Below, one piece after another: positions 1 to 64,000 of a DNA stretch of 64,000 nt. How positions within the stretch are numbered: the first letter of the stretch is position 1; each line of letters begins with the position of its first letter. A model generated the notes under the pieces. It worked only from the letters and a program-made list of their open reading frames with translations, was not told the origin of the DNA and ran no database searches. Made by a program: the position numbers and the translations under genes. Source of the DNA: Bacteroidales bacterium (GTDB lineage Bacteria > Bacteroidota > Bacteroidia > Bacteroidales > Muribaculaceae); contig JAAVGM010000014.1 in the NCBI GenBank assembly GCA_014800245.1, forward strand, positions 1-64,000, in the 5' to 3' direction.

Positions 1-1
1 T

Positions 2-1048
2 CTTTCTGATCTCAATGAAAAGCACATTCGCGGTTGCATACGTCTTGGTGTCGAAGGAGGACGAATTCCTGCCAGTGCTTTGAGTGCGCCTATATCCGAT
101 ACCTTATCAAAATGGAAACTGCTTAAAAATGGCATTCCAACCAATGGTGCTGCCATGCTTTTCTCTGATAATGTTTATGAATACGACAATTTCAAAATAA
201 AGATGGCTCGTTTCTTAGGGACAGATAAAAATGAGTTTATCGATGAGATGCGTGTCGAGGGGAATTTCTTCGACTTACTTGATGCAGGATTGGCGTTCTG
301 TTTCAAACACCTCAATCTCAGTGGGAAAATAACCAACCGCAGTCTTCAACGCGAAGAGCGTCTTGAAATTCCTTACAAGGCACTGAGAGAAGCCATAATC
401 AACTCGCTCTGCCATCGTCAGTGGGAGAAATATAATCTGTTCAATAGTATCGCTATCTATGATGACCGCGTAGAAATCGGCAATCCCGGTATCTTCCCTT
501 CTCAGATTACACCCGAAAACATCAAGGAGCCTCACGACTCCTACCCTTACAATGTCAAGATGGCAGAAGCACTCTACCGTTCTATGTGGTTGGAGAATTG
601 GGGTTCGGGTGCAAAGCGCATTATCGAAGCTTGTCAGGAACAAGGCGTAGAAGAACCCACATGGCACTGGGACGGCTCCTTCGTCTATGTCACGTTTAAA
701 CGACCGTCATACAAACCAAGTCAACAGAGTAACGAGTCTCAAATAAACTTAGGGGATAATGTCGCTCCAAATCTCGACAATGTCGCCCAAAATGTCGCTC
801 CAAGTACGAACAATGTCGCTCTAAATGTCGCTCCAAACATAGCTGATGGCGCTCAAAGACTTGATGAGAGAATACTACAAATCATAAAATCAAATCGATC
901 CATCAGACGCGAAGATATTGCAGCACAGCTTTCTGTTAATAAGAAAACAGTGGAGCGACATTTGAAGGATCTGGGTATCAAGTGGGAAGGACATTCAAGA
1001 ACCGGACATTGGAATATTCCATTAACAAACAACATGAACAAGGATTAA
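2..1048 (+). CDS. AlbA_2/Schlafen-like ATP-binding protein with C-terminal winged-HTH, 5'-truncated by the window
   Basis: Frame stays open upstream of the listed start to base 2 (LSDLNEKHIRGCIRLGVEGGRIPASALS). Contains EALREAIINSLCHR-type segment and GSGAKRI; C-terminus DERILQIIKSNRSIRREDIAAQLSVNKKTVERHLKDLG reads as HTH. Confidence 0.8.
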   Translation, partial: LSDLNEKHIRGCIRLGVEGGRIPASALSAPISDTLSKWKLLKNGIPTNGAAMLFSDNVYEYDNFKIKMARFLGTDKNEFIDEMRVEGNFFDLLDAGLAFCFKHLNLSGKITNRSLQREERLEIPYKALREAIINSLCHRQWEKYNLFNSIAIYDDRVEIGNPGIFPSQITPENIKEPHDSYPYNVKMAEALYRSMWLENWGSGAKRIIEACQEQGVEEPTWHWDGSFVYVTFKRPSYKPSQQSNESQINLGDNVAPNLDNVAQNVAPSTNNVALNVAPNIADGAQRLDERILQIIKSNRSIRREDIAAQLSVNKKTVERHLKDLGIKWEGHSRTGHWNIPLTNNMNKD

Positions 1049-1180
1049 TTCAATATACTAATAGGAATTATCATATTATTTCCTGAATCAGACAAACTCC
1101 TGATAAGTAATTATCTTAATAGGAAAATTTTCTAATGAAGAATCGTTACATTTGTACATGACAAGTGAGAGAACTAAATT

Positions 1181-2230
1181 ATGACGCACGAAAAATTAAA
1201 AGATAAAATCAGAGGATCTTTGGTTGGCGGAGCCATCGGCGATGCCTTTGGCTACCCTGTGGAGTTTGTTAGCTCGTTTGAAGAGATCAGAGCTAAGTAT
1301 GATGACAATGGTATCGTCGAATATGACTTGTCTTATCCTTGGTTGGAAGAGACGTTTGACAAGGCTCTGTTTTCAGACGATACCCAGATGACTCTTTACA
1401 CGGCTGAAGGGTTGTTTGAGTCGGAGAAGACAGGGGTTCCACTAATCCCTACAATATGTAATGCCTACCTTGCGTGGATGGGACCACAGATAGGCAAGAA
1501 GGTGAAAATCAGCTATAAGTCCGAACTGGCTCAAATTAAGGAATTGAATGAGCGTCGTGCACCCGGCAACACATGCTTGACATCCTTGTTCTCCATCTAT
1601 AGCGATAAAGAGCCGATGAATGACAGCAAAGGGTGTGGTGGCGTTATGCGCGTCGCTCCTATTGGGCTTTATGGCGCTGCTCATGGTTGGCCGCTTAAAA
1701 AGACCGCCAAGATTGCCGGAGAAACTGCAGAATTAACTCACCTTCATCCGCTGAGCACATACTCCTCAGCCATGCTTGCAGTTCTGTGCCAGATTTTCTG
1801 TACAGCTGAATGCGTCACTAAGAGTACGATAAATGAGAGTGTGAAATTAACATTCGGAGTATTGGATTTAATATATGGAGCCGACGCGCCTGATATGGAT
1901 GATTTCAAGAAGATAATCCGGAAGGCGATTCAACTTGAAGACAATCTTTTGCAAGATTGGGAGGTAATTGAGAATGAACTCGGAGAAGGTTGGGTTGCTG
2001 AAGAAACATTGGCTATCGCTCTTTTCAGCATCATACGCCATATCGACGACTTTAAGGCCGCCATGATTTGTGCCGTAAACCATGGCGGCGACAGCGACTC
2101 AACGGGAGCCGTCGCAGGCAACCTCATTGGTGCTATCTGCGGATATGAAGGGATACCCGACTATTTCAAAGACAATATACAACTTAAAGATCTCTTGATC
2201 TCAACGGCCGACAGACTGTCTGATAAATAG
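1181..2230 (+). CDS. ADP-ribosylglycohydrolase (DraG) family protein
   Basis: GSLVGGAIGDAFGYPVEF, FSDDTQMTLYTAEGL, NHGGDSDSTGAVAGNLIGA motifs; TACATTTG -7 box at 1147-1154. Confidence 0.93.
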   Translation: MTHEKLKDKIRGSLVGGAIGDAFGYPVEFVSSFEEIRAKYDDNGIVEYDLSYPWLEETFDKALFSDDTQMTLYTAEGLFESEKTGVPLIPTICNAYLAWMGPQIGKKVKISYKSELAQIKELNERRAPGNTCLTSLFSIYSDKEPMNDSKGCGGVMRVAPIGLYGAAHGWPLKKTAKIAGETAELTHLHPLSTYSSAMLAVLCQIFCTAECVTKSTINESVKLTFGVLDLIYGADAPDMDDFKKIIRKAIQLEDNLLQDWEVIENELGEGWVAEETLAIALFSIIRHIDDFKAAMICAVNHGGDSDSTGAVAGNLIGAICGYEGIPDYFKDNIQLKDLLISTADRLSDK

Positions 2231-2264
2231 CAATTTGCGTTATCACGAGATTTCTATAGTCTCC

Positions 2265-3065
2265 CTACTTGCAGTATGTGCGGATTAGGAAGTAGAGATA
2301 GTGATTCAGTGTGGATAGAGCCCCGCGGAGCATATCTTCTGTCACATCTTCTGTTCCATCAAGATTCTCTATTACTGTATGTACGAAATCGTTGGCTATC
2401 AAGCGTGTGTATCTTATATTTGTCCCTGACTTTGCCTTATCTGCCACACTTTGTAGCCAATCGCTATTCCCTCGGCCATTATTGATGACCAGGGCATTCA
2501 GTTTGCGGAGATTCGACACCATCTTATAGCGTACTCCATCGGGGAATGTCAACTCTTTCAGATACTGATTGAATTCATTATCAAATGGAATCTTCGGGTA
2601 TCGCTTGTTTTCTTCTTCACTCTCTTCCTCATATAGATCATCAAACTCATAATAATTGAACGTTGCACGCAAGAATGCCTCATACCATTCGAAAGCTGTT
2701 ATAACGTCTGAGAGAAACTTCTTGCTTCCCTTTTTAATCTTTTTTCTCATCTCCTGAAGCTCCTCGATATGACTTATCAAAAAGATGAAGGCGTAACCAA
2801 GATAAAGGGAACGCAAAGACTCCGAATTAACTTTTCGAGCTTCTTCCATCCACTTTCCGATAATTCTGAACAATTCCAAATCGCCCGGTTCCCGAAACTT
2901 AACGTCAGACTCTCTGATGAGGTCAATCTGCTTCTCTGCCTCCTCTTCGGAAAGGATGCGGGAGGTTACGAGCCAGTTTTGGAAGCCTACACTGTTGTAG
3001 GGGATGTCGAGAAAATCCGTTTCGATAAAATCTTCTTCCATGGTAGAATTCTTTAGATCTGTCAT
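2265..3065 (-). CDS. hypothetical protein, acidic/helical
   Basis: Long ORF; the listed upstream start (3122) overlaps a TAACTTTG -7 box on the minus strand, so MTDLKNSTMEED at 3065 is the likelier start. Confidence 0.6.
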   Translation of the reverse strand: MTDLKNSTMEEDFIETDFLDIPYNSVGFQNWLVTSRILSEEEAEKQIDLIRESDVKFREPGDLELFRIIGKWMEEARKVNSESLRSLYLGYAFIFLISHIEELQEMRKKIKKGSKKFLSDVITAFEWYEAFLRATFNYYEFDDLYEEESEEENKRYPKIPFDNEFNQYLKELTFPDGVRYKMVSNLRKLNALVINNGRGNSDWLQSVADKAKSGTNIRYTRLIANDFVHTVIENLDGTEDVTEDMLRGALSTLNHYLYFLIRTYCK

Positions 3066-3224
3066 AGTTGCTGAGGTTTTTAATTCGATTGCAAAGTTAC
3101 TACCCAATAATTGAAAAGTCAATATTTCATCTTACCAATTAAAAAACAAGGGGGTGTGGTATAATATTTCATTTACTCCCTCGCTATTGAATTCTAAAGA
3201 AGAGACTTTCCTCTTTTTAGTCAC

Positions 3225-3270
3225 TTCTCATTGCTAAATTAGTAAAATTATGCTAACTTTGCCAATAACA
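3225..3270 (+). promoter_or_regulatory. Promoter segment, repeat copy 1
   Basis: TTCTCATTGCTAAATTAGTAAAATTATGCTAACTTTGCCAATAA; TAACTTTG -7 box about 20 bp after TTG. Confidence 0.6.
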
Positions 3271-3277
3271 TTAAAAT

Positions 3278-3412
3278 ATGACTATTGACGATATAAAATC
3301 TTTGATTGCTTCGGATGAGTCGCGAACTCTGGAATCAAGCCTAAGTCGCTGAAGATAATGGGTCAGCAAGTGGAAGATGTCTCTCTGTATATCAATAATA
3401 ATCCTTTTTAGA
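3278..3412 (+). pseudogene. Remnant of an AlbA_2-type ATP-binding protein gene
   Basis: ATG at 3278 translates MTIDDIKSLIASDESRTLESSLSR*, matching the usual AlbA_2 N-terminus (IKxLIAxxESxTLE), then stops; a second piece MGQQVEDVSLYINNNPF* follows. Confidence 0.55.
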
Positions 3413-3422
3413 AGAGCGTAAT

Positions 3423-4511
3423 ATGAAGCCAAACAAGATAAACAAAGTATTTGAAATCACTATTGATACACTCTATAACAAAGCATCTGGAGTCATAGAA
3501 CAGGCACGTACTACGGCTTATAAGCAAGTTAATGAGGCGTTAGTGAAAAGAAATTGGGAACTTGGTAAACTTATTGCTGAGGAGGAGCTCAACGGAGAGG
3601 ATCGAGCCGCATATGGTGCATCGATTATCAAGGGGCTTTCCAAACGTCTTACAACAGCTTACGGAAAGGGATTCACCAAAAGCTATTTGTATAGTTACGT
3701 ACTCTTCTATAAAAATAATTCTGGTGAGATTTTCCAAACGCTGTTTGGAAAATCTCGGAAACTTCTATCATGGTCTCATTATTTCGCACTAAATCAAGAG
3801 CCTAATGATGAGGCTCGGGAATGGTATGAACGAGAGGCAGCGGAACAGAATTGGAGTGTAAGAACACTCCAGCGGAACATCGGCTCTCAGTATTATTTCC
3901 GCTTGCTAGCCTCTCAAAGAAAAGATCTTGTGAGGAAAGAGATGGCTGAACTGACTGCCCCACTACAAAATCCGGATCCGACGGAATTTATCAAGAATCC
4001 TGTAGTGGGAGAATTCTTAGGCTTTACCGCCGATTCATCTTATAGGGAGTCTGACCTTGAACAGTCTATAATTGATAACCTTGAGAAATTTCTACTTGAG
4101 ATGGGGAAAGGCTTTGCTTTTGTAGCCCGTCAACAGCATATACACACCAAAAAAAGAGATTACTTCATTGACCTCGTATTCTACAACTACATCCTAAAAT
4201 GTTTTGTCCTCATAGACTTGAAGACATCCACAATCGAGCATCAGGATGTAGGACAGATGGATATGTATGTCAGGATGTATGATGAACTAAAACGAGGGAA
4301 AGATGACAATCCTACCATAGGAATACTTTTGTGCGATGATACCGACGAGGATATAGCTAGATATTCAGTCCTCCATGACAATGACCATCTTTTCGCCTCC
4401 AAGTATATGCTGTACCTCCCCACCCCTGAACAGTTGCGCGCGGAGATAGAGCGTCAGAAGGCAATCTATTTCCTTAAAGAGAAAGAGCACGATGAAAATG
4501 ATAGTGAGTAA
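3423..4511 (+). CDS. PDDEXK nuclease domain-containing protein (YhcG/DUF1016 family)
   Basis: RTTAYKQVNEALVKRNWELGKLI, GKGFTKSYLYSYVLFYK, LLSWSHYFAL, ALNQEP..WYEREA, DYFIDLVFYNYILKCFVLIDLK. Confidence 0.92.
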   Translation: MKPNKINKVFEITIDTLYNKASGVIEQARTTAYKQVNEALVKRNWELGKLIAEEELNGEDRAAYGASIIKGLSKRLTTAYGKGFTKSYLYSYVLFYKNNSGEIFQTLFGKSRKLLSWSHYFALNQEPNDEAREWYEREAAEQNWSVRTLQRNIGSQYYFRLLASQRKDLVRKEMAELTAPLQNPDPTEFIKNPVVGEFLGFTADSSYRESDLEQSIIDNLEKFLLEMGKGFAFVARQQHIHTKKRDYFIDLVFYNYILKCFVLIDLKTSTIEHQDVGQMDMYVRMYDELKRGKDDNPTIGILLCDDTDEDIARYSVLHDNDHLFASKYMLYLPTPEQLRAEIERQKAIYFLKEKEHDENDSE

Positions 4512-4558
4512 ATCAATTATGAAATACTAACGTGCTATTAATAATTTAAAGAATTTAT

Positions 4559-4879
4559 ATGGGTTGGGATATAGTTGCAATAGGCATTAATCATAATCTT
4601 CCAGTGGGAGATCCCTTTAAGACGGCCGAAAGACTATCCTCATTAGTTGATGGTCCGATCAGTGTAGGGTATTATGAGTCGTGGATATATAAACCAGATG
4701 TTAATAAAATCATAGAGTCTGAATATGAATGGATTGAAATCAGCAAAATAAATTCCTCAAAGCAGGGATATGTCGTTTTCTTTTCTATTGAAAATTACTG
4801 TGCAAGAAAAATATATAGAGATCTCGCGGACAAAATAGATTTACCCCTTCTCATTGCTAATTTAGCAAAATTATGCTAA
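4559..4879 (+). CDS. hypothetical protein, probably 3'-truncated/chimeric
   Basis: 106-aa ORF whose last ten residues (LLIANLAKLC) are encoded by the promoter repeat at 4848-4892. Confidence 0.45.
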   Translation: MGWDIVAIGINHNLPVGDPFKTAERLSSLVDGPISVGYYESWIYKPDVNKIIESEYEWIEISKINSSKQGYVVFFSIENYCARKIYRDLADKIDLPLLIANLAKLC

Positions 4880-4892
4880 CTTTGCCAATAAT
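4848..4892 (+). promoter_or_regulatory. Promoter segment, repeat copy 2, upstream of the YccF gene
   Basis: TTCTCATTGCTAATTTAGCAAAATTATGCTAACTTTGCCAATAA; -7 box TAACTTTG at 4877-4884; perfect 7+7 palindrome TTGCTAA-T-TTAGCAA at 4854-4868. Confidence 0.65.
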
Positions 4893-4902
4893 ATAATAAG
4901 TT

Positions 4903-5271
4903 ATGAATATCCTTCTAAATATAATATGGGTTGTATTCGGCGGTCTGATGATTGCTATTGAGTATGCTATTTCAAGCATTGCCATGATGATTACATTAAT
5001 TGGGATTCCTTTCGGCATACAGACAATCAAATTAGCAAGAGTGGCTCTATGGCCTTTTGGAACAGATATTTCTAATACCGGATGGCCTTCCGGATGCTTG
5101 GCAGGAATAATGAATGTCATATGGTGGTTTGTCGGCGGCTTTGCTATTGCCCTAACTCATCTGGGTTGGGGTCTCCTATTCTGCATCACTATCGTAGGGA
5201 TCCCTTTCGGCATCCAACATTTCAAACTCATGAAATTAGCTCTCTTCCCGTTCGGAAAAGAGATTAATTAA
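4903..5271 (+). CDS. YccF domain-containing membrane protein
   Basis: Internal repeat ITLIGIPFGIQTIKLARVALWPFG / ITIVGIPFGIQHFKLMKLALFPFG, typical of YccF. Confidence 0.92.
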   Translation: MNILLNIIWVVFGGLMIAIEYAISSIAMMITLIGIPFGIQTIKLARVALWPFGTDISNTGWPSGCLAGIMNVIWWFVGGFAIALTHLGWGLLFCITIVGIPFGIQHFKLMKLALFPFGKEIN

Positions 5272-5449
5272 AAGCTCCGCTTTCGCAATCAGACTTCAAC
5301 GCATTCCTCCCTCTTCTGAAACATTGCAACGCTAATTGCCCTACCCTACTGCATTATTATTGAAATATTGCAAATTTTATGGCAAGAATCATTTATTTGA
5401 TTAACTTTGTAAATATAAAATATATATTCAAACTATAAAATCAGATACT

Positions 5450-6010
5450 ATGGCTATCAATCTTCAGAAAGGACAAAGAATTCAGATCGGCTTGCAGAAA
5501 GTAGGCGTCGGTCTCGGTTGGGATCCCAACACAAGCACCGGATTCGATTTCGATCTTGATGCATCAGCTTTCATGCTCGGCGAAAACAAGAAACTACCCC
5601 TCGACGAATTTTTCGTATTCTATAACAATCAGATCTCTCCGGATAAGGCTGTCGAGTCTTCAGGCGACGACCAAACAGGCGGAAACAGCGACGGGGGCGA
5701 CGACGAAACAATCACCGTCGATCTTTCAAAAGTGGATCCGAGAATCCAGGAGATTATCTTCACAGTGACCATCCACGAAGCAGAACAGCGCCGTCAGAAC
5801 TTCGGTCAGGTTCACAACTCTTATATCCGGATATATAATGCCATCACCAACGAGGAGATTGCAAAATACGACCTCGATGAGGACTTTTCAATAGAAACTG
5901 CCGTGGAATTCGGCCGACTTTACAAACGCAACGGCGAATGGAAATTCGAAGCTATGGGCAACGGCTATAAGGGTGGTCTCCAGTTCTTTGTAGATAAATA
6001 CGTCGGATAA
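5450..6010 (+). CDS. terD: TerD family protein
   Basis: LQKGQRIQIGLQKVGVGLGWDPN....FDFDLDASAFML...; HNSYIRIYNAITNEEIAKYDL. Confidence 0.95.
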   Translation: MAINLQKGQRIQIGLQKVGVGLGWDPNTSTGFDFDLDASAFMLGENKKLPLDEFFVFYNNQISPDKAVESSGDDQTGGNSDGGDDETITVDLSKVDPRIQEIIFTVTIHEAEQRRQNFGQVHNSYIRIYNAITNEEIAKYDLDEDFSIETAVEFGRLYKRNGEWKFEAMGNGYKGGLQFFVDKYVG

Positions 6011-6028
6011 TTTAATTCTTAATAAAAT

Positions 6029-6664
6029 ATGAGGCGACTTCCCGTATATCTTCTCATCGACACCTCCGGCTCAATGCGCGGCGAACCGATCGAATCCGTC
6101 AAGGTCGGGCTTGAAGCTATGATTTCGAGCCTCCGTCAGGATCCTTTTGCATTGGAATCGGTAAGCATAAGCATCATCACATTCGACCGCGACGTCAAGC
6201 AGATCCTCCCCCTAACCCCTCTCGATGAACTTCAGCTTCCGGAAATCTCCACGCCCGAAAGCGGACCGACTCACACCGGGCTGGCATTGAAACTCCTCTG
6301 CGAGAAAATTGATCAGGAGGTCTCCCTCAGCACTCCCGATAAGAAAGGCGACTGGATGCCGCTCCTATTCCTCATGACCGATGGCAAGCCTTCCGACAGT
6401 CAGCTTTATAAAGAGATGATTCCGGAGGTGAAGAAACGTCATTTCGCAAGCATTATCGCCTGTGCAGCCGGACCAAGCGCAAAAACCGAACCCTTGAAAG
6501 AGCTCACAAGCGAGGTCTATTCTCTCGACACTGTGGATAGTACTGCTTTCAAGAAATTCTTCAAATGGGTGTCGGATTCAATAGGAGTCGGCAACCGAAG
6601 CATCGGTGCCACCGACGACCTCGTGCTTCCGCCTCCTCCCGCCGAAGTCAATGTAATAATCTAA
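6029..6664 (+). CDS. vWA domain protein, TerY-like
   Basis: RRLPVYLLIDTSGSMRGEPIESVKVGLEAM, LFLMTDGKPSD. Confidence 0.93.
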   Translation: MRRLPVYLLIDTSGSMRGEPIESVKVGLEAMISSLRQDPFALESVSISIITFDRDVKQILPLTPLDELQLPEISTPESGPTHTGLALKLLCEKIDQEVSLSTPDKKGDWMPLLFLMTDGKPSDSQLYKEMIPEVKKRHFASIIACAAGPSAKTEPLKELTSEVYSLDTVDSTAFKKFFKWVSDSIGVGNRSIGATDDLVLPPPPAEVNVII

Positions 6665-6709
6665 GAACTAACGTTATAATACGCAAACTAACGTTATAAT
6701 CAAAGAGCT

Positions 6710-8158
6710 ATGGATAGAAAACAACGAATGGCCATGAGAAAAAGCGCCATGGCCGGTCGGCTGAATGATGCGGCGAGAGCCATTGATGCCGCCATGGAAA
6801 AGGCCGGAATCTCCCCTTCGCAAAAAGGGGAATTCCTCGATTGGACTATTGCATCGTTGTGGAGCAATTTCAGAGAAGAACGTATGAACCAACGCATAAT
6901 GATTGAAAACGAGATCCGACAACTCGGATTGCGTTTCCCTAATGGCACTGTAAAAAAGGAATACGCCGTATTCTTTGAGCTTCCCACGGATAAGATTTCC
7001 GACATCAAGCTTTCAGGCGCCGAGGAGTTAGGACTCAATTTCTCTATCGACGAGGATGGGAAATGTTCCCTTACCGGAAAACCGGCTTCAGCCGGCGATT
7101 TCACCCTGCGATTGCGCTATAACACAATTGAAGGGGAACCCTCTTCCGAACTCTCCATCCCCGTGGCTTTCAATCCGAATCCGAGGGATTTATGGAAGAA
7201 TATCCCTACCGATGAAAATATACCTTATTATAAGCCTGATTCTGATTCAGCATATATAAAAGTGGAGGTCGACGAAGCAGGCGAGCCCAAGAAAGATATT
7301 GTGGCTGCCAGCCGGCGAGGCAGAAGCCATGCCCAGGAGGGGAAGGCTCGCGACGATCATTTCTCCCTTTATCATTGTGATAAGTCAGATTGGTATATCA
7401 TGGCAGTGGCAGACGGTGCGGGGAGTGCAAAATATTCACGCAAAGGATCTGAGGTGGCTTGCAAGACCGTAATCGACCACTGCAAGGAGCTTCTTCTCGA
7501 TAATCCTGCGTTCGAATCCTCCATACGTGAATATGAGAGCGACCGCGATAATAATGAGAAGCGCACCACTCTCACTCGTAATATCATCGATATCATATAT
7601 AAGGGAGCCATGAAAGCTCACGAGGCCGTCAAGAAGGTGGCAGAAGCCAATGAGGAGGCGAAATTGAAAGACTTTGCCACTACCCTCATGTTTGCTGTCT
7701 GCAAAAAATATGAATTCGGATGGTTCATCGCCTCTTTCTGGGTGGGCGACGGCGCCATGTGCCTCTTTGATGCTGAAAACAAAACCGCAAAACTCCTCGG
7801 CACTCCCGACGAAGGGGAATTCTCCGGACAGACCCGATTCCTCACTATGCCCGAGATTTTCCGCGATCCTGAAGTTGTCGCCAAGCGGTTGCGTATGGCT
7901 ATCGTGCCTGATTTCACTGCCCTTTTCCTCATGAGCGACGGCATATCCGATCCGATGTTTGAGACAGATGTCAACCTCCGCGACTATTCCAAATGGGAAG
8001 AATTCTACAATCGTCTTAAAACCGGCTTCCCGGAGGATGAGATTGGCGGTGTGGATCTCTCAGATGATAATGAGGAGGCGAAAGATCAGCTGCTTAAATG
8101 GCTCGATTTCTGGAGTCCGGGCAACCATGACGACCGTACAATTGTAATCCTTTATTAA
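6710..8158 (+). CDS. PP2C-type protein phosphatase domain protein
   Basis: GRSHAQEGKARDDHFSLY, MAVADGAGSAKYSRKGSEVA, WVGDGAMCLF, FLMSDGISDP, HDDRTIVILY. Confidence 0.9.
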   Translation: MDRKQRMAMRKSAMAGRLNDAARAIDAAMEKAGISPSQKGEFLDWTIASLWSNFREERMNQRIMIENEIRQLGLRFPNGTVKKEYAVFFELPTDKISDIKLSGAEELGLNFSIDEDGKCSLTGKPASAGDFTLRLRYNTIEGEPSSELSIPVAFNPNPRDLWKNIPTDENIPYYKPDSDSAYIKVEVDEAGEPKKDIVAASRRGRSHAQEGKARDDHFSLYHCDKSDWYIMAVADGAGSAKYSRKGSEVACKTVIDHCKELLLDNPAFESSIREYESDRDNNEKRTTLTRNIIDIIYKGAMKAHEAVKKVAEANEEAKLKDFATTLMFAVCKKYEFGWFIASFWVGDGAMCLFDAENKTAKLLGTPDEGEFSGQTRFLTMPEIFRDPEVVAKRLRMAIVPDFTALFLMSDGISDPMFETDVNLRDYSKWEEFYNRLKTGFPEDEIGGVDLSDDNEEAKDQLLKWLDFWSPGNHDDRTIVILY

Positions 8159-8161
8159 CTT

Positions 8162-9643
8162 ATGGCACAGACAATTAAACTTACCGCCACCGACGGCACT
8201 CCCGTCGAGTTTGTAGATGAAGTGATCGGCAGCGGCGCAATGAAGGATGTATATTTCAGTCCGGATAAAAGCTATGTAGTGGGATTTTTCAGAAATCCTC
8301 AGGATGCCAACTCTAAGGATCGACTCGAAAATATTGTGGGGAAATACCGTGAAAAGATCTTCAACCAGATCGGCGGCGACTACTGGGAGAATCTTTTCTG
8401 CTGGCCCACTAAACTTGTGGAATGGAATGGGAAGTTAGGTATAGTCTGCCCTGCCTATCAGAAACATTTCTTCTTCAAGGATGGGATGTTCAAGGGGAAG
8501 GAGAAAGAAGGGAAATGGTTTGCCTCTGCAAAGCTGCGCAATAAATTTCTTAAGCCTGAACAGAAAGGAACATGGCTCACCCACTATCATATGTGCCTAC
8601 AGATAGCGCGCGCTGTCCGCAGGCTCCATGCCGCCGGATTGGCTCATTCCGACCTCTCTTATAAGAATGTCCTTGTTGACCCTGAAACCGGACGCGCAGC
8701 CGTGATCGATTGCGATGGTCTCGTTGTCCCCGGCAAATATCCGCCTGATGTGGTAGGCACGCCCGATTTCATCGCGCCCGAAGTGTTGCAGACCCGATCT
8801 TTGAAGATTGGCGACCCTAATAAGAAGCTACCAAGCATTCAGACCGACCGTCACGCCTTGGCAGTGCTGATATATATGTATCTTCTCAACCGTCATCCCC
8901 TGCGCGGAGGAAAGGTCAACGATCTTGATGCAGCCCGCGATGAGGAGCTCTCTATGGGAGAGAAGGCGCTCTTCGTGGAACACCCCACCGACAGGAGCAA
9001 TCGTCCGAAGATTCAGAATATGGCGCCTTCCGAACTCCCCCAAGGGGATGTGGATAAACGGCCCTACACCATCTGCGGCCCATATATGAAGGAACTCTTC
9101 GACCGTGCATTCATCGACGGGCTTCACGATCCTTCCAAACGCCCCACAGCGGATGAATGGGAGAATGCCCTGGTGAAAACCACCGACCTCATGCAGCCTT
9201 GCCAGAATCCTGCATGCGAGGCACATTGGTTTGTGTTCGACAATTCCACTAAACCAAAATGTCCTTTCTGCGGCACTGAATATCACGGACAACTCCCTAT
9301 CTTGAATCTTTACTATTCCCCGGCAAAGGGACGCTTCCTTCCGGAAAACTATCGCCTGATGGTATATGACAAGCAGTCGCTCTATATGTGGCATGTCAAT
9401 CGATTCGTCACCCCAAATGAGCGCACCAAGCCGGAGGATAAGAAGCCGGTAGGAGATTTCCACTTCCACAACGGGAAATGGATTCTCATCAACCGCCGTC
9501 TCCCCGACATGTGGGATGTCACGGAAGAACCAAAACGTCAGATTAAAGTTGGAGAATTTGTAGAGCTTACCGAAGGACGCAAAATCCTTCTTTCCGGAGA
9601 GGATGGAGGCCGTCTGATTGTGGTCCAGCTCGTCAACAATTAA
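8162..9643 (+). CDS. Protein kinase-like protein with C-terminal zinc ribbon (TerY-P triad kinase)
   Basis: AGLAHSDLSYKNVLVDPETGRAAVIDCDGLV (catalytic loop), VGTPDFIAPEVL; CQNPACEAHWFV...KCPFCGTEYHG zinc ribbon. Confidence 0.88.
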   Translation: MAQTIKLTATDGTPVEFVDEVIGSGAMKDVYFSPDKSYVVGFFRNPQDANSKDRLENIVGKYREKIFNQIGGDYWENLFCWPTKLVEWNGKLGIVCPAYQKHFFFKDGMFKGKEKEGKWFASAKLRNKFLKPEQKGTWLTHYHMCLQIARAVRRLHAAGLAHSDLSYKNVLVDPETGRAAVIDCDGLVVPGKYPPDVVGTPDFIAPEVLQTRSLKIGDPNKKLPSIQTDRHALAVLIYMYLLNRHPLRGGKVNDLDAARDEELSMGEKALFVEHPTDRSNRPKIQNMAPSELPQGDVDKRPYTICGPYMKELFDRAFIDGLHDPSKRPTADEWENALVKTTDLMQPCQNPACEAHWFVFDNSTKPKCPFCGTEYHGQLPILNLYYSPAKGRFLPENYRLMVYDKQSLYMWHVNRFVTPNERTKPEDKKPVGDFHFHNGKWILINRRLPDMWDVTEEPKRQIKVGEFVELTEGRKILLSGEDGGRLIVVQLVNN

Positions 9644-9685
9644 GGCTCCATCCGCTAACTTCTAATTATATTCCGGCTTACAAAA

Positions 9686-9718
9686 AACAAGGCCATCGCT
9701 TCTGACGATGGCCTTGTT
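9686..9718. terminator. Bidirectional terminator hairpin between convergent operons
   Basis: AACAAGGCCATCG-CTTCTGA-CGATGGCCTTGTT, perfect 13-bp stem. Confidence 0.85.
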
Positions 9719-9738
9719 CCATTTTCCGGTCTTGATCT

Positions 9739-10074
9739 TTATTCGCAACTTTCCGGTTGTATCTCGATTGCTTGCGGTTCCTCATGAATGGCGGGTTCGC
9801 AACCCATAATGAAGGCCTTAAAACCGATTTTCTTGAATCCCTCTATCAGTTTTGACGGATCGGTCTTATCCTTGTCGTAAGTGATGGAGATGGTGTTCTC
9901 CTTGAGCGAAACATCTATTTTTGACACCCCCTTCTCAAATCGGAGATTCTCTTTAATCTTCTTTTCACAATGCTGCGACATCTGATGATCAAGAGTAAAC
10001 ACCTCAGTCACCTTCTCGCCCGCGAACGCCACTATGGAGCTAAGGAAAAGCGTAATAAGCAATGCTATTCTCAT
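9739..10074 (-). CDS. Heavy-metal-associated (HMA-like) domain periplasmic protein
   Basis: Signal peptide; HCEKKIKENLRFEKGVSKIDVSLKENTISITYDKDKTDPSKLIEGFKKIGFKA has HMA ferredoxin-like pattern. Confidence 0.75.
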   Translation of the reverse strand: MRIALLITLFLSSIVAFAGEKVTEVFTLDHQMSQHCEKKIKENLRFEKGVSKIDVSLKENTISITYDKDKTDPSKLIEGFKKIGFKAFIMGCEPAIHEEPQAIEIQPESCE

Positions 10075-10145
10075 TTTATCTTTTATTTTTACTTCTTAAT
10101 TGTTATTTAGAGCGTTTTTCCTGAATTTGGTTTAAAGGAACTTTC

Positions 10146-12209
10146 TTATTTGCTCATATTAAATCGGAATCCTAAATAAAACATCGGGCCATGAATCGGG
10201 CCATATATCATCGTAGCATCAAAATTATTCCCCCATGGATTAGCAGCATCTACAATAGGATTCTTCTGACGATAACCCGTAAGATTCTCCCCTCCTATAT
10301 ATACAGCCCAATGACGGAAATTACGGGTCACTTGCAGATTCAGTTGAGGGAAAGCCTTATAATTTCGTTCCCACGAAAGAGAGCCGTCAGCAAGTTCATA
10401 TGGAGCCGGCATACGCCCTCCCCCATTTATTGCCAATGAAGCGTCCACCTGCCATATGCCCATCATCGGAGCCCAATTAAGAGTGAAAAGCCCTTTATGT
10501 TTTGATGTCAGCGGTTTCTCAATTAGCCCCGATCCATAATCCACCTTTACATCCGTCAGACGATAGGCCGCTGTCAATGTAAGATCCTCTATCACCGGAT
10601 ATGACACCTCCACCTGAAACGTTCGCGAATAATTCGGTCGGTTGCCGGAATCCTTTATTATCGCGGCATGAGGATCGCTCTCAAGATCCACAAGCATCTG
10701 ATGACTGAAACGAGTGTAATAAAATTCGGCATTATAATTGAAATTCCGCCCGAACAATCGGATATCTCCCGACGCTCCTCCCCCATAATTCATCGCCACC
10801 TCCTGACGCAGATCCGAACCGATTATTATCCGCCTTGAAGAAGCAAGAAGAAAATTATTATCCGCCAAGGCGTGGGGCGAACGATACCCTCTCCCTGCCG
10901 AGATATGCAGCGACAAAGCTCCTTCCAGCATATTCCAACGGGCATGGACTCTGGGAGTAAACATCGAGCCATAGATAGTGCTGTAATCATATCTCACACC
11001 TCCCATTAGAATCAAATTGGAGTTGAGATCGAATGTATATTGAGCATATCCTCCCGGAGTGGTTTCTTTCTCTATTTCATGAGTTGGCGCCAAATCCGGC
11101 TCATGCGTAAGACGATAGTGTTGGTCAAAGCGGTCATAGTTCATGCTCAATCCGGTGGAGAGAGCATGCAGCCCGTCATTCCATTTTCTCTCATATATGA
11201 GGGAGGCATATAGATTATCCTGAGTCACATCATAAACTTTTCTCCCATATCCTGCATCTTGATCATGTATAGATCCTGATAGAATCAATGCGAGATTACT
11301 CTCGCTTTCAGTGTCAATGAAATATGCATTCTTAGTAAAAAATTCCCATCGGCGTGTATCTATATCAATCTTATACGGATTATGAATCTGCGACTCATCG
11401 ATCGCCGCATGATGCGTGTCCTGCCCGCTGCGGCGATTTTCGATCAGGAATCTTACCCCCGCCTGAAAGATATATTTTTCGCTCATATATGCCCATCGGT
11501 TCATGGCAGAGAATTGCTTTATTTTCGGCAGATCAATAAATCCGTCGTTGTTGTCATCATGGGATGCAAAAGCATTCTCTGCATGAACAAGCAATCCTCC
11601 CGACCATTTATCTCCTAAATGGATATTTCCGCCTGCATTTACCTCCGCTTTCCCGAAAAGATCCACATATCCGTTGGCTAAAACTGATGTTGGCGCCTGA
11701 GGTTTCAGAAACTCCACATTGATCTGTCCGGTTACAGACTCGTACCCATTCTTTACCGAACTCGCCCCTTTGCTCACTTGAATCGATTGCATCCATGTGC
11801 CGGGGATGTAGCCCAAGCCATAGGGAGCGGCCACGCCTCGAAGATTAGGTATATTTTCCGTAAGCATCTGCACATATGTCCCTGAGAGTCCCAAAAGCCT
11901 TATCTGCTTTGCCCCGGTGGCCGCATCGCTATAATTCACATCCACCGAAGCATTCGTAGTAAAGCTTTCTCCGAGATTGCAACATGCCGCGCGCAGAATC
12001 TCCGCCTTTGTGATCAATTCGGAATCAAAGGCGGAGTTTCTCAATTTCCGGGTGCTTTTAGGCTTATGCACCACTACCAGCTCCTCTAAATCCTTATCCT
12101 GCAGGGCTAAGGAATCCGAGGATGTGTTGGCAATCGCATTAGTTGCAAATAAAATTACGGGAAACGACAGGATTATCCTAAATACAGTTTTCACCTTTTG
12201 ATCTATCAC
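10146..12209 (-). CDS. TonB-dependent receptor
   Basis: Plug segment CCNLGESFTTNASVDVNYSDAATGAKQIRLLGLSGTYVQMLTENIP; C-terminal beta-barrel, terminal aromatic strand. Confidence 0.93.
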   Translation of the reverse strand: MIDQKVKTVFRIILSFPVILFATNAIANTSSDSLALQDKDLEELVVVHKPKSTRKLRNSAFDSELITKAEILRAACCNLGESFTTNASVDVNYSDAATGAKQIRLLGLSGTYVQMLTENIPNLRGVAAPYGLGYIPGTWMQSIQVSKGASSVKNGYESVTGQINVEFLKPQAPTSVLANGYVDLFGKAEVNAGGNIHLGDKWSGGLLVHAENAFASHDDNNDGFIDLPKIKQFSAMNRWAYMSEKYIFQAGVRFLIENRRSGQDTHHAAIDESQIHNPYKIDIDTRRWEFFTKNAYFIDTESESNLALILSGSIHDQDAGYGRKVYDVTQDNLYASLIYERKWNDGLHALSTGLSMNYDRFDQHYRLTHEPDLAPTHEIEKETTPGGYAQYTFDLNSNLILMGGVRYDYSTIYGSMFTPRVHARWNMLEGALSLHISAGRGYRSPHALADNNFLLASSRRIIIGSDLRQEVAMNYGGGASGDIRLFGRNFNYNAEFYYTRFSHQMLVDLESDPHAAIIKDSGNRPNYSRTFQVEVSYPVIEDLTLTAAYRLTDVKVDYGSGLIEKPLTSKHKGLFTLNWAPMMGIWQVDASLAINGGGRMPAPYELADGSLSWERNYKAFPQLNLQVTRNFRHWAVYIGGENLTGYRQKNPIVDAANPWGNNFDATMIYGPIHGPMFYLGFRFNMSK

Positions 12210-12769
12210 AGTTTTTTGATTACTCTTGCCGGATTCCCTACGGCTACAACATTTGAAGGGATATCTTTTGTCACCACCGATCCGGCTCCTATCACCACAT
12301 TATCCCCTATCGTTACGCCGGGCAAAATCGTGGTAGATCCCCCGATCCATACATTATCTCCAATCCTCACAGGTTCCGCCCATTCGATAAGCTGATTTCT
12401 CCTTTCTACTTCAAGAGGATGACAAGCAGTGTAGATGCTCACATTCGGCCCTATAAAGACATTATCGCCAAATTTCACCTCTGCCTCATCAAGGATTGTA
12501 AGATTGAAATTGGCAAAGAAATTTTCGCCTATGTAGATATTCTCTCCAAAGTCACACCGGAAGGGCTGGTTCACTTGAAAATGTGCGCCAAATCCGCCCA
12601 AAAGTTCTCTTAAAATTGCTTTCTGTTTCTCCTCCTGCGAAGGACGAAGATTATTAAACTCCCATAACTTTTCGCGAGTTATTCTCAATCTTCGTATAAG
12701 CTCCGGGTGAGAAGCAACATACTCCTCTCCGCTCACCATCGCCTCCCATATATCTTTTTCTTCTCTCAT
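12206..12769 (-). CDS. Maltose/galactoside O-acetyltransferase-like (hexapeptide repeat)
   Basis: EEYVASHPELIRRL; IGDNVWIGGSTTILPGVTIGDNVVIGAGSVVTKDIPSNVVAVGNPARVIK. Start set to MREEKD because a minus-strand TAACTTTG box overlaps the longer start. Confidence 0.93.
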   Translation of the reverse strand: MREEKDIWEAMVSGEEYVASHPELIRRLRITREKLWEFNNLRPSQEEKQKAILRELLGGFGAHFQVNQPFRCDFGENIYIGENFFANFNLTILDEAEVKFGDNVFIGPNVSIYTACHPLEVERRNQLIEWAEPVRIGDNVWIGGSTTILPGVTIGDNVVIGAGSVVTKDIPSNVVAVGNPARVIKKL

Positions 12770-12944
12770 ATTCTTAATTTTTATATGCAAAGTTATATAA
12801 TTTTTTGATTATTGCCATTATTATTTAAATTCGTTGTCGTTCTGCGAAAGTTCGGTGATCTTCTTTCAGTTCTGCGATTAAAAAATACATCCAAACCTTA
12901 AATCAAATAATTTTAGTAAATTTGCAATCTAAATTAGAAAGAAT

Positions 12945-13460
12945 ATGATCCCATCCAACCATCAGATTTACTTGGAAGAGATAAATGAAAGGATCGATCA
13001 GGTTGAAAATTTGCATTATCAACCGGTGGAACCGCTTTATCGAAACGTGCAGATGATCCTCACTGCCATCACCTATTTTATCCTTGCCGGCTTAGCCCTC
13101 TTGCTCTTGCTTTTAGACAATCCTGTATGGTGCCTTATTGCAGAAGGGATTATTATTGCTTCATTGGCAGCAAATCTATTCATTCTCCGCAAAGCATGGA
13201 CATTCAAGGGCTATGCTCTTAGAGAATATGATTTAAGCTACCGCAGCGGAATAATATTCCCAACCATAACTACCATCCCCTTTAATAGAATGCAGCAGGT
13301 GGGCACAAAACAGAACCCCATATCCAAATTATTCAAACTATATTCTGTAGAGGTAGTGAATGGTGCCCAGCTTGAAGCAGCAATATCTATCCCCGGACTC
13401 ACAGAAGAGAAAGCCAATCAAATAAAAAACATTATAATCGAAAAGATGAGAGATGAATAA
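12945..13460 (+). CDS. PH domain-containing membrane protein (YdbS-like)
   Basis: Two TM segments then YDLSYRSGIIFPTITTIPFNRMQQVGTKQNPISKLFKLYSVEV; TAAATTTG box at 12917-12924. Confidence 0.85.
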   Translation: MIPSNHQIYLEEINERIDQVENLHYQPVEPLYRNVQMILTAITYFILAGLALLLLLLDNPVWCLIAEGIIIASLAANLFILRKAWTFKGYALREYDLSYRSGIIFPTITTIPFNRMQQVGTKQNPISKLFKLYSVEVVNGAQLEAAISIPGLTEEKANQIKNIIIEKMRDE

Positions 13461-14922
13461 CTACAACTTTTCTCATCCCCATAGGATGAGCCCGGCTGCT
13501 TTCTTCATTATATTTATGAAGACATTCAAACAATCGATTATACCATGCCTCACAATTGCCTTTATAAAATTATTCGACTCCCCGGATATCACGAATATAG
13601 GTGTCGGCATGATTATACTCATTCCAATTGCAATATGCTTAGCCATCGCATTCCTGGCAGCCGCGTTCAGCTATTTCCCAAAGAAATTCTATATAAAGGA
13701 TGGAAACCTCATTTTCACCCACGGTCTGTTCAATCGCGAAACCACCTCTATTCCGCTCTACCGAGTCCATTCCCTCCGCACGCGGAAAGGGATATGGTAT
13801 CGGATTCTCGACATGCGCGGGATAATTTTCGACACCCTTGCCACCCGACAAGAGGAGATAGAGTTGATACTGGATGAATTCGAATGGAAACGCTTGCTAT
13901 CAATTATAGACAGCAAGGAGAGCCTGCAAACCGATTCCTCCGACCAACCACCCGTTTACAATCCGGTCTCCACCATACATTTCCCTAATAAAAATCTTAT
14001 CTTATCCGCACTTTGTCAAAACCATCTGAAAGGGATGGCCGTGTTAGGCTCATTTCTTTCAATCATATTCGACCATTTAGCCGATCTTCCTGACACCGAT
14101 ACCGACAGCGCGGCAAATTTTTTAGAAGTCTATTTCGACAGGCTCTTCACATCCCCTATAAAGGTGATTGCGCTATTTGCGATTATTTACGTTTTTATCT
14201 TAATATTATGGATAGGGAGAGTTATGCTCCGATATTCCAATATGTCAATGAGTCATGACAAGAATCTTCTCACATTTTCATACGGAATGTTGGCCCGCAA
14301 CAGTTGTCGATTCTTTTACGACAAGATATGCACTATCCGAATAAAGCGAAACTTCCTTGAAAAGTATTTTGGCTTCTCCACTATAATGCTGCGTCAAGCC
14401 TTGAATGCATCCGCTCAAAAGGAGGATGATAATCTGAAAATATATGGCAGCGACCTCTCCTCGTTTTTCCTTAAATGGTGGTTAGGTTCAGATTCCCTTG
14501 ACACTCCGGAGATTATATCAGCTGAATCCGGTAAAGGGGTATTCTATCGCGCACTTCTCCTCCCGTGCTTGATCACCATAGCCGCCTGCATCATCATATG
14601 CCATTTCCATTTAATTGAATGGATCTTCGCCCCTATTCTTTTCTTGCTTATATCAGTGTGGAGAGGCATCCTGCTAATGCGTCATAGCAGAATCTCTCTA
14701 AAAGATACATATTTCATAATCCGGGATGGATCATTTGCAAAATGCGAGAATTTCATCAAATACTCTGATATCGAAGTGGTAAAGATACGTCGCACCCCCT
14801 TTACGCGCCGATTTCATCGAGTTTCCCTAATCATATCTACCTCCGGAACCACTTTCCGCATCAGGAGCATAAAAGAAAAAGAAGCCCATATCATTTATGA
14901 GCTTCTTCTATTGAATAACTAA
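13453..14922 (+). CDS. PH domain-containing membrane protein (YdbT-like)
   Basis: Overlaps upstream ORF; repeated bPH2-type segments such as FYIKDGNLIFTHGLFNRETTSIPLYRVHSLRTRKGIWYRILDM. Confidence 0.85.
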   Translation: MNNYNFSHPHRMSPAAFFIIFMKTFKQSIIPCLTIAFIKLFDSPDITNIGVGMIILIPIAICLAIAFLAAAFSYFPKKFYIKDGNLIFTHGLFNRETTSIPLYRVHSLRTRKGIWYRILDMRGIIFDTLATRQEEIELILDEFEWKRLLSIIDSKESLQTDSSDQPPVYNPVSTIHFPNKNLILSALCQNHLKGMAVLGSFLSIIFDHLADLPDTDTDSAANFLEVYFDRLFTSPIKVIALFAIIYVFILILWIGRVMLRYSNMSMSHDKNLLTFSYGMLARNSCRFFYDKICTIRIKRNFLEKYFGFSTIMLRQALNASAQKEDDNLKIYGSDLSSFFLKWWLGSDSLDTPEIISAESGKGVFYRALLLPCLITIAACIIICHFHLIEWIFAPILFLLISVWRGILLMRHSRISLKDTYFIIRDGSFAKCENFIKYSDIEVVKIRRTPFTRRFHRVSLIISTSGTTFRIRSIKEKEAHIIYELLLLNN

Positions 14923-14935
14923 AAACCGGCAACCT

Positions 14936-16078
14936 TTACTTGTTCACAGAAAACTTATATGTGCAATTGCTGGTGTAAGTATCGCCGGGATTCACAATCA
15001 CCGACGGCCATTGCGATTTGTTAGGGCTATCGGGATAATGCTGGCTCTCAAGACATACTGCACTGCGCTTGGGATAAGCAATCCCTTTCTTTCCCTTCAC
15101 CTTCCCGTCAAGGAAATTGCCGGCATAGAACTGGATGCCCGGCTCGGTGGTGAACATCTCCATCTTTATGCCCGAAGTCGGATCAGTCAATATAGCCACA
15201 GGATCATTCACATTGCGCATCTTGTTGAGCACGATGTTATGGTCATATCCCAGACCATTGATGAGCTGTTCATTATTCTCATCGATTCGGGAGCCGATCA
15301 CCATAGGAGAAGAGAAATCGAAAGGAGTATCCTTCACAGATAGAATCTCTCCGGTGGTCATGAAAGTGGAATCGATCGGAGTGAAGCCTTCGGCATCCAT
15401 CCAAAGAGTCTCGGAAAGGATATCCTTGCTCGGATCTCCGCTGAGATTGAAATAGGAATGGTTGGTGAGGTTGAGAATAGTCGGCGCATCAGTTGTCGCA
15501 GAATAAGCAATATTGATTGCGTTGTCGTGGGTGAGAGTATAAGTCACTTTCACATTCACATTGCCCGGGAAACCGGCATCCCCGTCCGGAGAAAAGAGAG
15601 TGAGAGTGAGAGTGGAGTCGGTGGAATTAGCCACATCCCATACACTGTGATGAAATCCCTTCGGACCTCCATGCAGACAATGTCCGTAGTTGTTCTGAGG
15701 AAGCTGATAATCCACACCGTTGATAGAGAACTTCCCTTGATTGATGCGGTTGCCATAGCGACCGATCAATGCCCCGAAATTGCCATCTATATTTATATAA
15801 TCGGCAATTGAATCGTGTCCAAGCACAACATCCTGAAATTTCCCATTCTTATCAGGCACCATCAGCGACACAAGACGTCCGCCATAGTTGGTTATGCATG
15901 CCTCCACGCCGTTGGCATTAGTGAGCGTGTAGAGCGACACATCCTTGCCATCAACGGTAGTTTTAAAATTGTCGGCATCCAGACCTGACTTGGTCAATGT
16001 TTTCTGAGTTTCATGGTTGCACGAAGACAATATAAGAGCCACTGAAGCAGCTGCTGTTATTGCTTTTAAAATCTTCAT
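14936..16078 (-). CDS. galM: Aldose 1-epimerase (galactose mutarotase), lipoprotein
   Basis: LSSCN lipobox; NYGGRLVSLMVPDKNGKFQDVVLG, GRYGNRINQGKF, NLTNHSYFNLSG, TTEPGIQFYAGN. Confidence 0.93.
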   Translation of the reverse strand: MKILKAITAAASVALILSSCNHETQKTLTKSGLDADNFKTTVDGKDVSLYTLTNANGVEACITNYGGRLVSLMVPDKNGKFQDVVLGHDSIADYINIDGNFGALIGRYGNRINQGKFSINGVDYQLPQNNYGHCLHGGPKGFHHSVWDVANSTDSTLTLTLFSPDGDAGFPGNVNVKVTYTLTHDNAINIAYSATTDAPTILNLTNHSYFNLSGDPSKDILSETLWMDAEGFTPIDSTFMTTGEILSVKDTPFDFSSPMVIGSRIDENNEQLINGLGYDHNIVLNKMRNVNDPVAILTDPTSGIKMEMFTTEPGIQFYAGNFLDGKVKGKKGIAYPKRSAVCLESQHYPDSPNKSQWPSVIVNPGDTYTSNCTYKFSVNK

Positions 16079-16176
16079 ATCGGTTAAATTAGTAATAAAT
16101 ATACAATCTTCTTTACCCTAAAATCTTTTTCTGTATCATCCCTTTTAAGACGACTTTTTCCCTTTTAAAGACGGCT

Positions 16177-17742
16177 TTACTTGCCGCATATCATCTTCTC
16201 TCCCCCTACGATATATATATCGCGTGGAAGAGAATCCTTTACATTGGCATATTCTCCTTTATTCACCCCCGAAAGAGTATAGACAGTTTTATTGTTTGTT
16301 TTCTCTGCCACGGGAGAAGCTGCGCCGGCCTGCGATGCCTTTGCTTTTTCAAGCAGCCAGTTGGCAAGCACGGCATACTGTGATGCAAACGAGAACTGAT
16401 GGAATCCCTTTGTGATCTTCTCATCGCCCCACCCTTCCATAAGATGGATGGGAAGAAGACCGTTCTTAAGGTTATTCTCATAACCATAGTCAAGATTCCC
16501 CTGGAACGACTCAAGGCCATTCTTGGAAGCAGAACCCTCCACCAAAGGATAGGCATCCGCATAAGAACGCATCAAGACATCATTAAACCATGTGGTGAAT
16601 CCCTGTTCGGCTGTATTATCCGTGTTAAATTGATAACGCCCCGTCTTGCGGTCATACTTTGAGAAATTATTGAGAGAAGCCTTTGTTGCCGCCTCAATAT
16701 CCTCAAGATATACGGGATCATTTGTCATTTTGTAAAGGTCAGCTCCTCCGGAAATCATTGTTCCTGTGTTATAGCTGATCAAAGCGCCTGTCGGGCCTCC
16801 GCAATCCATGTGTTGACGATAGCCATCGACCACGTTGATTGTATTGTCAGCCCCCATCATATCCCAATACACTCCGCTCTCATGCTTGAGATTCTTCTTC
16901 TGCCAATCATACACTTTCTTGGCAAAATTCAGATAATGGTCTCCTCTTGCCACAGTCTCCTGCACCACCTTATTATCCCTGTCGCGATAATAATATTCCA
17001 TGGTCTCATCAGTGGGAGTATAGATTTCCGAGAGCCATACGAGAGGCTGAATGATCGGACCATTGCTGCAGGCATGCTTGGAGTTATAGCCCGGGCCCCA
17101 GGTTATGCCGCCATATTCCTCGCCGGAGGCATCGCGCCAGCAATCCCATCCCTCAAGGGCATAATCGGCAAGATATGTGGCATCCTTGAGATAAGCCTCA
17201 TTGCCCGTGAGCTTGTAAGCGCGGATAAGCTCGCGCGAAAGCCACATCTGATCGTCATATACATTAAGGATACCGGTGCAATCCGCGCCATTACGCTGCG
17301 CTGCACGAGGCACCGCATAAGGGTTCACCTCCTTGCTCACTGCATATGAAGGGAGCACATACGAACCGCGATACCATTCAAGGTTATCAATAAGCTTGTC
17401 GAGGTTCGTCTTATACTTTTCATAATTCTTATCATAAAGATCGGGGGCGATATCCTTTGCTGCTTCGAGAGCCTCAAGAATGGAATTATGAGCCTCAATG
17501 GCTGCAGTGTAGGGCCATACATCCGACGGTCCGCTCGTGGCTCCGGTTCTCACATTGTATGTGTCGGCCATATAGAGATTGTCGGTCTGCCCTTTGATAG
17601 AGCCATTCCAGGTTGCATCCGTCAGAGCGATTGCACGCTCTATATTGCGGATCGCTGTCTCCTGTTCGGCTGTCAGCGCTCCTTCCGCCAAAACGGGGAA
17701 GGAGGCTGCAGCTATCATCAACAGTGAAAATAGTCTTTTCAT
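16177..17742 (-). CDS. Glycoside hydrolase family 76 (alpha-1,6-mannanase-like)
   Basis: NGADCTGILNVYDDQMWLSRELIRAYKLTGNEAYL; GGITWGPGYNSKHACSNGPIIQ. Confidence 0.85.
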   Translation of the reverse strand: MKRLFSLLMIAAASFPVLAEGALTAEQETAIRNIERAIALTDATWNGSIKGQTDNLYMADTYNVRTGATSGPSDVWPYTAAIEAHNSILEALEAAKDIAPDLYDKNYEKYKTNLDKLIDNLEWYRGSYVLPSYAVSKEVNPYAVPRAAQRNGADCTGILNVYDDQMWLSRELIRAYKLTGNEAYLKDATYLADYALEGWDCWRDASGEEYGGITWGPGYNSKHACSNGPIIQPLVWLSEIYTPTDETMEYYYRDRDNKVVQETVARGDHYLNFAKKVYDWQKKNLKHESGVYWDMMGADNTINVVDGYRQHMDCGGPTGALISYNTGTMISGGADLYKMTNDPVYLEDIEAATKASLNNFSKYDRKTGRYQFNTDNTAEQGFTTWFNDVLMRSYADAYPLVEGSASKNGLESFQGNLDYGYENNLKNGLLPIHLMEGWGDEKITKGFHQFSFASQYAVLANWLLEKAKASQAGAASPVAEKTNNKTVYTLSGVNKGEYANVKDSLPRDIYIVGGEKMICGK

Positions 17743-17764
17743 CAGTCTTTGCTATTTCATCAAT

Positions 17765-18829
17765 TTATTCAAACACAATCTGATCTTCCTCAGGCATCTG
17801 AGTGTTGAGCTTACGCTCCATTGTCATGTTGCCTGTCACATTGTAAGTGATCGGCGAACCCTGAGCTGTCAGATAATCATCAAATGTGTAATCCACATCG
17901 CTGAGGATAAGCGTACGGCGGATGATATAGCTCTGCACCTCATCTTCAGTTTCGATGATTGTATAGTTGGCCACCTTATTCTGAACGAAGTTCATCTCAG
18001 GATTATCGCAAGTGAATGTCACGGTTCCCATGGTGGCTCCTTCATGACGAGGAGTGAAATGAGCATATACCTTGAAATTCTTGCGGAGCAAGCTGCTCTC
18101 ATTGAATGTTCCTGCATAGAAGAACACTGTGTTCTGATCCACTACATAGGTCTGAACAGTGCTCATCGCGCCCGGCTCGTTATCAGTGACGCCGCCAGAC
18201 ATGATGTAGAATTTCATGTTGGTAGCCTGATACACACCCGAGAAGTCTGTATAAGGGAGAATGCGGAGCATCGCTGTGGCATAATTCTTGCGCGGATTGC
18301 GGATACATCCGTCGGCTGCATTGTCAACAACCTTGATCGGCAACACAAAGCGGTCGCTGAGATCAATGTTGCGGAAATCGAGCTTAACGGGAAGAAGAGA
18401 GACATCCTTACCGGCCGGAATAAGCACATTTTCCGGATATTCTGCATATTGCGACATATCTTTATACCATATCTCCGGACGGTTGATACCGAAACGGGCA
18501 GGATTGAGGATATCGAGTGTATCGGAATGTGCCACATGCGCACGGCGATCGATATCGTTGGTGGTGGATCCGCTCACGATCACAGGAAGCTGATAGTGAG
18601 TCAATCCTTCCTCGCCATAAAGCGGAGTGCCGTCTTCATTGACACGAGTGAAAGGCACATACACTGTGGTCACACCCACGCTCGAACCTTCTGTATCGAG
18701 AGGAGCCTTGAAGCTGATATAATGTTCGTATTGTTCTTCGGTCCAGTCATCGTTGCAGGAGGTCAAACCGCCGCAAAGCATCGCTGCCATTCCGAAAGCC
18801 AAACTATATTTCATTATTTTTGTATTCAT
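17765..18829 (-). CDS. DUF1735/DUF4361-like SusE-position surface lipoprotein
   Basis: Lipobox GLTSCNDDW; follows SusD; FVLPIKV motif typical of DUF1735. Confidence 0.7.
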   Translation of the reverse strand: MNTKIMKYSLAFGMAAMLCGGLTSCNDDWTEEQYEHYISFKAPLDTEGSSVGVTTVYVPFTRVNEDGTPLYGEEGLTHYQLPVIVSGSTTNDIDRRAHVAHSDTLDILNPARFGINRPEIWYKDMSQYAEYPENVLIPAGKDVSLLPVKLDFRNIDLSDRFVLPIKVVDNAADGCIRNPRKNYATAMLRILPYTDFSGVYQATNMKFYIMSGGVTDNEPGAMSTVQTYVVDQNTVFFYAGTFNESSLLRKNFKVYAHFTPRHEGATMGTVTFTCDNPEMNFVQNKVANYTIIETEDEVQSYIIRRTLILSDVDYTFDDYLTAQGSPITYNVTGNMTMERKLNTQMPEEDQIVFE

Positions 18830-18854
18830 CGTATTTTCGCTTTTTTAGGTTAGA

Positions 18855-21038
18855 TTAATCCTGTGCCTGCCATCCGGGGTTCTGCACGAGCGCCTTGTTG
18901 CGTTTGAGTTCGCTGAAGCAGATAGGCCAGAAATACATTTTCTCTGAGAACACTGTAGGAAGATTATACACAGGAACGATCTTCTGGAAATCGTCGGGCT
19001 GCTTGGAAGTCATCATCACGTTGCAACCATAGATCGGTTTAGACTCCTCGATAGGAGCATCCATCCATCTGCGGAGGTCGTAGTAACGTTTTCCCTCGCC
19101 AAGAAGCTCGATCATACGCTCACGCTTGATCTTGTTGCGGAGTGTAAGCTGATCGCCATACTCTGCCATAGTGTAGTCGGGCACACCTGCACGACATCTC
19201 ACGGGGCGGATACCACGTTTGATTTCGTTGATATCACGTCTCACAGTATAGGTCTGTGTGCCGTCCCATGAAGGGATGCTGTAGCTGCCGCCAAGCTCAT
19301 TGAGCGCCTCAGCATACATAAGAAGGATATCTGCATAGCGGATAGCCGGCTCCCATTTATGCACGAAGTTATCATAATCGTTTCCGTCGCGCACTGTGCG
19401 GAAGTCGTTAGGATGAACCCACTTCTTGCAGCCGATACCTGTGCGGAGATAGTAAGAGGTGTTCTGATAACCATTGTTCATTGTGGTCTCCGAAGAAGAA
19501 GAGCCATCGCTTGAAGAAGAGCTTGAAGTGGTTGTGCCGCGCCAGTAGAACACCTGCATGTATTTGTTGTTGCGTGTCGGGCAAGCATCCCACCAATAAG
19601 AACCGTTGAATGCTACGCAAGCATAGAAACGGGGCTCGCGGTTGGCATACTGCATAGAAACGCCGGGGCCGAGGGGCGGGAAGTTGCTGTATCCGAGGTC
19701 GCCGCGGTTGGTGGTCCAATCAGTTGAACGAACTGATCCGTCGCCTTCGCCATACTCGCTGTCTTTTCCCGGAACGTCAGTACCATCATTCATATAATAG
19801 GCATCCACCATTTTCTGAGTAAGACCATGGCTGTTGAAGCCGAATAATGAGTTGGGCATCTGGTGGCTCACGAATCCGTCGATATTATCGTGCCAGGATC
19901 CTGCGGCATTGTAACCTCTTGAGAAGATGATCTCAGAGTTCTCCAATCCCACTGCTCCATTGAAGAAGTCGCGGTAAGAGATATAGGGGTCGATGTCAGC
20001 CCATCCGTTAGGCCATGCAGCTTCTGAGAAGTCGCCGTCGGCCGGAGGGGTGATTGTCTTGGGATAGCCTGTGGTCTTGTTATCCACAGTCTGGATTCCT
20101 GCATGGTAGAGCTCATATCCTGACGGGCATTCCATCACGTCGCGGCAAGCCGCTGCCGCGCGTGCCCATTTGCTTTCATCATAAGTGAGAGAAAGGAGTT
20201 CCTTCCCGTCACGGTTGCGGAGAGTCTGAGCAAAGCCATCAGTCACGCCTGCAGGGTGATAACCATTGGCGAGCTGTCCGTTAGCCAGAGGGCTGGCGGC
20301 ATAGAGATATGCCAGAGCGCGCACAGCCAAAGCCGCACCGCGGGTGGGGCGGATGATCGATGTCGCATCTGTATTCCCCTGGAATCGGCTCCACGACTGA
20401 AGCTCCTTGCAGGCCTGAACCATCTCGGAGGCGATAAACTCTGCCACTTCCTCATAGCTGCTTCTCGGAGTGGATAGATCCTCATAAGGTCTTGTATAGT
20501 CGGCTCCCTCATCCGGCATGATGGGCACCGGACCATATTTGCGGAGAAGCAACCAATAATAGTAAGCTCTAACGAAGCGAGCCTGCCCCTTCATATCGAG
20601 GCGTTCGGTCTCGGTGAGCTTATCATTCATATCGATATTCTGAATGAAGATTGAGGCCTGATAAATACCCTTGTAGGCATTCATCCATGCATCGCTTCCG
20701 AAATTCTCATTATAGTCGCCCTGCTTGATTGCGTTATACGATTCTGTATAAGCAAACCCGTCGCCAAGATTGGAGTCGCGGTCGCCATAATACATATCGT
20801 CGGCGAAGCAATGGAAGAAAGCGCCTCCCTTTGTGTGGACGTCGGCAAGATCTCCCTTGAGGAAAGAGAACGACTGTGAGAGCCAGCCATTGGTCTGGTT
20901 GATGTCGGTAAAGACACTCTCGATCGTACGACGGTCTTCAAGATACTTGTCGGCGTCGAGCGCATCCTTACATGAAGTGACGCTCATTGCGCCCAAGGCA
21001 AGCGTCAATATTGATAATGATTTATAGTATGTTTTCAT
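18855..21038 (-). CDS. SusD/RagB family nutrient-binding lipoprotein
   Basis: VTSCKDALD lipobox; ARFVRAYYYWLLLRKYGPVPIM; RRDINEIKRGIRP, RERMIELLGEGKRYYDLRRW. Confidence 0.97.
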   Translation of the reverse strand: MKTYYKSLSILTLALGAMSVTSCKDALDADKYLEDRRTIESVFTDINQTNGWLSQSFSFLKGDLADVHTKGGAFFHCFADDMYYGDRDSNLGDGFAYTESYNAIKQGDYNENFGSDAWMNAYKGIYQASIFIQNIDMNDKLTETERLDMKGQARFVRAYYYWLLLRKYGPVPIMPDEGADYTRPYEDLSTPRSSYEEVAEFIASEMVQACKELQSWSRFQGNTDATSIIRPTRGAALAVRALAYLYAASPLANGQLANGYHPAGVTDGFAQTLRNRDGKELLSLTYDESKWARAAAACRDVMECPSGYELYHAGIQTVDNKTTGYPKTITPPADGDFSEAAWPNGWADIDPYISYRDFFNGAVGLENSEIIFSRGYNAAGSWHDNIDGFVSHQMPNSLFGFNSHGLTQKMVDAYYMNDGTDVPGKDSEYGEGDGSVRSTDWTTNRGDLGYSNFPPLGPGVSMQYANREPRFYACVAFNGSYWWDACPTRNNKYMQVFYWRGTTTSSSSSSDGSSSSETTMNNGYQNTSYYLRTGIGCKKWVHPNDFRTVRDGNDYDNFVHKWEPAIRYADILLMYAEALNELGGSYSIPSWDGTQTYTVRRDINEIKRGIRPVRCRAGVPDYTMAEYGDQLTLRNKIKRERMIELLGEGKRYYDLRRWMDAPIEESKPIYGCNVMMTSKQPDDFQKIVPVYNLPTVFSEKMYFWPICFSELKRNKALVQNPGWQAQD

Positions 21039-21058
21039 TTCTTTAATGCAGGTTAAGA

Positions 21059-24000
21059 TTATAGAGATACTTGCACACCCACGGTAACCGACTTAGTCAA
21101 AGGATAAGCCTCGCCGTCGGAGCTTCCCATTTCAGGATCCCATGATTTGAATTTGCTGAAAGTAAGAAGATTGTTACACTGAACATAGAATCTTACATTC
21201 TCAAAGTGGATTGCGCGCATCCATTTCTCGGGAAGATTGTAGCCGAGTTCAAGGTTCTTCAGGCGGAGATAGCTGAAATCGCGGAGCCAGAAGGTTGACG
21301 CGCGGTAGTTGTTATGAGCGGCATTTCCCTGAAGATACACAAGACGGGGATAAGATGCATTGGGATTCTCATTTGCGGGGATGCCGAGCTGGGCTGCTGT
21401 CTGAGCGTCAACCCAACGATCGGCCACAAGGTCGTCGAGGATCTGACCGTAGCGGTCCTGGCTGAATGCCCATACTGTCTTGCCTGAGATAAGGTTGCTT
21501 GACTTGCCTGCACCCTGGAAGAGCACATTGAAGTCGAAGCCTCTCCATCCCACTGACACACCGACACCATAGATGAGGCTCGGAGTGGCGGTTGCGCCGA
21601 TTGCCACGATATCATTGTCGTCAACGATACCATCACCGTTCACATCCTTATACTTGATATCACCGGGCTGAACCTCACCATACATCTGCTTGGGAGAGTT
21701 GCGGATATCATCGTAGTCGGAGAAGAGACCCAATGCCACGAGACCACGCTGCTGACCGATGCGATAGCCTGTCTGGAACTGGTAGGGATATGTGGAGTTC
21801 TCTACGTCATAGTCGAGGACAGTGTTCTTGCTATAGGTAAGGTTACCGCGAACTGTGAGCGAAACCTCTCCGAAACGGTCAACGTATGCGAAGTTGCCAT
21901 CCACACCTTCTGATTTCACAGCGCCCACATTAGCCCAGGGTGATGACTCAAGACCGAGCGATCCGGGAAGGAAGTTACGCAGCATATAGATGCCGGTACG
22001 CTTCTCGTGGAAGTAGTCGGCGGTAAGGTTGAACATACCGTTGAAGATATTGATATCCAAACCTACGTCAAACTTGGTTGAAACCTCCCATGTAACGTTC
22101 TTGGCTGCCAGCTGTGCGTAGTGGAGACCCTCCTGATACTGATCGCGGGTAGGATCTGTGAGCGTACCGAAGTTATACACTCCATCCCCTGTGTAGTCGA
22201 TAGTGTAGATATAAGGGAAGCGTGTATCCATTTTATCGTTACCCACCTTACCCCAAGATGCACGGATCTTGAGAAGGTTCATCCAGCTCACATCGCGCAT
22301 GAAGGGCTCGTTAGCGATGTTCCATGCCACTGACGCAGCAGGGAAGAAACCCCAGCGGTGACCCTTGGCGAAGTTTTCCGAACCATTGTAACCGAAGTTC
22401 ACGTCGGCGAAGTAGCGATAGTCGTAGTTATACACCACCTGACCTGCGAGTGCCATATTCTTGCGGGCAATACTGTTCTTGATATCGTCGCCGATATTCT
22501 GAGTGGAGATATTGTCGTCATAAGTATATTTCACTGTTGCGCCAAGATTGTGCTGACCGAAATCGCGGTTGTAGGTAAGGAGCGCATCAACGAAAGTTCT
22601 TCTCGAACCATCATTGCCTGATTCCTGATACATATCCTTCTTATCAAAGATCTTGTCGAAGATAAGTTCGCCGGTCACATTGTCACGTCCATTCACATAC
22701 CAACGGTCGGGTGCCTGGAGGTGGTTGATGTAGTTGTAGTTGTAAGTGTCATATCCGAAACGGAAAGAGAACTTAAGGCCCGGAGTAACAAACTTAAGGT
22801 CCTGATCAATTGAGAGGTTGTTCTGGATGTTGTTGTTCCATTCCTGACGATAACCGGTCTGAGTGGTCATCACCCAGGGGTTTGTACGGAATTCATCACG
22901 GTTCATGTTGATCATCGGCACATATCCGTTGCTATACATAATAGGAGTAAGGATAGCGTTATAACCGAAGAGTGAATTCCATGCATCACCGTCACCCATA
23001 CCGGGAGCGTTACGGAGAGAAAGGTCACCGGATGTACCGATGCGGATCAAAGTAGTAGGAGTTGCATCGATATCAAGGTTCACACGATAGTTCCAACGAC
23101 GATAGTTGGCGTTGGTGTTGTAACGGTCGCGGAGTGTTGAGTCTGTCTTATACATACCCTCATCCTCTGTATAGGAGATAGAGGCATAGTAGCGTGAAAG
23201 ACGACCACCACCGCTCACGTTCACATTCGCACGATAGCTCATAGCGCCATCCTTAAGGATAAGGTCTTTCCAATCCACATTAGGATAGAGGTCGGGATCA
23301 AGTCCGTTGGCGAAAAGCTCCATCTCGGTCGGAGTGAAGTAAGTTCCTTTGTTGCGGGTGATATTGGCCTCATTGAGAAGTCCTGCATATGTGATACCGT
23401 CAACGAACGCCGGAGTCTTTGTGCGGGTATTATAAGAAGTCTCAAACTTGGCGTTCACGTTGATTTTACCTTCACGACCATGCTTTGTTGTGATGAGCAC
23501 AACACCATTCGCACCTTTCGAACCATAGATAGCTGTTGCGGAGGCATCCTTTAGCACGGTGAAGTTTTCGATATCCTCTATATTAAGGTCGTCGATATTC
23601 TCACGCTCGAAACCGTCCACGAGGATGTAGGCAGAAGCGCCCGCACCGAAAGTGGAGATACCGCGGATCCAGAACTCACTCTTGTTCTTACCCGGCTGAC
23701 CTGATGTCTGCATCGCAATCACACCCGGAACGTTACCGGCCAAGGCATTTGAAAGATTGGAAGTGGAGATATGCTTCATGTCATCCACATCCACTGTGGT
23801 GATCGCACCGGTCACGGTCACTTTCTTACGCTGACCCATACCGGTCACCACCACCTCGTCGAGTTCTCCCTCTGTCTGCATTGCCACATCAAGAGTGGTG
23901 CCGATCTTATTGATATCGAATTCCTGGGGTTTCATTCCCACATAGCGGAATAGAAGAGTCTTCGAGCCGTCGGGAACATCGATGCTATAGTTACCATCAA

Positions 24001-24163
24001 GGTCGGTGGTCACACCTGTTGATGTCCCCTTTATCATTACGCTCACACCGATCAGGGGCTCGTTGTCGTTGGCATCTGTCACAACTCCCGTAATCGTTTT
24101 GGCCACAGCCAACTGCGTCACAAGCATTATGGCTGCAAATATTGCAAATATTCGTTGTTTCAT
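21059..24163 (-). CDS. SusC/RagA family TonB-linked outer-membrane protein
   Basis: CarboxypepD_reg-like TITGVVTDANDNEPLIGVSVMIKGTSTGVTTDLDGNYSI; ELDEVVVTGMG; LKDASATAIYGSKGANGVVLITTK. Confidence 0.98.
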   Translation of the reverse strand: MKQRIFAIFAAIMLVTQLAVAKTITGVVTDANDNEPLIGVSVMIKGTSTGVTTDLDGNYSIDVPDGSKTLLFRYVGMKPQEFDINKIGTTLDVAMQTEGELDEVVVTGMGQRKKVTVTGAITTVDVDDMKHISTSNLSNALAGNVPGVIAMQTSGQPGKNKSEFWIRGISTFGAGASAYILVDGFERENIDDLNIEDIENFTVLKDASATAIYGSKGANGVVLITTKHGREGKINVNAKFETSYNTRTKTPAFVDGITYAGLLNEANITRNKGTYFTPTEMELFANGLDPDLYPNVDWKDLILKDGAMSYRANVNVSGGGRLSRYYASISYTEDEGMYKTDSTLRDRYNTNANYRRWNYRVNLDIDATPTTLIRIGTSGDLSLRNAPGMGDGDAWNSLFGYNAILTPIMYSNGYVPMINMNRDEFRTNPWVMTTQTGYRQEWNNNIQNNLSIDQDLKFVTPGLKFSFRFGYDTYNYNYINHLQAPDRWYVNGRDNVTGELIFDKIFDKKDMYQESGNDGSRRTFVDALLTYNRDFGQHNLGATVKYTYDDNISTQNIGDDIKNSIARKNMALAGQVVYNYDYRYFADVNFGYNGSENFAKGHRWGFFPAASVAWNIANEPFMRDVSWMNLLKIRASWGKVGNDKMDTRFPYIYTIDYTGDGVYNFGTLTDPTRDQYQEGLHYAQLAAKNVTWEVSTKFDVGLDINIFNGMFNLTADYFHEKRTGIYMLRNFLPGSLGLESSPWANVGAVKSEGVDGNFAYVDRFGEVSLTVRGNLTYSKNTVLDYDVENSTYPYQFQTGYRIGQQRGLVALGLFSDYDDIRNSPKQMYGEVQPGDIKYKDVNGDGIVDDNDIVAIGATATPSLIYGVGVSVGWRGFDFNVLFQGAGKSSNLISGKTVWAFSQDRYGQILDDLVADRWVDAQTAAQLGIPANENPNASYPRLVYLQGNAAHNNYRASTFWLRDFSYLRLKNLELGYNLPEKWMRAIHFENVRFYVQCNNLLTFSKFKSWDPEMGSSDGEAYPLTKSVTVGVQVSL

Positions 24164-24180
24164 TGGATGTTAGAGTTTGG

Positions 24181-25749
24181 TTATTCTGTTACTTCGGTGT
24201 TTTCTTCTGAGTTATCCTCATTGCCTCCACCGACAATGATATCATCTTCGCGTTCCTTACCGATGGTGCGGATACGACGGTTGTTATGGTCGAGCACATA
24301 GAAACGCTCGCGAACCTTATCGTATGCAATGCCGGTTACGTCGCGGAAACGGGCTGCCTGACGGAGAGATCCATCCTCGGTGCCCCAGATATTACCGTTG
24401 GTTGAAGGAGCGCGGCCTGCATAAGTGCGGACGATACCTTCGGGAGTGAGATAACGCACACAGAAGTTGAGACAGTCGCAGAAATAGAAATCATAAACGT
24501 CATCTTTCCCTTCTTCCTCATACTGCGGATTCTTTACGAACACACCCTGGTAAGGACGGTGCAGACGCGCGTTGGTGCCCACTGCATCAGTCCAGTCTTC
24601 CGAACCGTTGCTTCCGGCCACTACATATGGAGTGGTGAATTCCTTCTTCTCCCAATCATAGTCCGTACGGAGGATATAGCTGCGGTTGATCACCACAATA
24701 TAAGCATAATTTCCGGAAGGATGAATTGTAATCTGGAATTCGTAAGAGGGGTCCTGAATCTTGAAGAGCTCTTTGAAAGCGCCATCCTCTTTATATCCGG
24801 TCCATGTCTTGGTGTTGCCATCCTCATCGGGGATGAAGGAATCGAAATAATCCTGAGGATTCATGCGGAAGAGCTCACCATTAGAATAGGAGTTGAAATA
24901 CACCTCGCCATTCACGGGATGAACTGCCACACCGTTACACTGCTTGTATGCCACCAACGGCTGGCAGGAAGAACGGTCGCTGAATGTGCCGTCGGCGTTG
25001 CGGCTCACAATCCATACTGAAGTGGATTGGTCGTCGTGGTCCGCGCGGTCGGTTGACACCAGCATGTACTGGCCATCGAGTGTGAAGTCGATGTTACGCA
25101 GACGCTGGGTCTGGAACTTATTGGCCGACATCAAAGGGGTGCATTCCCTATTGGCAAGATCAAGCTGTGCGATCATGCCCGCGCCTTTATCATAACAGAT
25201 ATACACGCGATCGGGATAAAGAGGGTCGATTGCAAGACATCCCTCGGCGTTGAAGCCGCAGCAGATATCAAACGATCCCCACAACTCTCCCTGAGAGTCG
25301 TTGTCGTTCTGATAGCCGCAGAGAGTGCCGACCACCGGCTGCGCATCATAAATGAAATTTTTCGGGCTGCTTGCCGAATAGCCCTTGCCATCTCTGTCGA
25401 GAATGGTCAGTTCAATCTCTCCTGAGAACGCCATCGGAGGAACAAAGGCATAAAGCTTGTCGGAGGCGACATTAATCACTGTGGCGTCCTTGCCGCCGAT
25501 CTTAAGCTTTACTGCATCCTTGTCGTTACCGAAGTTTGATCCGTAGATGATCAATTGTTCGTAGGCACTCCCCTTCTCGGGAGTGAACGATTGGATCGAC
25601 ACCGGGAGCGATGAATCGAACGGCTTCGCCTTGGGCGCAGTGATCGTCGTATCATCGTCCTTGCAGGATGACATTGCACTCAACATGATTGTGAGCAACA
25701 CAATCTTTCCAAGAGTGCGGATCTTGTTTTTTAGGTTAGTGCTGTACAT
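24181..25749 (-). CDS. IPT/TIG domain + NHL/beta-propeller lipoprotein
   Basis: LSAMSSCKDD lipobox; FTPEKGSAYEQLIIYGSNFGND (IPT/TIG); propeller segments ending YVLDHNNRRIRTIG. Confidence 0.85.
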   Translation of the reverse strand: MYSTNLKNKIRTLGKIVLLTIMLSAMSSCKDDDTTITAPKAKPFDSSLPVSIQSFTPEKGSAYEQLIIYGSNFGNDKDAVKLKIGGKDATVINVASDKLYAFVPPMAFSGEIELTILDRDGKGYSASSPKNFIYDAQPVVGTLCGYQNDNDSQGELWGSFDICCGFNAEGCLAIDPLYPDRVYICYDKGAGMIAQLDLANRECTPLMSANKFQTQRLRNIDFTLDGQYMLVSTDRADHDDQSTSVWIVSRNADGTFSDRSSCQPLVAYKQCNGVAVHPVNGEVYFNSYSNGELFRMNPQDYFDSFIPDEDGNTKTWTGYKEDGAFKELFKIQDPSYEFQITIHPSGNYAYIVVINRSYILRTDYDWEKKEFTTPYVVAGSNGSEDWTDAVGTNARLHRPYQGVFVKNPQYEEEGKDDVYDFYFCDCLNFCVRYLTPEGIVRTYAGRAPSTNGNIWGTEDGSLRQAARFRDVTGIAYDKVRERFYVLDHNNRRIRTIGKEREDDIIVGGGNEDNSEENTEVTE

Positions 25750-25835
25750 TGTTTTTTAGGTTAGTACTGTACATTTGGTTTTAAAGTTGTTCTCTCTCTC
25801 GGTTCGGAGGATTGCTCCCCCGCGGTTAACAGGTG

Positions 25836-25902
25836 CAAAAATAGCGGTTATTCTTATAATTTAAGGAAAATTTATGTTCAATTTAGTGAAAATTTCTATT
25901 CA
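25836..25902 (-). promoter_or_regulatory. PUL promoter with direct-repeat operator (site A), upstream of the SusC/D operon
   Basis: AATTTATGTTCA at 25869-25880 and AATTTCTATTCA at 25891-25902; minus-strand TATTTTTG at 25836-25843. Confidence 0.65.
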
Positions 25903-25960
25903 ATCATTTCAAAAACAGAATTAATTATTAATTTTGCACTCAATATCTATTTAACCGCCA

Positions 25961-26983
25961 ATGAAAAACCTAATTTTACTCCTGACATTAGCTATCCTGT
26001 CTATTCTTCCCGGATGTGGTTCGCGAGAGGATATTGTGCCTGATAATTCAGACAACATAACAATGTTGTTTGAAGATACATCTTATCCCAATATCTCCGA
26101 ACATAACGGAAAATTCTATTTCATCAGGCAGGATAAGGACATTAAAATATATGAGGCGGAGAATATAGATTCGCTAGCTGCAGCAAAGCCCATTACTGTT
26201 TGGGAAGGTCCGGCCAAAGGGATGAATAACATCTGGGCGCCGGAGATGATCAGGATAAATGGAAAATGGTATATATATTTTGAAGCCGACGATGGCAATA
26301 CTGACAATCATCAGCTCTACGTGATTGAAAATTCTTCCGAGAATCCGACTCAAGGGGAATGGACTCTCCACGGTCCAATCATCACTAACGATGAATGGAA
26401 TTTCGGGATTCATCCCTCCTCTTTTATGATCGGTCGCCGTCAGTTTCTCCTTTGGTCCGGGTGGGAACACCGTCGCTCCGAAACTGAGACCCAATGTATC
26501 TTTATCGCTGAGATGGAGAATCCATGGACTCTTAAATCTCCGCGCATTCTTATATCAAAGCCGGAATATGAATGGGAACGTCAATGGATCAATCCCGACG
26601 GAACACGATCGGCCTACCCTATCTTTGTGAATGAAAATCCCGAACCCGTCCTTTCTCCCGACGGAAAGAAGATTGCAGTGGCCTATTCCGCAAGCGGAAT
26701 CTGGACTCAATTTGCCACTATCGGACTCATCTATGCCGACACATCATCCGATCTCCTTGACCCCGCATCCTGGAAAAAACTTGAAGAGCCCCAGTCTAAT
26801 CCCGGTCTGTTAAATGCGTCAATGACCGGAATCACAAACATTTCCACAATCAATTCCACCGATGGGAAATGTTATATGCTATTCCAGGCCAAAGACTTCA
26901 ACAATGGGGAGAAAGAGTGTGTATTTAAGAAGGCTTTCCGCTGGACCAATAAAGGATATCCCGACTTCGGATTCAATAAATAA
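25961..26983 (+). CDS. GH43-like five-bladed propeller lipoprotein
   Basis: LPGCGSRED lipobox; YPNISEHNGKFYFIRQ, NNIWAPEMIRINGKWYIYFEAD. Confidence 0.8.
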   Translation: MKNLILLLTLAILSILPGCGSREDIVPDNSDNITMLFEDTSYPNISEHNGKFYFIRQDKDIKIYEAENIDSLAAAKPITVWEGPAKGMNNIWAPEMIRINGKWYIYFEADDGNTDNHQLYVIENSSENPTQGEWTLHGPIITNDEWNFGIHPSSFMIGRRQFLLWSGWEHRRSETETQCIFIAEMENPWTLKSPRILISKPEYEWERQWINPDGTRSAYPIFVNENPEPVLSPDGKKIAVAYSASGIWTQFATIGLIYADTSSDLLDPASWKKLEEPQSNPGLLNASMTGITNISTINSTDGKCYMLFQAKDFNNGEKECVFKKAFRWTNKGYPDFGFNK

Positions 26984-27031
26984 AGAAATAAAGTTAAGAA
27001 GTAAATAAGGTTATAAGTAATAAGAAAAATG

Positions 27032-27071
27032 CTTATAACCTTATAACCTTATAACCTTATAACCTTATAAC
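27032..27071. repeat. Tandem repeat (CTTATAAC)x5
   Basis: Five perfect 8-bp units ending one base from the HTCS stop codon. Confidence 0.9.
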
Positions 27072-27072
27072 C

Positions 27073-30000
27073 CTATTTGAACTCGCTTGGCAATACTCCG
27101 AATTTAGCTCGGAAACATTTAGCGAAATAGGAGGATGAGGTGAATCCCACTCGCTCCGAAACTTCCGACACGCGGCAACCGTCTCTCAGAAGCTCTGCCG
27201 CCTTGTTCAATCGGAAATTCTTCAGATATTCATTCGGCGACATTCCGGTCACAGCCGTGATTTTCCTATAGAAAGATGAGCGGCTCATATTCATATTCTG
27301 CGCAAGCACATCTATCGAGAATTCCTCATCTTCCACTGATTCGGATATAATGGAATTCATCTTCTCCAAGAATTCCGTATCAAGTCTGTTCAGACCGGTC
27401 TTTTCCTTGACTGATTCAGCCCCTGTCTCGGCGACAACATCAGATCCGGATTTTACCTCCTCATTGCTTACAGCCGCAGAAGGTTCGGCTGCCGTATCAG
27501 CCACGACAGGAACGATCGAGCCCTTCATTCGTTCATAGAACAGCCGGCGCGTGCGAAGAAGATTCTCTATTTGCAACACAAGCTGACGGATCGGGAAAGG
27601 TTTCTCAAGATATACATCCGCTCCGCAGCTTAATCCCTCCTCATGTGCCTCATCGGTGGTGAGCGCAGTGAGGATAATGAACGGGATATGAGAATATTCA
27701 ATATCATTCTTCACCTTCCGGCAAAGATCCATACCATTCATACGATCCATCATCACATCGCTCACTATCACATCCACATCCTTATCTTTCAGAATTTCGA
27801 GAGCTTCCACTCCATCAGGAGCCGTCACCACATTGTAATATTTTTCGAGCGTGTCGGAGATCATCACCCGCAGATCCTCGTTATCCTCCACAAGCATAAC
27901 TGTGATATCCTTCTTCTCGGGTTCCTTAACATCCGGATTATATGCGTATTCAGTTAATGATCTTACTTCCTCAGCATCGCCTCCTGTCTCGCGAGGGATA
28001 GTCAAGGAGAAGAGAGCCCCGTGTCCTTCAGGATTATCTTCAATGGAAATTTTGCCATTATGCGCTTCGGTGATCAAGCGGGCATAAGCTAAACCAAGCC
28101 CTGTGCCAAGACTCACTGATAACTTCTGGCTCTGAATCTGATAATACGTATCAAAAACCCTCTTACGTTCCTCTTCCGGAATCCCCACTCCATCATCAGA
28201 TACAGAGATGTTCACATTTTCCGGATCATCGGTCGTGAGCTTCACGCATATAAGGGATTCAGCATATTTCATAGCATTCCCTATGAGATTCATCAAAACT
28301 CTTTCAAGCTTATCCACATCCCCTTTTATCCACACTTCCCCTTCGGGCAAGGAGCAGTCGAGGCGTTTCTCTCCAAGTCTGAGAGGTTCTTCGAAACGAT
28401 GGCATATTCTCCGGATCAATGCGCATAGATCAAAGCGATAGATATTCAGTTTCACTTCGCTTTGCTTCTCCGCCTTGCGGAAATCGAGAAGCTGATTGGT
28501 GATTCCAAGCAGGTAGTCCACATTCTCCTGCATCGATTTCACATATTTATGGCTTTCTGCATATACCTTCTCTTCCGGTTTTTGCTCTATCTCCTCTTTC
28601 AGCTGCTCCAATGGCATGCTGATAAGCATGAGCGGAGTGCGGATTTCATGCACGAGATCCACAAAATAGCGAGTCTTGGCCTCAAAGGTTTCTCGCTCCT
28701 GTATCTTCTGGATCTCTTCAATTGCCTTGATGCGCTTTTTATCTACAAGTTTCTTTATAGCCCGGAACAAGCCCCACCCGAAAAGGGCAATAAGCACAAG
28801 ATAGGCCACGATTGCCCAGAAAGAGAGATACCAAGGGGGCGTAACCTCTATTTTCAGGGTCTTGGTCTCGGCATTCTCCATTCCATGCGGACGCACAAGA
28901 AACTCATACTCTCCGGGAGAGAGATTGTTATAGGTCACTTCAGGCACACTCACCCCCATGATCCAATCTTTGTCGATCCCTTTCAGCATATAATCAAATT
29001 TGATATCAGGGTCCACAAGTGGATGGATTCCGGAAATCTGGATTGTAAAGGTGTTGTATTTATAAGGAAGCTTTATGCTTTTCTGCATCACCAACGCAAA
29101 CGACTGCCCCAGTTCCTTGAGCTTATCGAATCCATCCTCAAGGAATGGGAAGGAGAGAGCTGAGGCATAGGCAAATGTGGAATTCTCCGACACCTTCAGT
29201 TTTGAGGGGTCGATGATAAGGAAGCCATTGTTGGCGCCCATCGCCGTCAAGCCGTTTTTAAGTTCTATTGCAGTGGATGCCATAGGATTATGAGCGCCGT
29301 ATCTCCGCATATCAAAATCGAATTTACGATTCTCTATCGGATTTTTCACCATCTCTTCTGCCGGCACCATGCCGAATCTTCTTTCCTGAGGCACTTTTCG
29401 GAAGAAACCATAATTCGCCGTTCCGATCCATAAGGTTCCGTCGCGCTCCTCTTTAAAAGATATTGCACGTATATTCTGTCCGAACTCAGGGAGTTGCGGA
29501 AAATTATCATGTATCCTGTCATAGCGGCACACTCCCCAGTTGGTCAATATCAGCACTTCTCCGCCCGATGTGATCCCTATATGATTGATTTCATTGCTCA
29601 CAATGCTATATGGGATATTCTCGTCATAGGTGTAATGTCGCGTTTCGCCGCTGGATAAATCGTGGCGATAAACACCTCTATTCTTTGTGCCGATCCATAG
29701 TTTATCTCCATCGAGGGCAAGAGTCCTTACAGGGAGGCCGGATAGGCTGCCATCGGTCAATGGTTCAAACTGACGCGTGGAGAGATTGTAAAGGAACAGA
29801 CCTCTATCGCTTCCGACCCATAAATGGCTGCCATCGGCAGAAGCGGCAAAGGAGCGGACCACAGCATTTCTCATCCCTCCCCCTTCTGCGGAAAGAGCCA
29901 CGAAACGGATGGGACCCGGCTGAATCATCATCACCTCAATAGGCGCACCGGGCCGAACTATCACGATATTGCCGTCCGGACTCTCGGAAATTGAGGCTAT

Positions 30001-30903
30001 GGTCTGGCCCTCATATAAATCAATGGATCTTAGGGGCTTTATTTCGGAGAAATCCCCTGTCACTGTGCCATACCGCCATATCCCATCTTCTGTGCTCATG
30101 ATCAGATTGCCGTCCGGACGAGCCATGAGAGTATTCACCGTACCCTGAAGTCCGCTTGCTGCCATTGGAGTGATTGAGCCTGTCTCTCGGTTGAGACAGA
30201 AGAGATGTGATCCCGACCCCACCCATATATTACGTCCGGAAGAAGCAAGATAGAAAGGATTCTTGTCGCTCACATAGTCGGGCAGCCTATATTCCTTCAC
30301 CATCACCCCGTCGTGGCGGAATGATTGAATCTTCCCGTCGTAGGTCACGGCATATATCAATCCGTCAGCGCCCTGGGCTAAATCAGAATAGAAGGATCCG
30401 TGACGGCTGTCCTGATGAAGACTGCCGGTTTCAGGATCATATATAAAGAGTCCCTGCCCTTGAGTGGCAATCCATATCTTATTGCTTGATCCCTTGAACA
30501 CCTTTCTGACACGGCTGCTTATCACAACGCCGTATTTGGTCTTCCTGCCGAATCTTTCCAATTCATTTTTTTGTCGGTCATATACATATAGACCTTTATC
30601 CACCCCTATCCAGATATTCTCGCCGTTTTCGAACAATGTTGTGACCGACAGATTCCTCAAGGGATGCAACACATCAAATTGCGACCCGAACAAGGTGTGT
30701 CCGTTGCAGTCATAAACATCCACGCCGGATTCCGTGCCTACCCATACAAAGCCATTCTTGTCTTGCAGGAATACTCGGTTTTCTGTGTCGCGTGCAATCT
30801 CGGTGGGCACCACCTCATAGGAAATATCGGCAGAAAATGCCAATCCCCGGCATATGAATATGCCGAGGATGATTATAATATGAGTGAATATAAATCTTCT
30901 CAT
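27073..30903 (-). CDS. Hybrid two-component system regulator (propeller sensor, Y_Y_Y, HisKA, HATPase, receiver, AraC HTH)
   Basis: FVDLVHEIRTPLMLISMPLEQL; DDGVGIPEEERKRVFDTYYQ; VIVSDVMMDRMNGMDLCRKVK; C-terminal AraC HTH SEVSERVGFTSSSYFAKCFRAKFGVLPSEFK. Confidence 0.97.
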   Translation of the reverse strand: MRRFIFTHIIIILGIFICRGLAFSADISYEVVPTEIARDTENRVFLQDKNGFVWVGTESGVDVYDCNGHTLFGSQFDVLHPLRNLSVTTLFENGENIWIGVDKGLYVYDRQKNELERFGRKTKYGVVISSRVRKVFKGSSNKIWIATQGQGLFIYDPETGSLHQDSRHGSFYSDLAQGADGLIYAVTYDGKIQSFRHDGVMVKEYRLPDYVSDKNPFYLASSGRNIWVGSGSHLFCLNRETGSITPMAASGLQGTVNTLMARPDGNLIMSTEDGIWRYGTVTGDFSEIKPLRSIDLYEGQTIASISESPDGNIVIVRPGAPIEVMMIQPGPIRFVALSAEGGGMRNAVVRSFAASADGSHLWVGSDRGLFLYNLSTRQFEPLTDGSLSGLPVRTLALDGDKLWIGTKNRGVYRHDLSSGETRHYTYDENIPYSIVSNEINHIGITSGGEVLILTNWGVCRYDRIHDNFPQLPEFGQNIRAISFKEERDGTLWIGTANYGFFRKVPQERRFGMVPAEEMVKNPIENRKFDFDMRRYGAHNPMASTAIELKNGLTAMGANNGFLIIDPSKLKVSENSTFAYASALSFPFLEDGFDKLKELGQSFALVMQKSIKLPYKYNTFTIQISGIHPLVDPDIKFDYMLKGIDKDWIMGVSVPEVTYNNLSPGEYEFLVRPHGMENAETKTLKIEVTPPWYLSFWAIVAYLVLIALFGWGLFRAIKKLVDKKRIKAIEEIQKIQERETFEAKTRYFVDLVHEIRTPLMLISMPLEQLKEEIEQKPEEKVYAESHKYVKSMQENVDYLLGITNQLLDFRKAEKQSEVKLNIYRFDLCALIRRICHRFEEPLRLGEKRLDCSLPEGEVWIKGDVDKLERVLMNLIGNAMKYAESLICVKLTTDDPENVNISVSDDGVGIPEEERKRVFDTYYQIQSQKLSVSLGTGLGLAYARLITEAHNGKISIEDNPEGHGALFSLTIPRETGGDAEEVRSLTEYAYNPDVKEPEKKDITVMLVEDNEDLRVMISDTLEKYYNVVTAPDGVEALEILKDKDVDVIVSDVMMDRMNGMDLCRKVKNDIEYSHIPFIILTALTTDEAHEEGLSCGADVYLEKPFPIRQLVLQIENLLRTRRLFYERMKGSIVPVVADTAAEPSAAVSNEEVKSGSDVVAETGAESVKEKTGLNRLDTEFLEKMNSIISESVEDEEFSIDVLAQNMNMSRSSFYRKITAVTGMSPNEYLKNFRLNKAAELLRDGCRVSEVSERVGFTSSSYFAKCFRAKFGVLPSEFK

Positions 30904-30924
30904 TATAACCGATTTAAATATCGA

Positions 30925-31122
30925 ATAAGTAGCTGCGAATAATTAATGAACAGATAAAACGAAGTTATTTTTGAGCAGATTTTGCTGCGGAATGAAGGAG
31001 CATACTTTCGTATGCGACTGAATGACAAAGCAAAATATGCCAAAAAGAACGAGTTTTAGCGTTCAAGATATTCCCAATTACTTTGTTTAACATATATCGA
31101 TTAATTATTCGTAGCTACTTAT
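30925..31122. repeat. 198-bp nested inverted-repeat element
   Basis: Outer arms 30925-30947 and 31100-31122 (one mismatch), imperfect inner arms 30948-30986 / 31029-31064, apical hairpin GCATAC-TTTC-GTATGC at 31000-31015. Confidence 0.8.
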
Positions 31123-31179
31123 AATTCTAAATGTGTGTAAAATATATCAGGTTAGCCTGCGTTGGCTCCTGCCATTTTT

Positions 31180-33237
31180 CTATTTCTCCTCCGCTTTTGG
31201 GAAAGCTGAGATTCTAAGCCTTGCCGCGCCCATCGGAATCAGACGGATATTTCTCTTTTCTTCCGAACGGGGAGCATACTTTGTGGGGAGAAGATCGGTC
31301 ATCCCGGTCTCGTCATAACCCCACGAAGGGATCTCAACTCCGACGGCCGTAAATTCAAAAGGCACGCTTTCCGCAGTGAAGGGGAAATTATTGGAGGGCC
31401 ATTCTTTCTTATTTACGTTAAAGTTAGCAGGTTTATTGCCTTTATCCATCACTAAAGCATAATTCCATTTGGAATTTGGCTTCAACACATAGCAGGGCCA
31501 GAGGGAAGCATCCACGCCTGCCTGCCAATGGGAGTCGTCTTGATTGAATTCCGGATCACGGCTGTCGTGCTGCTCGAAATTCTCATCTATGGCAAGTGAA
31601 AGAGTCAGCGGACCGTAATTTACGCTTACGCTCCCTTTATTCTGCTCCCATGTGTCAACGCTCATCTCCATCGGGAATGTCAGCTCCACCTTATCGTTGT
31701 TCTTCCAGGTGCGGTTGAGACATACATATTTCCCTGTTGCGCCTTCTGCTGCTACAGCTTCGCCATTCACCTTCACTGTCGCGCCGTTGGCCCATTCGGG
31801 AATGCGGAGATAGAGGGGGAATGCCACATCGCCGTCAGAGGCAAGGGTGATCGTAACATTCTCATCGAAGGGATAGTTGGTGGTCTGCGTCAAGGTTACA
31901 TTCTTCCCCTCTGCGCCTACCTTGGCAGTGGTTTCATTGGCGGTGTAGAGCATTGTTGCCAGGCCGTTGTCGGCTGTTGCCATCACAAGATGCTCGGCAT
32001 AATAGGGCCATCCCATTCCATGGTTGTGCTGGCAGCAACGGCTGCTGAAGGGACTCATCGAAAGCATTCCGCGAAGGTTGTTGTCGATGCTGGGGCCATG
32101 AAGTTTCTCATCGCTTATCGCCATGTTGGGAGAGGTGATATAACGGAGAGCCTTCATGTCGGGAGTGAGGGCTGCCGTGAATGTATTGAGAGCCACATTC
32201 TCGCAATGGTCGGCCCAGAAGGGGTCGCCGGTGATACCCATAAGAATCTCATCGCTCGCCATCTGCTCCACCACTGCGCAGGTCTCTGCTCCCTGACGGG
32301 GATCGAAATATCCTGAGCGTGCATTCTCGTCGGCTCCATACATCCCGCCTGGCACCTGTCCGTAACGGTTGCGCATCGTGTTGAATGAATTATATGTGGC
32401 CTGAAGCATTGAGGGATCTTTGGAATACATATAATATGTGGCGGGTTCGCGGAAACCTTGGGCCACATTCACGCCATGCCAGTTGGGAAGGTCGTTGTCC
32501 ATTGCCCAGTTGGAGGTGTTCTTGTGAAGCTTCTCGATAAGGGGAAGGAGTGATTCATCTCCTGTGCGGTTGTAAAGCCAGAGCACGCTCCAGAGGTTGT
32601 CGCCGCCGCGTTTCTCCTGCCATAGTCCTTTGAGGAATTGCGAATCGGGCACATTCATCTCCCATTTGAAATAGTCGGTCATCGCCGGAAGCACACGGGC
32701 GTCGCCGGAATATTCATAATAGGTCTGCAGAGCCCAGAGCATCACCATCTGCGCCCAAAGTTCGGGATTGCCGTTCTCATAGTTGTGAGGTCCGAGGAAG
32801 CCATCTGATTTGAGATTGGAAAGCACTGCATCAAACCACACCTGTGCCTCTTTCTTCATCTCCTCGTCGTCGAGGATATAGGCGAGGCTGCAATAGCCGC
32901 GGAGCCAGTAAGGCACCTCCTCCCATCCATGGTCGCCGGCGTCGGATAGCCATTGGTTGTTGTTCTTGTCGAGCCAGTCGCTCACTGTGCCGAGCTTGCC
33001 GTTCAACCCGTCTTTCTGACGAAGCAGGTATTCGCGCAGCCATCCCTGCGGCTTGATTGATCCTACGGGGAGTTTGAGGAGCGGAGCTTCCACAAGCGGA
33101 GCGCGGAATCCTACATAGTTGGTTGATGTTCCGGTCTGCGGTTTATCCACCACAGTTGAGGTCTGAGCCTGCGCTGTAAACATTCCTGATGCAGCGATCA
33201 AAGCCGCTGCAAAGGCTTTGCTATATATAGAGTTCAT
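31180..33237 (-). CDS. GH127/DUF1680-family glycoside hydrolase
   Basis: Signal peptide; LKLPVGSIKPQGWLREYLLRQKDGLNGKLG; WEEVPYWLRGYCSLAYIL; MSPFSSRCCQHNHGMGWPYYAEHLVMAT. Confidence 0.8.
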   Translation of the reverse strand: MNSIYSKAFAAALIAASGMFTAQAQTSTVVDKPQTGTSTNYVGFRAPLVEAPLLKLPVGSIKPQGWLREYLLRQKDGLNGKLGTVSDWLDKNNNQWLSDAGDHGWEEVPYWLRGYCSLAYILDDEEMKKEAQVWFDAVLSNLKSDGFLGPHNYENGNPELWAQMVMLWALQTYYEYSGDARVLPAMTDYFKWEMNVPDSQFLKGLWQEKRGGDNLWSVLWLYNRTGDESLLPLIEKLHKNTSNWAMDNDLPNWHGVNVAQGFREPATYYMYSKDPSMLQATYNSFNTMRNRYGQVPGGMYGADENARSGYFDPRQGAETCAVVEQMASDEILMGITGDPFWADHCENVALNTFTAALTPDMKALRYITSPNMAISDEKLHGPSIDNNLRGMLSMSPFSSRCCQHNHGMGWPYYAEHLVMATADNGLATMLYTANETTAKVGAEGKNVTLTQTTNYPFDENVTITLASDGDVAFPLYLRIPEWANGATVKVNGEAVAAEGATGKYVCLNRTWKNNDKVELTFPMEMSVDTWEQNKGSVSVNYGPLTLSLAIDENFEQHDSRDPEFNQDDSHWQAGVDASLWPCYVLKPNSKWNYALVMDKGNKPANFNVNKKEWPSNNFPFTAESVPFEFTAVGVEIPSWGYDETGMTDLLPTKYAPRSEEKRNIRLIPMGAARLRISAFPKAEEK

Positions 33238-33279
33238 CTCGTTATCGTTAAATTGAATTGCGTTAGATTATCTTTAGGT

Positions 33280-34590
33280 TTATTTAATGATGATTTTCTT
33301 TCCATTGCGGATATAGATCCCGGGATCGAGAGTTTCAGCGGATGTGCCGAGATATTGTCCCTGAAGATTATATATCTTATTGTCGGAAATCTTTTCATTC
33401 TCAACGGTTCCGACAGCGGAAGGATTCATATTATCAATCTTTCCTTCAATCAGCAGGCCGAAATCCACATGGCCTCCGCCTCCTCCCTGACGAAGAGAGA
33501 CAGCCAATATGTTATCCCCTTCTACAAGAAGATTCTTCTGTTTATCTGTCAGAATGGTTTTGTCATAATTATTATCGTTCCATCCGGTGCGACTCCAGAA
33601 TTTCTCGCCGTTGAGGTATGCTATCGGTTCCTCATCGTAGCTGCAGGAGAATGTGAGCTGCGAGTCGCCGATTATTGCCAAATCCTCTGCCGAGAGATTG
33701 AAGTGGCGGCGGATAAGGATTGGTCGGAGCTGACTTGCCCATTCTGTTGTGAGGAACATATCATCACTATTACTGAAAGGTCCAACACCCTTAATCCAAT
33801 CGGATTCATTCTCTGTGGTGCTATACCATTCCGCTTTTTCAGCGTCAGCGAAATCATTGTTGTAGTTGAGGAAATAATAGGAGCATGGCCATGCTCCGTC
33901 GTCGAGCGTAGGAAGGAACGCCTGCACCATCGACATATCGGCGCCATAGAGTCCGCAGTCGGCGAAAGCGCCTCCCCAGTTCTGATGCACATGCACGGCA
34001 AGAATATTTTCCGATCCATCGGTCTTGATAAGATCTTTCTGTTCATCGGTGAGGAGAACATACTCATCATTATTCCACCCATCGGATGCGCTTGCCACTT
34101 TCACTCCGTTGATATACCATTCTGCCGGAGCATCATCATGTCCCATTGCAAGATATACCTCCTTATAGAGAAGTTCGTCGGGGGTGAGGGTGAAGCTGCG
34201 GCGCATATACATCTCCCCCATCATTTCAGCGGCGGCCCACTGATAGGATTTCTGCCCAAGATAGGTTGCGTCGGAGCTGAAAGGTGCTTTCTGAGTGGTC
34301 CATTCTCCGGAAGACACTTCTGAAGGATTGTATTCCGGTTCATACCATTCTTTGCCGGCATTGTCGGCTGAAGGGGCAGACAGAATCTTATTATAATTTT
34401 CATCGGAATATCTGTCCCCCTTGACCACCCACACAAGAGCTTCATAAGGGGAAGCCGGTGTGTATTGCGATGAAGGAAGGATCACGTTCCGGGCATTGAA
34501 CGAAGTCTTGATCTCTGCCTCTGCCCCTTTAGCTGAGAAAGGGATAAAGGCACTGATAGCCACGCCCACAATAAGGAGTCGTTTCATCAT
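33280..34590 (-). CDS. Secreted protein with two galactose-binding-like modules and a C-terminal sorting-type tail
   Basis: Two copies of YINGxK/YLNGEKFW...LTDEQKDL...ENILAVHVHQNWGGAFADCGLYG; ends IYNLQGQYLGTSAETLDPGIYIRNGKKIIIK. Confidence 0.75.
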   Translation of the reverse strand: MMKRLLIVGVAISAFIPFSAKGAEAEIKTSFNARNVILPSSQYTPASPYEALVWVVKGDRYSDENYNKILSAPSADNAGKEWYEPEYNPSEVSSGEWTTQKAPFSSDATYLGQKSYQWAAAEMMGEMYMRRSFTLTPDELLYKEVYLAMGHDDAPAEWYINGVKVASASDGWNNDEYVLLTDEQKDLIKTDGSENILAVHVHQNWGGAFADCGLYGADMSMVQAFLPTLDDGAWPCSYYFLNYNNDFADAEKAEWYSTTENESDWIKGVGPFSNSDDMFLTTEWASQLRPILIRRHFNLSAEDLAIIGDSQLTFSCSYDEEPIAYLNGEKFWSRTGWNDNNYDKTILTDKQKNLLVEGDNILAVSLRQGGGGGHVDFGLLIEGKIDNMNPSAVGTVENEKISDNKIYNLQGQYLGTSAETLDPGIYIRNGKKIIIK

Positions 34591-34671
34591 AGATTTTTGG
34601 TTTATTGAGCAGTTGGTTAAAAAATATTCGCTTATAGCATTTCGCTAATGCTGATTTGTAGATTACGGAAG

Positions 34672-34737
34672 CAAAATTAGCTATTAATATCTCTTTATTG
34701 GGAAATAATCTATTCATATAATGAAATTTTCTATTCT
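34672..34737 (-). promoter_or_regulatory. PUL promoter with 21-bp direct-repeat operator (site B)
   Basis: Plus strand CTATTCA at 34710 and CTATTC at 34731; minus-strand -7 TAATTTTG at 34672-34679. Confidence 0.7.
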
Positions 34738-34761
34738 TTCGCCTAAAAATCAAATAAAAAA

Positions 34762-34783
34762 GCGGCCGCCTCACGGCAGCCGC
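34762..34783 (-). terminator. Rho-independent terminator of the 34839-37634 gene
   Basis: GCGGCCGCC-TCAC-GGCAGCCGC followed on the minus strand by a T-tract. Confidence 0.85.
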
Positions 34784-34838
34784 CCATTATGTGGAAATTA
34801 GATGTGTGTCTCTTCTTTATCTTATTTATCTTAAAAAT

Positions 34839-37634
34839 TTATTTTACAATAAATTTCTTGCCATTCTGAATATAGATTCCGGGAACAGTTGCATCGTTCA
34901 CGCGGATACCCTGGAGATTATAGATCGGACCATCGATTGCCTCTTCAGCCACCTCTACATCCTCTACACTATTCTGGCTGTTGCCGCCAAGATATTTAAG
35001 ACGGAAATTGTCGAGAACAATCCAGTCGCCTTCGAAGTCTCTCTTATCCTTTGCCACTCCGATTTTTACTGAATGAAGAGTCGGCTCACCCTCAGCTGCC
35101 ACAACAGGCTCATCGGTCTTATCTGAAATATTGAAACTCAAAGTTGTTTTATAAAGACCGCTCTTGAAGAATCTTACAGCCTCATTGCAGCTATTGGGGA
35201 AGTTATAGACAACGTCACCATCATCTGTGGAAACGACTCTTGTTGTGCCTTCACCCGGAGCCTGGTTGTTTCCTTCGAGGATATTGGGAAGTTCTGTTTT
35301 TTCCAAATCAGCGAAGAGATATGCATGGCTTATTGCAGGATTTGTGAGCTGAGGATCAATCTCGCCGTTGCGATAATAACCCTGAACTGACAATTCATAC
35401 TGACCGGCAGGAAGACCCTCTACCACCTGAGAAACGCTCATATTCTCAGAGCCATAAGATTCGAGAGTCAATTCGTGATGGTTGTCGCCTCTACCCCATG
35501 TGTTAGTGTTCACCTGAATCCAAGGTTCGATATTCTCACGCTGGCTGAAGTTCGGGCTGGCGATATAATAGGTCATATCCACAGGATTCTCGGCAGAAGC
35601 CTCTGCAATAAGAGCGTCGCGCTCGGCGCGTGTCACAAGTTTCCACTGTGCATTGAGATCTTGGAGATCAATATTACGCGATTCAGTGCATACGTTGGTT
35701 TCATCATTGTTTCCGGCATCTGTGCGTCCGTAAGGATTCCACATTACATATACATCGGGATAACCACCCTGAACCATATGGAACACGTTCTCTTTCCCTT
35801 CTACGGGTACGAATGCCCATCCGTCGCTTTCATCTCCACGCTGGCCATCCATATATCCGCCGTAAGCCAAATAGTCATGGTCTTGGTTGAAAAGGCCGGT
35901 ACGGATAATAAATGATTCGCAACCATTCTCAGAATCAGCCACCTGCTCGTCGAGTGTGATCTCTACGCCGGGCATACCAAGGGCTGCATGTGCGCCCCAG
36001 TCACTACCACCGCAGAGGAACTGCTTGCGGCCAAGGTTATAGAGATAGTATCTACCTCCTACCTCAGGCTTTGCGCCTTCGAATACATCCTCATGAGTAT
36101 CGGCGGCTGCCACGCGGCGAGCATAACGCAAGGTCTGGAGAGCCTTGGCAAAATCCTCGCGGCTTGTTGCGGTGGCAAACTGATTAGAGGCCTCTTCATC
36201 CTCAACGCCAAGCATCATTGTCGCCATGAATGCCTCGATATCGCCCATTGAATCTTTTGCTGTATTGACAGCTTCTCTGAGGGTATTGATAGCCGCATTC
36301 AAAGCATCAGCATCTTTTGCCTCCTCAAAAGCTTCCTCGGCTTCTTCAAGAGCAGCATCAAGGAAGGGAAGCATCGGAGCTGTTTCTAAAATATCATTTG
36401 CTTCATTGATCAGAGACTCAAGGATAGACTGAAGCGGAGAAAGATCTGCCTTCTCCTCATATACATACCCTTCGCAAGGATAATCTATATAAAGAGCATA
36501 CTCGGCATGTCCGCCACCGGCGCCACGCTGTGCCGACATTCCAAGCACATTGTCTCCCTCGCGAAGAAGTTTCTTCTGTTCGTCGGTCAAGGTGTAGGTG
36601 GCATAATTATCATCGTTCCAACCATTCTCTCTCCAGATCTCTGTTCCGTTAAGATAGATTACAGGGAACTCGTCGTAACTGCTTGTGATATGGATTGTGC
36701 CATGGTCAAGAAGGGCTTCCAAACTTGACGCGCTGAGATAGAAATCACGACGGATCAAGATAGGATGATTGTCGCTGTCCCAACGGGTGATATTCCATCG
36801 GTCGTCGCCATTGCTGAAAGGACCCATTGCCGGTGTCCAATCTGTCAAGTCGGCATCCACATCAAAACATCCTTCGGCTACAGCATCTGCTATCTGTTCG
36901 TTTTCATCAAGGAGCTTGTAGGAACATGTCCAAGAAGAACCTTCACCACCTTTATCAAGGATATATAGATAGCCGTCGGAGCCATAAAGACCGCAGTCGG
37001 CATAAGCGCCGCCCCAGTTCTGATGAACATGAACTGCCATTAGGTTCTCTCCTACCTTGAGTGCGGATTTCCCCTCATCTGTTAGAAGAACAACCTTCCC
37101 TTCATCCCATCCGTCACTCTCTGTATGAACCTTTACTCCGTTGATATACCATTCTGATGGAGCGTCATCGCGGCCACACTGAAGATAGATCCCTCCTTCG
37201 GGAATTTCATCAAGAGTGAATGTGCGGCGAAGATAGATATCTCCCATGATTTCGCTGGCAATCCATTTATCTGTGGTAAACGGAGAGGACATATTAGTCC
37301 ATTCTATTTCTTCATCTTTGTAGTCGTAGAGATCGGAAGGATCGGCTTTACCCGAAGTCAAGGTATAACCCTCTTCATACCATTTCTTTCCGTTGGCATC
37401 ATCTGCAGGAGTGCCCCATACATGATTGTAAACGTCATCACGGTTTCGGTCTCCAAAGGCCACATGGGTGTTAATGATCCAGGCATCTGCATTCCAAATC
37501 TGATCTCCCGTATAATGTGAAGAAGGGAGAATCACTTTGTCACGATTGAAACTTTGTTCAATCCTGCCATTGTTGGCTAACCCGGAGAAGGCCATTGTCC
37601 CCACGGCTAAGCCAAAGAGTAGGTTTCTTTTCAT
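34839..37634 (-). CDS. Large secreted multidomain protein (galactose-binding-like modules, helical linker, beta-rich module, sorting-type tail)
   Basis: WYINGVKVHTESDGWDEGKVVLLTDEGKSAL...AVHVHQNWGGAYADCGLYG; YYLYNLGRKQFLCGGSDWGAHAALGMPG; tail GIYIQNGKKFIVK. Confidence 0.75.
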   Translation of the reverse strand: MKRNLLFGLAVGTMAFSGLANNGRIEQSFNRDKVILPSSHYTGDQIWNADAWIINTHVAFGDRNRDDVYNHVWGTPADDANGKKWYEEGYTLTSGKADPSDLYDYKDEEIEWTNMSSPFTTDKWIASEIMGDIYLRRTFTLDEIPEGGIYLQCGRDDAPSEWYINGVKVHTESDGWDEGKVVLLTDEGKSALKVGENLMAVHVHQNWGGAYADCGLYGSDGYLYILDKGGEGSSWTCSYKLLDENEQIADAVAEGCFDVDADLTDWTPAMGPFSNGDDRWNITRWDSDNHPILIRRDFYLSASSLEALLDHGTIHITSSYDEFPVIYLNGTEIWRENGWNDDNYATYTLTDEQKKLLREGDNVLGMSAQRGAGGGHAEYALYIDYPCEGYVYEEKADLSPLQSILESLINEANDILETAPMLPFLDAALEEAEEAFEEAKDADALNAAINTLREAVNTAKDSMGDIEAFMATMMLGVEDEEASNQFATATSREDFAKALQTLRYARRVAAADTHEDVFEGAKPEVGGRYYLYNLGRKQFLCGGSDWGAHAALGMPGVEITLDEQVADSENGCESFIIRTGLFNQDHDYLAYGGYMDGQRGDESDGWAFVPVEGKENVFHMVQGGYPDVYVMWNPYGRTDAGNNDETNVCTESRNIDLQDLNAQWKLVTRAERDALIAEASAENPVDMTYYIASPNFSQRENIEPWIQVNTNTWGRGDNHHELTLESYGSENMSVSQVVEGLPAGQYELSVQGYYRNGEIDPQLTNPAISHAYLFADLEKTELPNILEGNNQAPGEGTTRVVSTDDGDVVYNFPNSCNEAVRFFKSGLYKTTLSFNISDKTDEPVVAAEGEPTLHSVKIGVAKDKRDFEGDWIVLDNFRLKYLGGNSQNSVEDVEVAEEAIDGPIYNLQGIRVNDATVPGIYIQNGKKFIVK

Positions 37635-37739
37635 AAAAAGTTGGTTAAAATAGTAAGTTGGTTTTATAATAAGTAAAGTTGTTCAATAAGTATGGTATAG
37701 ATGTGTATATACTTTTCTTATTAGAGCTTTTCACTGACG

Positions 37740-37804
37740 CAAAATTAGTCTTTTTCTGCCCCCAAATAGGAGAATTTCTATTCATAAAACAGAATTTTCT
37801 ATTC
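37740..37804 (-). promoter_or_regulatory. PUL promoter with 21-bp direct-repeat operator (site C)
   Basis: CTATTCA at 37778 and CTATTC at 37799; minus-strand TAATTTTG at 37740-37747. Confidence 0.7.
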
Positions 37805-37830
37805 TTTTCGCCTAAAAATCAAATAAAAAA

Positions 37831-37854
37831 AGCGGCTCCCTTTCGGAAGCCGCT
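37831..37854 (-). terminator. Rho-independent terminator of the 37878-40658 gene
   Basis: AGCGGCTCCC-TTTC-GGAAGCCGCT, minus-strand T-tract follows. Confidence 0.85.
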
Positions 37855-37877
37855 TAATATTTAAGCTCTATTCAAGA

Positions 37878-40658
37878 TTATTTCACGATGAACTTCTTGC
37901 CATTCTGAATGTAGATGCCGGGAACTGTTGCGTCCTTCACCTGAACACCCTGGAGGTTGAAGATGCGGCCATCAAACTGGTTTGCCGCGGGAGTTGTTAC
38001 GATCTCCTCAACGCCGTTCTGATTCTCAAGAGCATCCTTCACTGCATCCACTGTTGTGTCTGCACCGTAGTAAACTACGCGGAAGTTGTCAGCAACTACC
38101 CAGTCGCCTTCTTCGCCCTTCTCATCTTTATAGATACCGAGAGGCAGATCGTTGCCATCCTCATGATTGATCACGGTGTAAACTGTGTAGAGACCGCTCT
38201 TGAAGAAGTGAGTAGCCTGTACGATACCATCAGGGATGTTATATACAGTCTGCTCCTCATTATCGGCTACTGCATTGTTACCCTCACCCGGAGCATTGTT
38301 AGCCTCAGCAAGGATGTTGGGGAGTGCTACGTCGTCAGCGCTGTCATTGCCTGCATAGAAGAATGCATTCTGGAGAGGCTCAAGGTTAGCCTGATCGCCA
38401 TGATTACCGTTACGGTAGAAACCCTGAACATATGCTACATATACACCGCCGGGGAGACCCTCTACGTTCTGGTTGAGTGCACAGTTATCTGTGTTATAAG
38501 ACTCTATTGCAAAGTCATAGTGGTTGTTGCCACGCTCCCAGATTGAACAAGTTTCACCTGTTTCCCAGTTGGATACATCTGCACGTTGGTTGAAGCCGGG
38601 GTTCTGGATATAGTAAGAGAGATCCACGGGGTTCTCAAGAGATGCTTTCTCGATGAGTGCGTCGCGCTCCTCGCGAGTCACAAGCATCCACTGTGCGTTA
38701 AGATCTTCAGGATCCACGTCGTGAGACTCAGTGCATACATTCTGCTCATCATTGTTGCCTGCATCTGTTGATCCGTAAGGATTCCACATCACATAGACAT
38801 CTGAATAGTCGCCCTGAACCATGTTGAACACATTCTCTTTGCCATCAACGGGAACGAATGCCCAGCCACCCTGGCTGTTATTCCAATCGCCGTCCATGTA
38901 ACCACGGTAAGAGAGATAGTCGTGTATCGGCTGGTCATCGCTGGGATTGTTAAGACCTGTACGGATCACGAAGCTGTCAAACCCTTCGTTCATACCCTTT
39001 GACGGACCCACGAGCTCATCAAGAGTGATCTCTGTGCCGGGCATACCGAGAGCTGCGTGTGCACCCCAGTCGCTACCACCTGTAAGGAACTGCTTGCGAC
39101 CTACATTATAGAGGTAGTAAGACTTACCCTCCTCAGGCTTAGCGCCCTTGAATTCGTGGTTTTCTGTTACAGCGGCCTGCACGCGGCGAGCGTAACGGAG
39201 AGTACGGATAGCATCGCCATATTCGCCGGCTGTCTTGGCTACATTAAACTGCTCAGTGGCTTTTTCATCCTTGATGAAATCCTGAGTTGCCCAGAATGCC
39301 TTAATATCATTCTCAGCACGTTTAATCTCCTTGACATCCTTTTCGAACGACTCGATAGCCGCCAACAAAGATGCTGATGTGGCATCCTCATTTGCAAGCG
39401 CATCCTTAGCTTCTTCAATTGAAACTACGAATGTAGGAGTCTGGGGAAGTTTGGCTGCCTCATCGATAAGAGCCTGAAGCTGTGCCTGAAGACCTGTCAA
39501 ATCCTCATCAACGAGCTTCTCGCCACGATACTCAAGCATATATTTCTTAAATACAAGCCAGTCGCGATGATCTGCAGCTGTCTTCTTCACACCGATAGTA
39601 AGATTGCCGTCTGCCACCGGAGCTACTGCCCAATCATTGATATAATGACCTGCAAACATCGCACGGGAAGCATCATCCAAACTATTGGGAACCCATTTCC
39701 CTGCTATCTCATATGAGAACCCTTCTGACTGCTCGGGGGCTGCATCTGCATAGATTGACATGAAATTCTTGGAGTCGGCACCTGCATAATACTGGCAACG
39801 GTCGAGAACCTCTGTGCCTTCAAGCATACGCTGTGCAAGTTCCTCTGATTCAATCTCTGTGTCGCGATAGTAACCCTGTACTGAGAATGCGTACGTTCCT
39901 TTAGGAAGATCTGTAAGGGTGATCGACTCGCTCATAAGAGCCTGATGCCAATATTCTGCTACCGGATAACCTCTGAGACCGCCACCGCTGCGTACTATTC
40001 CACTGCCGTTGTTTTCATCGGAATAATTGTAGAGGCGGTCGCGCATGTTGCTTGTACTACGGTCGTTCCATGGAATCAACCATGTAGCGTCAACCGATCC
40101 ATTAGCTTTTGCATCTGCCTGCATCTTCTTAAGACGCTCTTCGCGGCTTACGAGCTGCCATGTCTTACCTTCAGGATTATCGGAAAGACCGCCGAACATT
40201 GCTTCAGCATTATAACCGATGAAAGTGTCATTCTCGATATGGCTGCGCATATTGGGAGTCTCATCCTCATTATATCTCGGACGAGCCTTGATCATGATGG
40301 TGTAGCCGTCGCCGCTGGGAGTGAAGATCCAGTCGGAAAGCTCGCGATTACCCTGATCGAGGAAGAAACGATCTTCGTCAGAACCATTTAGCTCTCCATT
40401 GTTGGTGAAGTTACAGAAAATCTGATAGCCTTCGAAGCCTTCAATCTTTTTAAGCTCGACCTCCATACCGATTTTACCAAGTGCGGCATGAGTGTTCCAC
40501 TCATCCAACTCGCACATGTTGGGTTCGAGCCACTGATCACTCTCTACTTGATAGAGGTAATACTTACCCTCTGCAGGTGCGCTTCCCTCAAAGGGTGAAG
40601 CCGCAAACAACGGAAGACCCGCTGCGAGGGCTAACGCAAATAGAAAAGGTTTTTTCAT
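37878..40658 (-). CDS. Large secreted multidomain protein, paralogue of 34839-37634
   Basis: Two beta-rich modules (EGKYYLYQVESDQWL...NTHAALGK; EGKSYYLYNVGRKQFLTGGSDWGAHAALGMPG); same tail GIYIQNGKKFIVK. Confidence 0.75.
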   Translation of the reverse strand: MKKPFLFALALAAGLPLFAASPFEGSAPAEGKYYLYQVESDQWLEPNMCELDEWNTHAALGKIGMEVELKKIEGFEGYQIFCNFTNNGELNGSDEDRFFLDQGNRELSDWIFTPSGDGYTIMIKARPRYNEDETPNMRSHIENDTFIGYNAEAMFGGLSDNPEGKTWQLVSREERLKKMQADAKANGSVDATWLIPWNDRSTSNMRDRLYNYSDENNGSGIVRSGGGLRGYPVAEYWHQALMSESITLTDLPKGTYAFSVQGYYRDTEIESEELAQRMLEGTEVLDRCQYYAGADSKNFMSIYADAAPEQSEGFSYEIAGKWVPNSLDDASRAMFAGHYINDWAVAPVADGNLTIGVKKTAADHRDWLVFKKYMLEYRGEKLVDEDLTGLQAQLQALIDEAAKLPQTPTFVVSIEEAKDALANEDATSASLLAAIESFEKDVKEIKRAENDIKAFWATQDFIKDEKATEQFNVAKTAGEYGDAIRTLRYARRVQAAVTENHEFKGAKPEEGKSYYLYNVGRKQFLTGGSDWGAHAALGMPGTEITLDELVGPSKGMNEGFDSFVIRTGLNNPSDDQPIHDYLSYRGYMDGDWNNSQGGWAFVPVDGKENVFNMVQGDYSDVYVMWNPYGSTDAGNNDEQNVCTESHDVDPEDLNAQWMLVTREERDALIEKASLENPVDLSYYIQNPGFNQRADVSNWETGETCSIWERGNNHYDFAIESYNTDNCALNQNVEGLPGGVYVAYVQGFYRNGNHGDQANLEPLQNAFFYAGNDSADDVALPNILAEANNAPGEGNNAVADNEEQTVYNIPDGIVQATHFFKSGLYTVYTVINHEDGNDLPLGIYKDEKGEEGDWVVADNFRVVYYGADTTVDAVKDALENQNGVEEIVTTPAANQFDGRIFNLQGVQVKDATVPGIYIQNGKKFIVK

Positions 40659-40812
40659 AAATTTAGATTAGTAAAAAATTATTGTTTTTTGGTTTTTATT
40701 TTTGGTTAGGTTGCCGAGCGGATTCGCACTCTGGCAGTGTGTCGTGTGCCGTGAGTCAGGTTTGCTAATTTGAGTTTTTCATCCACCGATTTCATGGCAT
40801 CGTTTACGGAGG

Positions 40813-40878
40813 CAAAATTATTGCTTTTATATTTAGCGGAAAGAAAATTTCTGTTCATTAAACAATAATTTCTATTCA
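40813..40878 (-). promoter_or_regulatory. PUL promoter with 21-bp direct-repeat operator (site D)
   Basis: CTGTTCA at 40851 and CTATTCA at 40872; minus-strand TAATTTTG at 40813-40820. Confidence 0.7.
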
Positions 40879-41027
40879 AACACCCCTAAATTTCAGCATT
40901 TAACACTTTGAGCAGACAATTCTGCACAAAATAAACTGATGAATGAACAAATATTTTTATCCTTATATATTTCCTTTAATTAACTTTGCGATATAAATCC
41001 TAATTACACAACACTAACAACAACGAC

Positions 41028-44000
41028 ATGAAAAATTTCAGACATTGTCTGACGGCATTTTCACTCCTTATTGCAGGTGCAGGAGGATTGACAATGTCGG
41101 CACAGACTGCCGAGGATTTCATTCCTTACAAACAAACTAACCTGAGACTTCCGTCGGTGCCTTTGTTGGTCAACGATCCTTACTTCTCCATCTGGAGCAA
41201 TTACGATGCGTTGAACGCAGGCCCGACAAGAATGTGGTGCGAACATGAAAAAGCCATCGAAGGCATCCTCCGCGTGGACGGCACTTCCTATCGTTTCATG
41301 GGGATCGGTCAGCAGAACCTCCTGAAGCCTATTGCCGGTATGACTCTCGACGGCGATATGTGGAAGGGAAAGGTGAACTACGACCCTCAGAACGGTACAA
41401 ACTGGGCGCAGCAGAATTTCAACGACGGCGCTTGGAAAGAAGAGACCGCAGCCTGGGGAACTCCCGGTGAATACCCCAACGTCACCAACCCATGGACCGG
41501 AGAAAACAAGGATATCTATGTGCGCCGCACTGTCAAGCTGAATCCCGCCGACCTCGACAAGGATCTTTGGATTCAGTTCTCTCACGATGACATTTTCGAG
41601 CTTTACATCAACGGAACACAGGTGATCGGAACCGGCGAAACCTGGAAACAGGGCGAGCAGCATCAGCTCACTGCCGAGCAGAAGAAGCTCCTCAAGAGCG
41701 GTGACAATGTGATTGCAGCGCATTGCCACAACACTGCCGGTGGAGCTTACATCGATTTCGGTCTCTATGAGAATATAATGGAGGAGGGTCCCGCCGTGCT
41801 CAACGCCAAGCAGAACAATGTTGATGTTTTGGCTACAAGCTCTTATTACAATTTCACTTGCGGCCCGGTGAACATCGACCTCGTGTTCACTGCCCCCATG
41901 CTTATCGATGATCCGGATCTCATCTCCACTCCGATCAACTTCATCTCTTATCAGGTGAAGAGCAACGACGGCAAGAAGCATGACGTGCAGTTCTATCTCG
42001 GCACAACTCCCCAGCTCACTGTCAACGAGATGAACCAGCCCACCGTGAGCACCACCGAGGATCACAACGGTGTGAAATATGCCAAGGCCGGTTCTAAGGA
42101 TCAGAATTATCTCGGACGCTCGGGCGATATGATCTCTATCGACTGGGGTTATCTCTATATCCCGGCTGTGAATGGTGAGGTTAGCGTATGTCCCTCTGAG
42201 AAGGCTGAGTCTTACTTCGTTAATACAGGCAAACTTCCCGAAAATTCTTCTACTCCCCTTGAAAGCACAGGTCGCGCAAATATGCCGACTCTCTGCTTCG
42301 TGAACGATCTCGGCAATATCTCCGACTATCGCAACTTCATGATGATCGGTTATGATGAGGTGTGGGATATGCAGTATATGAAGCAGAACTACAAGGCTTA
42401 TTATGCCCGCAACGGCAAGACTATCTTCCAGGCCTTCGACGAATTCAAAAAGGATTATGAATCTCTTATGAAGCGTTGCAAGGATCTCGACAAGATGATC
42501 TATGATGATGGTCTCGCTGCAGGAAACGAGAAATATGCCGAGCAGCTCTCCGGCGTTTACCGCCACGCAATGGCTGCTCATAAGCTTTTCCAGGACAAGA
42601 CAGGGAAGATGCTCTATTTCTCTAAGGAGAATAAGTCGAACGGCTGTGTCAACACTGTCGATCTTACTTATCCCGAGTCTCCGCTCTACCTCATGTATAA
42701 TCCGGAGCTCCAGAAGGGTATGATCCTCTCTATCCTCGACTATGCCCTCTCTGAAGAAAGAAAGAACGCGGGATGTGCGGCCCACGACCTCGGTCAGTAT
42801 CCTTTGGCCAACGGTCAGGTGTATGGCGACACTATGCCTCTTGAGGAGAGCGCCAACATCCTTCTTCTCTGCGACGCTATCGTGAGAATCACCGGCGACG
42901 GCGAATGGCTCAAGCCTTACCGCAACGTGCTCACTACATGGGCTAACTATTGCCGCAACAATGGCCAGAACCCCGGAAATCAGCTCTGCACCGACGACTT
43001 CAAGGGTCCGAGCGAACAGAACACCAACCTTTCCATCAAGGCTATCCTCGCTGTTGAGGCTTACGCAAACCTCATCCCCTATATCGGCGGAAACAGCCGC
43101 GATATCGAGAAATTCCATCAGTATGCCAAGGATATGGCCCTCATCTGGGAATCTGACGCCCGCGATGGCGACCACTATCGCATGGAGTTCCACAAGCCCG
43201 GAAGCTGGAGCCAGAAATACAACCTCGCTTGGGATAAGATGTGGGGTCTCAACGTCTTCCCCAAGGAAGTGCTCGACCGCGAAATAAATTTCTACCTCGG
43301 CAAGCAGTCGCATTATGGTCTCCCCCTCGACTCTCGCGACCAGATGACCAAGAGCGACTGGATCATGTGGACCGCTGCAATGGCTCCCGATACTGATACA
43401 TTCCTCGAATTCTCCGACAAGCATTATGATTATATCAATGAGACCCCGAGCCGCATCCCTTTGAGCGACTTCTATTGGGCCGACAATGGCGTGAGCTGCA
43501 ACTTCTCAGCACGTTCGGTGATCGCAGGTCTCTGGATGAAGGTGCTTATGGACAAATACGCTCCCAAGGCTCCCGCTCCCGGCACCACTGCCTGGGCTCC
43601 GCAGGGAAACCACATCAAGACCCGCTGGGCCGCTGAAGTGGATCCCAACTGCCCTCTTCCCGAATATCCACGCCCCATCATGGAGCGTGCCGATTGGAAG
43701 AACCTTAACGGTCTGTGGGATTACACTATCACCGACGCAGGTTCCTTGTCGCCTGAATTTAATGGTGAAAAGATTCTCGTTCCTTTCGCTATCGAGTCTT
43801 CTCTCTCAGGAGTGATGAAACCTCTTGAGCCGGGCAAAGCCCTCTGGTACAAGAAGGAAATCGAAGTTCCTGCTGATTGGAATGGAAAGAAAGTGATCCT
43901 AAACTTCGGTGCTGTTGACTATGATGCCACAGTATATGCCAACACTATCTCCGGCCGTGCTCAGCTCGCTCATCATCTCGGCGGCAACACTTCTTTCTCT

Positions 44001-45560
44001 GTGGATCTCACCAACTCCCTCAAGGATGGCAAAGCCACTCTCTATGTGAAGGTGATTGATGAAACCAATGAGGGCCGTCAGCCCGTGGGCAAGCAGCGCA
44101 GATACCCCAACGGCGGTGGTGATATCAATTACACCTCCACTTCCGGTATCTGGCAGACCGTTTGGCTTGAGGCTGTGCCCCAGACCTACATCACAGATAT
44201 CCGCACCACTCCCGATATCGACAAAAGCACTCTTTCTTTCGAGGTGGCCCTCAAAGGCACTCCCGCCGGAAATGTGAAGGTTGAGGTGAAGGATGGCGAT
44301 AAGGTTGTGGCTGAAGAGAGCGTGCCCGCTGCCGCAAAGACAGAACTCACTCTCGATATCCCTAACGCCAAGCTCTGGAGCCCCACTACTCCTAACCTCT
44401 ACGACGTAACAGTGACATACACTGACGACAAAGATAACAAGGATGTTGTGGAAAGCTACGCAGCTCTCCGCAAAATCTCTCAGCAGAAAGATGAGAACGG
44501 CTATTGGAGACTCTATCTCAACAATAAGCCCGTATTCCAGTTCGGTCTGCTCGACCAGGGTTACTGGCCCGACGGTCTCCTCACTGCTCCTACCGATGAA
44601 GCTCTCCGCTACGACCTCGAAAAGACTAAGGAGTGGGGATTCAATATGGTGCGCAAGCATATGAAAGTGGAGCCCCAGCGCTGGTATCGTCATTGCGACG
44701 AACTCGGTCTGCTCGTTTGGCAGGATATGCCTTCTCAATTCACTACTGATGAGGGCGACTGGAACACCGGCGACTGGTATCGCGACCACACTTGCCGCAT
44801 TGATGCCACTATCGAGAAGAACTTCAAGAATGAATGGGAAGAGATCATCAACCAGCACTATTCTTACCCCTGTATCGTGGTTTGGACTCCGTTCAACGAG
44901 CGTTGGGGTCAGTTCAAGACCGCTGAAATGGTGGATTTCACACAGGCTCTCGACAATACACGTCTCGTGAACCCGGCTTCCGGTGGCAACCACTACAAGC
45001 TTGGTGAAGGCACATTCGTTGACCAGCACCACTACGGCCAGCCTATCGTGGTATATGAAGGAGTTGTAGATCCCACACGTCCTTACGTACTCGGCGAGTA
45101 TGGCGGTCTTGGTCGCAACACTCCCAACCACCGTTGGTATGAGCGCAACACTCAGACCTACAACACCTACAACAGCGAAAAGGCTATCACTGACGCTTAT
45201 GTAGAGCTCGCAGGCCAGATCAAGGATATCGCCAACGGTTATGAGAAAGATGGCAATAAGATCGCTTACGGCGCAGCTGTATATACTCAGACCACTGACG
45301 TTGAGACCGAGGTGAACGGCATTATGACCTACGACCGCGAGGTGATCAAGTTTGATGAGGATCGCATCCGCAAGGCTGCTGAGGAACTCACTAAGCTTTT
45401 CGGCAACGAAATCAACGGCGTTGCCAAACGCCCTTTCGGAAATGACACCGGTGCCAAGAAGTATTATGACATCACAGGGGTGAGTCATGATGCTCCGGTG
45501 TCTGGGATTAACATAATTGTCAACCCCGACGGAACTGTGACCAAAGTTTTGGTAAAATAA
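41028..45560 (+). CDS. Fusion: DUF4965/DUF5127 glutaminase-like N-terminus + glycoside hydrolase family 2 C-terminus
   Basis: N-part RLPSVPLLVNDPYFSIWSNYDALNAGPTRMWCEHEKAIEGILRVDGTSYRFMG, HDLGQYPLANGQVYGDTMPLEESANILLL; C-part from ~43660 MERADWKNLNGLWDYTI, PAGNVKVEVKDG, FNMVRKHMKVEPQRWYRHCDELGLLVWQDMPSQF, VVWTPFNERWGQF, VLGEYGGLG. Confidence 0.88.
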   Translation: MKNFRHCLTAFSLLIAGAGGLTMSAQTAEDFIPYKQTNLRLPSVPLLVNDPYFSIWSNYDALNAGPTRMWCEHEKAIEGILRVDGTSYRFMGIGQQNLLKPIAGMTLDGDMWKGKVNYDPQNGTNWAQQNFNDGAWKEETAAWGTPGEYPNVTNPWTGENKDIYVRRTVKLNPADLDKDLWIQFSHDDIFELYINGTQVIGTGETWKQGEQHQLTAEQKKLLKSGDNVIAAHCHNTAGGAYIDFGLYENIMEEGPAVLNAKQNNVDVLATSSYYNFTCGPVNIDLVFTAPMLIDDPDLISTPINFISYQVKSNDGKKHDVQFYLGTTPQLTVNEMNQPTVSTTEDHNGVKYAKAGSKDQNYLGRSGDMISIDWGYLYIPAVNGEVSVCPSEKAESYFVNTGKLPENSSTPLESTGRANMPTLCFVNDLGNISDYRNFMMIGYDEVWDMQYMKQNYKAYYARNGKTIFQAFDEFKKDYESLMKRCKDLDKMIYDDGLAAGNEKYAEQLSGVYRHAMAAHKLFQDKTGKMLYFSKENKSNGCVNTVDLTYPESPLYLMYNPELQKGMILSILDYALSEERKNAGCAAHDLGQYPLANGQVYGDTMPLEESANILLLCDAIVRITGDGEWLKPYRNVLTTWANYCRNNGQNPGNQLCTDDFKGPSEQNTNLSIKAILAVEAYANLIPYIGGNSRDIEKFHQYAKDMALIWESDARDGDHYRMEFHKPGSWSQKYNLAWDKMWGLNVFPKEVLDREINFYLGKQSHYGLPLDSRDQMTKSDWIMWTAAMAPDTDTFLEFSDKHYDYINETPSRIPLSDFYWADNGVSCNFSARSVIAGLWMKVLMDKYAPKAPAPGTTAWAPQGNHIKTRWAAEVDPNCPLPEYPRPIMERADWKNLNGLWDYTITDAGSLSPEFNGEKILVPFAIESSLSGVMKPLEPGKALWYKKEIEVPADWNGKKVILNFGAVDYDATVYANTISGRAQLAHHLGGNTSFSVDLTNSLKDGKATLYVKVIDETNEGRQPVGKQRRYPNGGGDINYTSTSGIWQTVWLEAVPQTYITDIRTTPDIDKSTLSFEVALKGTPAGNVKVEVKDGDKVVAEESVPAAAKTELTLDIPNAKLWSPTTPNLYDVTVTYTDDKDNKDVVESYAALRKISQQKDENGYWRLYLNNKPVFQFGLLDQGYWPDGLLTAPTDEALRYDLEKTKEWGFNMVRKHMKVEPQRWYRHCDELGLLVWQDMPSQFTTDEGDWNTGDWYRDHTCRIDATIEKNFKNEWEEIINQHYSYPCIVVWTPFNERWGQFKTAEMVDFTQALDNTRLVNPASGGNHYKLGEGTFVDQHHYGQPIVVYEGVVDPTRPYVLGEYGGLGRNTPNHRWYERNTQTYNTYNSEKAITDAYVELAGQIKDIANGYEKDGNKIAYGAAVYTQTTDVETEVNGIMTYDREVIKFDEDRIRKAAEELTKLFGNEINGVAKRPFGNDTGAKKYYDITGVSHDAPVSGINIIVNPDGTVTKVLVK

Positions 45561-45571
45561 AACCTATAGCT

Positions 45572-46537
45572 ATGAATAAATTAATCATAGCCTCTGCATT
45601 GATCGGCGCTTGTGGACTCTCCATGAGCGCCGCCAATCCAATTGTGGAAGGGTGGTATGCCGACCCGGAGGCTATTATCTACGACAACACCTATTGGGTG
45701 TATCCCACAAGGAGTCTCCCCTATGAGGAGCAGGTTGCGCTCGACGCTTTCTCTTCTCCCGACCTCTTCCATTGGACCAAGCATGAGGCCGTGCTCGACA
45801 CAAATGCCGTGAAATGGGCCACTAAATGTCTCTGGGCTCCCGCTGCCATCAGCAAGGATGGAAAGTATTATCTTTTCTTCGGCGCGAATGATGTGCATGA
45901 AGGGGAAATCGGAGGGATCGGCGTGGCTGTGGCCGACCGTCCCGAGGGTCCTTACAAAGACCTTATCGGCAAGCCCCTCATCAATGATATCGTGAATGGC
46001 GCTCAGCCTATCGATCAGTTTGTGTTCCGCGACGATGATGGTTCGTACTATATGTACTATGGCGGATGGGGACATTGCAACATCGTCAAGCTGAAAGATG
46101 ATTTCACCGGTATCGTCCCTTTCCCCGACGGCGAAATGTATAAGGAGGTGACTCCGAAAGATTATGTCGAGGGTCCATTCATGTTCAAGCGCGACGGAAA
46201 GTATTATTTCATGTGGAGCCAGGGAGGATGGACAGGCCCGGATTATTGTGTGGCCTATTCTATATCAGATTCCCCTTTCGGTCCGTTTAATAATCAAGGG
46301 AAGATTCTGCAACGCGATGAGATGATAGGCACAGGAGCCGGACACCACTCCGTGATCCATATCCCCGGAACGGATGATTACTACATGGTGTATCATCGTC
46401 ATCCTATCGGTGCCACCGACGGAAACAATCGCGTGACATGCATCGACCGCATGTATTTCGATTCTGAAGGGAATATCCTCCCCGTGAGAATGACCTTCGA
46501 TGGAGTTGAACCCCGCACATTAACCTCAAAAAAATAA
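45572..46537 (+). CDS. Glycoside hydrolase family 43 protein
   Basis: NPIVEGWYADPEAIIYDNTYWVYPT, KCLWAPAAISKDGKYYLFFGAND, YVEGPFMFKRDGKYYFMWSQGGW. Confidence 0.93.
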   Translation: MNKLIIASALIGACGLSMSAANPIVEGWYADPEAIIYDNTYWVYPTRSLPYEEQVALDAFSSPDLFHWTKHEAVLDTNAVKWATKCLWAPAAISKDGKYYLFFGANDVHEGEIGGIGVAVADRPEGPYKDLIGKPLINDIVNGAQPIDQFVFRDDDGSYYMYYGGWGHCNIVKLKDDFTGIVPFPDGEMYKEVTPKDYVEGPFMFKRDGKYYFMWSQGGWTGPDYCVAYSISDSPFGPFNNQGKILQRDEMIGTGAGHHSVIHIPGTDDYYMVYHRHPIGATDGNNRVTCIDRMYFDSEGNILPVRMTFDGVEPRTLTSKK

Positions 46538-46542
46538 TTCTA

Positions 46543-48864
46543 ATGACTAACCCGATTCATAAACATCTTTACGCAGCAGGAGTATTCACTCTTATGGCTG
46601 CTTCCGCTCTCTCCGCATCGGCAAAGATGCCGAAAAATCCGGTTGACTACGTTAGCACCCTCGTAGGCACGCAGTCGAAACATTCACTTTCTACGGGTAA
46701 CACCTATCCCGCTGTGGCAATGCCCTGGGGTATGAACTTCTGGACTCCCCAGACCGGCAAAATGGGCGATGGCTGGGCCTACACCTATGATGCCGACAAA
46801 ATCCGCGGCTTCAAGCAGACTCATCAGCCATCTCCTTGGATCAACGACTATGGCCAGTTTGCTATCATGCCTGTTACCGGACGCCCCATCTTCAATGAGG
46901 ATGAACGCGCAAGCTGGTTCTCTCACAAAGCTGAGGTTGCCACTCCTTATTATTATAGAACATATCTCGCCGATTTCGATGTAGTGACCGAAATCACTCC
47001 TACCGACCGCGCTGCAATCATGCGTTTCACTTTCCCCGAAACCGACGACGCTTATATTGTGGTTGACGCTTTCGACAATGGTTCGAGCGTGACTATCGAT
47101 CCGGCAAACCGCCGTATCACAGGATACACCACCAAGAATAATGGCGGCGTGCCTGAGAATTTCAAGAATTATTTCGTTATCGAGTTCGACCGCCCATTTA
47201 CTTACACGGCTTCCGTTGACAACGGCAACATCAATGCCTCCTCTCTTTCCGCTACCGGAAACCATGCCGGAGGCATCGTGGGCTTCAACACTAAGCGCGG
47301 CGATCAGGTGAATGCCCGCGTGGCTTCATCTTTCATCAGCCCCGAGCAGGCAATCCTCAATCTCAATGAGCTTGGCAAGGATGATTTCGAGGCTGTGAAG
47401 ACTAAAGGCGAAAAGCGTTGGAACGATGTGCTCGGTGCTATCGAAATCGAGGATGAGGATATCGACAACAAGCGCACTTTCTATTCTTCTCTCTATCGCG
47501 CTGTGCTCTTCCCCCGCTCTTTCTATGAAATCGATGCTCAGGGAAATCCTGTTCACTACAGCCCCTATAATGGAGAAGTGCTTCCCGGATATATGTTCAC
47601 AGACACCGGTTTCTGGGATACTTTCCGTTCCCTCTTCCCCTTGCTCAACCTTATGTATCCCTCAATGAACGAGAAGATGCAGGCAGGTCTTGCGAATGCT
47701 TATAAGGAGAGCGGTTTCCTTCCCGAATGGGCGAGCCCCGGTCATAGAGGCTGCATGGTGGGCAATAACTCCGCATCTGTTGTGGCCGACGCTTATCTCA
47801 AAGGTGTTGACAGCGGCGACATCGAAACCCTCTGGGAGGCTGTGAAACATGGCACCACTGCCGTGCATCCCGACGTTCCCTCTACCGGCCGTCTCGGTCA
47901 TGAGTATTACAACACTCTCGGATATGTGCCCTACGATGCAGGTATCAATGAGAATGCTGCCCGCACTCTCGAATATGCCTACGACGACTGGTGCATATAT
48001 CAGCTCGGCAAGAAACTTGGCAAGAAGGATAAAGAACTCGCTCCTTTCAAGAAGCGCGCATTGAACTATAAGAATCTCTATGATCCTTCTCATAAGCTCA
48101 TGAGAGGAAAGAACAAGGATGGCAAATTCCAGGAGCCGTTCAATCCGCTCAAATGGGGCGACGCTTTCACTGAAGGAAACTCTTGGCACTACACTTGGAG
48201 TGTGTTCCACGATCCTCAGGGTCTTATCGATCTTATGGGCGGCGATGCAGAGTTTAACACCATGCTCGACTCTGTGTTCATCCTTCCTCCCGTATTCGAC
48301 GACAGCTATTATGGCAGCGTGATCCATGAGATCCGCGAAATGCAGATCATGAACATGGGTAACTACGCTCATGGCAACCAGCCTATCCAGCATATGGTGT
48401 ATCTCTACGACTGGTCGGGCGAGCCTTGGAAGACTCAGCATTGGGCACGCGAAGTGATGGATCGAATGTATAACGCCAACCCTGATGGCTATTGCGGCGA
48501 TGAGGACAACGGTCAGACCTCCGCGTGGTATGTATTCTCTGCTCTCGGTTTCTATCCCGTTTGCCCCGGCAGCGGCGAGTATGCCCTTGGCGCTCCTCTC
48601 TTCAAGAAAGCCACAATCAATCTTGAGAATGGCAAGAAGGTGCAGATCAATGCTCCCGCCAACAGCGACAAGAACCGTTATGTAAATTCTCTCAACGCCA
48701 ATGGCAAGGCTTACGATGTGAACTATCTCAACCATGATATGCTCACCAATGGCGCTGTGCTCGATTTCAATATGACTGCCGAGCCTAACAAATCAAGAGG
48801 CGCTTCCAAGGAGGCTGCTCCCTATTCATTCTCTAACGAACTCAAGAACTCAAAGAAGAAATGA
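46543..48864 (+). CDS. Glycoside hydrolase family 92 (alpha-mannosidase)
   Basis: [87 protein letters not shown]. Confidence 0.97.
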
Positions 48865-50300
48865 GAAACCTATATATTTCATTGTTCATAGCAGGCGTGG
48901 GGCTTTCAATCCCCGCTGCCTCCTATGCGAAGGAGGTCTGCCCGGCTGATGCCACGGCTTACACTGTAACCAATCGTCCTGCCGTGGGCGAGCGTCTTTT
49001 CAAATCAAAAGCCGTTGACAAGAAAATCGAAGAGGCCAAGAAGCAGATCAAGAATCAGAAATTGGCGTGGATGTTCGAAAACTGTTTCCCTAACACTATC
49101 GACACAACCGTGCATTATCGTCTTGATGAGAATGGCAAGCCCGACACTTTCGTCTATACAGGCGATATCCACGCTATGTGGCTCCGCGATTCAGGAGCGC
49201 AGGTGTGGCCCTATGTTCAGTTTGCCAATTCCGATCCCGAATTGAAGAAGATGCTTGAAGGCGTGATCCGCCGTCAGCTCAAATGTATCCTCATCGATCC
49301 CTATGCCAACGCTTTCAATGACGGCCCCACAGGCGGCGAATGGATGACCGACCTCACAGACATGAAGCCTGATGTGCATGAGCGCAAATGGGAGATCGAT
49401 TCTCTCTGCTATCCTATCCGTTTGGCTTATGAATATTGGAAAGTTACCGGCGATGATTCAATCTTCGACGATCAGTGGATCTCCGCTATGGAGACCATCC
49501 TCGCCACTTTCAAGGAGCAGCAACGCAAGAATGGTGTGGGAAGCTATAAGTTCCAGCGCAAGACTGAGCGCGCACTCGACACTCTCAACAATGACGGTCT
49601 CGGAGCGCCCGTGAAACCCTGCGGTCTTATCGTTTCCTCCTTCCGCCCCTCGGATGATGCCACAACCCTTCAGTTCCTGGTTCCTTCCAATTTCTTCGCT
49701 GTTTCGGTATTGAACAAGGCGGCTGAAATTCTCAACACTGTCAACAAGCGTGCCGACCTCAGCAAGGAATGCACCGATTTGGCAAAAGAGGTGCAGGATG
49801 CGTTGAAGAAGAATGCAGTGGTGAATCATCCCAAGTATGGCCCGGTCTATGCTTTCGAGGTGGATGGTTTCGGCAATGCTTACCTTATGGATGATTCCAA
49901 CGCGCCGAGCCTTCTCTCTCTCCCCTATCTCTGCGATGTTGACGTGAACGATCCGATCTATCAGAACACTCGCCGCTTCGTATGGAGCGACAGCAATCCC
50001 TACTTCTTCAAAGGGGAGGCCGGCGAAGGTATCGGAGGCCCGCATATCGGCTACGATATGGTATGGCCTATGAGTATCATGATGAAGGCTTTCACAAGCA
50101 CCGACGACAAGGAGATTCAGGATTGCCTCCGTATGCTCCTCGCCACTGATGCAGAGACCGGATTCATGCACGAGTCGTTCAATAAGGATGATGCCAAGAA
50201 TTTCACCCGCGCATGGTTTGCTTGGCAGAACACTCTCTTCGGTGAACTCATCGTCAAACTCATGAATGAAGGGAAGACAGAATTATTAAACACACTATAA
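48861..50300 (+). CDS. Glycoside hydrolase family 125 (exo-alpha-1,6-mannosidase)
   Basis: [64 protein letters not shown]; 4-bp overlap with GH92. Confidence 0.95.
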
Positions 50301-50301
50301 A

Positions 50302-52503
50302 ATGACCTTGCTAACTAATCGAAAGGTAAAAGTTGTTAAGGGTTCAATGGTAGCCGGCAGCCTTGCGCTGTTGGCTGCCTTTTCTTTTTCGGCTTTTGCA
50401 GATGATGTGAAGACCACAATGCAGACAGGCCGCGGATGGCGTCCGTCGATCGATACAAGATGCGATGCAGTGATGGTCTATGGAATAGGTGGCAACCCGA
50501 GCGACCGCAGCAGTAACAACAGTTTCGAACAGCGTGTGAAGAGCTGGGCAGATCATGGATATAAAATCCATTACATGACCGGCATCGCATGGGGCGAATA
50601 TAAGGATTACTTCACAGGCCAATGGGATGGCAAGCCTCACCTCGACGAAGGGCAGGTGACAATGCATGGCGACACCATCTGGCATGGTCATCTTGTGCCT
50701 TATATCGTGCCCTCAATGAATTTCCTCGAATATATGAAGGAGAATCATGTGAAGCGCGCAATTGACGCCGGAGCAGAGGCTATATTCATGGAAGAACCGG
50801 AGTTTTGGGCGCGTTCGGGCTATAGCGATGCTTTCAAAAAGGAATGGAAAGAATATTATGGCACAGATTGGCGTCCGCAGCATGAATCGCCCGAGGCAAC
50901 CTATCTCGCAAACAAACTGAAATATCATCTCTACTATCGTGCTCTCAACGAAGTGTTCACTTATGCAAAGGAATATGGAAAGAGCATAGGGAAAGATATC
51001 AAATGTTATGTCCCGACTCATTCACTTGTGAATTATTCGCAATGGCAGATTGTGAGCCCGGAGGCAAGCCTGGCGTCGCTCCCTTGTGTGGATGGATATA
51101 TCGCACAGGTATGGACCGGAACTTCCCGCGAGCCGAATTTCTATAACGGCAAATATAAGGAGCGCACTTTCGAGACCGCAATGCTCGAATATGGGTCGAT
51201 GGCCTCAATGACCGCCCCGACCGGAAGAAAGATGTTCTTCCTCACCGACCCTATCGAGGACCGTGCAAAGGATTGGGACGACTACAAACGCAATTATCAG
51301 GCCACCTTCACCGCTCAGCTCCTCTATCCGGAGGTGGACGCTTTTGAAGTGATGCCCTGGCCCGAACGCATCTATGAAGGACGTTACAGAGTGTCGGCTA
51401 ATTCGGATGAGCGTGCACGTATTCCGAGATTCTATTCCACACAGATGCAGATAATGGTCAATTCCCTCAATAAGATGCCGAAGACGGATTCAAAGTTGTC
51501 GGGAAGCGATGGCATAGGGGTATTGATGGCAAACTCTTTGATGTTCCAGCGTTTCCCCGAGCATGATGGTTATTCGGATCCTCAGCTTGCCAATTTCTAT
51601 GGGATGGCTCTCCCCTTGCTTAAGAGAGGTGTGCCTGTGAAGACTGTCCACATGGAGAATCTATCATTTCCTGAGACACTTTCAGGGATAAAGGTTCTTT
51701 CCATGACCTATTCCAATATGAAGCCTCTCGATCCGCAAGCTCATACATATCTGGCAGAATGGGTGAAGAATGGAGGAAACCTCATATTCAATGGCTCTGA
51801 CCTTGATCCGTTCCAGAATATCGAGGAATGGTGGTCAACCGGCGATAATCATTTCACTGCTCCCTCCCAGCATCTGTTCACGCTCCTCGGCCTGGATCCG
51901 AATGCGAAAGACGGACAGTATAAGGTAGGGAAAGGCACAGTGAGCATCATCCGTAAAGACCCGAAGGAATATATCATGAATGAGGGAGGCGAAGCTCCTT
52001 ATCTCTCAGAGGTGGAGGCTCTTTATGCCGACAAGGGTGCAAAGCTCGAATATAAGAATGATTTTGTGCTCGACCGCGGTCCCTATACATTGATGGCTGT
52101 AGTGGATGAAAGCATTTCTGATAAGCCTCTCCAAAGAAAAGGATCATTCATAGATCTTTTCGATCCGACATTGCCGGTGAAGAATGAAATCATTGTGAAT
52201 CCCGGTCAGCAGGCATTGGTGATTGATCTCGCCAAGGTGGCAGATAAGAAGCGCCCGCAGGTGCTTGCAGCCTCTTTCCGCGAAGATCAGGAGAAAAGCT
52301 CCAAGAAATCCTATTCTTTCGTGGCAAAGAGCCCGGAAAACACTAACGGCATATCCCGCGTGCTTCTTCCAAAGATGCCTAAGCAGGTGCTCATCGATGG
52401 AAAGGATAGCATAAATCCCTCAAAATGGGATAATGCATCCAAAACCTATCTGGTGGAGTTTGAAAACAGTCCGGAAGGAGTAAACGTGGAATTTATCTGG
52501 TAA
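50302..52503 (+). CDS. Secreted protein of unknown family, possible TIM-barrel glycosidase-like
   Basis: Signal peptide; AIDAGAEAIFMEEPEFWARSGYSDAFKKEW, KCYVPTHSLVNYSQWQIVSPEA, VDAFEVMPWPERIYEGRY; same operon as GH92/GH125. Confidence 0.6.
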   Translation: MTLLTNRKVKVVKGSMVAGSLALLAAFSFSAFADDVKTTMQTGRGWRPSIDTRCDAVMVYGIGGNPSDRSSNNSFEQRVKSWADHGYKIHYMTGIAWGEYKDYFTGQWDGKPHLDEGQVTMHGDTIWHGHLVPYIVPSMNFLEYMKENHVKRAIDAGAEAIFMEEPEFWARSGYSDAFKKEWKEYYGTDWRPQHESPEATYLANKLKYHLYYRALNEVFTYAKEYGKSIGKDIKCYVPTHSLVNYSQWQIVSPEASLASLPCVDGYIAQVWTGTSREPNFYNGKYKERTFETAMLEYGSMASMTAPTGRKMFFLTDPIEDRAKDWDDYKRNYQATFTAQLLYPEVDAFEVMPWPERIYEGRYRVSANSDERARIPRFYSTQMQIMVNSLNKMPKTDSKLSGSDGIGVLMANSLMFQRFPEHDGYSDPQLANFYGMALPLLKRGVPVKTVHMENLSFPETLSGIKVLSMTYSNMKPLDPQAHTYLAEWVKNGGNLIFNGSDLDPFQNIEEWWSTGDNHFTAPSQHLFTLLGLDPNAKDGQYKVGKGTVSIIRKDPKEYIMNEGGEAPYLSEVEALYADKGAKLEYKNDFVLDRGPYTLMAVVDESISDKPLQRKGSFIDLFDPTLPVKNEIIVNPGQQALVIDLAKVADKKRPQVLAASFREDQEKSSKKSYSFVAKSPENTNGISRVLLPKMPKQVLIDGKDSINPSKWDNASKTYLVEFENSPEGVNVEFIW

Positions 52504-52660
52504 TAGAATCCTAAAAATCCATTTTTTTAGGGGATAAAAAAATCTAAAAAGTGAAAAATAACTATTCTAACTGCATATTATGTGATTTTATTTCCATATT
52601 GCGGATAGAATAGTTATCTTTGCATAGAAAAAGTGTATAAACCTGACAAGAATTTATAAA

Positions 52661-53758
52661 ATGTATCTACACGACAATCGAATAGTTATCACGCTCGATG
52701 CCGGAGGCACAAATTTCGTGTTCGGCGCAATGCGTGGATGCGAGTATATCACGGAGCCTGTCACTTATCCGTCGAATGCACATGATCTCGACCTCTGTCT
52801 CAAGACTATGGTGAAGGGCTTCCACGAAATCATCGATTCGCTCGATGAAAAACCTGTGGCTATAAGCTTCGCTTTCCCCGGCCCTGCAGATTACCCTAAC
52901 GGCATTATCGGAGGTTTCCTCCCCAACTTCCCTTCATTCCGCGATGGCGTGGCTCTCGGTCCGTTCCTTCAGAATGAGTTCGGTCTCCCTGTCTTCATCA
53001 ATAACGACGGCGACCTCTTCGCTTTCGGCGAGGCTCTCTGCGGCGCACTCCCTTATGTGAACAAGGAACTCGAAGAAGCCGGCAGCTCAAAGAGATATAA
53101 GAATCTCATCGGCTACACTTTCGGCACCGGTTTCGGTATCGGCATCGTGGTGAATGGCGAGCTTAACCGTGGCGACAATTCTTGCGTTGAGACTTTCTGT
53201 CTCCCCCACAAGCTCAAAGAGGGTATCATCGTTGAGGAAGGTGTGGCTGTCCGTGCAATCAAGCGCGTTTATGCCGAGGCTTCCGGAGATTATAACCATA
53301 ATCTCGAACCCAAGGAGATCTGCGAGATTGCCGATGGCAAGCGTGAAGGAGATCAGGCTGCTGCCAAGAAAGCTTTCGCTGAGTTCGGTCAGGTGGCAGG
53401 AAACGCTATGGCAATCGCGGCGCAGCTCATCGATGGTCTGATCGTGATCGGCGGCGGCATCACTGCTGCTAATCATCATATCCTCCCCTCGCTTCTCGAA
53501 GAGATGCGTTCCTCTCTTGCCACTATCCCCGGCGATAAAGTGAAAAGAGTGCAGATGGAGGTGTTCAATCTCGATGATCCTGCTCAGTTTGATGCATTCG
53601 CAAAGGGAAATAAGAAGGATATCACCGTATATGGCACAAACCTCACCGTGGCTTATGATGATATGAAGCGTATCGGAGTGATGAGATCAAAACTCGGTGC
53701 GTCAAAGGCAATCTCTGCCGGAGCATACGCATTCGCTCTCTCTCAGATTGATAAGTAA
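52661..53758 (+). CDS. ROK family sugar kinase
   Basis: VITLDAGGTNFVFGAM, PVFINNDGDLFAFGEAL, IGYTFGTGFGIGIVVNGEL, IVIGGGIT. Confidence 0.93.
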   Translation: MYLHDNRIVITLDAGGTNFVFGAMRGCEYITEPVTYPSNAHDLDLCLKTMVKGFHEIIDSLDEKPVAISFAFPGPADYPNGIIGGFLPNFPSFRDGVALGPFLQNEFGLPVFINNDGDLFAFGEALCGALPYVNKELEEAGSSKRYKNLIGYTFGTGFGIGIVVNGELNRGDNSCVETFCLPHKLKEGIIVEEGVAVRAIKRVYAEASGDYNHNLEPKEICEIADGKREGDQAAAKKAFAEFGQVAGNAMAIAAQLIDGLIVIGGGITAANHHILPSLLEEMRSSLATIPGDKVKRVQMEVFNLDDPAQFDAFAKGNKKDITVYGTNLTVAYDDMKRIGVMRSKLGASKAISAGAYAFALSQIDK

Positions 53759-53771
53759 AAAGTTTTAAGAC

Positions 53772-54737
53772 ATGATTAAGAAAGCACCTATAAAGTTCCT
53801 CCCTTATCTCAAATCTGTGATCTGGGGCGGAAATAAGATATGCAAATATAAAGGAATTGCCCAAAATGAACCCAACATAGGCGAAAGCTGGGAAATCTCT
53901 GCAGTGCCCGGTCATGAATCTGTTGTGGCTGAGGGTGAATATAAGGGTGAAAACCTTGTCGAGCTAATCTCCAAATATGGATCCGAATTGCTTGGCGAGA
54001 GCGTGGCAAAGCGTTACGACAACAAATTCCCCCTCCTTATAAAATTCATCGATGCCAACGATAATCTTTCCGTGCAGGTGCATCCCGACGACAAACTTGC
54101 TCAGGAGCGTCACGGATGCCTGGGAAAGACCGAGATGTGGTATATCCTCGACACTGAGAAGGATGCCAAGATCTATGCAGGTCTCAACCGCAAGGTCACT
54201 CCCGATGATTATGTGAAGCTCGTGGAGAATGGAGAGTTCCAGGATCTCCTTGCTGTGCATGATTCATTCCCCGGCGACCTCTTCTTCCTCCCTGCCGGCC
54301 GTGTACACGCAATCGGCGCCGGAAACCTCCTCCTGGAAATCCAGGAATCAAGCGACATCACTTATCGTATCTACGACTACGACCGTCGTGATGCCAACGG
54401 CAATACCCGCGAACTTCACACCGAACTTGCAAAGGGGGCTATCGATTTCGAGGTATATGATAATTATAAGAGCGACCCGGCTCCTGCGGATGTGAAGGAG
54501 GTAGAGTTGGTGAAATGCGATCATTTCGTCACCGACCGTCTTATCATCGACGGATCAGCAGATCTTAAATTCGACGGCGAATCATTCAATGTAGTGATCT
54601 GCGTTGAGGGCGAGGTGAATATCGTATGCGAAGAGGGCACCACTCCTGTAAAGGCAGGCGAATCTGTGCTTCTTCCCGCTGTGCTGACTGAAGTGAAGCT
54701 CGAAGGGAAAGGAACCGTAATTACAACTCATTGTTAA
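53772..54737 (+). CDS. manA: Mannose-6-phosphate isomerase, class I
   Basis: LKSVIWGGNKICKY, GESWEISAVPGHESVV, FIDANDNLSVQVHPDDKLAQERHGCLGKTEMWYIL, PAGRVHAIGAGNLLLEIQESSDITYRIYDYDRR. Confidence 0.97.
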   Translation: MIKKAPIKFLPYLKSVIWGGNKICKYKGIAQNEPNIGESWEISAVPGHESVVAEGEYKGENLVELISKYGSELLGESVAKRYDNKFPLLIKFIDANDNLSVQVHPDDKLAQERHGCLGKTEMWYILDTEKDAKIYAGLNRKVTPDDYVKLVENGEFQDLLAVHDSFPGDLFFLPAGRVHAIGAGNLLLEIQESSDITYRIYDYDRRDANGNTRELHTELAKGAIDFEVYDNYKSDPAPADVKEVELVKCDHFVTDRLIIDGSADLKFDGESFNVVICVEGEVNIVCEEGTTPVKAGESVLLPAVLTEVKLEGKGTVITTHC

Positions 54738-54785
54738 TCCTATATTATCAAAAACTATTAACAAACCAATAACAGCACTAATAAC

Positions 54786-55916
54786 ATGGAAAAAGAAATC
54801 AAAAAAGTATTTGAAGAGAAATTCGGCGGAGAAGGCACACTCTACGCTTCTGCCGGACGTATCAACCTGATCGGAGAACACACTGACTACAACGAGGGAT
54901 ATGTATTCCCCGGCGCCATCGACAAAGTGATCATGGCCGATATCCGCCCCAATGGCACTGACAAGGTGCGCGTCTTCTCTATCGATATCAACGAATATGT
55001 TGAGTTCGGTCTTAACGAGGAGGATGCTCCTTCAGAGTCTTGGGCTCGCTATATCTTCGGCGTTTGCCGCGAGATCATCAAGCGTGGCGGCGTAGTGAAA
55101 GGTTTTGATGCTGTATTCGCAGGCAATGTGCCCCTCGGCGCAGGCCTCAGCTCAAGCGCAGCTCTCGAATCTTGCTTCGCTTTCGCCCTCAACGACCTTT
55201 TCAACGACAACAAGATCGAGAAATTCGAGCTTGCCCTCATCGGTCAGAGCACTGAGCACAACTACTGCGGCGTAAACTGCGGTATCATGGACCAGTTCGC
55301 TTCCGTAATGGGTCAGAAAGGTAAGCTCATGCGTCTCGACTGCCGCGACCTTCAGTATGAGTATTTCCCCTTCAATCCTGAGGATTACGAACTCGTGCTC
55401 GTGGATTCGCGCGTGAAGCATGAGCTTAAGGATTCTCCCTACAACAAGCGTCGCGAGAGCTGCGAGCGGGTTGCTAAGGAGCTTGGTCTTCCCTCTTTGC
55501 GTGAGGCTACATTCGAGATGCTCGACGGCATCAAGGATAAAATCTCTGAGGAGGATTACAAGCGTGCTCGCTTCGTGATCGGCGAGAAGCAGAGAGTGCT
55601 CGATGTTTGCGATGCTCTCGTGAAGGGCGACTACGAGACTGTGGGTGAGAAGATGTATGAGACTCACAATGGTCTTTCCAAGGATTATGAGGTGAGCTGC
55701 GTTGAGCTCGACTTCCTCAATGATGTAGCTAAGGAATGTGGCGTTACAGGTTCTCGCATCATGGGCGGCGGCTTTGGTGGCTGCACCATCAACCTCGTGA
55801 AGAAGGATCTCCGCGACCAATTCGTAGAGAAAGCTATCAAGGCTTTCAATGAGAAATATGGCCACGAGCCCAAAATCTATGATGTGATCATCAGCGACGG
55901 AGCCCGCAAGCTCTAA
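54786..55916 (+). CDS. galK: Galactokinase
   Basis: ASAGRINLIGEHTDYNEGYVFPGAID, GNVPLGAGLSSSAALE, GSRIMGGGFGGCTINLV. Confidence 0.97.
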   Translation: MEKEIKKVFEEKFGGEGTLYASAGRINLIGEHTDYNEGYVFPGAIDKVIMADIRPNGTDKVRVFSIDINEYVEFGLNEEDAPSESWARYIFGVCREIIKRGGVVKGFDAVFAGNVPLGAGLSSSAALESCFAFALNDLFNDNKIEKFELALIGQSTEHNYCGVNCGIMDQFASVMGQKGKLMRLDCRDLQYEYFPFNPEDYELVLVDSRVKHELKDSPYNKRRESCERVAKELGLPSLREATFEMLDGIKDKISEEDYKRARFVIGEKQRVLDVCDALVKGDYETVGEKMYETHNGLSKDYEVSCVELDFLNDVAKECGVTGSRIMGGGFGGCTINLVKKDLRDQFVEKAIKAFNEKYGHEPKIYDVIISDGARKL

Positions 55917-55934
55917 GCCGGGCCGAGCCTATAT

Positions 55935-56029
55935 AAAGCGGCACAGCCGCGACGGATACAGCTACGCGATGGCGGGGCGAATTTGCCTCCTATAGCGCGT
56001 AGCTGTTACCGCCGCGGCTGTGCCGCTTT
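55935..56029. terminator. Long hairpin between convergent galK and MFS genes
   Basis: 17-bp perfect outer arms AAAGCGGCACAGCCGCG / CGCGGCTGTGCCGCTTT and 10-bp perfect inner arms CAGCTACGCG / CGCGTAGCTG. Confidence 0.75.
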
Positions 56030-56090
56030 TATTCTTTTATAGCTTATATGGGCTATTTTTTCCCTATCTATGCTGCTTTTTAATCAGCCC

Positions 56091-57446
56091 TTACATCCCC
56101 GGATCTCCGGGAGCCTCCGCGCGAAGGTTAGCTAAGGCTTCGCTATCCTTCACATGGCAGCCCCAAATGCCGTAATAGAGCATGAAGAGCTCGCATATAA
56201 GGGCTATCGACCAAGTCCATTGCCATCCTCCAAGGCTATCGGCCATCAGGGCCTGCACCAAAGGGAATACTGCTCCGCCGAACACTCCCATCATGAACAC
56301 TCCCGAAGCCTTCGAGGTGTATTTCGACAAGCCTGCCACAGCGAGGGTGAAGATGCATCCCCACATCACTGAATGGAGCAAACCTACCGATACCAATATC
56401 CATAGATTATCGAGCACCATAGCTAAGAACACCAGCACCGCCGCTATCGAAGTCGTGGCGATAAGCAATCGGCGTGGCGGTATCTTCGGGAAGAAGGAGA
56501 AAACAATCCTGCCTATCATCATGCCTCCCCAGTAGAGTGTGGCGAGAAGAGCCGGAATACCTAAATTCACTCCTCCGACCTCCAGATTATCCAAGCCGAA
56601 GAAGGATAACTTATGTCCGGATTCTATCATGCTCATGGCATGGAGATTCACATTGACTCCAATCGAAACCTCTGTGCCGACATAGAAGAATATGGCTATC
56701 ACTCCAAGCAGGAGATGACGAAAACTCCATACACTTCTCGGAAGCTTCTCCCCCTCCTCGCTTCGGGTGCCTTTGATATCAGGGAGATTGAGGCGCGACG
56801 TGACGAGAGTCACTGTAAGCATTATCAGAGCTATGATAATGAATGGCACGAGCAATTGCCCGGGCTGAACGGCCTCCATTGCCACTCCGGCAAAGATTAC
56901 GGCCGTGACGAAGAATGGAGCTATCGTTGTGCCGATTGAATTGATAGCACAGACGATATTCATCCTCTGCACGGGTTTTGTGCCGGGAAGGTCGTAAGCC
57001 GCAATATAGGGATTGATCACCACCTGCAGGATTGCAGCCGATGTGCCCATCAGGAATGATCCCAAAAGGAATACGAAGTATCCCCACGGCACTAAGTCTT
57101 CACCCAGTCTCACTCCGGCTTCGCCCCATTGTGTGGCAATCACAGATGAGAATGAATAGAGCGCCAATCCTCCTATCATTATCATCAAGGCGCGGAGCAG
57201 GGTAAGCTTGTAGCCTTTGCTGTCGATCCATTTCCCTCCCAATGAACTGTTCACCAAATATCCGAGGAAGAAAAAGAAGGATATCATGGTGGTCAGCGTG
57301 TTGCGGAGGGCGTGTGCGTGGGATAGGAATGCCACCTGCAACGGACCCTGAAACTGTCCGTTGACCGTAGTGAGAAATCCTACCACGAAATATATAAAAG
57401 TCAGGACCACGAATGGTCCCAACTTATTTGCTTTCCGATCCGACAT
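56091..57446 (-). CDS. MFS sugar transporter (FucP/glucose-galactose type)
   Basis: Multiple TM segments; FVVLTFIYFVVGFLTTVNGQFQGPLQVAFLS; MGTSAAILQVVINPYIA. Confidence 0.9.
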   Translation of the reverse strand: MSDRKANKLGPFVVLTFIYFVVGFLTTVNGQFQGPLQVAFLSHAHALRNTLTTMISFFFFLGYLVNSSLGGKWIDSKGYKLTLLRALMIMIGGLALYSFSSVIATQWGEAGVRLGEDLVPWGYFVFLLGSFLMGTSAAILQVVINPYIAAYDLPGTKPVQRMNIVCAINSIGTTIAPFFVTAVIFAGVAMEAVQPGQLLVPFIIIALIMLTVTLVTSRLNLPDIKGTRSEEGEKLPRSVWSFRHLLLGVIAIFFYVGTEVSIGVNVNLHAMSMIESGHKLSFFGLDNLEVGGVNLGIPALLATLYWGGMMIGRIVFSFFPKIPPRRLLIATTSIAAVLVFLAMVLDNLWILVSVGLLHSVMWGCIFTLAVAGLSKYTSKASGVFMMGVFGGAVFPLVQALMADSLGGWQWTWSIALICELFMLYYGIWGCHVKDSEALANLRAEAPGDPGM

Positions 57447-57450
57447 AGGC

Positions 57451-58896
57451 TTATGAGATTATGGTTTCCAGTGTAACCATTGCTCCCTTCTCCCTTATCT
57501 CCTTCACAAACTTGAGATATAGGTCGGTAAAGGCTTTTGAATCTCTCAGATCCGCTCCGGCGAATGCCGGGATATCAAGGAAGTCGAGAGGGTTGTCGCT
57601 TGCAAGAGCCTTCTCCACTGTAGAATCCATCCATGGCTCTGCCACTTCGAATGTAGCCCCCTTATCGTCGGTATGATATTTAAGATAATCATAATAGGCG
57701 GCGAAAAGATATGCCACACGGGTCAGATCTTTACCATCCTTCACCATCTTGGTGACATTCGGTATAAGATAGACCGGGAATTTGGCAAGACCATCGAAGC
57801 AGAGACGTGCCACCTGATCGCTCACTGAGCTATTGGCGAAACGCTCTATCAAAGTCTGCTTATATTCTTCAAGATCGGTATTTCCGGGAGCCGGAACATA
57901 GGGAGTGATGTCGATGTCCATGAAATCCTTCACAAATTTCTTTATCCTCTCATCTTTCATAGCCTCATCCACCTTTCGGTAGCCGCTGAGGAAAGAAGGA
58001 TAAGAAAGAAGGGAGTGGGAAGCATTGAGCAGCGAGAGCTTCATATTCTCATAAGGAGCCACATCATCCGTGAATTCCACACCAACTTCCTCCCATTTCG
58101 GACGACCGTTGGCGAAATTATCCTCCACCACCCATTGGATGAAATCTTCACAATAAACGGGAGCCCTGTCATCGGTGCCGTTCTTGATATTCAATCTATC
58201 TATATCCTCCGGACGTGTGGCGGGCGTGATGCGATCCACCATGGAATTAGGGAATGTAACATTCTCCTCCGCCCAAGCGGCAAGTTCGGGATCCTGAGCC
58301 TTCATGAATGTCATGAAAGCCTTCTTTGCCGTGTTGCCGTTATGCTGGAGGTTATCGCAGGTAAGAATCGTTACCTTTCCGGCACCATCATTCTTACGCT
58401 TTCTCAAACCTTCGGCCACATATCCGAACACAGTCTCCGGCTCGGAAGGATTGGCAAGGTCTCTCTTCACAGCCTCATTGGAGAGGTCGAAATTTCCATC
58501 CTTGTCGATATTATAACCTCCTTCGGTGATAGTCATCGACACAATCTTGGTATCCGGCTCGGCAATCTTCTCAATCACTAATTCAGGTTCTTTCTGCGCC
58601 CAGATCACATCCTTTAGAGAACCGATCTCGACAGTTTCATCCTTGCCGTCGCGTCCGCAGATGGTAAGGGTATAGACCCCGTCCTGATTCTTGAGCGCTT
58701 TATAAAGACGCTCATCGGAGGGGAGGAGCATAGCGCCGGTGATGGCCCAATCCTGTTGTGACGGGTCGAGACGCAAAAGCTGATCGGTATAGAATTCCTC
58801 ATGAGCACGGTGGAAATTACCTACGCCGATATGCAAGATTCCGCTCTTAGTCTTGTTGCGGTCGTAATCAACCGCCTTGATTTTTGTGTTTTCCAT
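57451..58896 (-). CDS. Mannitol dehydrogenase family protein
   Basis: GILHIGVGNFHRAHEEFYTDQLL, SMTITEGGYN, VTILTCDNLQHNGNTAKKAF, FPNSMVDRITPAT. Confidence 0.96.
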   Translation of the reverse strand: MENTKIKAVDYDRNKTKSGILHIGVGNFHRAHEEFYTDQLLRLDPSQQDWAITGAMLLPSDERLYKALKNQDGVYTLTICGRDGKDETVEIGSLKDVIWAQKEPELVIEKIAEPDTKIVSMTITEGGYNIDKDGNFDLSNEAVKRDLANPSEPETVFGYVAEGLRKRKNDGAGKVTILTCDNLQHNGNTAKKAFMTFMKAQDPELAAWAEENVTFPNSMVDRITPATRPEDIDRLNIKNGTDDRAPVYCEDFIQWVVEDNFANGRPKWEEVGVEFTDDVAPYENMKLSLLNASHSLLSYPSFLSGYRKVDEAMKDERIKKFVKDFMDIDITPYVPAPGNTDLEEYKQTLIERFANSSVSDQVARLCFDGLAKFPVYLIPNVTKMVKDGKDLTRVAYLFAAYYDYLKYHTDDKGATFEVAEPWMDSTVEKALASDNPLDFLDIPAFAGADLRDSKAFTDLYLKFVKEIREKGAMVTLETIIS

Positions 58897-59040
58897 TTTA
58901 AACAGTATTAAAGATATATATTAAAGATTCGCGTAGTGCTATAAATGATTATTCCAATTTCAGATTATTCTAATATTCCGAATTTGATAACATCTTTTGC
59001 TCTACAATTGATTAAAAATTTAATATGATTTAATAAAAAA

Positions 59041-59100
59041 GCGGAAGCCTCTGAAAGCCTCCGCAATAAAAAGAAAGCGGAAGCCCTTGAAAGCCTCCGC
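59041..59100 (-). terminator. Tandem duplicated terminator hairpins
   Basis: GCGGAAGCCTCTGAAAGCCTCCGC (59041-59064) and GCGGAAGCCCTTGAAAGCCTCCGC (59077-59100), each followed by a minus-strand T-tract. Confidence 0.8.
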
Positions 59101-59158
59101 CATTAGATATTCTCTTAGTTTCTGGAAGTGTGTAAGGCGCAAGTGCGCCGAAGCCGTA

Positions 59159-59548
59159 TCAATCCATCATATCCTCCGGTTCGATCGGCATATAGGGCCC
59201 ATCTTTCACTTCAAAGATAGCCGAAGGCTCAATCACTTCAATTCCATGCCACTGTCCTTTCGGAATCTGCACACCGTAATTCCCCTTCTTAGGATCCAAC
59301 AGGAAACGATCCGTCTGCGCTCCCATATCATTATAGAACGCCACCACCATCTTTCCTCTCAGCAGCACATACGTCTCCGCCGTATGCCGATGGCGATGAA
59401 TCGGGATTATCGTGCCGGGGAGCAGCACATTCATCAATCTCTGAGCCTTCGCGTCAAGGCTCTCATGGAAATTATAATTCATCCTCAGTCGAGGGGATTC
59501 CTTCGCTTCCTCCTCCACCCTGTCAATCAATCTATCATCAATAATCAT
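59159..59548 (-). CDS. WbuC-family cupin-fold protein
   Basis: RLMNVLLPGTIIPIHRHRHTAETYVLLRGKMVVAFYND, GVQIPKGQWHGIEVIEPSAIFEVKDGPY. Confidence 0.88.
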   Translation of the reverse strand: MIIDDRLIDRVEEEAKESPRLRMNYNFHESLDAKAQRLMNVLLPGTIIPIHRHRHTAETYVLLRGKMVVAFYNDMGAQTDRFLLDPKKGNYGVQIPKGQWHGIEVIEPSAIFEVKDGPYMPIEPEDMMD

Positions 59549-59601
59549 ATCTTATAATCTTATAACCCTAAATGATTATACTCAAAAATCCCCATTGGAT
59601 A

Positions 59602-59921
59602 AAGGAAAAGTCCGTACGCTGGATCGCCTTATGGCGTGTTTACGCAAGATTTAAGCAGATTGAACGGGGATTTTTATATAGGTTTTATATATATTGAGAG
59701 CAGAGTAATAAAGCAGATTGTTCTGACCTGCCGGTCAGCGGAGATCCGAGCAGGACACATACGAATGAAGAGTCTGCTCCCATCTGCCAAGACCGACAGG
59801 TCTAATCTGCTTTTATCTCATATATAATTAATCTTGCCGTAAGTAAAAAATCTGCGCTTTATCTGCTCAAATCCAGCGTAATAAAAAGCAACGCTTTGAT
59901 CCTGCGTACGGACCTTTTCTT
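59602..59921. repeat. 320-bp nested inverted-repeat (MITE-like) element
   Basis: Outer arms 59602-59625/59898-59921; middle arms 59642-59660/59861-59879; inner arms 59710-59736/59791-59813. Confidence 0.75.
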
Positions 59922-59929
59922 AATCAACC

Positions 59930-60892
59930 TTATAACCTTTTCAAATATTCCTCATGCAGATGATAATATTTCTTCATGAAGAGAAGATAGCCGGCGGCAA
60001 GGAGCAGAATAACAATCCCTAAATAGAGATAATGGTTGATCGGAAGATATATCACCCCTGCCGATATCACCAACTGCAACGCCATATATAGGGATGAAAC
60101 CGTGACATGCGGCATCTTCAATTCGTTAGCCATAATCTGGAAAGCATGCTTGCGGTGAGCCTCCCCCAACTTCTCATGAAGCTGTATGCGATGACAGATG
60201 GTCAGCACCGTGTCTGCCCCATACACTGCCAGAAGCACTATATAAGCGAAATCACCCGTAGTGAGAATCAACTTCCCCAAGGCGAAGAGCACAATGAATG
60301 CAATCGAGATTGATCCGACATCCCCGGCAAAGCACTTGGCCTTCTTTCGGAAATTGAAGAAGCAGAACACCAACAGCGACAATCCCGCAACATAGAGAAA
60401 ATCCATCGAGATGAAATCGTAGCGTGAATTGAGATAGATAAGGGGAACGATCACGGCGATAGAATATCCGCCGGTGATTCCGTTGATGCCGTCCATGAAA
60501 TTATAGGCGTTGATGATGCCGACGCATACCACCAATCCCACCAACACCATCCACCAGTCGTGGAGATTCAGAATCCCGAATTGCTCAAACATCAGGAACA
60601 TGGCTATAAACTGCACCACCAATCGCCACTTATCGGGCAGCGACTTCACATCATCCGCAAAGCTCACAGCCCCAACGAGGGTGAGTCCCAACATGAACCA
60701 TGAATATTGCAATCCGAAGAAGAGATAGAAGAGCCAAGCCCCGAATAAAAAAATAATACCTCCGCCACGCAAGGTGACAGAGGTATGTGATGACCGTTGG
60801 TTTGGCTTGTCGATTATATTAAACCGATCTGCAATCCGGAAGTATGCCAATTCCATTAGAATCAGCAAAAGGAAGATGATAAGAAAAGACAT
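59930..60892 (-). CDS. MraY/WecA-like undecaprenyl-phosphate sugar-1-phosphate transferase
   Basis: KPNQRSSHTSVTLRGGGIIFLFG, FADDVKSLPDKWRLVVQF, NAYNFMDGINGITGGYS, FAGDVGSISIAF. Confidence 0.95.
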   Translation of the reverse strand: MSFLIIFLLLILMELAYFRIADRFNIIDKPNQRSSHTSVTLRGGGIIFLFGAWLFYLFFGLQYSWFMLGLTLVGAVSFADDVKSLPDKWRLVVQFIAMFLMFEQFGILNLHDWWMVLVGLVVCVGIINAYNFMDGINGITGGYSIAVIVPLIYLNSRYDFISMDFLYVAGLSLLVFCFFNFRKKAKCFAGDVGSISIAFIVLFALGKLILTTGDFAYIVLLAVYGADTVLTICHRIQLHEKLGEAHRKHAFQIMANELKMPHVTVSSLYMALQLVISAGVIYLPINHYLYLGIVILLLAAGYLLFMKKYYHLHEEYLKRL

Positions 60893-61066
60893 TATTTATA
60901 AGTAAATTAAAATTTAGCTATAATAATTTCATGCGGGCGCGCCTTGTATTGCGCAGGTATATATAAAATCAGAACCCACGAAGCCGTGGATTCCGGAGAT
61001 TGCTATTATTTATTGTGACTTTTCTTTTGATTCCTAAAAGCGGTTTCAACTGTTAGGTTTCATAAA

Positions 61067-61651
61067 CTAAAGAGAGACATCCAAATCTCTGGGAAGGAAA
61101 TAACCCAATATACATTTAGGATTACGAATACATAACTGAATATGATTCTTATTAAAGAATCCGGCAGTAGGATAAATCTCCTCACCCTCCCAAAATGGGG
61201 CTCTTACAGAGTCAAACTCCTCATACCCATTATCAACATTATATTTGTGTAAAGCTTCGATTACATAACAATCTAAGAATCGAAGCATAAGTTCTCCATT
61301 TTCTCCCTTTCTCCCCGCTTTATTTAATTTTAAATCACCCTTTTCAAAGGATGACTTAACAATATTTTCCCACACTAATCTTATGCTTGCAAGCCCACTA
61401 CGTGTAGAAAGATCCAAGCAATACCCCAAATTCATAACTGCCCCAATCACACATGGATTAGAACATTTCTTTGTAATTGTTGCAAATTCCAAAGCCCGGA
61501 TAGGATCATTCTCCCAAAAATAGATTCCACTACCGAGCCAATCATATTTATTTTCACTTGGAATAAGTTCACCTTGATTCAGAAGAGCTTTTCTTGCAAC
61601 CTCTTCTTCACAGCCATGGAAGCCTATTGTTAATCCATGATAATCAAACAT
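61067..61651 (-). CDS. ART-like fold protein, candidate toxin (DUF3990-like)
   Basis: FHGCEEEVARKALLNQGELIPSENKYDWLGSGIYFWENDPIRALEFA; preceded by a small ORF 10 nt upstream. Confidence 0.6.
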   Translation of the reverse strand: MFDYHGLTIGFHGCEEEVARKALLNQGELIPSENKYDWLGSGIYFWENDPIRALEFATITKKCSNPCVIGAVMNLGYCLDLSTRSGLASIRLVWENIVKSSFEKGDLKLNKAGRKGENGELMLRFLDCYVIEALHKYNVDNGYEEFDSVRAPFWEGEEIYPTAGFFNKNHIQLCIRNPKCILGYFLPRDLDVSL

Positions 61652-61661
61652 GAACTCAAAT

Positions 61662-61823
61662 TTAACTAATCACTACCCCATTATTATTAATTTTCATACC
61701 CAAACTACGCAAATACTTACGAGAAGAGCGAACCGAGGCAGCCTGTTTTCTACCATAATCAGCCATACTCTTTTTAAGCTCAGAGTATGGGATATCTGTA
61801 ATTCTGATTTTAACACTTTCCAT
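61662..61823 (-). CDS. Small 53-aa protein, candidate antitoxin (absent from supplied ORF list)
   Basis: Minus-strand translation MESVKIRITDIPYSELKKSMADYGRKQAASVRSSRKYLRSLGMKINNNGVVIS*; lies between promoter/palindrome and the 61067-61651 gene. Confidence 0.6.
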   Translation of the reverse strand: MESVKIRITDIPYSELKKSMADYGRKQAASVRSSRKYLRSLGMKINNNGVVIS

Positions 61824-61905
61824 ATCGTCTATTGAATTTGAATTAATCAGTTTTACACAAGAAACGCTTTACTATCTCTATTGTTGTCTGATTTAATGAT
61901 AATCT

Positions 61906-61921
61906 CGTTTAATGTTAAACG
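61906..61921. promoter_or_regulatory. Perfect palindrome CGTTTAATGTTAAACG, possible autoregulatory operator
   Basis: 7+7 perfect arms, 2-nt centre, between a minus-strand TAAATTTG -7 box (61941-61948) and the small ORF. Confidence 0.6.
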
Positions 61922-62072
61922 ATTCCATTATTTTATCTACCAAATTTACGAAATAAAATTATATTACGCAAATTCAGAAGATGAAAATCTACTCTTAAAT
62001 CATATTCACACCACATTATATAGGATATAGGCTTTTTCAAATATAACTTCCAGCGTCAATCATAATTTCTCT

Positions 62073-62972
62073 CTATTCCACCCTCAGAGTTTCAATCACT
62101 TTCAGAGGCTGCCATCCTAATTCTTTTACCGCTTTATGATTAGAGAAGGTAAGTGATTGAGTGAGTTTATCAAGCCTGCGCGAATTTATAGGGAATCGTT
62201 TGCCCACAACATCGCCTACCAAAGCCAAAGATTTAGCAATCCAATAAGGTATGGAGATCGGCGACCTCTTCCCAAGCTGCGATGCAATCAGACGCGACAA
62301 CTCGCCGAAGGTAGGCTGATCCGTGTCACAAATATTATATACCCCTCCCCTGTCTTTCACCAAAGGGATGAGATTGGCTATATCTTCAGCCATCAATATG
62401 CTTTTCCTTACATCTCCTTTACCGATATTGACATAAAATCCTCTCTTAACCCCCTTGATCATATCCCCTAAATTTCCCGGAGGATTCACACCGGCCAAAA
62501 GCGATGGACGAAGGATAGTAAGCACCACCCCATTCTTCTTGCACCAATCTGCAAGAAACTCCTCCGCTAAAATCTTACTTTTGGCATAAGGAGTCGTGCC
62601 GTTGAGAGGGTGTTCCTCAGTGATCAAATCGCCGCTATCGCATCCATAAACAGCCACTGTGCTGATAAATATAAACGACTTCGGCACGCCGGCTTTCTCC
62701 AATACCTTGCAAAGATTTTTTGTCCCTTCCAGATTCACATCATAGAAAGCCTTCTCCTCCTCCGGAGTCTGCGGCACCATATGCGCTTTTCCTGCAGCAT
62801 GGAGAACTATATCATACTCCTCCTTAATTTCCGGCACCTGCGAAGCAAGATCTGCCACAATATCATTAGAGCCATCGCGCCCCACAGTGGACACAAGCTC
62901 ATATTCCGACTTAAGCTGATTTAATATATTAGCTCCCAAGAAACCGGAGGCACCAGTAAAAAGGATTTTCAT
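62073..62972 (-). CDS. NAD-dependent epimerase/dehydratase
   Basis: MKILFTGASGFLGANILNQL, VLHAAGKAHMVPQTPEEEKAFYDVNLEGTKNL, PYAKSKILAE. Confidence 0.95.
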   Translation of the reverse strand: MKILFTGASGFLGANILNQLKSEYELVSTVGRDGSNDIVADLASQVPEIKEEYDIVLHAAGKAHMVPQTPEEEKAFYDVNLEGTKNLCKVLEKAGVPKSFIFISTVAVYGCDSGDLITEEHPLNGTTPYAKSKILAEEFLADWCKKNGVVLTILRPSLLAGVNPPGNLGDMIKGVKRGFYVNIGKGDVRKSILMAEDIANLIPLVKDRGGVYNICDTDQPTFGELSRLIASQLGKRSPISIPYWIAKSLALVGDVVGKRFPINSRRLDKLTQSLTFSNHKAVKELGWQPLKVIETLRVE

Positions 62973-63014
62973 AATGTAATATTTTTCGGCATGGAGTGAA
63001 TAAGTGGGACAGCT

Positions 63015-63758
63015 TTATTTTAAATACTTTACAATCCCATGAAAAGCATACGATGCAACATAGAAAAACGTTGGAATAAAACAAATCCCCTGCTGTTTAT
63101 GCAGCACATCCCAATAGCCTTTAAACATTTTAAATTTATTGGCTGATCTCGCATTCTCTGCTACCCGATAAAGCGCTGTTACTTGACAAAGATTTTTAGC
63201 TTTATATCCTTTTTTTAAGACATCAAGCCAAAAACAGAAATCTTCCTGAGGAATAGCTTTAAAACGAGTATCTCCTATGGCTTCTCTACGAGCCATAGCC
63301 GTAAGACACGGAATCACATTATGCCATTTCAGAGAATTATAATCAGCCTCCTTACCGGTCTGAATAATCCGATGATTTCGCATCCCATCAAAACTTATTT
63401 TTTCATAATAGCTATACGAGACAGGAACATTTTCTTTTCGCATAAAATCCAATTGGATTCTAAGCTTATCAGACAACCACATATCATCGCTATCAAGAAA
63501 AGCTATAACATCCCCTCGGGCATTATCCAAAGCTATATTCCTTGGTTTTGCGGGGGAGCCTGAAGGTACATCAGTTCGGAAATACCTAATCCTTGAATCT
63601 TTCTTCTGAAACTCTTCTATTATTTCTCTGCTTTTATCGGAGGAGCAATCATCAACAATCAACATTTCCCAATCTTGATACGTCTGATTGATTACTGATT
63701 GGATTGTATCGGCGATATAAGCCTCTGCGTTATAGCAAGGAGTTATTATGGAGACCAT
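63015..63758 (-). CDS. Glycosyltransferase family 2
   Basis: MVSIITPCYNAEAYIADTIQSVINQTYQDWEMLIVDDCSSDKS, PRNIALDNARGDVIAFLDSDDMW. Confidence 0.96.
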   Translation of the reverse strand: MVSIITPCYNAEAYIADTIQSVINQTYQDWEMLIVDDCSSDKSREIIEEFQKKDSRIRYFRTDVPSGSPAKPRNIALDNARGDVIAFLDSDDMWLSDKLRIQLDFMRKENVPVSYSYYEKISFDGMRNHRIIQTGKEADYNSLKWHNVIPCLTAMARREAIGDTRFKAIPQEDFCFWLDVLKKGYKAKNLCQVTALYRVAENARSANKFKMFKGYWDVLHKQQGICFIPTFFYVASYAFHGIVKYLK

Positions 63759-63785
63759 AATAGATAAAGATTATAATTATAAAAA

Positions 63786-63852
63786 TTGCAGAAAAGGCTA
63801 AGAGATAATAGAATGGAATACGGAATTGTAGGTCTCTAAGCCTCTTCTGCAA
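63786..63852. repeat. Inverted repeat upstream of the GT2 gene
   Basis: TTGCAGAAAAGGCTAAGAG ... CTCTAAGCCTCTTCTGCAA, 19-nt arms with two mismatches. Confidence 0.7.
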
Positions 63853-64000
63853 AATGTATTGTAAAATCAATAATCTAAAAGGATTGAGATGGTTCCCTTA
63901 GACAGTCCTGATTTCAATAAAGACACTCTCCAGAAACCGTCTTTTGTTTTAACGAACCCATACACACCCTATCCTAATAACTGGATAATCTTATTTGCAA

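What the first reader, a model, noticed from the sequence alone, without database searches (positions are those of the whole stretch)
25836..40878. Shared operator/promoter architecture before four PUL transcription units: candidate HTCS regulon code
Four intergenic regions (A 25869-25902, B 34704-34737, C 37773-37804, D 40845-40878) each hold two copies of AATTTCTATTCA-like half-sites (plus-strand reading; ATGTTCA/CTGTTCA variants) with a 21-bp period (22 bp at A). In each, a minus-strand TAnnTTTG box (25836, 34672, 37740, 40813) lies 30-31 bp from the proximal half-site. This precedes the IPT/SusC/SusD operon, the 33280-34590/GH127 operon and both large paralogues. AraC-family activators bind tandem half-sites about 21 bp apart next to the promoter (araI1-I2), and the locus HTCS (27073-30903) ends in an AraC domain. 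That the HTCS binds these sites is inference.
Basis: partly seen in the sequence, partly recalled or inferred. Interest (0 to 1): 0.82.

Follow-up and report, generated by a model that had tools for sequence, protein, structure and literature searches.

The report
HTCS tandem operators of mannan regulon
A sensor-regulator gene in this bacterium most likely switches on a set of mannan-digesting genes by binding a two-copy DNA address (copies 21-22 bases apart, exactly 36 bases from the promoter box) that occurs six times in its genome and is conserved in relatives; the kind of switch is already known, and this regulon is a new example of it.

Summary
All four sites are present. In each, the proximal half-site (TGAAYAGA-type, transcription-strand reading) starts exactly 36 bp before TAnnTTTG, and half-sites are 21 bp apart (22 at A). 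A sixth lies on contig C4 before another paralogue. A profile built only from relatives' sites ranks exactly these six first in the 2.15-Mb genome. Equivalent operators precede orthologous genes in G026, G016, G107 (same genus) and G238 (another genus), all with an HTCS whose DNA-binding domain is 54-61% identical. The 97 other genus genomes searched give no match of 25 bits or more. B and C share flanks by duplication, so they are not independent. HTCS binding remains inferred but well supported. The architecture is not new: tandem repeats averaging 21 bp were predicted for 16 B. thetaiotaomicron HTCSs in 2013, and phosphorylation-dependent HTCS binding to PUL promoters was shown by EMSA in 2024. 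This is a new member of a known kind: a probable alpha-mannan regulon with a sharply defined operator-promoter spacing.

The parts
25836..25902 (-). Operator A plus -7 box (TATTTTTG at 25836-25843): half-sites TGAATAGAAATTTTC / TGAACATAAATTTTC, period 22; before the IPT-SusC-SusD-DUF4973-GH76-epimerase operon (25749 to 14936)
34672..34737 (-). Operator B plus -7 box: AGAATAGAAAATTTC / TGAATAGATTATTTC, period 21; before 33280-34590 and GH127 (31180-33237)
   Evidence: shares flanks with C
37740..37805 (-). Operator C plus -7 box: AGAATAGAAAATTCT / TGAATAGAAATTCTC, period 21; before paralogue 34839-37634
   Evidence: shares flanks with B
40813..40878 (-). Operator D plus -7 box: TGAATAGAAATTATT / TGAACAGAAATTTTC, period 21; before paralogue 37878-40658
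40924..40988 (+).
   Evidence: equivalent divergent operators before orthologous genes in G016, G026, G107, G238
27073..30903 (-). HTCS: Reg_prop propeller sensor, Y_Y_Y, HisKA, HATPase, receiver with SHIP motif, AraC-type HTH; presumed binder of the operators
14936..25749 (-). Operon A: IPT/TIG protein, SusC, SusD, DUF4973/BT_3044-like, GH76, aldose 1-epimerase
31180..34590 (-). Operon B: 436-aa protein without Pfam match above cut-off, GH127
34839..37634 (-). Unit C: 931-aa large paralogue
37878..40658 (-). Unit D: 926-aa large paralogue, with CBM16/CBM61-like domain matches in a moderate-confidence model
41028..52503 (+). Operon E: GtaA/GH2, GH43, GH92, GH125, 733-aa unknown; ROK kinase, mannose-6-phosphate isomerase and GHMP kinase follow to 55916 after a 158-bp gap

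Best explanation
The sites are activator operators of the HTCS encoded at 27073-30903. On sensing a mannan-derived ligand the HTCS autophosphorylates, its receiver releases the AraC-type DNA-binding domain, and a dimer binds two half-sites (TGAAYA followed by TT about 10 bp on) in direct repeat 21-22 bp, two helical turns, apart. The proximal half-site starts exactly 36 bp before the TAnnTTTG (-7) box, so its inner edge lies where a -33 element would be. No -33 TTTG is conserved there, so the bound protein probably stands in for it and recruits RNA polymerase (class II-like activation). Five operators in the window and one on contig C4 co-induce the SusC/SusD, GH76/GH92/GH125, GH127 and large-paralogue units as one regulon. 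Shown here: sequence, spacing, genome specificity, conservation, co-occurrence with one HTCS DNA-binding class. Inferred: binding, phosphorylation dependence, activation, ligand.
For: Exact architecture and leave-one-out recovery. Only six strong sites in the genome, all before PUL genes or their paralogue. Half-site matrix without the promoter box: 9 of 14 matches in orthologous loci have the box at exactly 36 bp against 0 of 18 in 583 kb of other loci (about 1e-15). Of 101 genus genomes, matches of 29 bits or more only in the four with this HTCS class; new places outside the training set precede GH125, GH76 and GH31 genes beside GH92. Untrained G238, another genus, has four operators at the expected genes. 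DNA-binding domain 54-61% identical where the operator exists, 41-46% where it does not. HTCS tandem repeats of 21 bp predicted in B. thetaiotaomicron (PMC3878776); EMSA of HTCS fragments on susCD promoters (PMC11253607).
Against: No binding, expression or TSS data. The relatives' sites were first recognised with a window-derived matrix, so the profile test is not fully blind, and all four operator-positive genus genomes contributed training sites. B and C are duplicates. E has a weak distal half-site. The C4 contig has its own AraC protein. The genome is 70% complete, so other regulators may be missing. Operator-HTCS co-occurrence could partly reflect inheritance of the whole locus.
Confidence: 0.85

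Rival explanations
1. A different AraC-type regulator (the 558-aa TPR-AraC on C4, the periplasmic-binding-type HTCS on C27, or an unbinned regulator) binds some or all of the sites.
For: The genome has 15 HTH_18 proteins, one of them about 7.5 kb from the C4 site; a second HTCS lies on C27.
Against: Operators cluster around the window HTCS and its orthologues in five other genomes; the TPR-AraC HTH is dissimilar; the C27 HTCS sits beside its own SusC gene, which has no operator.
Confidence: 0.1
2. The repeats are generic A/T-rich upstream promoter elements or shared ancestry of duplicated promoters, with no dedicated regulator.
For: Sites are about 75-80% A+T; B and C are duplicates with shared flanks.
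Against: Absent before the rest of the genome's promoters and from 97 genomes of the genus; A, D and E share only the operator; half-sites and box are kept across relatives while the DNA between them is unconserved.
Confidence: 0.04
3. The sites are operators of the HTCS, but it acts there as a repressor.
For: Position next to the core promoter does not by itself fix the sign.
Against: No overlap with the -7 box and no conserved -33 element, as in activator-dependent promoters; an HTCS mutant of B. xylanisolvens loses expression of its PUL (PMC4855328).
Confidence: 0.01

Closest known systems
HTCS regulons of Bacteroides (Ravcheev et al. 2013, PMC3878776), notably HTCS_Man-1/2/3 (BT2628, BT3302, BT3786)
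   Same: Two direct-repeat sites about 21 bp apart (two 16-bp sites with a 5-bp spacer in HTCS_Man), before SusC/SusD and mannosidase operons near the HTCS gene, occasionally a distant member.
   Different: Different lineage; half-site letters could not be compared (motif logos and RegPrecise not readable here); the exact 36-bp operator-to--7 spacing was not found stated in the text read.
BT4124 and BT4663 HTCSs binding the bt4114 and bt4662 promoters (Gao, Wu and Stock 2024, PMC11253607)
   Same: Receiver with S/CHIP motif and AraC-type HTH; promoters of susCD operons as targets.
   Different: Binding there was shown by EMSA; here it is inferred. Different glycans.
HTCS of PUL 43 controlling a remnant PUL in B. 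xylanisolvens (PMC4855328)
   Same: One HTCS acting on a distant locus, as proposed for the C4 operator.
   Different: Shown by mutation there; xylan, not mannan.
E. coli AraC at araI1-araI2 (general knowledge, not tested)
   Same: Two direct-repeat half-sites about 21 bp apart beside the core promoter.
   Different: Sigma-70 -35/-10 promoter and a free cytoplasmic sugar-binding regulator; here a membrane sensor-kinase fusion and a Bacteroidota -7 promoter.

Membership tests
HTCS tandem-repeat operator (Ravcheev 2013) | Direct repeat of two sites, mean distance 21 bp | tested here: met
   21, 21, 21, 22 bp at B, C, D, A; 21 at E and C4
HTCS tandem-repeat operator (Ravcheev 2013) | Lies before SusC/SusD and glycosidase operons of the PUL that holds the HTCS gene | tested here: met
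HTCS tandem-repeat operator (Ravcheev 2013) | Conserved at orthologous operons where the HTCS orthologue is present | tested here: met
   G026, G016, G107, G238; G122 partly masked
HTCS tandem-repeat operator (Ravcheev 2013) | Bound by the HTCS | not testable with these tools
   needs EMSA or footprint
HTCS tandem-repeat operator (Ravcheev 2013) | Half-site letters match the published HTCS_Man motif | not tested
   logos and RegPrecise not held
Hybrid two-component system (27073-30903) | Periplasmic sensor with Reg_prop and Y_Y_Y, HisKA, HATPase, receiver and AraC-type HTH in one chain | tested here: met
Hybrid two-component system (27073-30903) | S/CHIP receiver motif tied to phosphorylation-gated DNA binding | tested here: met
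   SHIP read in the sequence; meaning from PMC11253607
Bacteroidota sigma-ABfr promoter | TAnnTTTG at -7 | tested here: met
   all five window sites and C4; start sites not mapped
Bacteroidota sigma-ABfr promoter | TTTG at about -33 | tested here: not met
   no conserved TTTG between proximal half-site and -7 box in the 23-site profile; consistent with activator dependence

The most novel reading that the evidence does not exclude
The exact 36-bp spacing of proximal half-site to -7 box, kept while the distance between half-sites may change by 1 bp, means that this membrane-tethered HTCS contacts the Bacteroidota primary sigma factor directly in place of a -33 element. With the 21-bp period this would give a usable rule for reading HTCS operators from sequence alone.
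Probability: 0.4. Interest if true: 0.5.

Novelty: new member of a known kind. Interest (0 to 1): 0.36.

Why it matters
HTCSs are a major class of switches that decide which glycans gut Bacteroidota eat, yet few of their DNA addresses have been tested. This gives a clean operator definition, a bounded regulon with one distant member, a conserved operator-promoter spacing and a ready set of relatives, so that HTCS specificity and the way it activates -7 promoters can be tested with short DNA fragments.

Tried and rejected
The genome-contig search with the full HTCS found only a 28% relative and a distant kinase; the useful relatives came from the genome search. I tested whether the 36-bp spacing is universal for HTCS promoters: period 21 is enriched before TAnnTTTG near 83 other HTCS loci (26 boxes, against 20 at period 22 and 5-15 at the others, at 9 of 12 identical), but the repeats there lie at varied distances (about 27-40 bp and further), so exact 36 is a property of this regulon and not shown to be general. 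No operator was found for the HTCS gene itself or for the divergent GH43 at 25961. Weak hits such as C11:93796 (E 0.04) and G026:C17:58968 (24.6 bits) were not taken up. Foldseek whole-chain matches of a paralogue to Cry proteins have TM 0.12 and were discarded as meaningless. A half-site-like hit at 30895 lies inside the HTCS coding start and is taken as chance.

Full report
CHECK OF THE OBSERVATION. All four sites are present. Read on the transcribed (minus) strand they are TGAATAGAAATTTTC/TGAACATAAATTTTC (A), AGAATAGAAAATTTC/TGAATAGATTATTTC (B), AGAATAGAAAATTCT/TGAATAGAAATTCTC (C) and TGAATAGAAATTATT/TGAACAGAAATTTTC (D), with periods of 22, 21, 21 and 21 bp. The distance from the first G of the proximal GAA to the T of TAnnTTTG is 36 bp in all four. 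When the half-site matrix is built from three sites, the fourth still ranks in the top four of the 64-kb window at 33-40 bits; the best other match is 24 bits or less and overlaps a site; the shuffle maximum is 20 bits.

GENOME-WIDE. The window lies on contig 14 of a 2.15-Mb, 70%-complete assembly. The pattern GAAYAG-N15-GAAYAG-N30-TANNTTTG gives B, C and D with 0 mismatches and C4:32253-32317 with 1; the 22-bp version gives A with 1; all other hits have 3 mismatches and equal the reversed-pattern control in number. A profile built only from relatives' sites ranks A, C, B, D, C4 and E as the six best places in the genome (E 5e-6 to 0.009; next 0.04). The relatives' sites had first been recognised with a window-derived matrix, so this is strong but not fully blind.

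Site E (40924-40988, + strand) lies back-to-back with D and precedes the 41028-45560 GtaA/GH2 gene and its operon. Its distal half is poor, but proximal half, spacing and box fit, and the same divergent pair of operators lies between the orthologous genes in G016, G026, G107 and G238. The sixth operator (C4) precedes a third paralogue of the large proteins (47% identical) on another contig. B and C share a terminator and an almost identical flank, so they arose by duplication.

RELATIVES. A matrix of the A-D half-sites, without the promoter box, was run over 170 kb of loci that carry the orthologous genes: 14 matches above 11 bits, 9 of them with a -7-like box at exactly 36 bp. In 583 kb of other loci there were 18 matches, none at 36. 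With a box rate of 0.6% in A/T-rich DNA this is about 1e-15 after allowing 60 offsets. Of the 18 operators listed, 16 have the box at 36, one at 37, and one has a degenerate box. In 101 genomes of the genus, matches of 29 bits or more occur only in G000, G016, G026 and G107. All four supplied training sites, so the informative results are the absence of matches of 25 bits or more elsewhere, and the places not in training: G016:C35 (BNR/GH31/epimerase operon, 38.6 bits), G107:C39:22748 (GH125, 31 bits) and G016:C11 (GH76, 25.5 bits), each divergent from a GH92 gene. G122 has a partly N-masked equivalent. G238, from another genus and not used in training, has four operators at the expected genes (18-35 bits).

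THE REGULATOR. 27073-30903 is a full HTCS with the SHIP receiver motif that Gao et al. tie to phosphorylation-gated DNA binding (PMC11253607). Its DNA-binding domain is 54-61% identical to those of the operator-bearing genomes, which share SYFAKCF in the second helix-turn-helix, and 41-46% identical to HTCSs of G116, G032 and G389, whose loci lack the operator. It is the only protein with a Y_Y_Y match in the genome, but a second, periplasmic-binding-type HTCS (C27) and other AraC proteins exist.

HOW IT PROBABLY WORKS. The 23-site profile shows TGAAYA followed by TT about 10 bp on, in each half-site, the proximal half better conserved, then about 20 mostly uninformative bases, then TAnnTTTGC. 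Two contacts one turn apart per half-site, and two half-sites two turns apart, is what an AraC-type dimer on one DNA face would need (general knowledge). No -33 TTTG is conserved. I infer class II-like activation, the proximal monomer taking the place of the -33 contact. The controlled genes (GH76, GH92, GH125, SusC/SusD, with mannose-6-phosphate isomerase and a ROK kinase downstream) point to alpha-mannan, with GH127 and GH43 suggesting arabinofuranose decorations; the ligand is inference.

WHAT IS KNOWN. Ravcheev et al. 2013 predicted for 16 B. thetaiotaomicron HTCSs direct repeats with a mean distance of 21 bp and proposed dimers with both monomers on the same side of the DNA, including three alpha-mannan HTCSs (PMC3878776). 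EMSAs of HTCS fragments on susCD promoters exist (PMC11253607). HTCS control of genes in a second locus was shown in B. xylanisolvens (PMC4855328). So this is a new regulon of a known kind. What I did not find stated in the passages read is the exact operator-to-promoter spacing; near 83 other HTCS loci the 21-bp period is enriched but the distance to the box is looser, so I do not claim a general rule.

VERDICT. Observation confirmed, interpretation supported, kind already known; moderate interest because the case is unusually clean and directly testable.

Noticed in passing
window 25724-25773: Near-perfect 25-bp tandem duplicate (TTGTTTTTTAGGTTAGTGCTGTACA, 96%) between operator A and the start region of the IPT gene; role unknown.
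   Followed up: no
window 34839-40658; G000 contig C4:32397-35024: Large secreted paralogues without Pfam family, three copies in this genome and tandem pairs in relatives; the 926-aa one gives an AlphaFold model of pLDDT 71 with local matches to CBM16 and CBM61 modules, so perhaps surface glycan-binding proteins.
   Followed up: partly
window 34590-34839 and 37634-37878: Terminator-plus-operator stretch duplicated between the two intergenic regions, showing how an operator can spread with gene duplication.
   Followed up: partly
L159:12822 (+), G238: An extra tandem TGAACAGG pair, 22 bp apart, directed away from the operator at 12744-12811 with no -7 box in reach.
   Followed up: no
window 25929-25983: The divergent GH43 gene has its own TAATTTTG box but no operator at the 36-bp spacing, so it may lie outside the regulon despite its place between HTCS and operator A.
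   Followed up: partly
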